This document shows positions 1 to 64,000 of a stretch of DNA of 64,000 nt, in pieces (the first letter of the stretch is position 1; every line of letters begins with the position of its first letter). Source of the DNA: Leuctra nigra (Eukaryota; Arthropoda; Insecta; Plecoptera; Leuctridae). The DNA is taken from assembly GCA_934045905.1 (NCBI GenBank), contig OW203769.1, positions 19,003,705 to 19,067,704 on the forward strand. The letters are read 5' to 3'. The notes beneath the pieces were generated by a model, which searched no databases, was not told where the DNA came from, and saw only the letters and a list, made by a program, of their open reading frames with translations. The translations under genes and the position numbers were made by a program.

Positions 1-109
1 ATTTAAAAAGTGAAAATAAAGGAGAAAGTTACGTCGTTGATTGTGAAAATATTTCTATATTAAACAATCTGTCCAGCATTTAAAACAAATAAATATGTTT
101 AACGTTTCG

Positions 110-316
110 TAGGTTTGGGGATCGATTCCCGGTGTCGTCATTCCTGACTGAGGTTTTATCGAGGTTTCCTCAGTCAAGAGGCAAATGACGGGAAGGTTCT
201 CTAGTAACAAGCCTCCTTCCTTCCCACCGTCCATCCTGCCTATTCTTCAGCATCATAATCATTCATCCAGAGCCATTCGCATTGTGAGAGAACAGTGCGA
301 CGTTAAAGAGATATAA
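110..316 (+). mobile_element. SINE copy, head truncated
   Basis: This matches the tRNA-derived SINE at 1722-2000 on the opposite strand. It keeps the B-box-like GGATCGATTCCC, the TCCTGACTGAGG core, the CTCAGTC...GAGGCAAATG block, the CTCCTTCC...CCATCC block, the ATCATAATCATTCATCC block and the GAACAGTGCGACGTTAA 3' end. The A-box half of the tRNA-like head is missing. Confidence 0.7.
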
Positions 317-1085
317 ATTTGAACCACAATTAAAACTATGCCCCATTTGCTTAGGTCAATTAATCAAATTTAATCAGGAATCAGGAACGACAGGCAGAAG
401 TCAGGAAAAAATCATTCCTTCAATTATGAACTTAAGGGGATTCTAGGGGGGTATGAGATTTTAATTTCATGGCAAATATTGTAAGAAGATGTCATCTGAG
501 ATCGATATTTAGCAAAATCAACCCATTTTAGAAAGTCAAAAAAATATCCGTGACGATCCAAACAGGTAAAAGACGATTCTCAGAAAAAATCGGTACTAAA
601 TAACCGTTGAACATAGCGACCTGAAACTTGGCATGAATAATCATAATACATATACCTATGAAATGTCGACGTCCTTTTTCGGTATTTTAATTGCAATTTT
701 TTTTTAAATAAAGTCGGTATGTACCGGAAATTTCGCCTATTTATTGGTGCCTGTGGCCAGGTAAGATATCAAGTTATTAACAAAAAGGGCGTCGACGTTC
801 TCTTTGCATTTTCATAACAAAGACAACGAGCCCACTTGCAAGTCTGTAGAGTGAAAATTGCTGTCTGTGCGATTTTTTTAATGAAACAGCAATATTTCGT
901 AAAAAAAAATTCTGGACCGAAATATTGGTGTCGAAAAAGGTCAAGTGGGTTGTAGAATCACTAATAGAATGAGGAAAATACATTATCTTTCTCTTGTGTG
1001 CAATAGTTTGGCCAATTTCGTGTTTTATAAGTTTAGTCACGTGGTACCACTGGAATAGCCTTAACATTGATTTCAATGCTGATTA
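317..1085. other. No gene seen
   Basis: AT-rich sequence with no convincing exon, RNA gene or repeat border. A 99-codon minus-strand open frame at 777-1076 has no recognisable motif and ordinary AT-rich composition, so I treat it as chance. Confidence 0.5.
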
Positions 1086-1117
1086 TTGGCGTTGAAATTA
1101 CATTGCAGTTCTAAACA

Positions 1118-1425
1118 TAATTCCCCACCAATGGACTGCCACCTTGACGTGGTGGTGGGGCTTAAGGGGCCGGCTCACATACGAGTTGGCCTTAACCAAG
1201 TGCAGTCCAGGGTCGACCTAGTCCCATGCCCTCCCCAAATTCGCGGGCCCCTCGGGCCGGCCTCCCCCCTCGAGATGGTGATCCCCCTGAAATCGAGTCC
1301 CACCGGCCCGAAGCTCTCCACCCCCCGGTCTGTCCCCATTCTGACCTGGCTTTCCCACCAGTTTCAGACTCCCCCAGATCGGGCCCGTTAGGTCGACCCC
1401 TCCCGATGTCCTCCACGTAGTTCAA
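1118..1425 (+). other. GC-rich island, possible 5' end of an RTE-class LINE
   Basis: About 300 bp that is strikingly GC-rich within AT-rich surroundings. It opens with a strong hairpin, GCCACC-TTGAC-GTGGTGG, followed by GGGGCTTAAGG. From memory, a CCACCTCGACGTGGTGG-like motif occurs near the 5' end of RTE-type retrotransposons of insects, and an RTE-like 3' fragment exists at 52739-53164. Several short overlapping open frames here come from GC content and have no domain. The alternative is a remnant CpG-type promoter. Confidence 0.3.
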
Positions 1426-1721
1426 CAAAGTTAAAAGTTAAAATTAATGTGCGCAATATAACCTCGTCGTTGACGCGCCGTTAAACTCTAATAATAATCA
1501 ATCAATCTAAACATAATTACAATGATCATTATTCTGAATAGCAAGGTCAAGTTTGAGACAAACTTAACTAATATTTTGCACCTCATTAATTAAGGTGTAA
1601 ATTTCAATTCTTGATGTGAGCTCAAGAACCGTTAAATCTGTGTTCATCCAAGAATATTTGCTCGAATATTTGTAATGGTGACACGAGTTATTGTGTAAAA
1701 GAATACTTTTTTATTATTATT

Positions 1722-2000
1722 TTTTTTGTCTGGGGCTTAACGTCGCACTGTTCTGCAGCGAGGCTAATGGCGACGGATGAATGATTATGATGATGATTGG
1801 GAGATGATGGTGAAGAGTAGGTAAGGATGGAAGGTGGGAAGGAGGCGGTCGTGGCCTATTAGTAGGGCGCCTTCCCAGTATTTGCCTGTCGACTGAGGGA
1901 AAACCACGAAAAAACCCCAGTCAGGAAGGACGGCCGCGGGAATCGAACCCGGGCCTCCGGAATACAAGTTCAGAGCTTTAACCACTCACCCAACCTGGTC
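1722..2000 (-). mobile_element. Full-length tRNA-derived SINE
   Basis: On the minus strand the element starts with a tRNA-like head: CCAGGTTGGGTGAGTGGTTA (A box, from about 1996) and GGTTCGATTCCCG (B box, about 1937-1949). A roughly 200-bp body follows, ending in CAGTGCGACGTTAAGCCCC and an A-rich tail. The first 25 bases closely resemble the tRNA-Leu(UAA) genes at 17883 and 26173, which suggests a tRNA-Leu origin. It is the most complete of seven copies in the window. Target-site duplications were not evident. Confidence 0.8.
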
Positions 2001-2870
2001 CGTTATATATCGTTATATATCCAGTTCAATATAACTGGAATTGTTGACATCAATCAAATGGCAAGCGATGAAGGAATCCAAAAGTTTCAACGCAAAATCA
2101 AGAAAATGGACTTCAGGCCTTCTACCTCTGATGTACAGAATCGCATCTTGATTCCAAACATTGAACAGTTAATCCTGGTTTATTTTATTGCTCCAGCAAT
2201 GTCTTGACCCATGGCTGGAATTAACATTGACATTGTCACAACAATGTGAAACTTTCTAATTGTTAATTAGTTTTGAATTGGACAGGAAGTGCCTGAGATG
2301 CCAGAGAGAGATGGAGTGTGGTCCATCACGTAGGCAGAAACGAAAGAGCTACACATGAGGTCAAGGTCAGAGCTGGCGGCGAGGTCATTGCACTTTCAGT
2401 TGTAGCGTATACACATTGATTGATGTTTTGGGGTTGGTCATTTTGTTAAGTCATTGAAACTAACTGCTGAGGCAGATTGATATCTCATTAAGCGATATGA
2501 AACTTGTAACTAATTGCAGCCGCATTATAAGGCCATTTGAAAAAATATTTATTACTTTTTCTTCAATTGTTAGAGGAAGTTGGTAACTTATTGTTGGGGG
2601 CATTAAACACACAAAAATCAGGGGCTTTTTGAAATGTGTAAAATGTATGATGGGTAAAAGACAAACTGTTTTTCATAAAGAGATGATATATGAGGGAATT
2701 CATAATAAGTTAGTTGTGTGTATTTGAAATTGAAATGCAGCCAGAGAGAAGACATTTTATTACCTTTCCATTTTGGTCATCAATAAATTGAAGTTACTGG
2801 CTGATTGGTTTGGGATCGAGTAACATTTTAATGTGACTTAATACAATGCTTATTGTTCACTACAATAAAA
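2001..2870. other. No gene seen
   Basis: Intergenic sequence with no exon, tRNA or repeat that I can support. Confidence 0.5.
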
Positions 2871-3617
2871 CTAGGAAAACGCTCTGAGTAACGCGTTGAT
2901 GAGCGAGCACGGTTACGCGCAACACCTCGAACCGAAATTCTGTTTATCGAAAATGTCCCAATTCCTAAAATATTGGTCCCAATAACCACGCAATGTTTTA
3001 ACTTAAGTTGATCGATTAAACCTTTGGGATTGAACAATTCCTTGTTCATTTTCAAAAATCACAGGATCTCGTTTTAACATCAGTTTCATATACGTTTGAA
3101 AGTTTCTGCTCTAACAACCTTGAACTGAAGATTCGAAGATGCCGTGAAATGTGAAATTAGAGAAATATGACAGCCAACACGACAAATATCCGTAAACTGT
3201 CAATAACTTTTGAATTTAAACACAGTTTAGTCTGAAAATTTTCAAAAATACTGATAATGTTGAACCCAATGACCATGCAAGTTTTAAAGTTGATCGGTCA
3301 TACAGTTCTGGTTTAAATTTCAAAAAGCACATGAAATATTTTTTTAATTTTTAACCAATGGGAGGATTTGGCTGAAAATTTGTAAAATAAGAGACAATGT
3401 TGGTCTTAATGACCATGCAAAATATAAGGTTGATCACATTTGTAGAAGACCATTTTCATTTTTCAGCCTATCAGGAGATGTTTATTTAAATTTAAACCAA
3501 TCAATGGATTTCAAAAAAAAATTGGGTCAGCAAACAGAAAAGGTTGTCTCTACATGTGTGCAAAATTTCAGATCGATAGGTGAAACGGTGTGACTTCTAT
3601 TGCTCCAGATAGCAGCC

Positions 3618-3648
<31 letters not shown>

Positions 3649-3698
3649 CAGAGGTCCGTGTCAAAAGAGTCAAAAGGAGACGCTCGCTTCGCTCGCTC
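2871..3698 (-). mobile_element. H1 dispersed repeat, copy 1 (Helentron-like, inferred)
   Basis: One of three copies of the same non-coding element (others at 9864-11190 and 18965-19645). Read on the minus strand it begins GAGCGAGCGAAGCGAGCGTC, runs through a homopolymer tract (poly-A on plus, about 3628-3648) and ends in GAGCGTTTTCCTAG. GCTCGCTC near the 3' end is the reverse complement of the 5' GAGCGAGC, giving subterminal inverted repeats. Each copy sits between a T on its 5' side and a T on its 3' side, without target duplication. T/T insertion, subterminal inverted repeats and a simple-repeat tract fit the non-autonomous Helentron (HINE) class, but no Rep/helicase is present, so this is inference. 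Confidence 0.6.
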
Positions 3699-3984
3699 AA
3701 AAATATAAAACAAATAAGAGATTTTTGTATACACATTTTTTTGTATTGTCTCCGAAAGGATCAATTCTAATATTTAGAATAATTAGTATAGCTCTCACCC
3801 CTTTTAGTGCCGTAGTTTCCCACTATTGTGTTTTGATATTGCTTTACGTATCACACGAATCACTTTAATAATTTGGTTCATCACCTACACTCCTGATATT
3901 CTTTAATGAATATTATTCAATAAAACAAATAATTTTAGTGCGGTTAAAATCCAATATTTCAAAATAACAACATATTTTATCGTA

Positions 3985-4240
3985 AATCACAATATTTTTA
4001 CACTAAAAAGCGTAAATATTCATTTCATTAATTAGAAATTAAAAATCATTGTAAGTTTTTGCGGGAAAACGCCATCCCGGCGAGTGGTCATATTTTAGTG
4101 TAACCAAGGTGCAACAACATCATTGTTAGTTGAAAAAAAACAAATTAATTTTAATTTCATACTTATGAATGAAAATTTATACCTCTGAGTGTAAAAAAAG
4201 TATGATTTACCAATAAATATGTTGTTATTTTGAATTATAG
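3985..4240. mobile_element. M1 MITE, degraded copy
   Basis: This shares the tail TTATGAATGAAAATTTA...GAGTGTAAA...GTTGTTATTTTGAATTA and an internal GTGGTCATATTTTAGTGTAACC...GCAACAACAT with better copies at 5120-5440 and 53920-54175. The inverted-repeat pairing is weak here. Confidence 0.45.
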
Positions 4241-4448
4241 TTTTTAATAAATTCATGCATATTCCCTATACTGACAACAATGTAAAGAAAGAAGATCGTA
4301 AGAAGTCCTTCTCCAATAGTAATAAAGATAATGATAGTTGAAATCTTTGTCTGAGTCTCTGAATGAACAGGTATTATCTCCAATAGTGCTGCAGCCAGTG
4401 AATTAATCTTCTCCTTGAAAGAGGCTGTTAGAGCGACCTCAGATGCGG

Positions 4449-4455
4449 TATAAAA
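4449..4455 (+). promoter_or_regulatory. TATA box of the Gly/Tyr-rich peptide gene
   Basis: TATAAAA lies 76 bp upstream of the ATG at 4525, with a locally GC-richer leader. The expected start site is near 4478-4482 (CTTCACAACTC), which gives a 5' UTR of about 45 nt. Confidence 0.6.
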
Positions 4456-4524
4456 CCACGGACTAAGCGGCCGCTAGCTTCACAACTCAACGCTTAGCTG
4501 CCAAGTTCAAGAGAAAGATCATTC

Positions 4525-6687
4525 ATGAAGAATACACTGGTGAGTAGAAAATATCTCTCTTTTTAGAGTTAGACGGTAGGATGTTTTCGATCTAAAGAAC
4601 AGGTGAAACGAAATGCACGGACGCCACCAGGAATTTTTGCTTGGTGGATAATTATTTAGGGTGGGCATAACTTTTAAATTTTTCCTTTTAGAGTATACTT
4701 AAAAGAAAGACATACCCCGCAGTGCGTTTTTCGGATTTTTATATCAACATACTTTTTTGGGACGCTGAGAATATTAATTTTGGGGTAAAATATGATTGAA
4801 ATATCATATAAAATAGGGGTGGCTTGTAAAATTACCAAAATAGGGTTTGATCTATACATACAGCACAACTTAAATCGGTGTAATTTTAGAAAATTATTTC
4901 TATCTGAATTATTTTTATTGCTTATTTCATTAAATCATACCCAAAAATTAAAATTAAAATACAATACTAAAAGTTTCTTTCGATTATTTTAGGGTGGGCA
5001 GAGGGTGGGCAGTATACAATTTTGAGTGGGCGCGCTCCCACCCCTGGCGCCGTCCCTGACGAAATGAAACAACAACATGACTAAGTGGAAACAATGATAG
5101 GGATGCGTGTGTTGAAAATTATATTTCAGAATAACAACTATACTATTTGTTGGTAACACACTGTTTTCACACACAAAAGTGTATAGGTAGGTATTTTCAT
5201 TCATAAATATGAATTTTAAATTCAGTGGACATTTTGGCGTGAAACCGGTATTCTTGGCGAGTGATACATATCGTGAACCATCGTAACCTTATGATAAAAA
5301 ATAATCTCTCTATATGGAACACATTTTTCCCGCCAAAATGTTCGCTAAAATTAAATTTCATATTTATGAATGAAAAATTACAGTTTTGAGTGTGAAAATT
5401 GTGTTTTACTAACATAATATATTGTTATTTTGAATAATGCATTTTAATAACACTATAAAAAAGTATTCGTATTCAATAGTTATAAGTTACCTGCCAACGT
5501 CACTACCCCCATTTAAGATCCAGAAAAATTCTGGCTACCAGCGAGTGGTCAATATTATTTTATTTTATTTTTATTTATTCAAAACATCTTGCAATAAAAA
5601 TTGTACATTTTATGTGGCAAGGAAAACAATCACAAACCATAAACTTCAAATTCACAATAACGTTATAATAATACTAAGAGAACAAAATTACAAGGGAACA
5701 AAATTAAATACAAACTATAAAACATCAACATCCATCCCTTATCAATTCCTTAAACCTCTTCACAGTGCAATCTTCGCTTTATAAGGCATTGGTATAACCT
5801 ATAACCAAAACGTAACACTCCTGCGTGCCCCAAGGGCTGGAGTCACAAAAGGTATTATCTGCTAATACGTTCTGTATTTTGATTTAATACCGAAAATGCC
5901 ATGATAAATGAAAGATAATACAAAAGATAATACGTATTTGTTTGAATTGAAAATAATACTTTTCGCGAATCCAAGTCCTAAACCAGCTTGCTCCTTATAA
6001 ACACATAGCTTTTGTCGGCAGCCATTTGTGATCCTCGCCGTGCTGGTGACGAGCGTCGTCGGCGGCGTCCTGGTGACAGAGGGTGACTTCGACGGCGTCC
6101 TGGTGACAGAGGGTGACCTCGACACGGCTCCATATAAACACTTACCTTCTGTCGGCAGCCATTTGTGATCCTCGCCGTGCTGGTGACGTGTGTCGTCGGC
6201 GGCGTCCTGGTGACAGAGGGTGACTTCAACGGCGTCCTGGTGACAGAGGGTGACCTCGACACGGCTCCATATAAACACTTACCTTCTGTCGGCAGCCATT
6301 TGTGATCCTCGCCGTGCTGGTGACGAGTGTCGTCGGCGGCGTCCTGGTGACAGAGGGTGACTTCGACGGCGTCCTGGTGACAGAGGGTGACCTCGACACG
6401 GCTCCATATAAACACTTACCTTCTGTCGGCAGCCATTTGTGATCCTCGCCGTGCTGGTGACGAGTGTCGTCGGCGGCGTCCTGGTTACAGAGGGTGACCT
6501 CGACACGGCGGAGTCGGCGTTCCTCGGAGAGTACATCCTGGGGCTGGCGACGGCGGCGGGGGGCGGCTTCGGGGGCGGCGGGGGCGGATACAGGGGCTAT
6601 GACAGCTATGATAGCTACGGCGGAGGTTACGGCAGGAGCAGTTATGGACGATATTACGGAGGGCGGAGAGGGTATTCTTATTATTAG
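4525..6687 (+). CDS. Gly/Tyr-rich secreted peptide, 2 coding exons
   Basis: Proposed exons are 4525-4539 (MKNTL, then GTGAGT) and 6433-6687 (acceptor GTCGGCAG), joined in phase 0 to give 89 residues. The join creates a classic signal peptide (MKNTLPFVILAVLVTSVVGG); the hydrophobic core is in exon 2 and the lysine in exon 1, which supports the splice. The mature part has a short acidic stretch (TEGDLDTAES), then a run of about eight glycines and a GY/SY-rich tail (GYDSYDSYGGGYGRSSYGRY) ending in YSYY. Such low-complexity secreted peptides occur among insect cuticle, silk-like and antimicrobial Gly-rich peptides; which of these it is cannot be told. Intron 1 ends in three extra copies of the acceptor plus exon start (6022-6432). 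Using one of those acceptors instead would stop after about 47 codons of the copy. A possible poly(A) signal ATTAAA is at 6769. Confidence 0.65.
5120..5440. mobile_element. M1 MITE in intron 1 of the Gly/Tyr-rich peptide gene
   Basis: The two ends are inverted: ATTTTCATTCATAAATATGA near 5195 pairs with TCATATTTATGAATGAAAAA near 5357, and the internal GGACATTTTGGCG pairs with CCGCCAAAATG. The ends carry GTTATT/AATAAC. Related copies are at 3985-4240 and 53920-54175. Confidence 0.65.
6022..6432 (+). repeat. 3 x 137-bp tandem copies of acceptor plus exon 2 start
   Basis: Exon-like copies start at 6022, 6159 and 6296, with the true exon at 6433, so the spacing is exactly 137 bp. Each unit holds the intron end (TATAAACAC...TGTCGGCAG) and exon 2 from CCATTTGTGATCC through CTCGACACGG. 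The duplicated units also carry a nested 30-bp in-frame repeat (GGCGTCCTGGTGACAGAGGG...) that the real exon lacks. Because 137 is not a multiple of 3, reading through a unit hits TGA. No good GTRAGT donor lies inside a unit, so the copies act only as possible decoy acceptors. Confidence 0.85.
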
Positions 6688-7440
6688 CATGGAGTCAAGA
6701 CTTCAAGATTTTGTGTTCATGGGTGTACTACATACAATGCCCACCAATGATATTTGTGTAGATATTTCATTAAAAAAAACGTGTTTCATAATGTAGACGT
6801 TCAAACATCTTCGTAGTAAAATTAGCTTTCTATTTAACAAAATTCTTTGAAAGTTTTATTAAGATTTTTAAAATTAAATAATGTTACTTAGGTACTTTCA
6901 TTATTATAATGAAATACAAAATGTGATTTAGATTGTTACTTATTTCATAATGTAAATACTTAAAAGATTTCCTATTAGTTAATTCAGTGATGACTAAAAG
7001 TGAAGTGACGTATTTTATTCTCCACACTTATTATGCTTTTGTTGATTGTTTGGAAAAAGAATGCAGGTCTGTGTTCACTTCATTTAAGATCTCTTGGCCT
7101 TCAATAATGGCTTGTTATTATGGACCCTTTAGCCATGGCCTTTCTTATTCATTACCAACTGTTATAATTGTACATCGCTCAACAATATTCTTCCTGTATT
7201 GTGTTTGTAGTGTGGGACAGGTTTTATGACTGTCTTTTGATTTCGCTTTTTACACTGAATTGAAGGTCTTGAATACACTGAGATAATGACATAATGACAC
7301 CGGTATCGTAGCATTATTCAGGAAGCACCAAAGCAATAGTTAGTGGATGTTGCCATTCCAATATAGTCCTAAAAATATTTTAAATTTTATTTAAAATTAA
7401 AATTTAGCTTGTATTGAAAAACTGGCATAGTATAGTTTTT
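6688..7440. other. 3' flank, no further gene seen
   Basis: This probably includes the 3' UTR of the Gly/Tyr-rich peptide gene (ATTAAA at about 6769-6774) and then AT-rich spacer without a supported feature. Confidence 0.45.
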
Positions 7441-7600
7441 GCAGCCTAAGGGCCAGCTTTTCAAATACTACTCTGCTAAATTTGAAACAGTTGATTAGGA
7501 CTATGTTGCCATGGCAACAACCAATGACTTTTCCTTGAATGAACGTTACTGCAGGTTGTAGCAGAGTATTGCAAAAATTGCAATTTGTTTTAGTTACTTA

Positions 7601-7756
7601 GGCCCGGTTGCACAATGTCCCGATAAAGTTAGCGTATGGATTTATCGGCTGAAACCATGGCAACAGCCAATGAAACACAGCCATCTAGACCGCTAAAGTT
7701 CACTTTAGGCTAAAGTTCACTTTATCTTACTTATCGGGACATGGTGCAACCGGGCC
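7601..7756. mobile_element. PIF/Harbinger-like MITE with TTA target duplication
   Basis: Terminal inverted repeats GGCCCGGTTGCACAATGTCC and its inverse (GGACATGGTGCAACCGGGCC) bound a 156-bp element with no coding capacity. It is flanked by TTA at 7598-7600 and 7757-7759. A TTA/TWA duplication is typical of PIF/Harbinger. Internal pairing of TAAAGTTCACTTTA adds a small hairpin. Confidence 0.8.
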
Positions 7757-8259
7757 TTAGCATTATACCTCTGAATGTACAAAAAATTTAATAAATTTAA
7801 GTATCTTATCTTATACTGTGTGTATTAATTTATACCAGGTTGCCATGGGAAATTGATTACATGGATTTGTAAGAACGGGACCAGAAAGTAGTCAAGTATA
7901 AACCATGAGTATTGACAAATGCCAATGCGCACATTTATTTCATGATTTGAGCAAATTGTTATGTTGTACAATGTATAATATAATATTACTTCTATTTTGT
8001 CAAGACGGTAAATATAAGCGGTAGCTTGTCTGTAGAATGGAGGCTGGTTATTGCACATTCTGAAACATTTGAAACAATATTTGAATTCAAGTTATTTAAT
8101 TGTTTAGGGACAAGGATCGAGATAATGATGGTACCACAGGTCGAAGGAAGTAACCCACATATTTTCAATAGGCTGAGGTTATTACATAATTATTCCGATG
8201 AATGTTAGACAAGTAATGCAAAAATCATCAATGAAGTCAAACCTAGGTTATTAGTATAA

Positions 8260-9579
8260 GGCTCATTCCATTCTACTTCACCCAAAGTCGTTGCGCCTAG
8301 AATTTTGATTTTTTTTATATTTTGCACAGTTGTTCCTACATATAAGCTGATGTCAAATCTCTAGTTTCAGTTCGTTTCAAGTCGGAGTACTCAAATTACG
8401 TGTAATTAAAGATGGCGCGGACGGGAAAATCGGTGTTTTTAAGCTTCCAGGAGAAATGCTGCCATTTCCATACTATTCAAGTCAACAGAACGATCTTTGC
8501 GGCGTTTTGTTCATAAAAGATCGGTCTATAATTATGTTATTTACAATTTTGCTGTATATGGAACCCTTCATAATGTAATTTGCCCTCAAACTTTGACTAA
8601 AATTCTTAAATTTTTCCAATATTTGAGGCATGATTATGAATAGAAGGAAGTGATGGTTCAAATACCCAATTTTATTTTAGTTTCACCTTATATGTTAGAA
8701 TAGATTTTCACACTTCATTGTTAGTTTTTATTAATTGTTTTTTACAAAAAAAAAGTCAAAACCCTAAAAAGTACAATTTTTGGTCCCATTTTCCTCAGGC
8801 GGGGGACCAGATAAAAATTTCCGCTCAACGGCAAAATAACTAGCATTACTTGATGTATAATTGCTGCAAGTTTGGACTTGTTTTTTTAACGGGTGCGGAA
8901 ATGCATTTTCGCACCTGGAAATGCACGCGAAAATTCATTTCCACACCCGTTAAAAAAACAAGTCCAAACTAGCAGCAATTATACATCAAGTAATGCTGGT
9001 TATTTTGCCGTTGAGCGCAAATTTTTATCTGGTCCCCCACCTGAGGAAAATGCGACCAAAAATGGTACTTTTTAGGGTTTTGACTTTTTTTTGGTAAAAA
9101 ACAATTAATAAAAACTAACATTGAAGTGTAAAAATCTATTCTTACATATAAGGTGAAACTAAAATAAAATTGGGTGTTTGAACCATCACTCCCTTCTATT
9201 CATAATCATGCCTCAAATATTGGAAAAATTTAAGAATTTTAGTCAAAGTTTGAGGGCAAATTACATTATGAAGGGTTCCATATACAGCAAAATTGTAAAT
9301 AACATAATTATAGACCGATCTTTTATGAACACAACGCCGTAAAGATCGTTCTGTTAACTTGAATAGTATGGAAATGGCAGCATTTCTCCTGGAAGCTTAA
9401 AAACACTGATTTTCCCGTCCGCGCCATCTTTAATTACACGTAATTTGAGTACGCCGACTTGAAACGAACTTAAACTAGAGATTTGACATCAGCTTATATG
9501 TAGGAACAACTGTGCAAAATATAAAAAAAATCAAAATTCTAGGCGCAACGACTTTGGGTGAAGTAGAATGGAATGAGCC
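8260..9579. mobile_element. 1.3-kb foldback element
   Basis: The two halves are inverse complements over nearly their full length (arms of about 655 bp, centre near 8920). The left end GGCTCATTCCATTCTACTTC matches the inverse of the right end, with only scattered mismatches such as GTCGGAGTACTC against GAGTACGCCGAC. ATAA flanks both sides (8256-8259 and 9580-9583) and is a possible 4-bp target duplication. There is no long open frame, so it is non-autonomous. Confidence 0.85.
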
Positions 9580-9784
9580 ATAAAGAAGAATTATTTTTTT
9601 ACACGTATGTAAAACCATTAATCAGCAATGCTCTTTGATATACCTCGCTATATGTTCGAAAACGCTTTTATGCAAGCGCATAAACGCGCATTTTATGAAA
9701 CGCTTTTTCCCTGAATTTCAATGATATAACAAACTATGATTATTGCTCAAATAACAATTGTATGAAGATGACAAGTGTTATAGT

Positions 9785-9912
9785 CAGTGTTGTGACTTAT
9801 CTAGATAAAATTATCTGGATAATTATCTAGATAATAATTATTTTTATCTATATATATCTTATTGAGCGAGCGAAGCGAGCGTCTCCTTTTGGCTCTTTTG
9901 GCACGGACCTCT

Positions 9913-9946
<34 letters not shown>

Positions 9947-11627
9947 CTGTTACTGACGATATACAGGTCAGAGTTTTTCTTCGATCGAGCTGAAATTTTG
10001 CACACATGTACGTAACATTTCTGATTGTTGCAGACCCTAATTTTTTTGAAATCCATTGATTGGTTCAAATTTAAAAAAAATTAACTTTCGATTGGTTGTT
10101 TTGATCACATTGAAATTTTGACAAGTCATTACCCCCAACATTGTACCCAATCAAACAAAGTTTCAGCCAACTCCTCCCATTGGTGAAAATTTAAAACCAT
10201 CTTTCCTGTGTTTTTAGAAATTTAAACTATAACCGATTGAACGATCAACTTATAACTTCGCATGATGGTTGGGACCAACATTAGCTGCATTTTTGACAAT
10301 TTTCATACTAATCTGTGTTTAAATCCAAACGTAATTGACATTTTACGGACTATTTGCGTGTTGGCTGTCAAATTCACGGCGACTTCGACTCTTCAGTTCA
10401 AGGCAAGGTAGTTAGAGCAGAAACTTTCAAACGCAAATGAAACTGATAATGACCGTTTAACAGTCGATCTGATATTGTGTAGACACACTTATATCATATG
10501 AGTGGTCTCAGGTATATTTTTTGAAGGAGATCCTGTGATTTTTGAAAATTAACACGGAACAGTTCAATCATAAAGGTTCAATCGATCAACTTAAAGCTTT
10601 GCATGGTTATTTGGACCAATATTTTAGGAATGTTTTGAGATTTCTATACAAATCTGTGGCGAAATTTTAGAATTATTGGCTTTTAATGACATTTTCGATA
10701 GACAGAATTTCGGTTCGAGGTGTTGCGCGTATCTGTGCTCGCTCATCAACGCGTTACTCAGATTCATTGGTTAAAATTTAAATAAATATCTCCTGATAGG
10801 CTGAAAAATGAAAACGGTCTTCGATAATTCTGATCAAACTCATATTTTGCATGATCATTAAGACCAATATTGTCTCTTATTTTACAAAATTTCATCCCAA
10901 TCAGTTAAGAACGTATGAAGTTATTTACATTTTTAATATCTGTCAGTAATGAAGTATCGAAATGAATGTTTTCCAGTGCCAATTGAAAATTGATTCAGAT
11001 TTGCTTTATGAACCAGGTGCTTAGATGCTATTTTAAAGTTTCGATGAAAAGCATACACTTTTAAGTTGATATCATAATCAATTCCATATGGATGTATATG
11101 TTTTCTGTGCGTTGTGTACGCATTTCCGGTTCGAGAATTTGCACGTACCCGTGCTCGCTCATCAACGCGTTACACTGAGCGTTTTCCTAGTCTAGATAAT
11201 TAAGTAATGTGTCATCTTTATCTTTTACTAGATAAAAAAATGTTATCTATTGGCAATTATCTAGATAAAAAAATTCAAAATATAAAATTCAAAATGCATT
11301 TGTGTGTAAGATGATATGGAAAAGGAAAATCATCTCCATTTAGTCGCATTAGTTGGCTTGTTTTGACGACCCCATTTAAAAAAATTGAGTTCCGAATTTA
11401 GGATTTGAAAATAATTAGGGAACAGTATTTAACTGTATAGGTTTCTAGTATTTGGTAAAAAATTATCTATTATCTATTACAATTATCTAGATAATTGTGT
11501 TTTATCTTTATCTATTATCTAGATGATTTATTGGAAATTTATCTATTATATCTTATCTAGATACATTTTTGGCATGTTATCTTTATCTTTATCTAGATAA
11601 AAATAAAATTATCTGATCACAACACTG
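9785..11627. mobile_element. hAT-like MITE carrying a nested H1 element
   Basis: The ends CAGTGTTGTGA (9785) and TCACAACACTG (ending 11627) are perfect inverted repeats of the CAGTG...CACTG type common in hAT elements. The interior, apart from H1, is built of TCTAGATAA/TTATCTAGA motifs. The flanking octamers GTTATAGT and ATCATAGA agree at 5 of 8 positions, which would be a decayed 8-bp duplication. H1 at 9864-11190 splits the TAGATAA-rich body. Confidence 0.65.
9864..11190 (+). mobile_element. H1 dispersed repeat, copy 2 (longest)
   Basis: It starts GAGCGAGCGAAGCGAGCGTC, has a T33-like homopolymer at about 9914-9946, and ends GAGCGTTTTCCTAG followed by T. It holds an internal set of diverged modules (CATTGGTTAAAATTTAA, CTGATAGGCTGAAAAATGAA, TTTGCATGGTTATTTGGACC) that also occur in the other copies. 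Both flanks are TAGATAA-type DNA, which fixes the borders clearly. Confidence 0.7.
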
Positions 11628-11824
11628 ATCATAGAAGCCTCAGCGGAACAATTGTTTTTGTCCTTCCTGAAGAGTTTTGCATTGTGTTGCGTTTCCTTCT
11701 TGGAGACCATCGATGTGCTGTTCTATTCACAGAAAAACTACTATACTTGTAATTGAGACAGCTTTTTCGCTCACATGTTCGCCGTCCACTAAAACTCGAC
11801 TGGATCCTGAGACTTATTAGGTAA

Positions 11825-14800
11825 CTATACCTGTCTGTTCTTCTCGAAGAAACAGGCTGCGAGGGCGTAGGCCTTCTTGCAGGCGTCTTTAGCGTCGGCT
11901 GAAACAAAGAACAAATACCAAACGCGTTGATTAGCGAGCACCGGTGTGTTGAACACCTCGAACAGAATCCCTCTGCTGACGTATGTTTCATAATAATCAT
12001 CGGGGCAATCTTGAAAAGTAATTTTGTTGTCGAAAGGAAATTTATATAAAGATGTCAAAATAGCTCTTACTAAAAATTATTTTGTTCTCTCTGCTATTTA
12101 CAAATTTTCACATGCAGTTCACATTCAACTATTCAATAATATGTAGTAACATTTTAATGTGGTCTATTGCATAAAATGTTAATCAATCCCTAAAAGCTTT
12201 TTGACTCAAAATTTTACCAGAGTAAAATTTTGCATAATGACCATGCGCAATATTTCCTCTTGATAGGCTACCACTTTTTTTCTAATAATCACTGAGTTTT
12301 GTTTTTTCTTCAGTTTTCAACCTCTATGAGAATATAATTTTTTAAAAATGCACATATAAGACCAGACAAGTGGTCATTCCATTCATCAAAATTTTCAGCT
12401 CGATTAGAGGAACAGAAAAACAGCGGCAGCCGTATCTCACCAACCAATGAAATAATAGACTGAATAATGCCAAAAGGTGTTAATGAAACAATGCAAATTG
12501 TGAGTGTGAAGAGAAACTGGTGAGCGAGGTAAAGATGTTTCACCTTTCTTGAGACACTCGTTCATGTACTTGTCGATGTCGGAGCGAGTCTTCTCACTGG
12601 GGATGTCTTTGCTCGAAGCACGGACCTTGTTCTCCTGGATCCTCCCGCGCTCCATCTGCATCAATGACACACACTTATTCACCAGGCTGAATGGAACTTG
12701 AATACACCGGGGTCCGCAGAGTTCTCAGAGGGAATATTCATAGCTTTACATTGAAAATAAAAGCTCAATAAATATTATTACTTAAATTGTGTACAAAGTG
12801 TGTGTATTTCTTCTCCCACTCTCTCCTAATTTGGAGTGAATGAATTTTTAAAACATATTCTTATAATTGTGAAGAAGATACTCATGGTCTAAATACCAAA
12901 TAGACGAAAATTATTTCCCAAACCCCATAGAAATGATTCAAATTCAATTTGGAATTTAAACATTTTCCCGGGCCTGTGCGACCCGGACACGCATGGCCCT
13001 CTCCCCAGTCCCCCCCCCCCCCCCCGCTCCCTAATTGTTTCGTGAGCAAACAATTTTCCCAAAATTACAGACTTGTCGTATCGTAGGTCGTACTAATAAA
13101 ACTGAAAATAAAGAAAATCAATGAATGGGGAATTATATTCTGACCAATGGTAAAAAAGAGCGATAATTGCAAAAATGTTACATGGATAAGTAAAAACAAT
13201 ATTATAAAATTTGGATTTATTTATTTTTTGATTAGAGTCTGCGCCTGAACATGAGTTTACCTACTAAAGTGTGCCACTCTAAATTGAAAAATTATATAAC
13301 AATTAAGTTTTTATAATATTTGAGAATCTTGCCCCAGAAACATTCACCCACTCAAGAATAGATGCAATTAAAAACACGAAGATGTCATCTCACCAGGCCG
13401 AACTTCTCGAAGACGCATAGGATGAAGCACTGTCCTTGTCTGTACTCGCGCTTGTTGTAGAACATGTCCATTGTTGTCGCTGTAACCATGGAAACATGCG
13501 GAGGTCATTGTTGACACGATACAGTGATGGATCAATAGAAACAATGTGAAGTAATTCACAGCTGCTTGAGACATACATCATAAAACAAAGTTTCAATCAA
13601 ATCCAATAAAATATAATATTTGAAAATAATTGTTCATCTTCTTTATAATAAGCCATTTCAAGGCAAATCAATTAGGTTATTATTGAAGCCTGGCATAAAG
13701 GTACCACTATAATAGACAGTCGCATGACTGTAAAATACCGCATACCGCATGACGGTATAGTAAAATAATCAAACAATAATTTAAAAAATAATGAATTTTT
13801 ATTTTTTCTTAATATTTTTTTTTCCTTCCTCTTCTTGGATAACCTTAAAACCACCATCTCAAATATTCTACCCATCTTTCAATCGACATTCTTAAAAACG
13901 TAATTATGTAATCAACACCAATCTTATACCTAATCTCGCATGATTGCTGAATGCCAAGAAATCATTTTCACCAATGTTTAAAATAATAAGTAATACTGTC
14001 ATATCTGCAAGAGAAGGTGCATCTCTGACCCAAGGCTCTTAGTATGCAGTGTTCATTCCAAGGTTCTTGTATACACGATCAACTCACCTGTGTTGCTATT
14101 CTCACGCTTGTTGCATTCCTCTGCGACTGCTGTAAGACGCTCTTTAAACTGTTTCATCTTCTCAGCCGGTGTCGCTTGATCCGCCTTAAACACAGGACAT
14201 TGTGACTGTAATTCCCCCGCTGCTGTCATGATCTAGGTGGTGTTGTCATGCTGGGATAGTTCCCCTCCTTCATCATAATATACCATTCATCAGTTTGTAA
14301 AATACGTAATTTTTACTGATCTCCATAAAAATAAACTGTGTAAAAATACCATCCCAGTCTCTTCAACTTGAAAGAAAAAAAAATCTAAAAATTCAGAACT
14401 AAAAATTTACGATTGAAAAAGGACCAAGTCAGAAATTCATGTTAAAATAAACAAAACAAATACAAAATCATTATCGATAAATATCGTATACACATATTAT
14501 GTTGACAACGAAACGTTGTCAACGTAATAATAACTAAACAGTCTTTCTCGAAAAAAGAATACCCATAAAAAACACTCCGTGTAAAAATACCAGCCAAGTC
14601 TCTTCAACTATAAAAAAATAGAAGAAATCAAAAATATCAGCACTGAAAAGTAGTGATATCAAAAAATGGGCCAAGTCAAAACTTGATTTTAAAAACCAAA
14701 ATATACTTGGCGCATCGTGTAGGTATAAATAGTATAGGAGTATATGCAAAAATCAAATGTACCTAAATATATGAAATAATACCTACAATGCTCTTAAAAA

Positions 14801-16373
14801 CGATGCGCCAAGTATATTTTGGTTTTTAAAATCAAGTTTTGACTTGGCCCATTTTTGATATCACTACTTTTCAGTGCTGATTTTTTTGATTTCTTCTATT
14901 TTTTTTATAGTTGAAGAGACTTGGCTGGTATTTTTACACGGAGTGTTTTTTATGGGGATATCACACATTTGTTTAGTTTATTTAAACAACTTGTAACACA
15001 TATCGAAGCAACAATGACTAATTCCTTTAAAAAATAAGCCATTTCCAATTTGGTTACTAACAAAAGTTGCGTTTGGTACCAAAATATGCTTAAAGTGATA
15101 TTCCATGAAGAAAAGCGAAAGATTCGTTCCAATCGGTCCAGCCGTTTTCGAGATATGGCATCACTTCCGGTTAGCAAAATGGCGGCTGAAATCACTGCCA
15201 CCTAGAATTTATTTATATAAATGTTTTGTATCATTAAGCCTTCTGAATATGTAGTTATTGTAGTAAGAGGTTATTAAAGTCTGATTCTTTATTTTTATGA
15301 CGTCATTTCCGGTTTCGGTAACAGTAAATTTTTTAAGGCTTTTTAATTTTCATATATATGACTGTCCGAATCGTTTGACGCTAGTTTCGTTCCGATCGGT
15401 TTAGCTGGTTTCGAGATATAACGTCACTTCCGGTTTCAAAATGGCAGCTTCCGGTTGGTTTTATAAAAATTAACCTCAGACGCCAAAAGTGCACATGTGA
15501 TAAAAATTTCAGATCGATCGGCTGAGCCGTTTAGGCTGTGGCGGTGACAGCGACGTTTCCTGATAGAATCATCTGAAGAAGAAGAAGAAGAAGAAGAAGA
15601 AGAAGAAGAAGAAGAAGAAGAAGAAGAAGAAGAAGAAGAAGAAGAAGAAGAAGAAGAAGAAGAAGAAGAAGAAGAAGAAGAAGAAGAAGAAGAAGAAGAA
15701 GAAGAAGAAGAAGAAGAAGAAGAAGAAGAAGAAGAAGAAGAAGAAGAAGAAGAAGAAGAAGAAGAAGAAGAAGATGAAAGTGATGTAATTTCACGATTTT
15801 CACGGCCCTCTAGCTCGCAAATGGAATATCATATTGTTGGCTCACTTGGAATATTTGGTAGGGTGGGCCATAGCTCCAAATTAAAATATTTCGCAACAAT
15901 GTGATATTTCCCATTTTTGAGATCCAGTAGGCCGAAAATGCTATGTTGTTGCTTGTACAGTAAAAGTGTTTGGTCTGCTCCTCAGTTTATTAGGCATTTA
16001 CGGTATGTTGAGTGAGTGTGAGTGTACAGTACGACTTGGCTGGGTGGAGCGACCGCTCCACTAGATATTGATAAATGTGTCTGTGAAAATTTAAGTTTAT
16101 ACGAAATATATATAAATAGCACTAGATTAACAATTGATTTATTTTTTTTTTTAACACAAACAGGTGCATATTACTATGTATATATTCCTAAATATTTTTA
16201 CGGAATAGGCAATTAAAAAAGTAGAGGGACCTATAAAGTATCCTGCTGGGAGGGGGAGGGGGGGGGGACGAAGTTACGCCACTGTAATGAAACTGTCCAT
16301 TTACCTGTACCAAGTGCGCCAGAAGAGCACTTCCTAGGATGCAAAGCGCCAAAATGTTACAATGTTGTCCCAT
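11825..16373 (-). CDS. Odorant-binding protein OBP-C, 5 coding exons
   Basis: Coding exons in gene order are 16373-16305 (signal peptide MGQHCNILALCILGSALLAH...), 14232-14088, 13479-13394, 12655-12544 and 11898-11825 (stop TAG). All have GT-AG ends and compatible phases. The product is about 160 residues with the insect OBP cysteine skeleton: C1 in AEECNK, C2-x3-C3 as CFILC, C4 in MNECLKK, and C5-x8-C6 as CKKAYALAAC. OBPs are small secreted helical proteins that bind hydrophobic ligands such as odorants. An extra Cys precedes C1 (QSQCP). The exon 2 start is uncertain: an alternative phase-0 acceptor gives 14205. An in-frame ATG at 16406 exists, but 16373 gives the better signal peptide. Intron 1 carries the F2 element, and intron 4 carries an H1-derived fragment (about 11918-11970) close to the last exon. 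Confidence 0.8.
14562..16064 (+). mobile_element. F2 dispersed repeat, copy 1, in intron 1 of OBP-C
   Basis: The left 395 bp (14562-14957) is a near-perfect palindrome (CCCATAAAAAACACTCCGTG ... inverse). Next come repeated modules of the type CGATCGGTTTAGC...CGAGATATAACGTCACTTCC...AAAATGGC, then a (GAA)n tract, then unique sequence, and finally a terminal hairpin GTGGAGCG-AC-CGCTCCAC overlapping CTAG (16061-16064). The same order in inverse orientation forms 45607-49617. Half copies of the palindrome lie at about 14335-14420 and 52350-52433. No protein is encoded; the terminal hairpin plus CTAG recalls Helitron-type 3' ends. Confidence 0.7.
15571..15774. repeat. (GAA)n microsatellite
   Basis: About 204 bp of nearly pure GAA inside the F2 element. 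The homologous spot in the second F2 copy (45895-45916) has a short GTA tract, so the site is inherently prone to repeat growth. The resulting poly-Leu/poly-Lys frames are artefacts. Confidence 0.95.
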
Positions 16374-16754
16374 CTTGACTGTATGTGATTCACTTCTACT
16401 CATCACCTGTTGCTCTGATGGATGTAGAGCAGATAGATATCAATATCATTCGATCTGACAGCTTCCGTTCTGAACCAGGTGGCAAGGGCATTATATTGTG
16501 TTCGGGAAATAAAAACATACAATATAAATAACCTAATTCAATAATCATGAACACATAGGTAATAAACTCAGATCAAATTTTATATCATAACAAATAATAT
16601 AAGTACAAGAGATTTATTTATTAGTAGAATAAAATCTGAAATAGTTCAAACTAGAGAGTCTATATCTATAGTTCAAACCGTTCAAGTTTTTTGACGGATA
16701 ATAGTTTATAGAGATCGTGTTAACTAATCTAAACATTTATTTTATTTTAACTTG

Positions 16755-17175
<421 letters not shown>

Positions 17176-17882
17176 CTCTGTCTAAAGCATTCAAAATAAT
17201 ATTGCATGATGTCATTTTGAAGGAGTAAGAGAGAAATCTCAAAAGGATTGTTTCTATCCAATATTATTCAATTAGTAGAAATGAACGATTTCGGTAGTAA
17301 AATGTAAATACATTTATGGGTATTTATTTGATGAGGAAGTTATACTATCATGCAAATGTTATTAACTTACTAAACTCCATGACAAATTTTGTCATTTTTG
17401 TAATAGGTATATACACTTGGCACAACTAAAATTGATCGCACAATAAATCTAATGACTGAAAATGTTATGTTATGGTGCATCAGTAGTCAGTCCAATTGAT
17501 CACCTTGGCTCACTCTATGACCTCTAATTTCAATGATAATGACAAGCATTGATTGATGGAACATGACCAACAGGCATTCAAATTTGTTCAACGACCATTT
17601 TTCTTTTAATAATTGTTCACTAATATATCTAATGTTATGTAAGTACAGATTAATTCAAATTGAATACAGACAAGGTTATTACAATGATTTGGTTCCCATA
17701 CATTTTATCATTGTCGACGTCACTCGTACTCCTCGATGCAAAGCAAAACGGCAGCAAATGAATAAAGTTGCAAGGTGTAAACAGCCATGCAAAGTCTCAT
17801 TCTTGAGTGCCCAAAATTACAATATGAGAACTATTCACGTTAGAGGCAAAGATAGATGGGAATTACAAATAAAAAAAAGTTT
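17176..17882. other. No gene seen
   Basis: Spacer between the SINE and the tRNA. A 127-codon plus frame at 17563-17946 runs into the tRNA gene and has no domain, so it is rejected. Confidence 0.5.
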
Positions 17883-17964
17883 TGCCAGATGTGGGGTTCG
17901 AACCCACGCACTCTACGAGTATCAGAACTTAAATCTGACGCCCTAACCACTCGGCCAACCTGGC
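17883..17964 (-). tRNA. tRNA-Leu (anticodon UAA)
   Basis: The minus strand folds as a class II tRNA of 82 nt. The acceptor stem is GCCAGGT/ATCTGGC (one G-U) with discriminator A, the D arm contains GGCCGAGTGGTTA, and the anticodon stem TCAGA/TCTGA holds the loop TTTAAGT with UAA. There is a variable arm, and the T arm is GTGGG-TTCGAAC-CCCAC. No intron. Confidence 0.95.
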
Positions 17965-18104
17965 TTGATGTCAAGTTCAGTCCTATAATCTACTTCGTTC
18001 AACTTTTTATATGATATTGGTCTCAATGAGTAAAATTGAAAGAGGAAATTAAATAATATTAATGTGGTAGGGTAAACAGATGTACTCTTTTTAGTACGTA
18101 TTTC

Positions 18105-18345
18105 GGAGGTCGTTGGTTTGAATCCTGTAGCCGTCAATCCTGACCGACATTCTTCGAGATTTCCCTCAGTCGAGACTGAGAGACAAGTTATGGGGAGGCT
18201 GTCTAGTAATAGGGCACGACTACCTCCTGCCCAGCTTACATTCAATTTTCATTTTTATTCATATTCTTCTTCAACATCATCATAATCAACATCATCATTC
18301 ATCAGGCTCTATTATCCTAATGCAATAGTTCGTCATTAAATATTT
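18105..18345 (+). mobile_element. SINE copy, diverged
   Basis: This carries the GGTTTGAATCCTGTAGCCGT B-box region, CCCTCAGTCGAGA, CTCCTGCCCAGC and ATCATCATAATC...ATTCATC blocks in SINE order. It is the most diverged copy. Confidence 0.6.
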
Positions 18346-18964
18346 AAGAGATAAAAAATAAGAAATCATCTCCAGTATAAAATCAATTTCATCAAAAAGA
18401 TTCTTCAAAACTATTTATGTTAAAATAAATAGTGTTTTTTCATATTTGTGTTAAATTTAATATATATTACAATTATCTTTATTGTTCTCTAACTTCAAAT
18501 TGCCGAATTTGTTATCAATCTACCCAAAAAGTGTATACTTATATTCTTTGGGATCATTTTGCGACGTATTCTATAGATTTTATCTAATTGCATTTGAATT
18601 TGATTTGAAATTACATAATCACGGAATTGTAATACAAGGAGTACCAGACGGTGCAGCTCTCGTGGACTCTTACTTTTTAACTGCTATGTTGTTTTGCCAT
18701 ATATGTATACGGTCTATAGTTTTGTCTCAGCCCTCACCAACTGAGAACTAAACCCGCATTAGTTCTGCTAATAGCTCAGAAATGGCAACACAATTGTGTT
18801 TTATTTTAATGTGGTTGGTTGAATAGGTAGGCTGCAAAACGGTGGTAAATGAACATCTAAAGACAAAACTAGCTCGCCAATGTCAGTGGTGGTAAGTTGT
18901 GTTAAGACTATATACTCGTCCATAGCAGTTCAAAGGGCATTACCGTTACATTTTAAACAGTTAT

Positions 18965-19645
18965 TGAGCGAGCGTCTCCTTTTGACTCTTTTGACACGGA
19001 CCTCTGTTTTTTTGTGTTTTGTTGTGTTTTTTTTGGCTGTTGACTGGAGCAATAGAAGTCGCACCGTTTCATCGATCGGCCTGAAATTTTGCACACATGT
19101 AGAGACAACCTTCTCTGTTTGCTGACCCCAATTTTTTTTGAAATCCATCAATTGGTTAAAATTTAATAAATATCTACATTCTCTGTTTGCATACCCTAAT
19201 TTTTTTTAAATCCATTCATTGGTTAAAATTTAAATAAATATTTTCTGATAGGCTGAAAAATGAAAACGGTCTTGGATAATATAATTCTGATCAAACTCAT
19301 ATTTTGCATGATCATTAAGACCAACATTGTGTCTTATTTTACAAAATTGTATCCCAATCAGTTAAGAACGTATGGACTAATTGACATTTTTAATATCTGT
19401 CAGTAATGAAGTATCGAAATGAATGTTTTCCAGTGCCAATTGAATTGATTCTGATTTGCTTTATGAACCAGCTGCTTAGATGCTATTTTAAAGTTTCGAT
19501 GAAATGCATATACTTTTTAGTTGATATCATAATCAATTCAATATGGATGTATATGTTTTCTGTGCGTTGTGTACGCATTTCCGGTTCGAGAATTTGCACG
19601 TACCCGTGCTCGCTCATCAACACGTTACACTGAGCGTTTTCCTAG
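18965..19645 (+). mobile_element. H1 dispersed repeat, copy 3 (internally deleted)
   Basis: It begins GAGCGAGCGTCTCC and ends GAGCGTTTTCCTAG, followed by T. Compared with copy 2 the middle is deleted and the T tract is broken by G (TTTTTTTGTGTTTTGTTGTG). The 3' half is close to 10900-11190 (for example GAAGTATCGAAATGAATGTT). Confidence 0.7.
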
Positions 19646-20280
19646 TATTATGTAGGTATACAGTCTACAAAAGAAAAAAAAAACTATATATGAACGAAAC
19701 GGATTGGCTGCTGGTACGGTTCCTTGACAATCCTTGTTATTATCAAAAGCTCACCTACTAGAGTTAGATATCTCGTTATCATAGACTTCATCGGGTGGTG
19801 CCTACGAATCTTTTTCAGACAATCTGTTTATTTCGAATCAGTTTTTACTTTTATTGAGTGTATCTCACAGTAAAAACATAAACAATTTACTTAGTTTGGC
19901 CAAATTGCCATTGATACTTGTTTCAATATTTAGGATATTTAGGAAGATATACACTATGAAATTATGAAGCATCATTTGACTTATTTAACTTTGCCTCAGA
20001 GACCATTAAAAAATGAATTTCGAAAAATCGAAAGAAACAAAATATAAAATAAGTTTTTTTTATTTTTATTCGACACTTTGCAAAAGTCGCAACTTGAGAC
20101 AAAATAGCAAGCTGAAAGGTCGACTGTTTTTGAAGCCAGCAACTGCAGTTTCAACATACATGAATCATGTCCATAATCACTGTTAATTACCTATCTATAT
20201 GTCAACACTTTCCTCCAGACCAGATGCAATCATGTGCATCCAACTTACCGCGGTAATTAAAAGCTAATTATCATGGTCGT
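19646..20280. other. Upstream region of OBP-A, no feature called
   Basis: AT-rich flank. The part from about 20300 to the ATG is nearly identical to the OBP-B promoter, while this stretch is not. Any distal enhancer is not visible. Confidence 0.5.
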
Positions 20281-20360
20281 TGACCAATGAGAGAGCAGCA
20301 CATCATCTGGGAAGCTGTATGGAGCTCATCTCTCAGGCGCTCTGCTTCCTCTGCTGTGGG

Positions 20361-20396
20361 TATATAAACAGCCGCTGTTGAAGCAGAGGTATCAGT
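20361..20396 (+). promoter_or_regulatory. Core promoter of OBP-A
   Basis: TATATAAA at 20361-20368 and the arthropod initiator TCAGT at 20392-20396 (A+1 at 20394) are spaced 33 bp, as expected for a focused insect promoter. The 5' UTR is about 28 nt and contains a repeated AGCCAAC heptamer. The same arrangement is present in OBP-B. Confidence 0.8.
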
Positions 20397-20421
20397 CAAC
20401 AGCCAACAGCCAACAGCCAAC

Positions 20422-23400
20422 ATGAAGTTCCTGGCAGTCTTCGTTCTAGTAGCAGCCGTGGTCGGGGGAGCTCAAGTAAGTTTCACTTATCACTTATCAC
20501 TTATGCACTCGTATACTTGTGTTGAATCTGAAAAGTTTGAAGCATGACATAAGTTTTAGGATTTTATTATTCTTGTTTGATAATTTTACAGTGATGCTTT
20601 ATCTATTTCTCTTTGATTGACAAAATTATGCTGTGGAGTGGTTCTATTTTTCTTTTGTTATTCGTGTCTTTGGATTTTGTGACTATAAATATGAAAAAGT
20701 ATGAATATGAATATGATAATATTATATATATTATTCGTGATAATATTGTTAAGATTACATACCACCATGTCAAGTAAATACCAATTGACCATTTTAAATA
20801 TTATCTTAGTGGGTCTGCTTTCTAAGACAAATCATATGCAGTTTGATTTCCAAACAGCTTAGTCCCTTTTTCAACAATTGGTAAAACAGGGACTAAGGTG
20901 TATGGAAATAATACTGCATATGATTTTTCTTAGAAAGCAGAGCCACGGAGATAATATTTAAAATGGTCTATAAACAATATTTAGGAAATTTAGGAAAATG
21001 TATTATCTCTTAATGTAAATATAGTGCACTTTAACACCTTGGAAGAAAAAATAACACTATTTATTTAGGACTATTTACAAACTTTTAAAAAACTTTTGTT
21101 GTTGTTTAATAAATATTTGAAAATTTGAAAATGATCCTGAAAAATAGTTTTATTTTCTTAACATAACCCATAACATGATCGTGAAAGATATTACCTCTAC
21201 ACTGGAAGAATGTTGTAGAGAAGCAATGCTGCAAGTGTTATTGTTGCATATTGTTGCAGAGCGACGATCAGCAATACGAGCAGCGCGATCAGGACGATCA
21301 GTACGCCCAACCCGATGAGCAGGAGAGCGAGGAGGGCAATGTTGTAAGTGTTATTGATGCATATTGTTGCAGAGCGACGATCAGCAATACGAGCAGCGCG
21401 ATCAGGACGATCAGTACGCCCAACCCGATGAGCAGGAGAGCGAGGAGGGCAATGTTGTAAGTGTTATTGATGCATATTGTTGCAGAGCGACGATCAGCAA
21501 TACGAGCAGCGCGATCAGGACGATCAGTACGCCCAACCCGATGAGCAGGAGAGCGAGGAGGGCAATGTTGTAAGTGTTATTGATGCATATTGTTGCAGAG
21601 CGACGATCAACAATACGAGCAGCGCGATCAGGACGATCAGTACGCCCAACCCGATGAGCAGGAGAGCGAGGAGGGCAATGCTGTAAGTGTTATTGATGCA
21701 TATTGTTGCAGAGCGACGATCAGCAATACGAGCAGCGCGATCAGGACGATCAGTACGCCCAATCCGATGAGCAGGAGAGCGAGGAGGGCAATGTTGTAAG
21801 TGTTATTGATGCATATTGTTGCAGAGCGACGATCAACAATACGAGCAGCGCGATCAGGACGATCAGTACGCCCAACCCGATGAGCAGGAGAGCGAGGAGG
21901 GCAATGTTGCAAGTGTTATTGATGCGTATTGTTGCAGAGCGACGATCAACAATACGAGCAGCGCGATCAGGACGATCAGTACGCCCAACCCGACGAGCAG
22001 GAGAGCGAGGAGGGCAATGACCTCATCAGCGAGATGATGAGACACATGTACAAGTGCATGGAGGAAGAGAAGGACATCGACATCAGTGAGTCACAATTTA
22101 ACTGAATTCCAAGCATTTTGGTGCGTTTTGGATTTTGGGGGTATTCAAGTTTAAACTGTGAACCGAACATAAAGCCTGAAACAGGCGTTTTCTTCCTTTC
22201 AGCAATATTGTTCAACTTTTTAGAATTATCAACACACTATCAGTCAGAAATAACTAAAAAAAAAAATCAGATGGAGGCGATAACTCACTCGAATAGGGCA
22301 AACAAAACTAAGGCTTTTTGACGTAAATTTCCTTTTTTTAAAGATATTTTTGAATATCCAGGGGGCAAACGCTCCCTTTGTTTATTCTAAATTATAATTT
22401 CATTCAGATGCGTCAAGCAGTTATTGACGGAGGGTTACAGGGGGGGGGGGGGGGGAAGCTAGATCGAGTAGGTGGTGGATAGAACTCATGAATGGCAACA
22501 CTTCTGCTATTGCATGGGAATTATGTGTCCTTGTTTAGTATTGGCCAGTTAGAATGTAGTGTTGATGTGAAACAACATCGATGTTTGAGGGATCTGAGAC
22601 TGTTTGTGTATTTATTCCAGGTGTTTGTCTCACCATGTTCAAGAACACCAGCAATCTGGATGAGAACAAGTTTCATCCGTGCAAGGTGAGAATCTTCCAA
22701 GCTTTGTAAGCTCTCTGGTGCAAACAGTAATGAGTTCGATATTAGATGGAAGTAGGCCTCTCAGAAACCATATGTATTGGTTAAAAGTCTTATAATAGTA
22801 CATTCCTGTATCATTAAAAAAAATTAAAGAGACGTCCAGAAATGTACATTTTCAAATAATAATACCCTTGCGGTTACTCAAATGCGATCTGAAGTGGCTT
22901 CTGACATGCTCTTACATGCAGGACTTACATGTGTGATGTAGGCATCAACATGTCGCTCAGATTCAAATAGTACATTCCATTTCCAAGACAAGACCCACAC
23001 CTGCCACCAAGTAAAATCGGATTAATTTTGAATATTTTGTTGCATGTCGGACTGACTTCAACAAAATACTGCCTACAAAATAGTGATTCTTGTGTCTTAA
23101 CGATATGAATACTGAATGTTTTATATTAATCACAACTGAATTTCTTGCTTGTTTCAGTGCATGATTGCGTGCGTCCAAAGAAAGTTCGAAGTGGTAAGTC
23201 AAACATATTCTATTTCATAAAACACACAAAATACGTTGATAACATATTTTTTGTATGACAGTCAGATCAATGTATAAATTGATCATTTTCTTCACAATTA
23301 TTTTATTAGTTCAGCCAATTTCAATTCAATTTTTATTCTTGAAAAATTTAATTAGTAATTTTCATAAAACTATGACTCTTAATAATACGTCCTAGTTATA

Positions 23401-24648
23401 TTGCCATTCATTCGAATTCTTAAAACCTAGTTGAGATACTTACGATGTTGATAGAAAAATATCTAGTTTTAGTTGACAAAAGTACTAAAGTAAGGTTTGG
23501 ATTTTGTCACTCAAATTTGAATTGTTGTATCGAATTTGTTTATGTCAAAGCCGATAGAATAGGCGAGTCTTAGCATAAAACAAAGTCTTGCAGTGTGATT
23601 GAGTTTGATGATGTGAGGTTATGTATGTCATGAAAGTCTGGATCCGTCCTCAATATTCCTGCTGTATTGGAGGAACCTTAACACGTGTTCCTGATTCTTC
23701 CAGCTCAAGCCCGAGGGAACCTTCGACTGGAACAAGTTCACGGAGCACAAGAAGCGCATAGAAGAGCAGAAGTATCTGGATGAGGCCGACAAAGTCGAGA
23801 ACAATTGCAAGGGCCAGAGTAAGTAGCCAATCACAGTTTGGAGATTCGGCCATCAAGTTGATCTTGTGCATTTCTCTTGATATTGATGCTTTATGGGAAG
23901 ATGTTTTCGATTTCAATTTTTAAACTATTTAGAAGATTTTGAACATTTCGATATTTGACTGCCATTATTTACCATTGTAATACACGTTTTAAAGGATTAA
24001 AAGGGAGGGATTTTTTTTTTGGAAATAAAATATTAGCTTGAGTCGAATCATGTCACAAATTCAGTAAATTTTTAAACTCTAAAATATTGATAAAAACACA
24101 ATAAGTCATAAGACATCTCCGCAATAATACCCTTGTTATTTTCTCACCAGCTACAGCTAGTCCTGACATCTGTGAAACTGGTTTCAACATGTTCAAATGC
24201 TCCATGATTGCGTCAAAAGTTGTAAGTAAAACCAAGCAAGTCAGAAAGAAGTTGTAATTCTACACCAATTACAAGTCTGTGTACCAAAGAACAGTATCAG
24301 AGAGATTCTCTGGTATCAGAGAATTGCCATTCACTACAAGGAAAATATATTAAAATTTGAGATGTACACATACATCTTTCAATATCCAGCCAATATCGAA
24401 ACGGTATTGCCTTTCTGCTATTGTCTGGAATTGAAAGATATACATCTAAATCTCTTGGTGACTCAATCGCGCTGACTGTGCCTAAAATATGAATAAATGA
24501 AAACTTCATCTGTGATTCGTTCACATGCTTTGATCTGAATCTACTCTCTTACAAGTGAAATTATTTCCAGCTTCTAATCCTGTTGTTTTGTTTCTTCCAG
24601 GGGAGGGACTACGTCGAGAACTTGTTGAAGTCTTTCTCCGGTGAATAA
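20422..24648 (+). CDS. Odorant-binding protein OBP-A, 7 coding exons, with tandem exon 2 cassettes
   Basis: Exons: 20422-20475, 21938-22085, 22621-22685, 23158-23193, 23704-23818, 24151-24221 and 24601-24648 (TAA). All have GT-AG ends and phases that agree. The basic product is 178 residues: signal peptide MKFLAVFVLVAAVVGGAQ, then a Gln/Asp/Glu-rich segment (SDDQQYEQRDQDDQYAQ...), then the OBP domain. The cysteines are C1 in YKCME, C2-x3-C3 as CMIAC, C4 in ENNCKG and C5-x8-C6 as CETGFNMFKC. Two extra cysteines (ISVCLT and HPCK) are shared with OBP-B and would allow a fourth disulphide. Upstream of exon 2, six in-phase copies of its first 84 nt (from 21260) could be added as alternative exons. 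The role is binding of small hydrophobic ligands outside the cell, inferred from the family. Confidence 0.85.
20789..20966. mobile_element. MITE in intron 1 of OBP-A
   Basis: ACCATTTTAAATATTATCTT at the left pairs with the inverse at the right. The inner CTGCTTTCTAAG...ATCATATGCAG pairs with CTGCATATGAT...CTTAGAAAGCAG, and AGTCCCTTTTT...AACAGGGACT forms the core. Its inner motif resembles the 34509-34698 MITE. Confidence 0.8.
21223..21937 (+). repeat. 6 x 113-bp tandem copies of acceptor plus exon 2 start in OBP-A
   Basis: Exon-like blocks of 84 nt start at 21260, 21373, 21486, 21599, 21712 and 21825; the true exon starts at 21938. Each is preceded by a TATTGTTGCAG acceptor. Each copy is followed by 29 bases running from a donor-like site to the next acceptor. 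Copies 1-5 have GTAAGT (after GTT or GCT), while copy 6 has GCAAGT, as does the ancestral intron sequence upstream of copy 1 (GCTGCAAGTG). The 84-nt blocks are in phase 0, so any number of them can be included. Reading through without splicing gives a stop within the next unit. Confidence 0.9.
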
Positions 24649-24755
24649 TCGCAACACTGCAGTAAAACAGCAAACAGTGTGATGTGTACAAGTACTATAT
24701 GTTGTCGCCATACGCGTTTTTAGGCACTGGATATACTTAATCAATGTAAATATAC

Positions 24756-24761
24756 AATAAA
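24756..24761 (+). terminator. Poly(A) signal of OBP-A
   Basis: AATAAA lies 108 bp after the stop codon, in a typical position. Confidence 0.7.
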
Positions 24762-24789
24762 CGTTACTATGTGAAACTTTCATTGAAAA

Positions 24790-25215
24790 GTGGTGCGATT
24801 TTATTTAATTATAAACTTGAATCTTTCCTAAACATTTCCAATAATCTTGTGAGGAGCGAACAATAAGTTTGAAGTCTCACTGTTAATTCTGCATACTTCT
24901 GTAACTCATTCTGGCTCATTTATCGGTAGTAAACTTTTTTGACTCATATATTGTTATACATTGATTTATATTTATTATTGTATTTTGTTAGATTTTAATG
25001 ATTTCTTGATTTTTTTTTGCTTATCGAAAATCCCGATTTTGTAAAAACCAATATGGAACCAACTACTATGTCTTACGTGTTAAATTTGTTTTCTTCTAAA
25101 TAATAAAATTTCCCAAGTTTACTATGGTTTTAACATGAGTATCAAGAGTTTTAGTGGGATTTGGTTTCAATTTGTATTATAAAAGATTGTTTTTAACTCA
25201 ATGTTTGCACTTTTA
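24790..25215. other. No gene seen
   Basis: AT-rich spacer downstream of OBP-A. Confidence 0.5.
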
Positions 25216-25226
25216 TTGGTTGGTTC

Positions 25227-25270
25227 CATGATGCAATAATATACTAGCTAGAGAGATACTTATACCATGC
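25227..25270. mobile_element. 44-bp minimal P-like element
   Basis: It consists only of the two end sequences of the 46239-48386 P-like element fused at CTAGCTAGA (CATGATGCAATAATATACTA ... TTATACCATGC). The flanks GTTGGTTC (25219-25226) and GTTGATTC (25271-25278) are an 8-bp duplication with one mismatch. The left end resembles the P-element terminus (CATGATGAAATAACATA, from memory). Confidence 0.65.
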
Positions 25271-25390
25271 GTTGATTCCATGTAAAGAATACGAATTCCT
25301 AGTTGTTTTGCATCAGTTAGAAAGGGACATTTAAATTGCAAGAAACATTGAGTATCGAGCCGCATGGCTCTCGGTTTCAATTCCAGTATT

Positions 25391-25565
25391 TATTTTAATG
25401 GTGATTAACGTCGCACTGTTCTGCAACTAGGCTAACGGCGATGGATGAATGATTATGGTGATAACAGGGAGATTATGTTGAAGAATAGGTAAGAATGGAC
25501 GGTGAGAAGGAGGCGGTCGTGGCTCGTTGCCTCTCGACTGAGGGCTTTGTAATGTCAACAAAAAA
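25391..25565 (-). mobile_element. SINE copy, truncated
   Basis: On plus it reads AACGTCGCACTGTTCTGCA, GGCTAACGGCGATGGATGAA and AGAAGGAGGCGGTCGTGGC in the order expected for an inverse copy. The tRNA-like head is gone. Confidence 0.75.
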
Positions 25566-25675
25566 GAATTTAAATCAAAACAATAAGAAGTTTGTTGTGT
25601 AAAAATATAGTCATATTGCAAATAACAGTTGTCGGCGTCAGAAATGAAGAAAATGTTTATAAAATGCTAGTGGAG

Positions 25676-25736
25676 GATGCGAGACAAATGCAACCCGCAA
25701 TACAATGTTATGTATTGCGGGCTGCATCCAGGAGGA
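25676..25736. repeat. Short perfect hairpin
   Basis: GATGC...TGCAACCCGCAATACA pairs with TGTATTGCGGGCTGCATC across a loop of about 5 nt. The 15-bp core is interrupted by one wobble and extended by GATGC/GCATC. It may be a tiny MITE remnant; it is short for a miRNA precursor. Confidence 0.5.
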
Positions 25737-25759
25737 CATCTGGACAAACGGCGTCGCAT

Positions 25760-26172
25760 AACACCAAAACCGGCTGTTCCTATTGTATATTCCCTATATT
25801 TCTTTTCACAATATTCGTTTTTTTATGTTTACAATAAGGATTGATGTTTTTATTTTATACCTTATTAGTGTAAAATTAAGTAGGATTTTTTTTTTAAATC
25901 GTCACTATGGACTGTCACAATTGAAAGATTATTTTTGACCAAATGTTTCTAAAATAAATGTCGTTATCCTTAAAATTATTTTTCTTCGTCTACATAGATT
26001 ACAAAGTAGTTATGCCCAACGTTATATCAAGATAAATTGCATTTTTTTTTATCAAGATCAGCTGTTCTATTGTTTAAACACTAACACCTTTGGCATGCAT
26101 TGTGTGATATGTGATAAGGTAATCAATAGCGATCATGATTGTAATAGCTTATAGAGTGCACGATTTCATCAA
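25760..26172. other. No gene seen
   Basis: AT-rich spacer upstream of the tRNA gene. Confidence 0.5.
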
Positions 26173-26254
26173 GCCAGGTTGGCCGAGTGGTTAAGGCGTC
26201 AGACTTAAGTTCTGATACTCTCTGAGTGCGTGGGTTCGAACCCCACACCTGGCA
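26173..26254 (+). tRNA. tRNA-Leu (anticodon UAA)
   Basis: 82 nt, class II. The acceptor stem GCCAGGT/ACCTGGC is perfect with discriminator A. The anticodon stem TCAGA/TCTGA holds the loop CTTAAGT (UAA), and the T arm is GTGGG-TTCGAAC-CCCAC. T-rich sequence (CTTTTTTG) follows within 10 bp and can serve as a Pol III stop. Confidence 0.96.
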
Positions 26255-26893
26255 AAACTTTTTTGTTTTTATATTCGAATAATCGGTTTCTTTCTGCATT
26301 CGATGCATGTATTTAAACAAGTGTAGTGACTATGGTGCTTTGATGGCCCAATGTACATTATGTATGATTTAGTGGACATTTTGCAACTTTTGATGACGTT
26401 CACATTACAGTAGTATTTGACGATTGTTCAGACAAGCTTACACAATTATTGACAATTTAAGTTTATTTTGAAATTTTATCGATATGCAAGGAAAGAGCGC
26501 TTGAAGATGATTACTGGCCAAGGACTGGGTTTTGATAACACAATATAGAGTATAGAGTCTATAGAGAAGCAGTGACGACGTTGTAATGAAAAGCAGACAT
26601 TACCTATAGTTGTTTTATATTTACAGTTTTTACAGTTTTACTTTTTCCTTTACACAAGGTAATTTACAATATACAAAAGTACATGTGCATACACAAGCAT
26701 GTGACCCATAGGCTTTATGCCTTGTTTGGGTATTTGGAAACATAACATTTACCAATAATAGTAACAATAATACTAATAACTAAAAAATAATGCTAAGTCT
26801 ATTTGGCTATGCACAATTTAACTAATTACATTACGGAAATAAAAATTTTCAAATAATTTTCAAATAATAAAATAAAGTTAAATGTTTGTGGGG

Positions 26894-27574
26894 TCATGAT
26901 GTACTGTTAGTGTTACTATAATTTAAAAACTCATCTATTGAGTAGAACACATTATTTGTAAGGTGTAGCTTTACTTGCTTCTTAAATGTACAATATTTTT
27001 CGATATTCTTTATTTTTGGGCGCAATGCATTGTAAAGTATTGTATTGCTATACTGTGAGTTATTTTGTGTGCATTTAGTTCTATATTGTTCAATATGGAT
27101 GTTTGCTGTTTGTCTAGTGTTATGAGTATGTATATCGCTATTTTGAATAATATTTGTACTTGATTTAATGGCTATAAGAGATTCTAGTATATAAAGACAA
27201 GGAAAGGTAAGTATTTTATATTTTTTGAAATGATTTTTGCAGTCAGGTTTTTTGTATGAGTTACAATGTTTATATTTTAGTCCAAATAGTGCTCTTATAG
27301 CTTTTCTTTGGACCGTAAATATTTTGTGAGCATCCGTAGAATTTCCCCAGAATCTTATTCCGTATCTCATGTGTGACTCAAAGTTCGCATAGTACACCAT
27401 TTTCGCAGTTTTTATGTTTGTTAGAGACTTTATAGTTTTAAGAGAAAAGTAAGAAGAGTGTAATTTATTTAATAATTTAGAGCAGTGACTCTTCCAGTTA
27501 AGGTGTTCATCTATTATGATCCCAAGGAATTTAGTTTCTTTAACTTCAATGATCTCAGTATAGTACAGGAGCAA
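26894..27574 (-). pseudogene. LINE reverse transcriptase, C-terminal part
   Basis: The frame contains KETKFLGIIIDEHLNWKSH, the conserved segment that follows the RT catalytic core in jockey/CR1 elements, and later YANFESHMRYGIRFWG and VQRKAIRALFG, the usual thumb-end motifs. It directly continues the RT at 32831-34011, from which it is separated by the palindromic insertion. After the stop comes about 290 bp of AT-rich 3' UTR. Confidence 0.85.
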
Positions 27575-27580
27575 ATGTAA

Positions 27581-30500
27581 TTCCGCTCGATTGGAGTGCC
27601 GAAATTGATTTTTTCATAATTATCGATTGTTTACATCATTCTTAATATTACCTGACGTGCCTTCAATTTTTTGGTGGCCATCTTGGAAAATATGGCGGAA
27701 AACGTAAATTTTACAAATTATTTAATTGTTGGTTGAGGAAAGGTTGAAAAATTATGAAATAATTCACTAAATCTAAATCAAATGTGGAGACTTGAAAAAA
27801 AAAATACGCCGTGAACGACATTTTATTTTTTCATTGTTGGAATTGACCAATCACGTTTCTGTGTTTTTTTGCTCTCAATTTATTACGAAACGCGTGGACT
27901 TACACTAAAATATGTGGAATTAAAAATTGTAGGCAATTTCATTGTGAACAATATGCATTTTACAAAATTTTACTGCGACCAACAGTTTTCAGTTTAGAGC
28001 AATTATTGTGCGACCTTCCGAGTTAAGTCATCACCTCAGTAGATGCCATGGCCCCATACACGGTCAATAGTCCAGAGTCTAAGCTGCAAAAAGGGGCCTA
28101 ACCCGCACCTCTGTAACGTATGAAAAGTTCTCCGAAATTAGATTAGGGTGGGTGGGCCAAAATGCCAAATTTGTCAAAAAGTCATTGTTGTCATTATCAA
28201 ATAATCAAATCATATCAACCTAGTCGAGTAGCATATCAAATGAAAGCTTATCTTTAGAACAATTATAAATAATATATATCACCATTGTAAAATTGGTACA
28301 TAGGTCAAAAGGGGTCAAAAAGTAGTCAAAATCACATTTTTTAAGTATTCCAGGAAAATGCGGTACCTTCGTCCCTAATAAAGATCATAACAAATTTTTT
28401 TATATTAATCGATCCGATATGAATCTGATTATAACATATTAAAAGTTATCCAAAATTTTTCTTTGAACATGAATGGGCTAATGAATCTGTCATATAGTTT
28501 ATAAGGGCAATTTTTATTTTGAGTGCAAAATCTAAGATTATACCAATTTCCTAGCCACTTATAACTAAAGGTTTTTTGGTGTAAAACGATACAGAACAAT
28601 GCTGTCTAAAACATATCAAAAGTTCTCCAAATTTTGATTAGGGTGGTTGGGCCAAATTTCAAAATTTTGATTAAACTCATTGTTGTCATTTTCAAATTAT
28701 CAAATTATATCAACCTAGTCGAGTAGCATATCAAATGAGAGCTTATGATTAGTACAACAAATTAAAATAAATATGACCATTTAAAAGGTCATACAAAGGT
28801 CATGAGAGGCCAAAACATGGTAAAATTTCCCATTTTTAAGCGTCCAAGAACAAGTGACATTAGGTCATCGTTAATAAAAGCAATATTTTTTATGTTTTAC
28901 ATTGATTTCTTATTATGATAATGATGTCCTTTGATTTGTGTTTTATATTACCAATTTTTGTAACTTTATTGTAATTGTAATAAACCATACGAAATAATAA
29001 TAATAATAAAAGTAAATAATATACTATTTGACACCAATTAACCCAAAATTAAATAGTTTATAACATATAATTAATTCGCCAAAATTCTAAATCCGTCGAT
29101 TAGCCAATTTTTTTTTATTCAATTTCAAAATTGTGACATTTGTAGTGAAGAAAAATCTAGCGAATAGTATAAAATGACGGATAATCGTCATTTTATGTAT
29201 CAACTTGACAATGGGGTCGTTCCACCGGAATTAGACCAGTGGTCGTTGCGGCACTATTTAATACAATTTTCTAACTTTGCTCACAGAAACATATATTTTT
29301 ATGAATGTAAAAACGATTTTTTGCATATTTTTTACTTTTGTCGTTTAGAAGATACGGGCCTTAGAGGTTTGGAGAACAAGCAAAATAAGGGTATACGGCA
29401 AGTCTTACATTTGTACCAAAAACAAAGATAATTGTGTTCCACCAGCGTTGTTAGATTCAGAAAATGTTCATCTTTCAATAAAAAAATTCAACATTTGATT
29501 TGGGAAACTCTAACTGTGCAAATTTGGGGTGCACATTTTCGGCGGGAAATCGTGTTTTTTTGAATTTTTGAGCCAATGTTTTTCGTTCAATGTTAGTTAT
29601 TTCAAAACAAATATTTTTGTGTATGAACTACATACCAAGTGGTATAATAATTAGCTGATAAACATTTCAAATTATTCCATTAACCTAGCTAAAAAAATAT
29701 CAAAATATTTGGGAATTCAATTTTTTCCCATTTTCAAGGTCATCGTACGGAAAAGGGGGACCTCGTATAATCTGGTGGAACATACACTAAGATTGGCGAA
29801 TATAAGGTTGATAATTACTGAAAGTTTTGTTTTGTATATTGGCTTGGTATAGAAGTTACGATACTGTCCTTGGGGTCAAAATTGAAAATAAATTAATTTT
29901 TGACATTTTTGAGGTCATAGTACGGAAAAGGGGGACCACATATATTCTGGAAAGAGATGCGTTGACATTCACGTATATAAGGTTAGTAATTACCGAAAGT
30001 TTTGTTTTGTATATTAGTTTGGTATAGAAGTTAGGTATCATTGATGAGGTATTCACGGCTCAAATTTACTTCTGATTCAGATTTTATAAAAAAAACATTA
30101 ATGATGCACATTTATGATATACGCATGATTATTATTTTAATTTTTACTATATAAATATCAACGATAAAGATTTCATCGCTTTAGATGATTTAAAATATTA
30201 GCCCTAGGTGTAGTACAACCCGAAGATAAATAAATATGATAATTTTGAATCTATTGTCAGTTTTAAGTTAACATGATATACAAAACCAAACATTGAGAAA
30301 TTAAGAACATTAACATCACCAATTCAATCGTAATTTTTTACAGAATTAATGAGGTCACCCTTTTCCGTACTATGACCTACAAAATGCCAAAAATTAACTT
30401 ATTTTCCATATGCAGTACCTCATCAACGTTACTGTAACTTCTATACCAAACTAATATACAAAACAAAACTTTCGGTAATTACTAACCTTATATACGTGAA

Positions 30501-32830
30501 TGTAAGCGCATCACTCTCCAGAATATACGTGGTCCCCCTTTCCGTACTATGACCTCGAAAATGTCAAAAATTTTTTTTTTTCAATTTTGACCCTAAGGAC
30601 AGTATCGTAACTTCTATACCAAGTCAATATACAAAACAAAACTTTCAGTAATTATCAAACTTATATTCGCCAATCTTAGTGTATGTTTCACCAGATTATA
30701 CGAGGTCCCCCTTTTCCGTACGATGACCTTGAAAATGGGAAAAAATTAAATTCCCAAATATTTGGATATTTTTTTAGCTAGGTTAATAAAATAATTTTAA
30801 ATGTTTATCAGCTATTTATTATACCACTTGGTATGTAGTTCATACACAAAAATAATTGTTTTGAAATAACTAACATTGAACGAATATCTTTGGCTCAAAA
30901 ATTCAAAAAAACACGATTTCCCGCCGAAAATGTGCACCCCAAATTTGCACAGTTAGAGTTTCCCAAATCAAATGTTGAATTTTTTTATTGAAAGATGAAA
31001 ATTTTCTGAATCTAACAACGCTGGTGGAACACAATTATCTTTGTTTTTGGTACAAATGTAAGACGTGCCGTATACCCTTATTTTACTTGTTCTCCAAACC
31101 TCTAAGGCCCGTATCTTCTAAACGACAAAAGTAAAAAATATGCAAAAAATCGTTTTTACATTCATAAGTATATTTGTTTCTGTGAGCAAAGTTAGAAAAT
31201 CGTATTAAATAGTGCCGCAACCATTTTTCTTAAAATTGGTCTATTACTGGTGGAATAAGCCAATGGTGATATATATTTTTAATAATTGTTCTAAAGATAA
31301 GCTTCATTTGATATGCTACTCGACTAGGTTGATATGATTTGATTATTAGATAATGACCACAATAAATGACTATAAATGTCTATTAAACACTGTATATGTC
31401 ACAATTTTGAAATTGAATAAAAATTTAATTGGCACATCCACGGATATAGAATTGTGGCGAATTTTTTATAAGTTATAAACTATTTAATTTTGGGTTAATT
31501 GGTGTCAAATAGTATATTATTTACTTTTATTAACGATGACATAATGTCAATTGTCCTTGGACGCTTAAAAATGGGAAATTTTACCATGTTTTGGCCTCTC
31601 ATGACCTTTGTACGACCTTTTTAATGTTCACATTTATTTAAATTTGTTGTACTAATCATAAGCTTTCATTTGATATGCTACTCGACTAGGTTGATATAAT
31701 TTGATAATTTGAAAATGACAACAATGAGTTTTATCAAAATTTTGAAATTTGGCCCAACCACCCTAATCAAAATTTGGAGAACTTTTGATATGTTTTAGAC
31801 AGCATTGTTCTGTATCGTTTTACACCAAAAAACCTTTAGTTATAAGTACCTAGTGGCTAGGAAATTGGTATAATCTTAGATTTTGCACTCAAAATAAAAA
31901 TTGCCATTATAAACTATATGACAGATTCATTAGCCCATTCATGTTCAAAGAAAAATTTTGGATAACTTTTAATATGTTATAATCAGATTCATATCGGATC
32001 GATTAATATAAAAAAATTTGTTATGATCTTTATTAGGGACGAAGATACCGCATTTTCCTGGAATACTTAAAAAATGTGATTTTGACTACTTTTTGACCCC
32101 TTTTGACCTCTGTATCAACTATACAATGGTTATATATATATTTAATAATTGTTCTAAAGATAAGCTTTCATTTGATATGCTACTCGACTAGGTTGATATG
32201 ATTTGATTATTTGATAATGACAACAATGACTTTTTGACAAATTTGGCATTTTGGCCCACCCACCCTAATCTAATTTTGGAGAACTTTTCATACGTTACAG
32301 AGGTGCGGGTTAGGCCCCTTTTTGCAGCTTAGACTCTGGACTATTGACCGTGTATGGGGCCATGGCATCTACTGAGGTGATGACTTAACTCGGAAGGTCG
32401 CACAATAATTGCTCTAAACTGAAAACTGTTGGTCGCAGTAAAATTTTGTAAAATGCATATTGTTCACAATGAAATTGCCTACAATTTTTAATTCCACATA
32501 TTTTAGTGTAAGTCCACGCGTTTCGTAATAAATTGAGAGCAAAAAAACACAGAAACGTGATTGGTCAATTCCAACAATGAAAAAATAAAATGTCGTTCAC
32601 GGCGTATTTTTTTTTCAAGTCTCCACATTTGATTTAGATTTAGTGAATTATTTCATAATTTTTCAACCTTTCCTCTACCAACAATTAAATAATTTGTAAA
32701 ATTTACGTTTTCCGCCATATTTTCCAAGATGGCCACCAAAAAAATTGAAGGCACGTCAGGTAATATTAAGAATGATGTAAACAATCGATAATTATGAAAA
32801 AATCAATTTCGGCACTCCAATCGAGCGGAA
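27581..32830. mobile_element. 5.25-kb palindromic (foldback) element
   Basis: The left end TTCCGCTCGATTGGAGTGCC is the exact inverse of the right end. The arms, about 2.45 kb each (27581 to about 30050 and about 30415 to 32830), are inverse complements with few changes. A spacer of about 360 bp lies between. Within each arm a module with ATCAACCTAGTCGAGTAGCA recurs (28215 and 28712 on the left, inverse near 31312, 31672 and 32177 on the right), as does GTACGGAAAAGGGGGACC (29751 and 29921 on the left). No transposase frame is present. It splits the LINE RT gene. A clean target duplication was not found; only AGCA is shared near the borders. Confidence 0.9.
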
Positions 32831-34430
32831 AGCATTTTTTCTACACTTGAACCTGCACTAGTACCATAATTTTTATTTACAATTTTTATTTTTTCCAATG
32901 TATTATTCAAATCATTTTTCATTTTAAAATGTATGAAGTTAGTTTTGTTAGAGTTTAAATGTAAGCAATTATCATTGAACCAATTTGTTGTATTGACTAT
33001 AGTGTTTTCTGCGTTTTGCTTGAGAATATCATTTGTTTTTCCTATTATGGTTATATTTGTGTCATCTGCAAATAGTTCTGATAGTTTAATAGTTTCTGGC
33101 AAGTCGTTAATATATATAATGAATAGTAGGGGCCCAAGTATCGATCCTTGTGGTACTCCCCATGTGACGGGCTCAGGATCAGATAAAAATTTTGATTCTT
33201 TGTTGTTTATTATTGATGTTATCTCTACATGCTGTATTCTATTTTGCATGTACGACTCTAAGAGTTGAAGTGCTACTCCCCTCACACCATAGTGTTCCAA
33301 TTTAGCTATAAGTATAGAGTGCTTTATGCTATCAAAAGCTTTTGATAAGTCGCAGAATAGTCCTATAGTTTGTTCTCGATCTTCTAGTCCAACTATAGTG
33401 TTATTTATGAAATTTTGAATAGTATTCGATGTTGATTTGTTCCTTCGGAACCCACTTTGTTTATTAGTTAATAGATTTTCTAGTTCTAGGAATGAAGTTA
33501 ATCTTACGTGAATTATTTTTTCAAAAATTTTCGAAACAGTTGGAAGCAGTGATATTGGCCTATAATTTTCTGAAACTTTCTTATCTCCTTTCTTAAAGAT
33601 GGGAATGATGGCTATTTTCAGTTTCTCTGGGAATATTCCTTTATCAATACAAATGTTGAATATGTGTGATAGAGGTGTTGCTAATGGTTTGATAGATTTC
33701 TTTAGAATGTTAGTGGGTATTTTGTCTATTCCGCAAGATTTCTTGTTTTTCAACCTCGATACTATTTTTATTATTTCTGTCTCTGACGTGTTTTGTACAA
33801 AAAAGGAGTTGATTGGTGTTTTTGTTTTATTTAAATGCTTGTGGAAATTATTGTCAGATGTGTTGATTGATTTCTGTAGTGTTTGTGCTATATTAGCAAA
33901 ATCTTTGTTGAATTTGTTTGCAATCTTGTTAGGATCTGTAATCAATTCATTATTTTCTTTCAATATTACGTTATTTTTATCTCTAGTTTTCATTCTTTCA
34001 TTCTTAAACAACTTCCCAGATTTTTTTGGTCCTAGTACATCCTGTTTCCTCTAATATCTTTTTGGTAATGGTATGTCTTTTTGCTGCTGCGATAGTTTTT
34101 TTGTAAATTTTTTTAGTGTTTTTATACAATTGTCTAAGGAAGTCTGTTTTGTAGTGAGAAAAGAGATCATAAATGCATTTTAGATTTTTGGCTGACGTTT
34201 TAATTCCAAGTGTTACCCATTTTGGCTTCTTATAATTATTGTTGATCTTTATATTTTTTACTGGGAAGCACTCCTCAAACGTTTCATTTAAGATTTCTGA
34301 GAATTTATCATACTTATCGTTTGGATAAGTTATGTTGTACATTTCATTCCAAGATACTCTTTCCAACTCCTCAATAAATATCTCTAAAGTTTCCTTATTA
34401 ATAATTCTAACTTGAATTGTTTTGGTTGGG
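32831..34430 (-). pseudogene. LINE reverse transcriptase (ORF2 middle part)
   Basis: Two overlapping minus frames (about 34430-34004 and 34011-32803) are joined by a frameshift at a 7-A run near 34020. The first carries the linker after the endonuclease. The second has RT blocks in order: SCGIDKIPTNILK, IIPIFKKGD, NYRPISLLP, KQSGFRRNKST, LFCDLSKAFDSI, WGVPQGSILGPLLFIIYIND, ELFADDTN (catalytic FADD) and NCLHLNSNKTNFIHF. These are the canonical blocks of jockey/CR1 non-LTR polymerases. The last residues of the frame come from the palindrome inserted at 32830. Confidence 0.9.
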
Positions 34431-34508
34431 CTTTTTATTTGATTGAAATTTACTTGTATTATCTGACACCTATGATCCGATAAGCAGTTTTCGACTACTG
34501 CAGTTGAG

Positions 34509-34698
34509 AATAGACAACATTATAAATTATCTAGTTAGCTCTGCTTTTCAAAAAATTTCATATGCAGTACCGTGAGCCAAGTATCTATTATGGTTTTTCA
34601 ACAATGGATCATAACCATAATAGATACTTGGATCACGGTACTGCATATGAAAATTTTTGAAAAGCAGAGCTAACTAGATAGTTTATGATGTTGTCTAT
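34509..34698. mobile_element. 190-bp MITE inside the LINE endonuclease
   Basis: AGACAACATTATAAATTATC at the left is the inverse of the right end, and the arms pair along almost the whole length (GTTAGCTCTGCTTTTCAAAA, CATATGCAGTACCGTGA, CCAAGTATCTATTATGG). It lies between the endonuclease segment ending NLYENQ and the one starting VVENCLSDH, so it interrupts that domain. Confidence 0.9.
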
Positions 34699-35611
34699 TG
34701 ATTTTCGTAAAGATTTGTTGCTATGTTATCAATTGTTTTCCCTGTATTAAATCTAATATCTATTCTGGTGGGCTCTTTTATTGTTAACTTAAGGTTATGA
34801 GATGTCATTAGGTTTATGAGTTTATCGCTTTCATTAGATTTTGTGGAAGTATCTACGTTGAAATCACCAGCTATAATTATATCTTTATTTTCTTTATCTA
34901 TTTTGTTTAAAGCATGATCAAGGGTATCTATAAATATATCAAGATTGCCTAGTGGTGATCTGTATGTTGACAATATTATTTGGTTTTTTATTCTTTGAGG
35001 TTTAAATTTATTTTTATTATTATTATTATAGTTACTACCACTGCAGATTTCTAGGGCCGCTACTTCAATGTGTTTTTCTATACTTATTTTATTAATATCT
35101 GCCCTTTCTTTTACTCGTTCTATTAATTTTGTATTTGTGAATATTGCGGTCCCTCCATGTTTGTAAGATGATCTGCAGTAAGAACTTCCTAGTTTATAAT
35201 TACATATGTTTATCGATTTCAATTCTTCCTCTTTGAGCCAGTGCTCGGTGAGGCATATAATATGAATTTGCTGACCCTGATCATCGTATGTGTCTAGAAA
35301 TGCTTCTAAACCTATCTTTGATGTTTGAAGTGACTGTATGTTTTGATGCATGATGTTAAGTTTTTTATTTTTATTTTTATTCTGTTTTGAGTTTATTTGA
35401 TGATTTTCATTTTGTGTTTGTGTGTAGTGTGTAGTTTTTGAGTGTTTGATTGTGCTAAATGTATTGGATGTGTTTTGTCTTCTGATACGAATGTTGTGTT
35501 ATTAATATTTAGATCAAGAGAAGTGTTTGAAAATGTTAACGTTGAAAAAAATAAATTGTTTGCTAATGTAGGATTTGCACAAATAGAATTAGAGTTAGAG
35601 GGTTTGGTCAT
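34695..35611 (-). pseudogene. LINE ORF2 start and AP endonuclease domain
   Basis: ORF2 probably starts at 35611 (MTKPSNSNS...), where its ATG overlaps the ORF1 stop as ATGA. This frame closes at 35393. The endonuclease continues in another frame from about 35370: MHQNIQSL (metal-binding Asn), CLTEHWL (Glu), HGGTAIF, STYRSPLG, IIIAGDFNVD (Asp/Asn), TIDNIATNL. The terminal SDH motif (CLSDHRC) is found after the MITE, near 34475. So all catalytic motifs of the exonuclease-endonuclease-phosphatase fold are present, but split by one frameshift and one insertion. Confidence 0.85.
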
Positions 35612-38600
35612 CTTCTCTTTTTGACTGTTTGAGTTAATTGAACATTTCCGATTTTAGATTTAGATTTAGACATTCTAGCAGGTTGCGATCTTGATCCATT
35701 CTTGACTGATGTAGTATGCACTGCTGGGCTCGACGACTTATTCACCTCTGCTTGCCTCGTAGTTCTTCCATCTGTAGTATGCACTGCTGGGCTCGACGAC
35801 TTATTCACCTCTGCTTGCCTCGTAGTTCTTCCATCTGTAGTATGCACTGCTGGGCTCGACGACTTATTCACCTCTGCTTGCCTCGTAGTTCTTCCATCTG
35901 TAGTATGAACTGCTGGGCTCGACGACTTATTCACCTCTGCTTGCCTCGTAGTTCTTCCATCTGTAGTATGCACTGCTGGGCTCGACGACTTATTCACCTC
36001 TGCTTGCCTCGTAGTTCTTCCATCTGTAGTATGCACTGCTGGGCTCGACGACTTATTCACCTCTGCTTGCCTCGTAGTTCTTCCATCTGTAGTATGCACT
36101 GCTGGGCTCGACGACTTATTCACCTCTGCTTGCCTCGTAGTTCTTCCATCTGTAGTATGCACTGCTGGGCTCGACGACTTATTCACCTCTGCTTGCCTCG
36201 TAGTTCTTTCATCTGTAGTATGCACTGCTGGGCTCGAAGACTTATTCACCTCTGCTTGCCTCGTAGTTCTTCCATCTGTAGTATGCACTGCTGGGCTCGA
36301 CGACTTATTCACCTTTGCTTGCCTCTTAGTTCTTCCATCTGTAGTATGCACTGCTGGGCTCGACGACTTATTCACCTCTGCTTGCCTCGTAGTTCTTCCA
36401 TCTGTAGTATGCACTGCGGGGCTCGACGACTTATTCACCTCTGCTTGCCTCGTAGTTCTTCCATCTGTAGAATGCACTGCTGGGCTCGACGACTTATTCA
36501 CCTCTGCTTGCCTCGTAGTTCTTCCATCTGTAGTATGCACTGCTGGGCTCGACGACTTATTCACCTCTGCTTGCCTCGTAGTTCTTCCATCTGTAGTATG
36601 CACTGCTGGGCTCGACGACTTATTCACCTCTGCTTGCCTCTTAGTTCTTCCATCTGTAGTATGCACTGCTGGGCTCGACGACTTATTCACCTCTGCTTGC
36701 CTCTTAGTTCTTCCATCTGTAGTATGCACTGCTGGGCTCGACGACTTATTCACCTCTGCTTGCCTCGTAGTTCTTCCATCTGTAGTATGCACTGCTGGGC
36801 TCGACGACTTATTCACCTCTGCTTGCCTCGTAGTTCTTCCATCTGTAGTATGCACTGCTGGGCTCGACGACTTATTCACCTCTGCTTGCCTCGTAGTTCT
36901 TCCATCTGTAGTATGCACTGCTGGGCTCGACGACTTATTCACCTCTGCTTGCCTCGTAGTTCTTCCATCTGTAGTATGCACTGCGGGGCTCGACGACTTA
37001 TTCACCTCTGCTTGCCTCGTAGTTCTTCCATCTGTAGTATGCACTGCTGGGCTCGACGACTTATTCACCTCTGCTTGCCTCGTAGTTCTTCCATCTGTAG
37101 TATGCACTGCTGGGCTCGACGACTTATTCACCTCTGCTTGCCTCGTAGTTCTTCCATCTGTAGTATGCACTGCTGGGCTCGACGACTTATTCACCTCTGC
37201 TTGCCTCTTAGTTCTTCCATCTGTAGTATGCACTGCGGGGCTCGACGACTTATTCACCTCTGCTTGCCTCGTAGTTCTTCCATCTGTAGTATGCACTGCT
37301 GGGCTCGACGACTTATTCACCTCTGCTTGCCTCGTAGTTCTTCCATCTGTAGTATGCACTGCTGGGCTCGACGACTTATTCACCTCTGCTTGCCTCGTAG
37401 TTCTTCCATCTGTAGTATGCACTGCTGGGCTCGACGACTTATTCACCTCTGCTTGCCTCGTAGTTCTTCCATCTGTAGTATGCACTGCTGGGCTCGACGA
37501 CTTATTCACCTCTGCTTGCCTCGTAGTTCTTCCATCTGTAGTATGCACTGCTGGGCTCGACGACTTATTCACCTCTGCTTGCCTCGTAGTTCTTCCATCT
37601 GTAGTATGCACTGCGGGGCTCGACGACTTATTCACCTCTGCTTGCCTCGTAGTTCTTCCATCTGTAGTATGCACTGCGGGGCTCGACGACTTATTCACCT
37701 CTGCTTGCCTCGTAGTTCTTCCATCTGTAGTATGCACTGCTGGGCTCGACGACTTATTCACCTCTGCTTGCCTCGTAGTTCTTCCATCTGTAGTATGCAC
37801 TGCTGGGCTCGACGACTTATTCACCTCTGCTTGCCTCGTAGTTCTTCCATCTGTAGTATGCACTGCGGGGCTCGACGACTTATTCACCTCTGCTTGCCTC
37901 GTAGTTCTTCCATCTGTAGTATGCACTGCGGGGCTCGACGACTTATTCACCTCTGCTTGCCTCGTAGTTCTTCCATCTGTAGTATGCACTGCTGGGGTCG
38001 ACGACTTATTCACCTCTGCTTGTTTCGTAGTTCTTCCATCTGTAGTATGCACTGCTGGGCTCGACGACTTATTCACCTCTGCTTGCCTCGTAGTTCTTCC
38101 ATCTGTAGTATGCACTGCTGGGCTCGACGACTTATTCACCTCTGCTTGCCTCGTAGTTCATCCATCTGTAGTATGCACTGCGGGGCTCGACGACTTATTC
38201 ACCTCTGCTTGCCTCGTAGTTCTTCCATCTGTAGTATGCACTGCTGGGCTCGACGACATATTCACCTCTGCTTGCCTCGTAGTTCTTCCATCTGTAGTAT
38301 GCACTGCGGGGCTCGACGACTTATTCACCTCTGCTTGCCTCGTAGTTCTTCCATCTGTAGTATGCACTGCTGGGCTCGACGACTTATTCACCTCTGCTTG
38401 CCTCGTAGTTCTTCCATCTAAAGTATGCACTGCTGGGCTCGATGACTTATTCACCTCTGCTTGCCTCTTAGTTCTTCCATCTGTAGTATGCACTGCTGGG
38501 CTCGACGACTTATTCACCTCTGCTTGCCTCGTAGTTCTTCCATCTGTAGTATGCACTGCTGGGCTCGACGACTTATTCACCTCTGCTAGCCTCTTAGTTC

Positions 38601-41600
38601 TTCCTTCTGTAGTATGCACTGCTGGGCTCGACGACTTATTCACCTCTGCTTGCCTCGTAGTTCTTCCATCTGTAGTATGCACTGCTGGGCTCGACGACTT
38701 ATTCACCTCTGCTTGCCTCGTAGTTCTTCCATCTGTAGTATGCACTGCTGGGCTCGACAACTTATTCACCACAGCTTGCCTCGTAGTTCTTCCATCTGTA
38801 GTATGCACTGCTGGGCTCGACGACTTATTCACCTCAGCTTGCCTCGTAGTTCTTCCATCTGTAGTATGCACTGCTGGGCTCGACGACTTATTCACCTCTG
38901 CTTGCCTCTTAGTTCTTCCATCTGTAGTATGCACTGCGGGGCTCGACGACTTATTCACCTCTGCTTGCCTCTTAGTTCTTCCATCTGTAGTATGCACTGC
39001 TGGGCTCGACGACTTATTCACCTCTGCTTGCCTCTTAGTTCTTCCATCTGTAGTATGCACTGCGGGGCTCGACGACTTATTCACCTCTGCTTGCCTCTTA
39101 GTTCTTCCATCTGTAATATGCACTGCTGGGCTCGACGACTTATTCACCTCTGCTTGCCTCTTAGTTCTTCCATCTGTAGTATGCACTGCTAGGCTCGACG
39201 ACTTATTCACCTCTGCTTGCCTCGTAGTTCTTCCATCTGTAGTATGCACTGCTGGGCTCGACGACTTATTCACCTCTGCTTGCCTCTTAGTTCTTCCATC
39301 TGTAGTATGCACTGCTGGGCTCGACGACTTATTCACCTCTGCTTGCCTCGTAGTTCTTCCATCTGTAGTATGCACTGCTGGGCTCGACGACTTATTCACC
39401 TCTGCTTGCCTCGTAGTTCTTCCATCTGTAGTATACACTGCTGGGCTCGACGACTTATTCACCTCAGCTTGCCTCGTAGTTCTTCCATCTGTAGTATGCA
39501 CTGCTGGGCTCGACGACTTATTCACCTCAGCTTGCCTCGTAGTTCTTCCATCTGTAGTATGCACTGCTAGGCTCGACGACTTATTCACCTCTGCTTGCCT
39601 CTTAGTTCTTCCATCTGTAGTATGCACTGCGGGGCTCGACGACTTATTCACCTCTGCTTGCCTCTTAGTTCTTCCATCTGTAGTATGCACTGCTGGGCTC
39701 GACGACTTATTCACCTCTGCTTGCCTCTTAGTTCTTCCATCTGTAGTATGCACTGCGGGGCTCGACGACTTATTCACCTCTGCTTGCCTCTTAGTTCTTC
39801 CATCTGTAGTATGCACTGCTGGGCTCGACGACTTATTCACCTCTGCTTGCCTCTTAGTTCTTCCATCTGTAGTATGCACTGCTGGGCTCGACGACTTATT
39901 CACCTCAGCTTGCCTCGTAGTTCTTCCATCTGTAGTATGCACTGCTGGGTTCGACGACTTATTCACCTCAGCTTGCCTCGTAGTTCTTCCATCTGTAGTA
40001 TGCACTGCTGGGCTCGACGACTTATTCACCTCTGCTTGCCTCGTAGTTCTTCCATCTGTAGTATGCACTGCTGGGCTCGACGACTTATTCACCTCTGCTT
40101 GCCTCGTAGTTCTTCCATCTGTAGTATGCACTGCTGGGCTCGACGACTTATTCACCTCAGCTTGCCTCGTAGTTCTTCCATCTGTAGTATGCACTGCTGG
40201 GCTCGACGACCTATTCACCTCAGCTTGCCTCGTAGTTCTTCCATCTGTAGTATGCACTGCTGGGCTCCACAAATTATTCACCTCTGCTTGCCTCGTAGTT
40301 CTTCCATCTGTAGTATGCACTGCTGGGCTCGACGACTTATTCACCTCTGCTTGCCTCGCAGTTCTTCCATCTGTAGTATGCACTGCTGGGCTCGACGACT
40401 TATTCACCTCTGCTTGCCTCGTAGTTCTTCCATCTGTAGTATGCACTGCTGGGCTCGACGACTTATTCACCTCTGCTTGCCTCGTAATTCTTCCATCTGT
40501 AGTATGCACTGCTGGGCTCGACGACTTATTCACCTCTGCTTGCCTCGTAGTTCTTCCATCTGTAGTATGCACTGCTGGGCTCGACGACTTATTCACCTCT
40601 GCTTGCCTCGTAGTTCTTCCATCTGATGTATGCACTGCTGGGCTCGACGACTTATTCACCTCTGCTTGCCTCGTAGTTCTTCCATCTGTAGTATGCACTG
40701 CTGGGCTCGACGACTTATTCACCTCTGCTTGCCTCTTAGTTCTTCCATCTGTAGTATGCACTGCTGGGCTCGACGACTTATTCACATCTGCTTGCCTCGT
40801 AGTTCTTCCATCTGTAGTATGCACTGCTGGGCTCGACGACTTATTCACCTCTGCTTGCCTCGAAGTTCTTCCATCTGTAGTATGCACTGCTGGGCTCGAC
40901 GACTTATTCATCTCAGCTTGCCTCGTAGTTCTTCCATCTGTAGTATGCACTGCTGGGCTCGACGACTTATTCACCTCAGCTTGCCTCGTAGTTCTTCCAT
41001 CTGTAGTATGCACTGCTGGGCTCGACGACTTATTCACCTCTGCTTGCCTCGTAGTTCTTCCATCTGTAGTATGCACTGCTGGGCTCGACGACTTATTCAC
41101 ATCTGCTTGCCTCGTAGTTCTTCCATCTGTAGAATGCACTGCTGGGCTCGACGACTTATTCACCTCAGCTTGCCTCGTAGTTCTTCCATCTGTAGTATGC
41201 ACTGCTGGGCTCGACGACTTATTCAACTCTGCTTGCCTCTTAGTTCTTCCATCTGTAGTATGCACTGCTGGGCTCGACGACTTATTCACCTCTGCTTGCC
41301 TCGTAGTTCTTCCATCTGTAGTATGCACTGCTGGGCTCGACGACTTATTCACCTCTGCTTGCCTCGTAGTTCTTCCATCTGTAGTATGCACTGCTGGGCT
41401 CGACGACTTATTCACCTCTGCTTGCCTCTTAGTTCTTCCATCTGTAGTATGCACTGCTGGGCTCGACGACTTATTCACCTCTGCTTGCCTCGTAGTTCTT
41501 CCATCTTAAGTATGCACTGCTGGGCTCGACGACTTATTCACCTCTGCTTGTTTCGTAGTTCTTCCATCTGTAGTATGCCAGGTGGGCTCGACGACTTATT

Positions 41601-44600
41601 CACCTCTGCTTGCCTCGTAGTTCTTCCATCTGTAGTATGCACTGCTGGTCTCGACGACTTTTTCACCTCTGCTTGCCTCGTAGTTCTTCCATCTGTAGTA
41701 TGCACTGCTGGGCTCGACGACTTATTCACCTCTGCTTGCCTCGTAGTTCTTCCATCTGTAGTATGCACTGCTGGGCTCGACGAATTATTCACCTCTGCTT
41801 GCCTCTTAGTTCTTCCATCTGTAGTATGCACTGCTGGGCTCGACTTCTTATTCACCTCTGCTTGCCTCGTAGTTCTTCCATCTGTAGTATGCACTGCTAG
41901 GCTCGACGACTTATTCACCTCTGCTTGCCTCGTAGTTCTTCCATCTGTAGTATGCACTGCTAGGCTCGACGACTTATTCACCTCTGCTTGCCTCGTAGTT
42001 CTTCCATCTGTAGTATGCACTGCTGGGCTCGACGACTTATTCACCTCTGCTTGCCTCTTAGTTCTTCCATCTGTAGTATGCACTGCTGGGCTCGACGACT
42101 TATTCACCTCTGCTTGCCTCTTAGTTCTTCCATCTGTAGTATGCACTGCTGGGCTCGACGACTTATTCACCTCTGCTTGCCTCGTAGTTCTTCCATCTGT
42201 AGTATGCACTGCTGGGCTCGACGACTTATTCACCTCAGCTTGCCTCGTAGTTCTTCCATCTGTAGTATGCACTGCTGGGCTCGACGACTTATTCACCTCT
42301 GCTTGCCTCTTAGTTCTTCTATCTGTAGTATGCACTGCTGGGGTCGACGACTTATTCACCTCAGCTTGCCTCGTAGTTCTTCCATCTGTAGTATGCACTG
42401 CTGGGCTCGACGACTTATTCACCTCTGCTTGCCTCGTAGTTCTTCCATCTGTAGTATGCACTGCTGGGCTCGACGACTTATTCACCTCTGCTTGCCTCGT
42501 AGTTCTTCCATCTGTAGTATGCACTGCTGGGCTCGACGACATATTCACCTCTGCTTGCCTCGTAGTTCTTCCATCTGTAGTATGCACTGCGGGGCTCGAC
42601 GACTTATTCACCTCTGCTTGCCTCGTAGTTCTTCCATCTGTAGTATGCACTGCTGGGCTCGACGACTTATTCACCTCTGCTTGCCTCGTAGTTCTTCCAT
42701 CTAAAGTATGCACTGCTGGGCTCGATGACTTATTCACCTCTGCTTGCCTCTTAGTTCTTCCATCTGTAGTATGCACTGCTGGGCTCGACGACTTATTCAC
42801 CTCTGCTTGCCTCGTAGTTCTTCCATCTGTAGTATGCACTGCTGGGCTCGACGACTTATTCACCTCTGCTAGCCTCTTAGTTCTTCCTTCTGTAGTATGC
42901 ACTGCTGGGCTCGACGACTTATTCACCTCTGCTTGCCTCGTAGTTCTTCCATCTGTAGTATGCACTGCTGGGCTCGACGACTTATTCACCTCTGCTTGCC
43001 TCTTAGTTCTTCCATCTGTAGTATGCACTGCTGGGCTCGACGACTTATTCACCTCTGCTTGCCTCGTAGTTCTTCCATCTGTAGTATGCACTGCTGGGCT
43101 CGACGACTTATTCACCTCTGCTTGCCTCGTAGTTCTTCCATCTGTAGTATGCACTGCTGGGCTCGACGACTTATTCACCTCTGCTACCTCGTAGTTCTTC
43201 CATCTGTAGTATGCACTGCTGGGCTCGACGACTTATTCACCTCTGCTTGCCTCTTAGTTCTTCCATCTGTAGTATGCACTGCTGGGGTCGACGACTTATT
43301 CACCTCTGCTTGCCTCGTAGTTCTTCCATCTGTAGAATGCACTGCTGGGCTCGACGACTTATTCACCTCTGCTTGCCTCTTAGTTCTTCCATCTGTAGTA
43401 TGCACTGCTGGGCTCGACGACTTATTCACCTCTGCTTGCCTCGTAGTTCTTCCATCTGTAGTATGCACTGCTGGGCTCGACGACTTATTCACCTCTGCTT
43501 GCCTCGTAGTTCTTCCATCTGTAGTATGCACTGCTGGGCTCGACGACTTATTCACCTCTGCTTGCCTCGTAGTTCTTCCATCTGTAGTATGCACTGCTGG
43601 GCTCGACGACTTATTCACCTCTGCTTGCCTCGTAGTTCTTCCATCTGTAGTATGCACTGCTGGGCTCGACGACTTATTCACCTCTGCTTGCCTCTTAGTT
43701 CTTCCATCTGTAGTATGCACTGCTGGGCTCGACGACTTATTCACCTCTGCTTGCCTCGTAGTTCTTCCATCTGTAGTATGCGCTGCTAGGCTCGACGACT
43801 TATTCACCTCTGCTTGCCTCGTAATTCTTCCATCTGTAGTATGCACTGCTAGGCTCGACGACTTATTCACCTCTGCTTGCCTCGTAGTTCTTCCATCTGT
43901 AGTATGCACTGCTGGGCTCGACGACTTATTCACCTCTGCTTGCCTCTTAGTTCTTCCATCTGTAGTATGCACTGCTGGGCTCGACGACTTATTCACCTCT
44001 GCTTGCCTCTTAGTTCTTCCATCTGTAGTATGCACTGCTGGGCTCGACGACTTATTCACCTCTGCTTGCCTCGTAGTTCTTCCATCTGTAGTATGCACTG
44101 CTAGGCTCGACGACTTATTCACCTCTGCTTGCCTCGTAGTTCTTCCATCTGTAGTATGCACTGCTAGGCTCGACGACTTATTCACCTCTGCTTGCCTCGT
44201 AGTTCTTCCATCTGTAGTATGCACTGCTGGGCTCGACGACTTATTCACCTCTGCTTGCCTCTTAGTTCTTCCATCTGTAGTATGCACTGCTGGGCTCGAC
44301 GACTTATTCACCTCTGCTTGCCTCTTAGTTCTTCCATCTGTAGTATGCACTGCTGGGCTCGACGACTTATTCACCTCTGCTTGCCTCGTAGTTCTTCCAT
44401 CTGTAGTATGCACTGCTGGGCTCGACGACTTATTCACCTCAGCTTGCCTCGTAGTTCTTCCATCTGTAGTATGCACTGCTGGGCTCGACGACTTATTCAC
44501 CTCTGCTTGCCTCTTAGTTCTTCCATCTGTAGTATGCACTGCTGGGGTCGACGACTTATTCACCTCAGCTTGCCTCGTAGTTCTTCCATCTGTAGTATGC

Positions 44601-45601
44601 ACTGCTGGGCTCGACGACTTATTCACCTCTGCTTGCCTCGTAGTTCTTCCATCTGTAGTATGCACTGCTGGGCTCGACGACTTATTCACCTCTGCTTGCC
44701 TCTTAGTTCTTCCATCTGTAGTATGCACTGCTGGGCTCGACGAATTATTCACCTCTGCTTGCCTCGTAGTTCTTCCATCTGTAGTATGCACTGCTGGGCT
44801 CGACGACTTATTCACCTCTGCTTGCCTCGTAGTTCTTCCATCTGTAGTATGCACTGCTGGGCTCGACGACTTATTCACCTCTGCTTGCCTCGTAGTTCTT
44901 CCATCTGTAGTATGCACTGCTGAGCTCGACGACTTATTCACCTCTGCTTGCCTCGTAGTTCTTCCATCTGTAGTATGCACTGCTGGGGTCGACGACTTAT
45001 TCACCTCTGCTTGCCTCGTAGTTCTTCCATCTGTAGTATGCACTGCTGGGCTCGACGACTTATTCACCTCTGCTTGCCTCGTAGTTCTTCCATCTGTAGT
45101 ATGCACTGCTGGGCTCGACGACTTATTCACCTCTGCTTGCCTCGTAGTTCTTTCATCTGTAGTATGCAATGCTGGGCTCAATGACACGTCTTCTTGGCTT
45201 ATAGTTCTTGCATCTGTAGTATGCAATGCTGGGTTCAATGTCATGTCTCCTTGGCTTATTGTTCTTCCATCTATGATTGTAATTGACATAGCTTTGCGCA
45301 ATGGCATGTCGTCTTGGCCTATAGTTATTCCATCTGTGATTGTAATTGATAGGGCTGTTGTCCAGGTCTTGGTCATATTTATTTGACTTTCATTTCTGTC
45401 ATCTGTGATTGTAATTGACAGAGCTGCAGGGCTCAAAGACTTCGACATATCTGCTTTGCTTACAGTTCTCTCATCTTCTATTATAATAGACACAGCTGGG
45501 CTCATGAACTTAAAGACTTCATTTAAGGGTAACTTATCCACAGCATTCTCGTAAACGCTTGTTTCTAATAATTTCTCGGACGAATGTAAACGATTGTTCA
45601 T
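35608..45601 (-). pseudogene. LINE ORF1, repeat-expanded part
   Basis: The frame starts at the F2 border (NNRLHSSEKLLETSVYEN...), passes through several diverged units of 20-24 residues (for example ALSITITDGITIGQDDM, ALHTTDARTISQEDV), then about 150 near-identical units NKSSSPAVHTTDGRTTRQAEV, and ends in a basic tail (SRSQPARMSKSKSK ... VKKRR) at the TGA 35608-35610. The units are Ser/Thr-rich with net positive charge. The frame is broken only four times: AGA to TGA at 38158-38160, ACA to TAA at 41506-41508, and single-base deletions near 41577 and 43186. The basic tail would suit nucleic-acid binding, an inference from other LINE ORF1 proteins. Confidence 0.75.
35710..45180. repeat. 63-bp minisatellite, about 150 units
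   Basis: The repeat length is exactly 63 bp (21 codons). Units differ by a few recurring substitutions, such as CTCGTAG/CTCTTAG, GCTGGG/GCGGGG, ACCTCTG/ACCTCAG and GGGCTC/GGGGTC. Larger blocks are repeated: the marker set near 38441-38610 recurs 4283 bp later at 42724-42893 (68 units minus the one-base deletion). The block near 41988 recurs 2204 bp later at 44192 (35 units minus one base), and the block at 43877 recurs 315 bp later (5 units). Because the period is a multiple of 3, long plus-strand frames also appear; these are shadows. Confidence 0.97.
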
Positions 45602-46238
45602 ATTATCTAGTGGAGCGGTCGCTCCACGCCAGCCAAGTCGTACGGCGCGCGCACACTCTCATTTAAAAAGGCTGGAGCAACCCACTTTTACTGTAAGCAT
45701 CAAAGTGGCATTTTCGGCCTACTGGATCTTAAAATTGGGAAATCTCACATTGTTGCGAAATATCTTAATTTCGAACTATGGCCTACCCTACAACATATAC
45801 CAAATTTGGGAACAATAGGTTACGCCCTTTGCAAGCTAGAAGGCCGTGAAAATCGTGTTTTAGGGCGGTTTTCATAATCATCAGTAATAATCTCAGTAGT
45901 AGTAGTAGTAGTAGTAGGCTGGAGCTAAAATCCGGTAAACAGGCCACAGCATAAACGGCTGAACCGATTGATCTCACATTTTTTCCACGTGTGCACTTTT
46001 GGCGTCTGATTTAACCTTCACCCCATGAATTTTTTGTGCGGCCATTTTGAAACCGGAAGTGACGTCATATCTCAACAACGGCTAAACCGATTGGAGAAAA
46101 AATAGCGCCAAACGATTCGGACGGTCAAGTATATGGATTATCATTAGCTAAAGACTAAACATTATGTTAACGAAACCGGAAATGACGTAATGACATTTGA
46201 AATACATCGATTAGCATTTCGGCGACAAAGGTTGATCC

Positions 46239-48386
46239 CATGATGCAATAATATACTAGCTAGACCAGGTGAGCCCATGCGCATGTGTGGGAGGAGCTTA
46301 CTGCCGCTGTGACGTAGGCTGGCCCACACCAGTACGCGTGGACCAGCGAGACGTCTTGTTTAGCGCCTGTCAACTCTTGCTTTGATTTTAATAATAAATA
46401 AATGTGGTAATTTGTGCCGTGTTCGGATGCAACAAAAGTCATAGAACCAATATTTCACTGTTCAGATTCCCAAAAGGTACCCTGATTTGTTACGAAATGG
46501 CTTCAAGTTTGTAAGAGAACCGATAAAGTTGTTACCAAGAACGCGCGAATTGTGCTGAACATTAAGCCAGTTATTTTCACTGGAGCTTACAACATGAACT
46601 ATTGGAGTTTTCTTCTAAGCAAGGAGAATAACATGGAGAGTAAGGAGAGTAATAATAAAGCATGGAGATTAAGTTTGAAGTGAGAATAATCAATTTCGTT
46701 CAATCACATACCGCGCGTTTGCAATTCGTTTGCATATTCTAAATTCTTGATAATCCTTTATTTATAAAAACTTGAAAAGAGTTTCTATTTTTACATCTGA
46801 CTGTACTGCGATAAGAGCTCTGCATTGCTGACAATATTAATATGATAGTCAGGCAAAAGGAATGAAAATAGCTACCACTAGGCCAGCCACTAGACCAAAG
46901 AAGAAATAATATTCAAATCTTTATTCTATGACTAGACTGTCTCTTCTAAGACTTAGTCTGCGCGACATCCTGTGCAGCAGACACTACACACCAGTGCTTT
47001 CCAGATTGCAAAATGTAAATATTAGTCAATTGACCGTATTTTCATAACAATAAGTAAAATTAAATAAATATCGACTTATAATGAAAGAGCTACATTCTCA
47101 TTCATAGGACAAAATCCAAATACACTAGTAATTCCATCAAATGTGAGATTCTAGGTACTATAATGCTAAAATTTTATAACCTTGTTTGATTTTTAATTGG
47201 TGAACAGGAACCGGAAATTTTTGTTCACACAAGAATGTACATTAGAATTATTTAAGATGATAAATAACAAATTACTCCAAGAAAAGAGGGATAAAGCTTC
47301 AAAAGAAGTTAAGAAAACGGTTACTTAAAATATCTGTTAAATGATAAGAAACATAAAGTCCTTTAAACATGACACAATAATTATCTAGAATGCCAATACC
47401 TTTCTTATGTTTCTCATAATATAATGTTAATTACTCTATAGTGATACGAACGATAAACCACACATAGTTATTAATGAGATAATAATTTAGGTTTATTCCT
47501 CTTGGCAGATCAGGCACATTGTTTATAAAAGTACCTACAGCATATTATAATAGTTTTTTCAGTTCGAACAAATCATTCTTGGATACAAGGCATTTATAAT
47601 TTCAGTTTTTATAGTGTACAATCATGGTTTTGTTGTTGCTGAGCAATTTACGGAAGAAATGTGCATTCATCTTTTCGCTAGTAAATGTATCTCTCATTTG
47701 AACCATTCAATATTAAAATACCTCGCCGATTGTGATTTCAATGCGATTTTTTCAATATTTGCTGTCAAAAGTGACCCAGCATTGCGAATTGAGTGAGCTA
47801 AGAAGCTTAATTTATAGCTGAATTTGTGCAACAATACAATATGCTTATCGCTTGTTGTTTTATATTTACTGTTTTTATGGAACTTATTAATATATTTGTT
47901 ATTTTATTCAAGCAAAAGCTGTTTCCAATATATTTTGGGTCAGGTGGTAGACAATACATTATCAAACCAATTAATTTAAGGGCTATTATATTTCTTAACC
48001 GGGTAGCCGGGCCGGATAAAATTTCATCATCTAAATCTTCTTCGAATTTGTTATTACTCTGGTTAGTAGTAAGATCCATATTCCGCATATTTTAATCAAG
48101 CTAATTACAAGCTATAATAAATTGCACAAAAAGAATTTGTAAGCATACATTATTCAATATCAACCAATATTCCTATCACCCATATATTTTACAAGTCCAT
48201 TAAAAACTCTAAACGTGAGAAATCTTAATACGCGCGAAGTTATTGCTGGTCCACCCATAGCTTTATTGCATGTCTCGGCTCGCCAGACGGCTGCGCTGTG
48301 GGCCAGCTGACGTCATGCGCGAGACTGACGCAAACGCGTCCGCCAGTTGGACCTACCTTGCTGAGCTAGAGATGCTTATACCATGG
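46239..48386. mobile_element. P-element-like transposon, non-autonomous
   Basis: The left end CATGATGCAATAATATACTA resembles the Drosophila P terminus, and the right end reads as CATGGTATAAGCATC on the other strand. A perfect 8-bp duplication GTTGATCC lies at 46231-46238 and 48387-48394, the size P elements make. Subterminal regions of about 110 bp are degenerate inverted repeats (TGTGGGCCAGCNNACGTCA). A THAP remnant lies inside. The central and right portions (46620-48240) hold no intact transposase; plus and minus frames at 47807-48095 have no recognisable motif. Confidence 0.75.
46404..46570 (+). pseudogene. THAP DNA-binding domain remnant
   Basis: The frame reads VICAVFGCNKSHRTNISLFR then FPKG, with the THAP C-x4-C pair and the FRFPK signature. 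After a short gap another frame gives WLQVCKRTDKVVTKNARI and, with one base missing, the AEH that carries the zinc-ligand His. P-element transposases begin with this domain. Frameshifts show that it is dead. Confidence 0.7.
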
Positions 48387-49792
48387 GTTGATCCGATTAT
48401 TTTGATATTAATGTTATGTATGTACTTTTGACGTCTCATGTGACTTGTTATAAAACCAACCGGAAGCCGCCATTTTGAAACCGGAAGTGATATCATATCT
48501 TAATAACGGCTAATTAGATTTGAACGAAACCAGCGCCAAACAATTTAGACGGTCAACTTGATGTATTATCATCAATAATATTTGCAGTTTCTCATACCGA
48601 AACCAAAAATGACGTCACACATTTAAAAAAACTCACAAATTTACATTTTGATACAATAAATACTATTTGAGACAGCTTATAATAAGATGTAATCATGTTT
48701 AAATTAAAATTCAAGGGGTCAGAGATTTCAGCCGCCATTTTGAAACCTGAAGTATCGTCGTATCTCGAAACCTGGTAGACTGATCGGTACGAATCTAGCG
48801 CTAAACGATTCGGAAGGCCATATCTATGGAATAGGAACAGTCAAACTAGATTTTTAATATTTTGAGCCTGGAAATGACGTCATTCAAATTGAAAAATTAT
48901 TATAATCCCCATTCCACACAATGTATACATATTCAGTAAGCTTACACATTAATTGAAGATATAAATTCTATGTGGCAGTGCAGTAAGTTCAGCGCAGCCA
49001 TGTTGAAAACCGAAGTGTTTTTTTTCGGTGAAAACCGAAGTGGAACTGGGTTGACCGATTGGAATGATACCTTTGCTATTCTTCATGAAAGACCATTTAA
49101 GCAAATATATAGCAGATTTTCATTACTAGTAACCAAATTGGAAATGGCGATTTTTTTACATGATTTAAAAATTGTTCATTCGATTTGTGTCACAAATTTT
49201 AAGAATAAACTAAAAAAAAGGAGTGATATCCCCATAAAAAACACTTCGTGTAAAAATACCAGCCAAGTCTCTTCAACTAAAAAAAACAATATGAAATCTA
49301 AAAATTCTGCACTGAAAAGTAGTGATATCAAAAAATGAGCCAAGTCAAAACTTTATTTGAAAATCAAAAAATACTTGGCGCATCGTTTTTTAGGGCATTA
49401 TAGGTATATTATATGTATATTTTATATCTGGACTATACTTCTAAACTATTTACATAGTACACGATGCGCCAAGTATTTTTTGATTTTCAAATAAAGTTTT
49501 GACTTGGCTCATTTTTTGATATCACTACTTTTCAGTGCAGAATTTTTAGATTTCATATTGTTTTTTTTTAGTTGAAGAGACTTGGCTGGTATTTTTACAC
49601 GAAGTGTTTTTTATGGGTTTGTGTTTACATCTACTACTTCATTATTGTTTTGCTTTGTGCTTACATATTGTTCTTCATTTATATCGTTCAGCGGTATCAG
49701 TGGTAATGGTAGCATACCAATCTTGAAGATAATTAATTTGCATAATTTCCTCGAGTGTTTCAAGATTTGGCATGTTACTTTCTTTAGCCTGG

Positions 49793-50116
49793 AGGCCAAG
49801 TCTTGAAACTTACGCTTTCAGGACGCAAACGCTCTAGGACGTCAACAAGTCCCATTTACTGTAAGAATGGCGACCTTGAAATCTACCGTCAACTGTTTAG
49901 CTATTCATTTTGAATAAGGTTTTAACGTTTAATGACTGTATAACATCTGAAATAATAATTATAATGTTAATAAATTGTTTCCAATAGATTGCTGGATGAC
50001 AATCAAATAAGTGACTTAAATTAATGATTCAATGTCGATCACTCTTACAGTGAATGGGACTTTATGACGTCCGAGAGCGTTTGCGTCCTGAAAGCGTAAG
50101 TTTCAAGACTTGGCCT
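49793..50116. mobile_element. 324-bp MITE with CCTGG target duplication
   Basis: Inverted repeats of about 80 bp start AGGCCAAGTCTTGAAACTTA. Perfect CCTGG copies flank it at 49788-49792 and 50117-50121. It interrupts the LINE ORF1. Removing the element and one CCTGG copy lets the SGNH frame continue for about 40 codons, which supports the insertion model. Confidence 0.85.
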
Positions 50117-50780
50117 CCTGGCCCAAGTTTAAACAATTTGCGCCAGTGCCAATATTCTTATTTCTAATAGTATCAGCAAACAAAGAGCAGATCTTTCTCT
50201 TTCCCGATTTATTTAGATGAAGTCCATGGACAGTGTAATGATCTCTTGTCAAATAGTCCTGTAGGTTAATTACAACCCCATTCTTTAAAGAACCAACTTC
50301 ATTGATGATATCAATATTTATGTTGTTTATTTTGGCATTCATCATAGGTTTATCATACCTGTTTGGGATAGTTGTGATTATGAATTGTTTATTAGGGCAT
50401 GATGTAATGGTCGTAATCAGGGGCTGTAGTATTTGTTCTTTACTCATCTTCGTTTGGTAATTGGTACCTCCCATTATAATGACATAATCATCATAATGCT
50501 TGTTGATGTAGTGTTTACAGTCAGAAATGCCTTCAAGTATGTTGTTCATCTGGCCATTTGGTTTGAATACTACTGTAGCTCTTGAGTTTGATCCCAGATT
50601 ATCTTGCAGTTCTTTCAAACAATCTCTTCCGTGACTGTCAGCCACTAACAGGACCGAACACTTCGTTGAAATTTCGCCAGAAATATCTGATTTGTCAATA
50701 TTCATAATGGCAATGTACACAAAATTCAATTGTTTTATGCCAATGTAGAGAACAACATGTAGCCTACACACACTCAACAC
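50103..50780 (-). pseudogene. LINE ORF1 SGNH-hydrolase-like domain
   Basis: The frame begins at 50780, or more plausibly at the internal ATG 50705 (MNIDKSDIS). SGNH blocks: VLLVADSHGRD (block I, catalytic Ser), VIIMGGTNY (block III, Asn) and TVHGLHLNKSGK (block V, catalytic His; the usual Asp is His). Esterase-like domains of this kind occur in ORF1 of CR1/jockey-type LINEs, often with the HGLHLN form. The last four residues and the stop come from the inserted MITE. The partner pieces lie downstream on the minus strand (45601-35608). Confidence 0.8.
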
Positions 50781-51960
50781 CTATTTTTCGTATAATAAAG
50801 GCCCAAAACTTCACTTTATATATCAAATTGTAGCTCGTCTTACCTTCTATCAAACTAAATGATCCTTTTAAAATATTATTCACAGTAAACCATCAAATAA
50901 TAATTAAATGTTTGCTACTATTCCTTTTCAATGAAGTATAAGTCACGGCCTTCTTCTTCTTCTTATTCTTATTCTTCTTATTCTTATTCTTATTCTTCTT
51001 CTTATTGATTTATTGGATCTCATTGTGCTTTCGGTTCGTTGTTACGGAATGTTGGTTCGAGGTGTTGCAAATGACGGTGATCGTTTCCAACGATTTCCAA
51101 CTTATTATATAGGTGCTTTTAATATAAATCAAAACTCCTAATCTTACACACAAAAAATCTTTAGAAATTTAAAAATTAAAATTAAAAATATTTTATAACT
51201 TTTAAAATGCTTTAAGATTTTCTGACTTGAAATACCACTGCTCCAAAGTAGATACATGTTGTCTCAATATTTTCATTATTACTTACATTTAATTAGACTA
51301 ATTTTATCAAAGTGACGTCGCGAAATAGAGGGCCCTGTTATCATGATGCTGGTTGGTTATCTCTGTTATGACATCATTGATATCAGCAGACATTAAACAT
51401 TCGACTTAATTGGATAGCTGATTGTGATTATGTGATGTGTCAAGAGATAGCGTGCAACCTCCTTATTCTCTTTCGATTTTATCAGTATGCGAGAATATTA
51501 ATTAACACGTATTTATATTAATACAGTGTATTAAAATAGTATATTATTCTTAAAATATATCAACATTGACTCATTACAAAATATGTTAAACATGGAAGAA
51601 CATGTTAAAAATGTAATAAAACTTAAATAACCAATATTATTGCCATATGGAGATTTTAAAAAAGATCTTTGGAGCTCTCGATTTGGTAATTATACTTTCA
51701 ATTAATTTATTTATTACATTTTGGATCAAGTTAGATATTATCAGACTGTAACACAGGATGAGGATCGGGTCTTCAGGATCATGACTTCAGGACTTCAGTA
51801 TCAGGACATCAGGATCAGGATCAGGTCATCAGGATCAGGACTTTAGGATCGGGATCAGGACTTCAGGATCGGGATCAGGACTTTAGGATCAGGACTTCAG
51901 GAACGGGTTTGATCAGGTCGTACGTAAAATACATGTGACGAGTTGATTTTGGTTTTACTA
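50781..51960. other. Spacer with simple repeats
   Basis: A TTCTTATTCTTA-type microsatellite lies at about 50953-51005 and a minisatellite of AGGATCAGGAC-like units at about 51755-51915. A short H1-like fragment (GTTCGAGGTGTTGCAAATGA) lies near 51056. The LINE 5' end cannot be placed; no gene is seen. Confidence 0.55.
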
Positions 51961-51970
51961 TTCACAGCAT

Positions 51971-51976
51971 TTTATT
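51971..51976 (-). terminator. Poly(A) signal of OBP-B
   Basis: AATAAA on the minus strand (TTTATT on plus), 60 bp after the OBP-B stop. Confidence 0.7.
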
Positions 51977-52035
51977 GCAATAAAGAAATTGAAATGTTGG
52001 ACGGGCTTGGTTGTTTCTCTGTACATTGTATTTGC

Positions 52036-52694
52036 TTATTCATCTTCGCCTGACAGGGATTTCACGAGCGCCATGACGATGTCCTTCGCCTGAAAATAGG
52101 CGACACAATGTAAGCGTTGTTATGTACGATAAACGCCCGGTGTTAAACGTTAATGAGCGAGCACTGGTGACATTCACAGTGTTGTAATGAGCTCCATTTT
52201 GCTCCGTTAGCGAGGACAGTGTTCTAGACATAATAAATGGAATCAAATCAACAGCTTCTGGTGCAGACCTTATATGAGCATGACATACCTTATCCCATTT
52301 AATTCTATGCCATACTTATATTTTATCTAATTATATTTATCCCAGAAAAAAACACTCCGTGTAAATAAGGCAGCCAAGTCTCTTTACTTTAAAAAAATCA
52401 GCACTGAAAAGGAGTGATATCAAAAAAAGCTAAGGGGCTGTTCATAAATTATGTCATCCCCCCCCCCCCCCCCCTTTGTCGAAAGTTGTCACACTTTATA
52501 CAACCCCCCTAAAAATATGTCACACTTGCAGACCCCACCCCACAAAAAAACAAAATGCACATTTTCACTAGTTACCTATTGATTTATTGCAAAAAAAAAA
52601 ATTGAAAACATTGAAATAATGATAAAACAAAAACTTTTACTGATTTATTGCAAAATATTACATTGAAATAATGAGAAAACAAAATGTTTTGAAG

Positions 52695-52729
<35 letters not shown>

Positions 52730-55700
52730 GCGGATTCTCTACAGCTCGGGCCGTTTTCCGCATCCCGCACGCCACACCTCCCGGTTATGGCAATCTTGTT
52801 CGAGAAGATTTCTTTTCTCCAAGGCTTCCCCAATGCCATCAAGCCACATTCTTCTTGGACGACCTCTCTTTCTTCTTCTTATAGGTTTAAACTTCCATAT
52901 TTTGGCAGGCAATCGTTTTTCTGGCATCCTCCTCATATGGCCATACCAGAGTAGCTGTTTTGCTTCTATGCTTTCTGTAAGTGATGCTTCGACCCCCATT
53001 CTGTCTCTTACCTCCTCATTTCTAATGTGGTCAAAAAGAGTAACGCCGCAAGACCTTCTCCAGAACGCCATTTCAACTGCATTCACTCTATGTTGTAACC
53101 TTCGGTTTATTGTCCAGACCTCGGATCCGTAGGTAATGCAGCTTTCAACAAGAGACTTAAACATATGGACTTTCGTCTCATTTCTTACCGCCTTACTCCA
53201 CAGTACCGAATGCAGTTGCCTCGTTGCCTCGTCGAAGAATTATATTACTACATTATAATACTTGCAGTATTATTATCATATAGGTAAGAAGGGTTTGCCC
53301 TTCTTACCTCTATGTTAGTATCAGAGATGGAAAATTCAAATCTCAGTTTTTAACACAAAATAGATACAACAAACTGTGACATCACGCTTGTCTGCCCTCC
53401 CCCCCTTCCCCCTGACACAGATTGTCACAGTATAGAAGACCCCCCCCCTCTCCCCCACCCCTAAGACATGACATACTTTATGAACAGCCCCCAAGTTATG
53501 ACATTTCCAAATATTTAATTATATCTTTGAAATTAAAGTATAAACACCGAGATGTACTTCGAAAAAGGACTTTAAAACTAATTTCTTACACTTATAACCA
53601 AGTTGTATAATGTTTTAGTATGACCCATAAGGGCGGTCAGGGCCTCCCCGTGTGTTAGATTGGTACTTACAAGTGGGGACGCTTCGAGGGCGCATACGAA
53701 CATGTTGTAACCGGTTCCACAGTTGTCTGCTCCGGCAGCAGCTGGGGGAGAAGAAGTGTTAGAGATGGGTACAAACATCAATCAATCGATATATTATCGA
53801 ATCGAGTTCCGTGCACTCGATGTATATCGATAGTTGATTTTCGATACGATTCACAATACTTTCATTGGTTGGGGAATATGTATGTTTTCATTAAAATTAC
53901 TCTCAGAGTAACACCATATTTGTTGGTAAACATGCTACTACTTTCAAACTCAAAAGTGTACATTTTCATTCATAAATAGTACATTTTAATTCAGTAGACA
54001 TTTTGACGTGAAAACGGGTTTTCTGACAAAAGATGTCATATTTTATTTTAACCATATGGCAACAACATTGAGGTTGATATTAAATGACATTAGTCGACAG
54101 GAATACGTTTCCCACCAAAATGTCATCTAAATTTAAATTTCATATTTATGAATGAGAATTTACACTTACCTACTTTCTTACTTTTCTTTTAATACGTACG
54201 AATATCTGGCAATAATTACGATCACAATTTCGAATATAAGTAATCATGTTGGAGGCCACACATTATAATCTGTCGCCTGTGATTGGCTACTTACTCTTGC
54301 CCTTGCACTGGTCGCTGACCTTGACTGCTTCATCCACATACTTGGGTTCCTCGATGCGCTTCTTGTGCTCCTCGTACTTGTTCCAGTCGAACTGCCCGTC
54401 GGAGCCCAACTGCAAGAGAAGGAGCTCATGAACACAAACCACGAGCATGAGGAGAAGAACTTCAACTCTTCAACTTCAACTTCAACCAGAGGGGCAGCCC
54501 CTCTGGACGACTGCAGGAAATCATAACATGTATGTGGTGTTTGACGCATGGGCATCCGCCAGGGGGGGGGGGGGGGGGGGCAAGGAAAACAATATTTTAC
54601 GGGTTAAGGTGGGTGTCAGGGCGTTTTTTGGTTTTTGGACACTTTAAAATCAATTTTGAGATGTTATAAGGTGTAATTTTGTTGAAATGTTCAATATTTT
54701 TTTAAATATTGCACTTTTGGGAGGTGGGAGACATGTTCAAACCTGCCCCGCAGGGAATTGTTTTGGTTTTTTGACACTTTGAAATCAATTTTCTTTAGTT
54801 TTTTGGTTACAAAATGAAACTATACGTAAAAACCCAGAAAATGTTTACGTTTTCCTAACATCCAGCGGGAGGGGGGGGGGGGGGGGGGGAGCGCCCCGTT
54901 GTCCCTCCTGCGGACGCCCATGGTTTGACGTATAGTTTCATTTTGTATAAACAGAAAATACTAAAAAAAATCATTTCAAAGTGTTAAGAAAACAAAGTCA
55001 TGTGGGGTCAAGTGGGGGCATGCCCTCCACCACCCCAAAGCGTCATATATTTAAACAAATATTTAATATTTCAAAAAAATACACCTCATGACGTCTCAAA
55101 ATTGATTTCAAAGCGTCCGAAAACCAATAATCGACTCATCCCCCTTGACCCCGGAAAAATGTTTTCCTTGCCCCCTTCCTGTCAAAAATCCTGCGGACGC
55201 CCATGTGGTCTTGGGTTCAATTCCCGATGCCACCCGTCTTGACTGATGCCTTTTGTTCGTTTCCCCTCAGTCGAGAGGTAAAATATTTGGTATATTACTA
55301 ACTGCAAAATAACTGCAATTTTGAAGTTGATATGACCTATCACAGATCCAAACGGTTCTAACGGTTTCCACTATAAATTTTAAATAATCACAGGATCCTG
55401 ATAAAAACTATACACTAGACAGCTTATATTACATTTGTATACGTGCAAAATTTCAGATCGATTGGTTGAACGGTTTGACCTGGGCACTGCTGGCAAAAAA
55501 CCACACACACGCACACAGAAAGTGCCATATACGAATCCGTAGCGACGATCGCTCAAGATCAAGAATGATAATACTGGTAGAAAGTATCGTGTGATTCCGA
55601 TGAATGAAAAATAAACTTACGACTTTGAAGCGTTCCTCCACACAGCCAATCATGCACTGGAACAGAGAAACAATTGAGTAACAGAGACAAAATGCAAACG

Positions 55701-58427
55701 CAAATAATAAGTCACTTTTATCAAGACATTTAGCAAAATTCAGTTAACGTTCTAACATGTTACCTTATTATTGTTGCTAATTTGCTGGTTTGGAAATGGG
55801 ATGAATGAAATCATGATGGCTATTCTCTAAATTACCAATGACAATTTCTCACTAAAAATTTTAGTATCAATAAACATTGATCAGAGAAGATGTTGAGATG
55901 TAGACAGAAGAAATTTTTATGGAATTTGATGAAAAACGAGCAGAAGAAGAAGAAGAAGAAGAAGAAGAAGAAATTGAATAAATTAGATCAGAGTATGTAT
56001 TTGATGGTAAAAAGTGTGACAGGCTTGGCCATCCGGCATTATAATGTACTATGTTTTGTGGCCTAAATTTTTGTGAGCGTTTTCCCACTCCAATTTAGTT
56101 TGGAAGGGTGCATTTATTTATGCTCTGTGAGAAAAAAATAATATATAATATATAGTTAATTTTAAAAATTATTAATGTATTATAAGTCATAAAAATATTT
56201 GTTTTCGTAAGGAATGACATGCCGGTGAGCCAGGGCTGTGTGTGGAACAATTAGGACTCTTACCTTGCACGGGTCGAACTTGCTGTCGCTAAGGACGCTG
56301 TCATTCTTGAACATCGTGAAACAGACGCCTGGAATAAGTTCAAGATGATATAATTATGACTCACATCATGTTATTGGACGTTCACATTTATAGTGTCCCC
56401 ACATTACTGCGATGACAGTTTACACTTGTGAAACTGAAGATATTAAAGGGATCCTGAAGGTATTTAAGTGTGGACCAGGATGTATAGGTGTGGACCATGG
56501 GATGTGTGGACGTACCGAAGTTGACATCCTTGACGACGCCCATACATCCCTGGATGTGCTGCATCAGCTCAGCAATCAGTCCCTGCTGGCCCTTATCATC
56601 GTCGTCTTCACCCTGCACAATACACAATACCGTCACAATACCGTCACACAATACCATCATACAATACCGTCACACTCAGCAATCAGTCCCTGCTGGCCCT
56701 TATCATCGTCGTCTTCACACTGCACAATACACAATACAGTCACAATACCGTCACACAATACCGTCACACGATACCGTCACACAATATAGGTACCAACATG
56801 GCACTGCAACAATATCGTACACAATACCGCACAATACACCAGCGCTCTTAAATGTAAGTCTACACCTACGTAATTATCTGCACAATATCTTTGCATAGGT
56901 TTCTCTCAATTGTTTAGTTATTACACAAAGAATGAAATACGAAAGGGTCCTAAACGTTTTATTTATTTTTTTACTAATATCCTGGATTTGAATATTTAGT
57001 TGATATTTTTGTCAATTAGGTACGTTTTAGTTACTCAGGAAAGCCAAGTTATACATCGACTAAAGTACCTAAACTCCATCTATGAACTTATTTAAAATCT
57101 TAAAATTGTACAAGTCAATAAGTCAAAAATTATTCTGAGGGATTTCACAAAAATGCATTAAAAATGTTTACAATCAGATATTTAAAAAAAGGATACCCAG
57201 ATCAATCAACAATGAAAATCCTGTTATTATTTTATTTTCAATACATTTTCAATTTATTTTCTGTTATTTTTATTTCCAAGTCGCATATTTTTCCTCCTGG
57301 AATGACTAGTGCTGGATGTTTCAGTTGATAGAGTCGACATTGGAATTCACTCTGATTACGTCACGTAGCTCTGATTGTATTGGCTGTTGATGATGCAATG
57401 ATGCATGGAGATAGCACAACATTGGTCCAGGCACATCCTCACAGATTGTACACACAGCTTCACGACTCAATGACTTTATGATGTCGACGAGGACATTATC
57501 GATATAAAACTCAGCCATAGTAGAAAAGTAAAAAAATGATTATTTCCACGGACCGAGAATGCTCCATATATAGATTATTTTTTAACTAATTAATAACTTT
57601 GCATATGAATTTGAAATTATAGTCTCAACAAGCGAGTAGTTTTAGAATACTTATCTGTGTCTTTTCGGTATTTTGTGCGATTTGGATGCATTTAAATCAA
57701 ATGTCAAATGTCAAGCGTTATAAATTACACATCTCCCAATTTAAGATGTTTTTATTATCAGCTGTTCCTACATCATTTAGGTAAGTCATATAGGTAATTT
57801 ACAATACCAATATCATTTTCTAGCTAGGATGGGAAACATTTTTAATATATTGTAAATTTTCATTTAATGCTGAGGAAATTTGGCTAGTGGAGGGGGGGGG
57901 GGATGGATCACTTAACACCCTCCCCCCCCCCCCCATCATAGGTATGCCTGAAGAATACACTTAAGAATATATCTATTGATTTCAATTACATAAAAATAAA
58001 CAGCGTATAATATGAACTTATTAAACTTAGTTCTTGAAGAACATTTGATGAGGTTAGGTCTGTCAGAAGCCAATTAAGCCGTAACTTGAATAATCAAGGA
58101 ATTTGTTAAAACAGACATGGTTAATTCCTCGATTAATCTTCAGGGTTAATTTTCTTGTTGTCTTATTGTTGTAAATTTAAAAACAAAACAACGAATTTAC
58201 CATTCCAAATCTGCAAAAACCCTTGATGGAAGTTCAAAAGTGTTCATTGATGCAAGACACGAGTAAAATAATTTAATAACATGCATTGAAGAATATTTAG
58301 CAGACTAGAGATTTACAAATGTTAATTAAATGTGATATATTGTGTAAAAGTGTAAAAAGTCTTCAAGTCTTACTTGAGCTCCCCCGAGCACGGCTGCTAC
58401 TAGAACGAAGACTGCCAGGAACTTCAT
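52036..58427 (-). CDS. Odorant-binding protein OBP-B, 7 coding exons
   Basis: Exons in gene order: 58427-58374, 56612-56516, 56328-56264, 55656-55621, 54409-54295, 53741-53671 and 52089-52036 (TAA). All have GT-AG ends. Lengths 54, 65, 36, 115 and 71 equal those of OBP-A exons 1, 3, 4, 5 and 6. The product has 163 residues: signal peptide MKFLAVFVLVAAVLGGAQ, a short acidic start (GEDDDDKGQQ), C1 in IQGCMG, extra Cys in GVCF and DPCK, C2-x3-C3 as CMIGC, C4 in DQCKGK and C5-x8-C6 as CGTGYNMFVC. It is the inverted paralogue of OBP-A and lacks that gene's long Gln-rich stretch. Introns hold several transposon pieces. Confidence 0.87.
52434..53492. mobile_element. TIR element with an inserted RTE fragment
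   Basis: GGGGCTGTTCATAAATTATG at 52434 is inverted at 53470-53492 (CATACTTTATGAACAGCCCC), and long C tracts follow each end. The interior contains (TA)n at 52699-52725 and the RTE ORF fragment. It sits inside intron 6 of OBP-B and splits a half copy of the F2 palindrome (52350-52433). Confidence 0.65.
52739..53164 (-). pseudogene. RTE/I-type LINE, C-terminal fragment
   Basis: It contains CITYGSEVWTINRRLQHRVN, MAFWRRSCGVTLFDHIRNEE, LLWYGHMRRMPEKRLPAKIW and KRGRPRRMWLDGIGEAL. This is the typical C-terminal end of RTE-like polymerases and is a 5'-truncated insertion. It is the source of many craniofacial-development-protein-like mis-annotations in insects. It lies in an OBP-B intron and is not part of that gene. 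Confidence 0.85.
53920..54175. mobile_element. M1 MITE in intron 5 of OBP-B
   Basis: CATTTTCATTCATAAATAG at the left pairs with TTTATGAATGAGAATTT at the right, and ACATTTTGACGTG pairs with CACCAAAATGTC. Same family as 5120-5440. Confidence 0.65.
54547..55206. mobile_element. Compound inverted-repeat element with G tracts
   Basis: CATGGGCATCCGCC at 54547 is inverted at about 54910-54921 and again at 55192-55206 (TGCGGACGCCCATG). G18-like tracts follow the left ends. AAAATCAATTTTGAGATGTT at about 54649 pairs with the inverse near 55090. It appears to be two copies of one MITE sharing an end, in intron 4 of OBP-B. Confidence 0.6.
55208..55285 (+). mobile_element. SINE fragment
   Basis: GGGTTCAATTCCCGATGCC, CTTGACTGATGCC and CCTCAGTCGAGAGGTAAA match the middle of the SINE. 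Both ends are missing. Confidence 0.55.
56613..56840 (-). repeat. One extra copy of acceptor plus exon 2 start in OBP-B, and (ACAATACCGTCAC)n
   Basis: A 107-bp offset copy of exon 2's first 45 bases (56675-56719 on plus, TCAGCAATCAGTCCCTGCTG ... CGTCTTCAC) with its TGTGCAG acceptor lies in intron 1, just upstream of the real exon. The copy replaces GGT with TGT and has no donor; splicing to it gives a stop after about 20 codons. The spacer around both is a CAATAC/CGTCACA minisatellite. Confidence 0.8.
56841..58373. other. Intron 1 of OBP-B, remainder
   Basis: AT-rich intron with a poly-G/poly-C pair near 57890-57935. A minus 65-codon frame at 57321-57518 (MAEFYIDNVLVDIIKSL...) has a TATATATGG about 40 bp upstream, but no family is recognised. 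It may be a transposon remnant or a nested small gene (low confidence). Confidence 0.4.
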
Positions 58428-58452
58428 GTTGGCTGTTGGCTGTTGGCTGTTG

Positions 58453-58488
58453 ACTGATGCCTCTGCTTCAACAGCGGCTGTTTATATA
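58453..58488 (-). promoter_or_regulatory. Core promoter of OBP-B
   Basis: TATATAAA (58488-58481 on minus) and TCAGT (58457-58453) have the same 33-bp spacing as in OBP-A, and the AGCCAAC-repeat leader is the same. Identity with OBP-A extends about 100 bp further upstream (CCAATGAGAGAGCAGCACAT). Confidence 0.8.
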
Positions 58489-58570
58489 CCCACAGCAGAG
58501 GAAGCAGAGCGCTGAGAGATGAGCTCCATACAGCTTCCCAGGTGATGTGCTGCTCTCTCATTGGTCATCA

Positions 58571-59264
58571 TCTCCTGCTGATAAAGCATTGTTTCATGAT
58601 ATTGGCACTTTCCAGTACATGCAAGATTAGTTCTTCGTTGCATTCAATAACTAAATTCCGAGATATTTACAAATAAGGACAGACTATCTTCTGTGTAATT
58701 CGAGCTGAGGTGTCAAAGCAGCAATATTATATGATTTTTCTGCCAATTGTGCCGAATTCCATTCCAAAGTTTCAAGTTTCCTTCTTTATTTATTTTTGAC
58801 AATAGAACTACATCAGATACAATAAAAAATAAATACAAACCTAAATAAAAAAATAAGTTGTAACTTATTACGACGCGATGCCTGATAATATGAAATTAGA
58901 ACTTCATAAATCTAAATAATTCTGAAAATTTCACAACAGCTTAATAAATATCACGGAATTTTAGACTAGATTAACGTATTAGAAACATATCAGCTTTTAA
59001 AACACAAAATTGGCTACATTGTTTTCTACCACATAAAAAATTAAGTGTCCTACCAAAATTTGAACTAAATATTTATATTATCTTAATATATTTATTTATA
59101 ATTTCTTTTTGATCATCGTGTTATCTAAATATTTTTAAAATCTTAGTGTACGTATTCTCATAATATTTACAAACGCATAGTTGAGGCGTTGAAAGCTCAA
59201 GTGGCCTAACCCACAAAAATTCAAAATTGCCGCTTGATTCACCAGCCTATAAAAGAAAGGGTGA
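58571..59264. other. No gene seen
   Basis: AT-rich flank of OBP-B without a supported feature. Confidence 0.5.
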
Positions 59265-60262
59265 CCAGGGACCCGAACCGGAACCGGAACCGGAACCTAG
59301 AACCGGTATGAACCTTTATAATTTCGGAACCAGAACCGGAACCGGAACCGTTATACTTTTTTCCCCAAGAACCGGAACCGGAACCCGAACCTTTATAATC
59401 AATTAGGTTCTTAAAGGTTCTTAAAGGTTCTTTAAGGTTCCTTCTTTTAATGAAAAATCATGTATATCACTTGGATATAATATTATTCACAAAGTTGTAT
59501 AAAGTTTATTTTTTGAAAAAAAATCCAAAATATATTTTTTGTAGAAATTTTTAATTCTTGATAAGTAATAATAATTCCTCATTATGCAAACGCTGCTCGA
59601 GTTTTCAATTTTTGAATCTGACAACTGCGATGAGAACTGCATTGCCGACAATTTGAATATGATAGCTCAGGAAAAATGAATGTTTACGTTGTCTTATGGA
59701 GAAAATGTTCGATTCCCGCGGCTGTCCTTCCTGACTGGGGTTTTTTCGTGGTTTTCCCTCAGTCGACAGGCAAATGCTGAGAAGGTACCCTACTAATAGG
59801 CCACGACCGCCTCCTTCCCACCTTCCATCCTTACCTACTCTTCGCCATCATCTCCCAATCATCATCATAATCATTCATCCGTCGCCATTAGCCTCGCTGC
59901 AGAACAGTGCGATTAAGCCCCAGACCAAAAAAAAATCTCCTTCCTCTGATATTTACTATGCGCACCATCCTGTGAATTTTATACAGACTCTGCCTACGCC
60001 TGTGCCTGCATTTATAGGAAATTCCAAGTCCATTAATTCCATTAAATTTGACATTGGTAATACTGAAGCTTTATAATATAGTTTGATTTAAAATTTTAGA
60101 ACCGGAACCGAAACCCGGAACCTTTATGCAGGAACCGGAACCGGAACCGAACCTTTAAGAATATTTGTTTCAGAACCGGAACCGGAACCCGAACCTTTAT
60201 AAAATAAAATTGTGGAACCGGAACCGGAACCCGAACCTTTATTCATAAAGGTTCGGGTCCCT
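59265..60262. repeat. Two GGAACC arrays around a SINE-bearing insert
   Basis: (GGAACC)n-rich stretches with interspersed AACCTTTATAA lie at about 59268-59450 and 60098-60262. They have the same motif set in the same orientation and look like one diverged minisatellite opened by about 650 bp of other DNA that includes a SINE. Confidence 0.75.
59704..59945 (+). mobile_element. SINE copy, head truncated
   Basis: GTTCGATTCCCGCGGCTGTC through GAACAGTGCGATTAAGCCCC with an A9-type tail. It is very close to the 1722-2000 copy, so it is probably young. Confidence 0.85.
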
Positions 60263-60307
60263 GAGGGTGACTACAGTTTGTTTTTCCTATGGTTGAACTC
60301 TCTACAG

Positions 60308-60415
60308 ACCGAGCCCCCGTCAGTTGTTCTATTAGGCCGAGAAGGACAACATTGCAAGGTGAGCGCGCAATGAAGTCTTTCTCGGCCTAGCAGAACAACT
60401 GACAGTGGCTCCATC
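60308..60415. mobile_element. Small MITE
   Basis: GTCAGTTGTTCTATTAGGCC pairs with GGCCTAGCAGAACAACTGAC, and GAGAAGGAC pairs with GTCTTTCTC. The centre holds GAGCGCGC. Confidence 0.7.
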
Positions 60416-60479
60416 TGGTGAGAGTTCATATACAGTAAAAAAACATAATTTCCGCTTGGTGGAGCCAAAAGTTTCTTTC

Positions 60480-63200
60480 AGCAATTATTTTTGTGTCAAG
60501 TTTTGGCTTAACCCACATTCATCTTGGATGTCGCCGTGCGTATCACGTATTTAAAATTATGAATAACCAAGGTAATTAAAGAATAGTAAAAAAAAAACGT
60601 AAAATTTTTTCTTAAAAAAAGTAAAAAAATAATATACATTTACCCATGTATGAATTTTAAAATTATCATTAATGTAAACAAAAACTTGCAATTAAGGGAG
60701 AAAAATTCCTAATAAATATATAATTTTGTTATCATCAGTAAAAAATTAAGTTTCAAGCCATATGTTGCTCATATCACAATATTTTTTCTTAATAATTACT
60801 TAATTAAGAAATTTGCAAATAACTGCTGCTATAATCTATACTGAATAATTACTTATGTCTATATCAGTAATACATAATGTTTTAAGCCATATTTTCCAAT
60901 AAAATAATAATTTTGTACGATTCTGTTCAGTTCATATAACAGCCAAAACCACATAATATTTTAGCGAAAATGCAACAAAGACCCCGATTCAAAAATGGCC
61001 TAACCCACTTAAGGGCTGTTAATTTAAGTTGAGGGTTGAAAAAAAAATGAATTATCAACTTGACCATATTGTACATATAATTATTTTATCGCCATCGGCA
61101 TCTTGCCATATCTAACAGGCACTGAGATATTTAATCCTAAAGTTATGCAAATTTTCAAACTCGATTTGCGGCGAATCACTTTCTTGGAGTTATGCCACTT
61201 TAGCTCTCAAACGCCTCAGTTTATCTCCCAAGGAAGCAAGTCATTCAAATGGTCAATTTGGCTCAAAAACAAAGCTTGCGTCGTGTAAAGCAACTAATAT
61301 TAACATATTTATATTGTGACAGACAATGGTGACAGGTTCAAACTTATATCACATTTTAAAAATTAAATTAACAACTGAAAATGCCCATAAAGTAATATTG
61401 CAACGGATGTTATAAATAATTGGTAACGTCTGTAACAAATAAACTATTTGCTGTCATGATACAAGTGTTTTTTAGCCTGCATTTGATCGACCTACATCGA
61501 GAGTCTCATTGTCCGGCGTCTGTCACAGGAAATGGAAGCAATGTCGATAGCGAGATCAGAGGATATTGGTCCATGGAGCAGCATCCAGGACATTGCAGAT
61601 GTTATCTCGTGCAACTGACGAGCCTTGTGACCTTGCAAGGTCATGTGGGAGGTCAAACTCGGGGAGTCCCATAGAGGCGGGGAAGGAATGTTGATACTTT
61701 AAAAAGACAAGGAAAGGTGGGTACGTCCAAGCTGTTTGTCTGGTCACTCAACCCAATAACTTACAAGGTTAAAATATTTGAAATTTAATATTTATTTATT
61801 TTATTAAATACTCCACCATTATGACGCTATTAATTTGTTTACGACACAAAGATTCGTATCTTAAAGGTTAAAACGTCTTTATTTAATACGACGAGATTTT
61901 AAGGCATTTTAAAAAATTAGATTTTCTAAAATAAAAAATAATAAAAAAAAAAGATTTGAAATTTTAACCAATTTGAGATCAATTGGTTCACTGGTTTGGT
62001 CTCCAATCGTTTCAGAAATTTCATAGTTTTGCACGGTTTTGTTGAATAACCGGCGTCTAATTAAAAAGGCACGAAGCATAAATGAAAAAGTGCTACTAAT
62101 ATCCAATCAGACTGATCATGTGAACATCCTATCAACGTTAGACCCACTTATGAAACAATTTTTATTTCTCAATTTGCTGTAACGGCCGAGTGCTAGTATA
62201 ACCTTAAAGGTAAAAACGTATTTATTTAATACGGCGAGATTAAACACGGACAGCTTTTTGAAACAAACGTACTGTTTTTTTAAAGAATTATTACGCAGGT
62301 TATTTGTTTACGAAAAACTTCTCGTAAAGAATTGGTAAATTGAATGTTTGCTTTCTACTTCAAGTGCATAATTACTGTAAATATTGACATTGATCACTTG
62401 CAAATTCACAACGTTCAAATACATTTTTTTAAATACAAAGATAAAATATTTTGATAGTTTGAAGAATGTCAGAATTTGTTTAATTAGAAAAATATAAAAA
62501 GCACTAATATTTAAAAAGTACAAAAGAAAGTTCGTTAAAAAGTTTCACAAGCACTTGGTCCATTACATATTTAATGCCTATTAAAAAGTTCAAAAATTAC
62601 CAATATTTTGGAAAAATTACAAAGTTTTATGGACATATTCACGTGGGCATACAACTGAAACGTCTAAAAATATTTTATTACACACGTTATTTGTTAAAAT
62701 AAAAAAAGAGGCTGATATTCATGAAATAACTTATTTCTATGCCTATGCACCCCGAATCCGCATTATATAGGGGAGCTCATGGGGAGCCCCCCTCCCCCCA
62801 CTGTCTTCGTATAGGCAATAAATTCTCACCAATTCTCACCTACTTTATTCCATGCAGGATGAATACTCTATATTGGCGATAAAAATAAAACCGATGCAGC
62901 CAAACTAATTCTCCTGTTTTAACTGTTTATCTCACTGACTTTTATCTACGACTAAACCGATATAATAAAACCACACTCCGTAAGGAAAATAAATGCAATA
63001 TTCTATTGACCCTCAAGAATTACTATGTCAACAGAGCCATTACTAAAGTTAAACATCTAATGAATATTGAACACATTTCCTAGAACAATTCTGTCGACAG
63101 TTTCAATTAACATCGGTTTTTCTGCAATGGTCATTGAGACAATACTTGAATTGGTCGCCTAATTGACTGAATTAGTGTTGTTTACAATGTGTCTGAACTG
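60480..63200. other. No gene seen
   Basis: Mostly AT-rich spacer. A locally GC-richer patch at 61490-61680 has open frames on both strands without a recognisable domain. GGTTAAAACGTCTTTATTTA at 61866 recurs as GGTAAAAACGTATTTATTTA at 62209, together with TACG(A/G)CGAGAT, which marks a short diverged direct repeat. Confidence 0.5.
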
Positions 63201-63205
63201 TGGGT

Positions 63206-63212
63206 TATAAAT
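63206..63212 (+). promoter_or_regulatory. TATA box of the last gene
   Basis: TATAAAT lies 58 bp before the ATG at 63264, with a suitable start region near 63235-63240. Confidence 0.55.
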
Positions 63213-63263
63213 ACTTGGCAAAGCATTGAGGCCTTCAATTGTCTTGGGTGTGTTGGACAGATA

Positions 63264-63339
63264 ATGGCGGCTGTGCGGTTCTTCGCTGCTGCCCTCAGTG
63301 CGTCGTTAATACTGCAAGCCAACAGTCAACCTGGCATTG
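63264..63339 (+). CDS. First exon of a secreted protein, rest outside or not identified
   Basis: ATG at 63264 opens MAAVRFFAAALSASLILQAN followed by SQPGI, a signal peptide with likely cleavage after QANS. It ends in phase 1 at a strong donor (ATTG|GTAAGT, 63340). Promoter spacing supports it as a real first exon. Given the OBP genes nearby it may be another OBP-like gene, but no cysteine pattern can be seen. Confidence 0.55.
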
Positions 63340-64000
63340 GTAAGTGAATCTTACCTCAGAGGTAGGAGGGCGGAAGTACATTTCAATCTGGGACCGGAAT
63401 CGAAACCCTTATTAATATTAAACATTATTTGGGTTCCAACGGTTTCAATTAAATTATTAATTTCAATTAATTTTTCTTTATTGCTTTTCAATGTGAAATT
63501 TATATTTATTACCATTTACAGTTTTTCAAATAAATGATCACTGAGTCAAATTAATGTTAGACATTTCTGATAAGTTTAAAAAAATATTGAATTATTGTCT
63601 GAATTTGAGGGAATTGATGGAACCCTTATGCAACCGAAATGGAACCGCGTAGAGCGTAGAGCCGCAATCTCCAAAATCTCTTCTGGAAACATGTTTCTTG
63701 AAACTATTTTTTTTTGTCTGTTTGTTTGTACTTTTCGCATTACTTGTCAAACAAAGTCACGGATTAGACCAATTTCTTCACAAAAGATTCAGTATTCGAG
63801 AAAACAAGAAACACGACTGCACTCTGCAGGTGTCTAATGTGGTACTAGGTAAATGGCGGCTATCAAGGGCGAATTTGTATAAATATAAACATTAATAATT
63901 GCTGCTACAGTTGTTTGTTATGGCTAAAAGAGTGCATTTATAACTTAATTACAATTTCAATTGTTTCTCCTTTTTCACTGCACTATGGGAACTCGAAATG
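63340..64000 (+). other. Intron or flank of the last gene
   Basis: No second exon could be assigned. Acceptor candidates near 63768 (after a long pyrimidine tract) lead to a stop in phase 1. The next exon probably lies beyond the window. Confidence 0.4.

Follow-up and report, generated by a model that had tools for sequence, protein, structure and literature searches.

In the window, i.e., the whole stretch of 64,000 nucleotides that was analysed, an insect odorant-binding protein gene (OBP-A) carries, ahead of its exon 2, a 113-bp tandem array in which the end of intron 1 and the start of exon 2 recur together, and the best explanation that we can offer, at about even odds (a probability of roughly 0.5), is that candidate units of this array are spliced in under a rule that excludes neighbours. 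The anatomy of the array, its phase, the pairing strength of its donors and the frame outcome of 64 splice paths were established, and on paper the array appears splice-competent. The fuller form of this reading combines nearest-neighbour exclusion over any non-adjacent set of five units, 13 mRNAs with four tail lengths, a policing of the rule by frame and stop codons, and a range of tail lengths that unequal exchange would render heritable and variable among individuals, in a genome with repeated amplification of exon 2 acceptors among OBP paralogues; in this complete form we find it doubtful.

OBP-A is a PBP/GOBP-family insect gene of seven exons (54, 148, 65, 36, 115, 71 and 48 nt for exons 1 to 7), which occupies positions 20422-24648 of the + strand and encodes 178 residues. 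The original prediction had read it as an OBP gene, and this assignment was borne out by a Pfam PF01395 match with an E-value of 9.7e-10 and 39 bits, above the curated cut-off of 22 bits. By eye, the protein displays a hydrophobic N terminus and eight cysteines with C-x3-C and C-x8-C spacings, which would fit the classic insect OBP pattern. When the spliced protein was compared with a large protein collection, none of the 25 candidates reached an E-value of 0.01, and the comparison with PDB sequences gave no match. The exons are the following (in donor motifs, the slash marks the exon-intron border):

20422..20475, + strand: OBP-A exon 1, 18 codons for a putative signal peptide, donor CAA/GTAAGT, exon length same in OBP-B
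21938..22085, + strand: OBP-A exon 2 proper, 148 nt, one block copy and the start of the OBP domain
22621..22685, + strand: OBP-A exon 3, length conserved in OBP-B
23158..23193, + strand: OBP-A exon 4, length conserved in OBP-B
23704..23818, + strand: OBP-A exon 5, length conserved in OBP-B
24151..24221, + strand: OBP-A exon 6, donor GTT/GTAAGT, length conserved in OBP-B
24601..24648, + strand: OBP-A exon 7, includes the stop

The exon structure shared with a paralogue, OBP-B, supports this gene model, including its exon 6 donor. OBP-B lies on the - strand (58427-53671, six exons modelled, with the last exon left out of the model) and also matches PF01395 (E-value of 1.8e-7, 31.7 bits for the cut-off of 22). 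Five of the six modelled exons have the same length in both genes, while exon 2 measures 97 nt in OBP-B versus 148 nt in OBP-A, a difference of 17 codons located in the tail before the domain and followed by an ungapped stretch with 67 of 117 residues identical. The promoter and exon 1 are 98% identical over 200 bp (20281-20480 in OBP-A, 58369-58567 in OBP-B), and exon 5 gives a 116-bp match that is 84% alike. Since the 5′ identity stands well apart from that of the domain residues and of exon 5, gene conversion or recent copying of the OBP 5′ end is likely. Note that intron 1 of OBP-A also holds, at 20784-20971, two 94-nt arms that are 87% complementary and have no loop between them.

Ahead of exon 2, Tandem Repeats Finder reports the array at 21223-22019 (period 113, 98% matches, score 1517), which is composed of six extra unit copies placed head to tail and then of exon 2 itself. 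Each 113-bp unit combines about 38 nt of intron end with 75 nt of exon start, and the copies share their source sequence with the neighbouring intron 1 and exon 2:

21223..22019, + strand: 113-bp tandem array of intron 1 end and exon 2 start, 7.1 copies
21260..21343, + strand: unit 1, 84-nt in-phase candidate exon, GTT/GTAAGT
21344..21372, + strand: 29-nt spacer between units 1 and 2, recurring after each unit, retained intron 1 end
21373..21456, + strand: unit 2, 84-nt candidate exon, GTT/GTAAGT
21486..21569, + strand: unit 3, 84-nt candidate exon, GTT/GTAAGT
21599..21682, + strand: unit 4, 84-nt candidate exon, GCT/GTAAGT
21712..21795, + strand: unit 5, 84-nt candidate exon, GTT/GTAAGT, Pro to Ser
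21825..21908, + strand: unit 6, 84 nt, GCAAGT replaces GTAAGT, 29 nt from exon 2

The acceptor-exon starts (21260, 21373, 21486, 21599, 21712, 21825 and 21938) follow each other at a step of exactly 113 nt. Read as exons, units 1-6 each offer an acceptor and then a phase 0 stretch of 84 nt that stays open over its 28 codons, and the final few nucleotides of this stretch derive from the repeat junction. The GTAAGT donors of units 1-5 lie at 21344, 21457, 21570, 21683 and 21796 and the GCAAGT of unit 6 at 21909, and GCAAGT is also found at 21231, in the intron that flanks the array upstream of unit 1. The repeat search and the coordinates thus agree with what had been described beforehand, namely six near-identical units with an acceptor and an in-phase 84 nt, GTAAGT in five of the six, GCAAGT in unit 6 and in the upstream intron, 29-nt gaps and, for next-but-one joins, introns of 142 and 255 nt. 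The claim of six cassettes stood only in part: six in-phase 84-nt units do exist, but six usable cassettes were rejected, as only units 1-5 occur in in-frame splice paths (see below). Indeed, unit 6 is probably never an exon, because the sole exon 2 acceptor downstream of it is only 29 nt away. Units 1-3 do not differ at all in their 84-nt exon parts, as would be expected if the assembler had created copies or altered their number; however, the copies differ at several sites (CAG or CAA, C or T, GT or GC, A or G) and their spacing is exactly the same each time, and we judge such an artefact very improbable.

The splice paths that start at exon 1 and run through exon 2 were enumerated with a minimum intron length of 60 nt, and both retention and use of the GC donor were permitted. 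Out of 64 paths, 13 stay in frame to the natural stop, while 51 meet a stop before exon 3, inside the array or exon 2. The 13 in-frame paths are exactly all the non-adjacent choices from units 1-5 (the choice of none included, and unit 6 in none of them), and their products measure 178 residues (1 path), 206 (5 paths), 234 (6 paths) and 262 (1 path). When the exon 2 copy is counted, these products hold one to four blocks, the maximum being units 1, 3 and 5 plus exon 2. The logic of alternate units, which the original prediction had coupled with 1 to about 4 blocks, therefore holds across the 64 paths, with the units limited to five and the blocks to exactly one to four. Each block is acidic, Gln-rich and N-terminal to the OBP domain, and adds 28 residues (~3.3 kDa) with a net charge near -10, the pI moving from 4.66 to 4.09. 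Skipping of exon 2 is out of frame from all six units.

Two neighbouring units should not both be used, since their 29-nt spacing lies below the published donor-to-branch-point limit. PMC7969005 gives a steric threshold of ~50 nt for this distance, and in PMC5740500 a criterion of <50 bp flagged 57 of 629 human clusters. A putative branch site, TTGAT, lies 16 nt before the acceptor in the spacer between units 1 and 2, which puts the donor 13 nt from the predicted branch point between neighbours and 126 nt from it for next-but-one units; the branch point itself is only predicted, and the whole spacer of 29 nt is already under the limit. Splicing of the 29-nt spacers, which had been thought too short from the start, was rejected on this threshold of PMC7969005 and on the introns of the two OBP models, the shortest of which measures 187 nt among 11 (with one first-acceptor choice in each model). 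Next-but-one introns of 142 nt would be short for these OBP genes, yet plausible in the species.

As had also been anticipated, an unspliced unit leads to a premature stop, and this is the case for read-through from each of units 1-6: for units 1-4 the stop coincides with the donor of the unit that follows, for unit 5 the reading continues through unit 6 (where CAA is kept) to a stop in exon 2, and for unit 6 the stop is likewise in exon 2. The C-to-T change that makes the donor also turns CAA into TAA in the frame that results when one spacer is read through, and it is on this basis that frame and stop codons would police the exclusion rule. The same stops would serve an expression damper, in which the upstream acceptors are used, the units are often read through and the early-stop transcripts are destroyed, with array length tuning the functional OBP output. 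Read-through from the upstream acceptor of OBP-B (56719) also ends in a stop, after 38 residues, and new Drosophila introns more often encode premature stops, according to PMC2809761. However, a damper does not need the frame-rescuing donor present in five of the six units, and we consider it distinctly unlikely. Under neighbour exclusion, each unit would be recognised by exon definition, and a donor located 29 nt from the next acceptor would render neighbours mutually exclusive through crowding of the splicing machinery. Exon 1 would then join exon 2 directly or via any non-adjacent choice of units 1-5, so that mature OBPs might carry one to four copies of the acidic, Gln-rich tail block, while spacer read-through would lead to a stop and presumably to nonsense-mediated decay.

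Donor strength was expressed as the pairing energy with the 5′ end of U1. The unit donor pairs at -7.3 kcal/mol (-3.3 for the GCAAGT of unit 6), compared to -5.6, -5.7, -9.6, -9.1, -8.0 and -7.0 kcal/mol for the constitutive donors of OBP-A exons 1-6; it beats the donors of exons 1 and 2, approximately equals that of exon 6 and is weaker than those of exons 3, 4 and 5, so that by this measure it is no worse than three of the six. Only 1.77% of the 6855 GT sites in the window (both strands) are as strong. The sequence GTTGTAAGT occurs 5 times in the window versus 0.52 expected, its sites being four unit donors (copies of each other and hence not independent) and the exon 6 donor, whose 9-mer GTT/GTAAGT is identical to the donors of units 1, 2, 3 and 5. 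The acceptors are the weak point of the units, with 9-10 pyrimidines out of 17 versus 12-14 out of 17 for exons 3-7. At -16, a YTNAY motif is found before copies 2-7 and is missing before copy 1, where one base is different, and no YTNAY branch motif was found in the last 50 nt before unit 1; the presence of this motif is weak evidence, as five bases are frequently matched by chance.

Weak unit acceptors are in line with a passive minisatellite lying across the acceptor, where the mRNA would join exon 1 to 21938, or the array would almost always be skipped, with unit inclusion at noise level. Against this, the six upstream acceptors hardly differ from that at 21938 and precede it in transcription, and the latter therefore has no evident advantage; moreover, GTAAGT is present in five of the six units with a U1 pairing that matches half of the constitutive donors. 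We retain the passive array as a tentative possibility of some weight, on which the origin of the donor and the other arrays of the window also bear.

Concerning this origin, GCAATG is common to both duplication breakpoints, as expected for a small microhomology duplication. An error joining the GCAATG of exon 2 to the GCAATG located 37 nt upstream of the acceptor would have produced the duplication, which comprises ~38 nt from the end of the intron and 75 nt from the start of the exon, and unequal exchange may then have raised the number of extra copies to six. In the part of the intron that was retained, a C-to-T change (GCAAGT to GTAAGT) would have made each donor-bearing unit a complete 84-nt phase 0 exon. 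GC at the donor position is probably ancestral, since it is present both in the intron upstream of unit 1 and in unit 6, and the C-to-T origin put forward in the original prediction is supported by this retention of GC at either end. For two C/T sites close to the donor, all four combinations are seen among seven contexts, which implies recombination within the array or recurrent change; judged from these copies, a simple history along one lineage fails to account for every unit.

To place the donor against chance, 600 random-breakpoint duplications were made over 10 OBP acceptors, i.e., five from OBP-A, without that of exon 7, and five from OBP-B. The present locus is among the ten, and its inclusion raises the counts, if anything. 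A strong in-phase donor arose at once in 7 of the 600 and was one base change away in 77 of them. A strong donor is thus more than duplication alone usually yields, and a donor one mutation away is not rare; the latter count also favours the passive array, in that chance is not far-fetched. The donor in all five usable units fits selection for the rescue of a harmful extra acceptor, and it also fits amplification of one lucky copy. The five units able to use a donor have GTAAGT, and unit 6, which is unable to, does not; that the last unit has no donor may simply reflect its history, with 1 in 6 by chance. At ~98% likeness, the copies hold too few changes to demonstrate selection for frame.

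Two further duplications in the window, which the original prediction leaves unmentioned, also span an acceptor:

56613..56719, - strand: OBP-B extra 107-bp copy, exon 2 start and the following intron-end copy (repeat search, read-through check)
5990..6504, + strand: third acceptor-spanning array, 137 bp x 3.8, in a gene resembling those of Gly-rich secreted proteins

In OBP-B, the exon 2 acceptor is doubled (107 bp x2, 56568-56782, acceptors 56719 and 56612), probably through an event separate from that of the OBP-A array, since the breakpoints differ. A strong in-phase donor in the extra unit was rejected, as its four in-phase GT sites pair at -1.9, -1.9, -2.5 and -4.9 kcal/mol, and the -4.9 kcal/mol site leaves only 29 nt. 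In the third gene (5990-6690), an acceptor is spanned by four copies of 137 bp (acceptors 6022, 6159, 6296 and 6433), and read-through from the first three stops early. In the two of its four units that were scored, in-phase GT sites of the exon part pair at -5.1 to -6.2 kcal/mol with introns of 56-113 nt; these sites are of moderate strength, comparable to the donors of OBP-A exons 1 and 2, and cassette use would be conceivable here. A Pfam search of the protein of this gene matched no family. By eye, copies 2-4 of the third array also show AAG/GTAAGTG on the - strand of their intron-end piece, which is absent from the flanking copy.

Altogether, the OBP-B duplication and the third array point to a mutational process that has acted repeatedly, whether or not function is involved. 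Amplification alone would need no function, because OBP-B has no good in-phase donor and the third array only moderate ones, and this speaks for the passive array in OBP-A. In a placement test, arrays with a period of at least 60 were set against 11 OBP acceptors, the acceptor of the third gene being left out as it is known only from its array. At least two of the four arrays (<2 kb) hit an OBP acceptor in 1.8% of random placements, and in 10.3% when the 9.5-kb array was added, the observed hits being the two OBP arrays. This enrichment of acceptor-spanning arrays at OBP acceptors is suggestive at most, as it was tested after the pattern was noticed.

The OBP-A array can be read as a case of exon/intron gain by tandem duplication, with candidate exons. 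The nearest precedent, as described in PMC4974935, is the potato RdRp gene, in which an intron-exon structure underwent a single duplication and activation of a cryptic GTAAG donor led to a new intron. In both cases, the upstream intron end (with branch site and 3′ splice site) and the exon were duplicated head to tail and an exon was added. In contrast, one copy is found in potato versus six in OBP-A, 10 nt of exon began the new intron in potato whereas the OBP-A donor sits in the retained intron piece after the GC-to-GT change, and the OBP-A spacer is only 29 nt, with neighbours that would not both be spliceable. PMC4974935 also mentions fission yeast genes in which an exonic AGGT segment of 24 bp is present several times, and the tandem-duplication intron gains of Drosophila are exonic in PMC2891723. 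As in this Rogers model of exonic AGGT duplication, where the yeast cases are also multi-copy, duplication supplies the splice sites; however, the Rogers-model segment is exonic and becomes an intron, whereas the OBP-A unit spans the acceptor and adds possible coding blocks. For premature stops in new Drosophila introns, PMC2809761 suggests that decay may hide them from selection.

Mutually exclusive exons that rely on a short donor-to-branch-point distance are reported for OGDH and tropomyosin (PMC7969005 and PMC5740500), and they resemble the OBP-A units in that neighbouring exons are too close for joint splicing; one exon per cluster is chosen there, whereas the near-identical row of OBP-A would allow any non-adjacent set or none. 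OBP-A and OBP-B share the PF01395 domain with other insect OBPs, from which OBP-A differs by a possibly repeated acidic, Gln-rich N-terminal block before the domain. A literature search, with most subscription papers outside it, turned up no OBP in which units of exon 2 are directly comparable in being repeated. Should the cell make use of the units, the array would be a natural experiment on exon birth, with near-identical exons at fixed 113-nt steps, in which acceptor order and donor-to-branch-point distance are tested with the sequence held almost constant, and in which a single base change turns a harmful duplicated acceptor into an in-frame cassette; it would also provide an insect odorant-binding protein with a variable acidic tail. 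OBP-B, with the same kind of duplication and no good donor, serves as a built-in control. If the units are unused, acceptor-spanning repeats would be shown to be tolerated in OBP genes.

Other features of the window were noted along the way. A 63-bp unit is repeated ~151 times at 35710-45233, with long open stretches on the - strand that read as a 21-residue repeat. A large inverted repeat at 27581-32830, whose main arm matches are 95.7-97.6% identical, adjoins a reverse-transcriptase-like ORF (by eye) at 32803-34050 on the - strand. A GAA run (15575-15778, 68 copies) and a GAT run (16809-17014, 68.7 copies), both 98-99% perfect, lie ~1 kb apart, and two tRNA-Leu(TAA) genes (17883-17964 and 26173-26254) occupy opposite strands and are ~91% alike.
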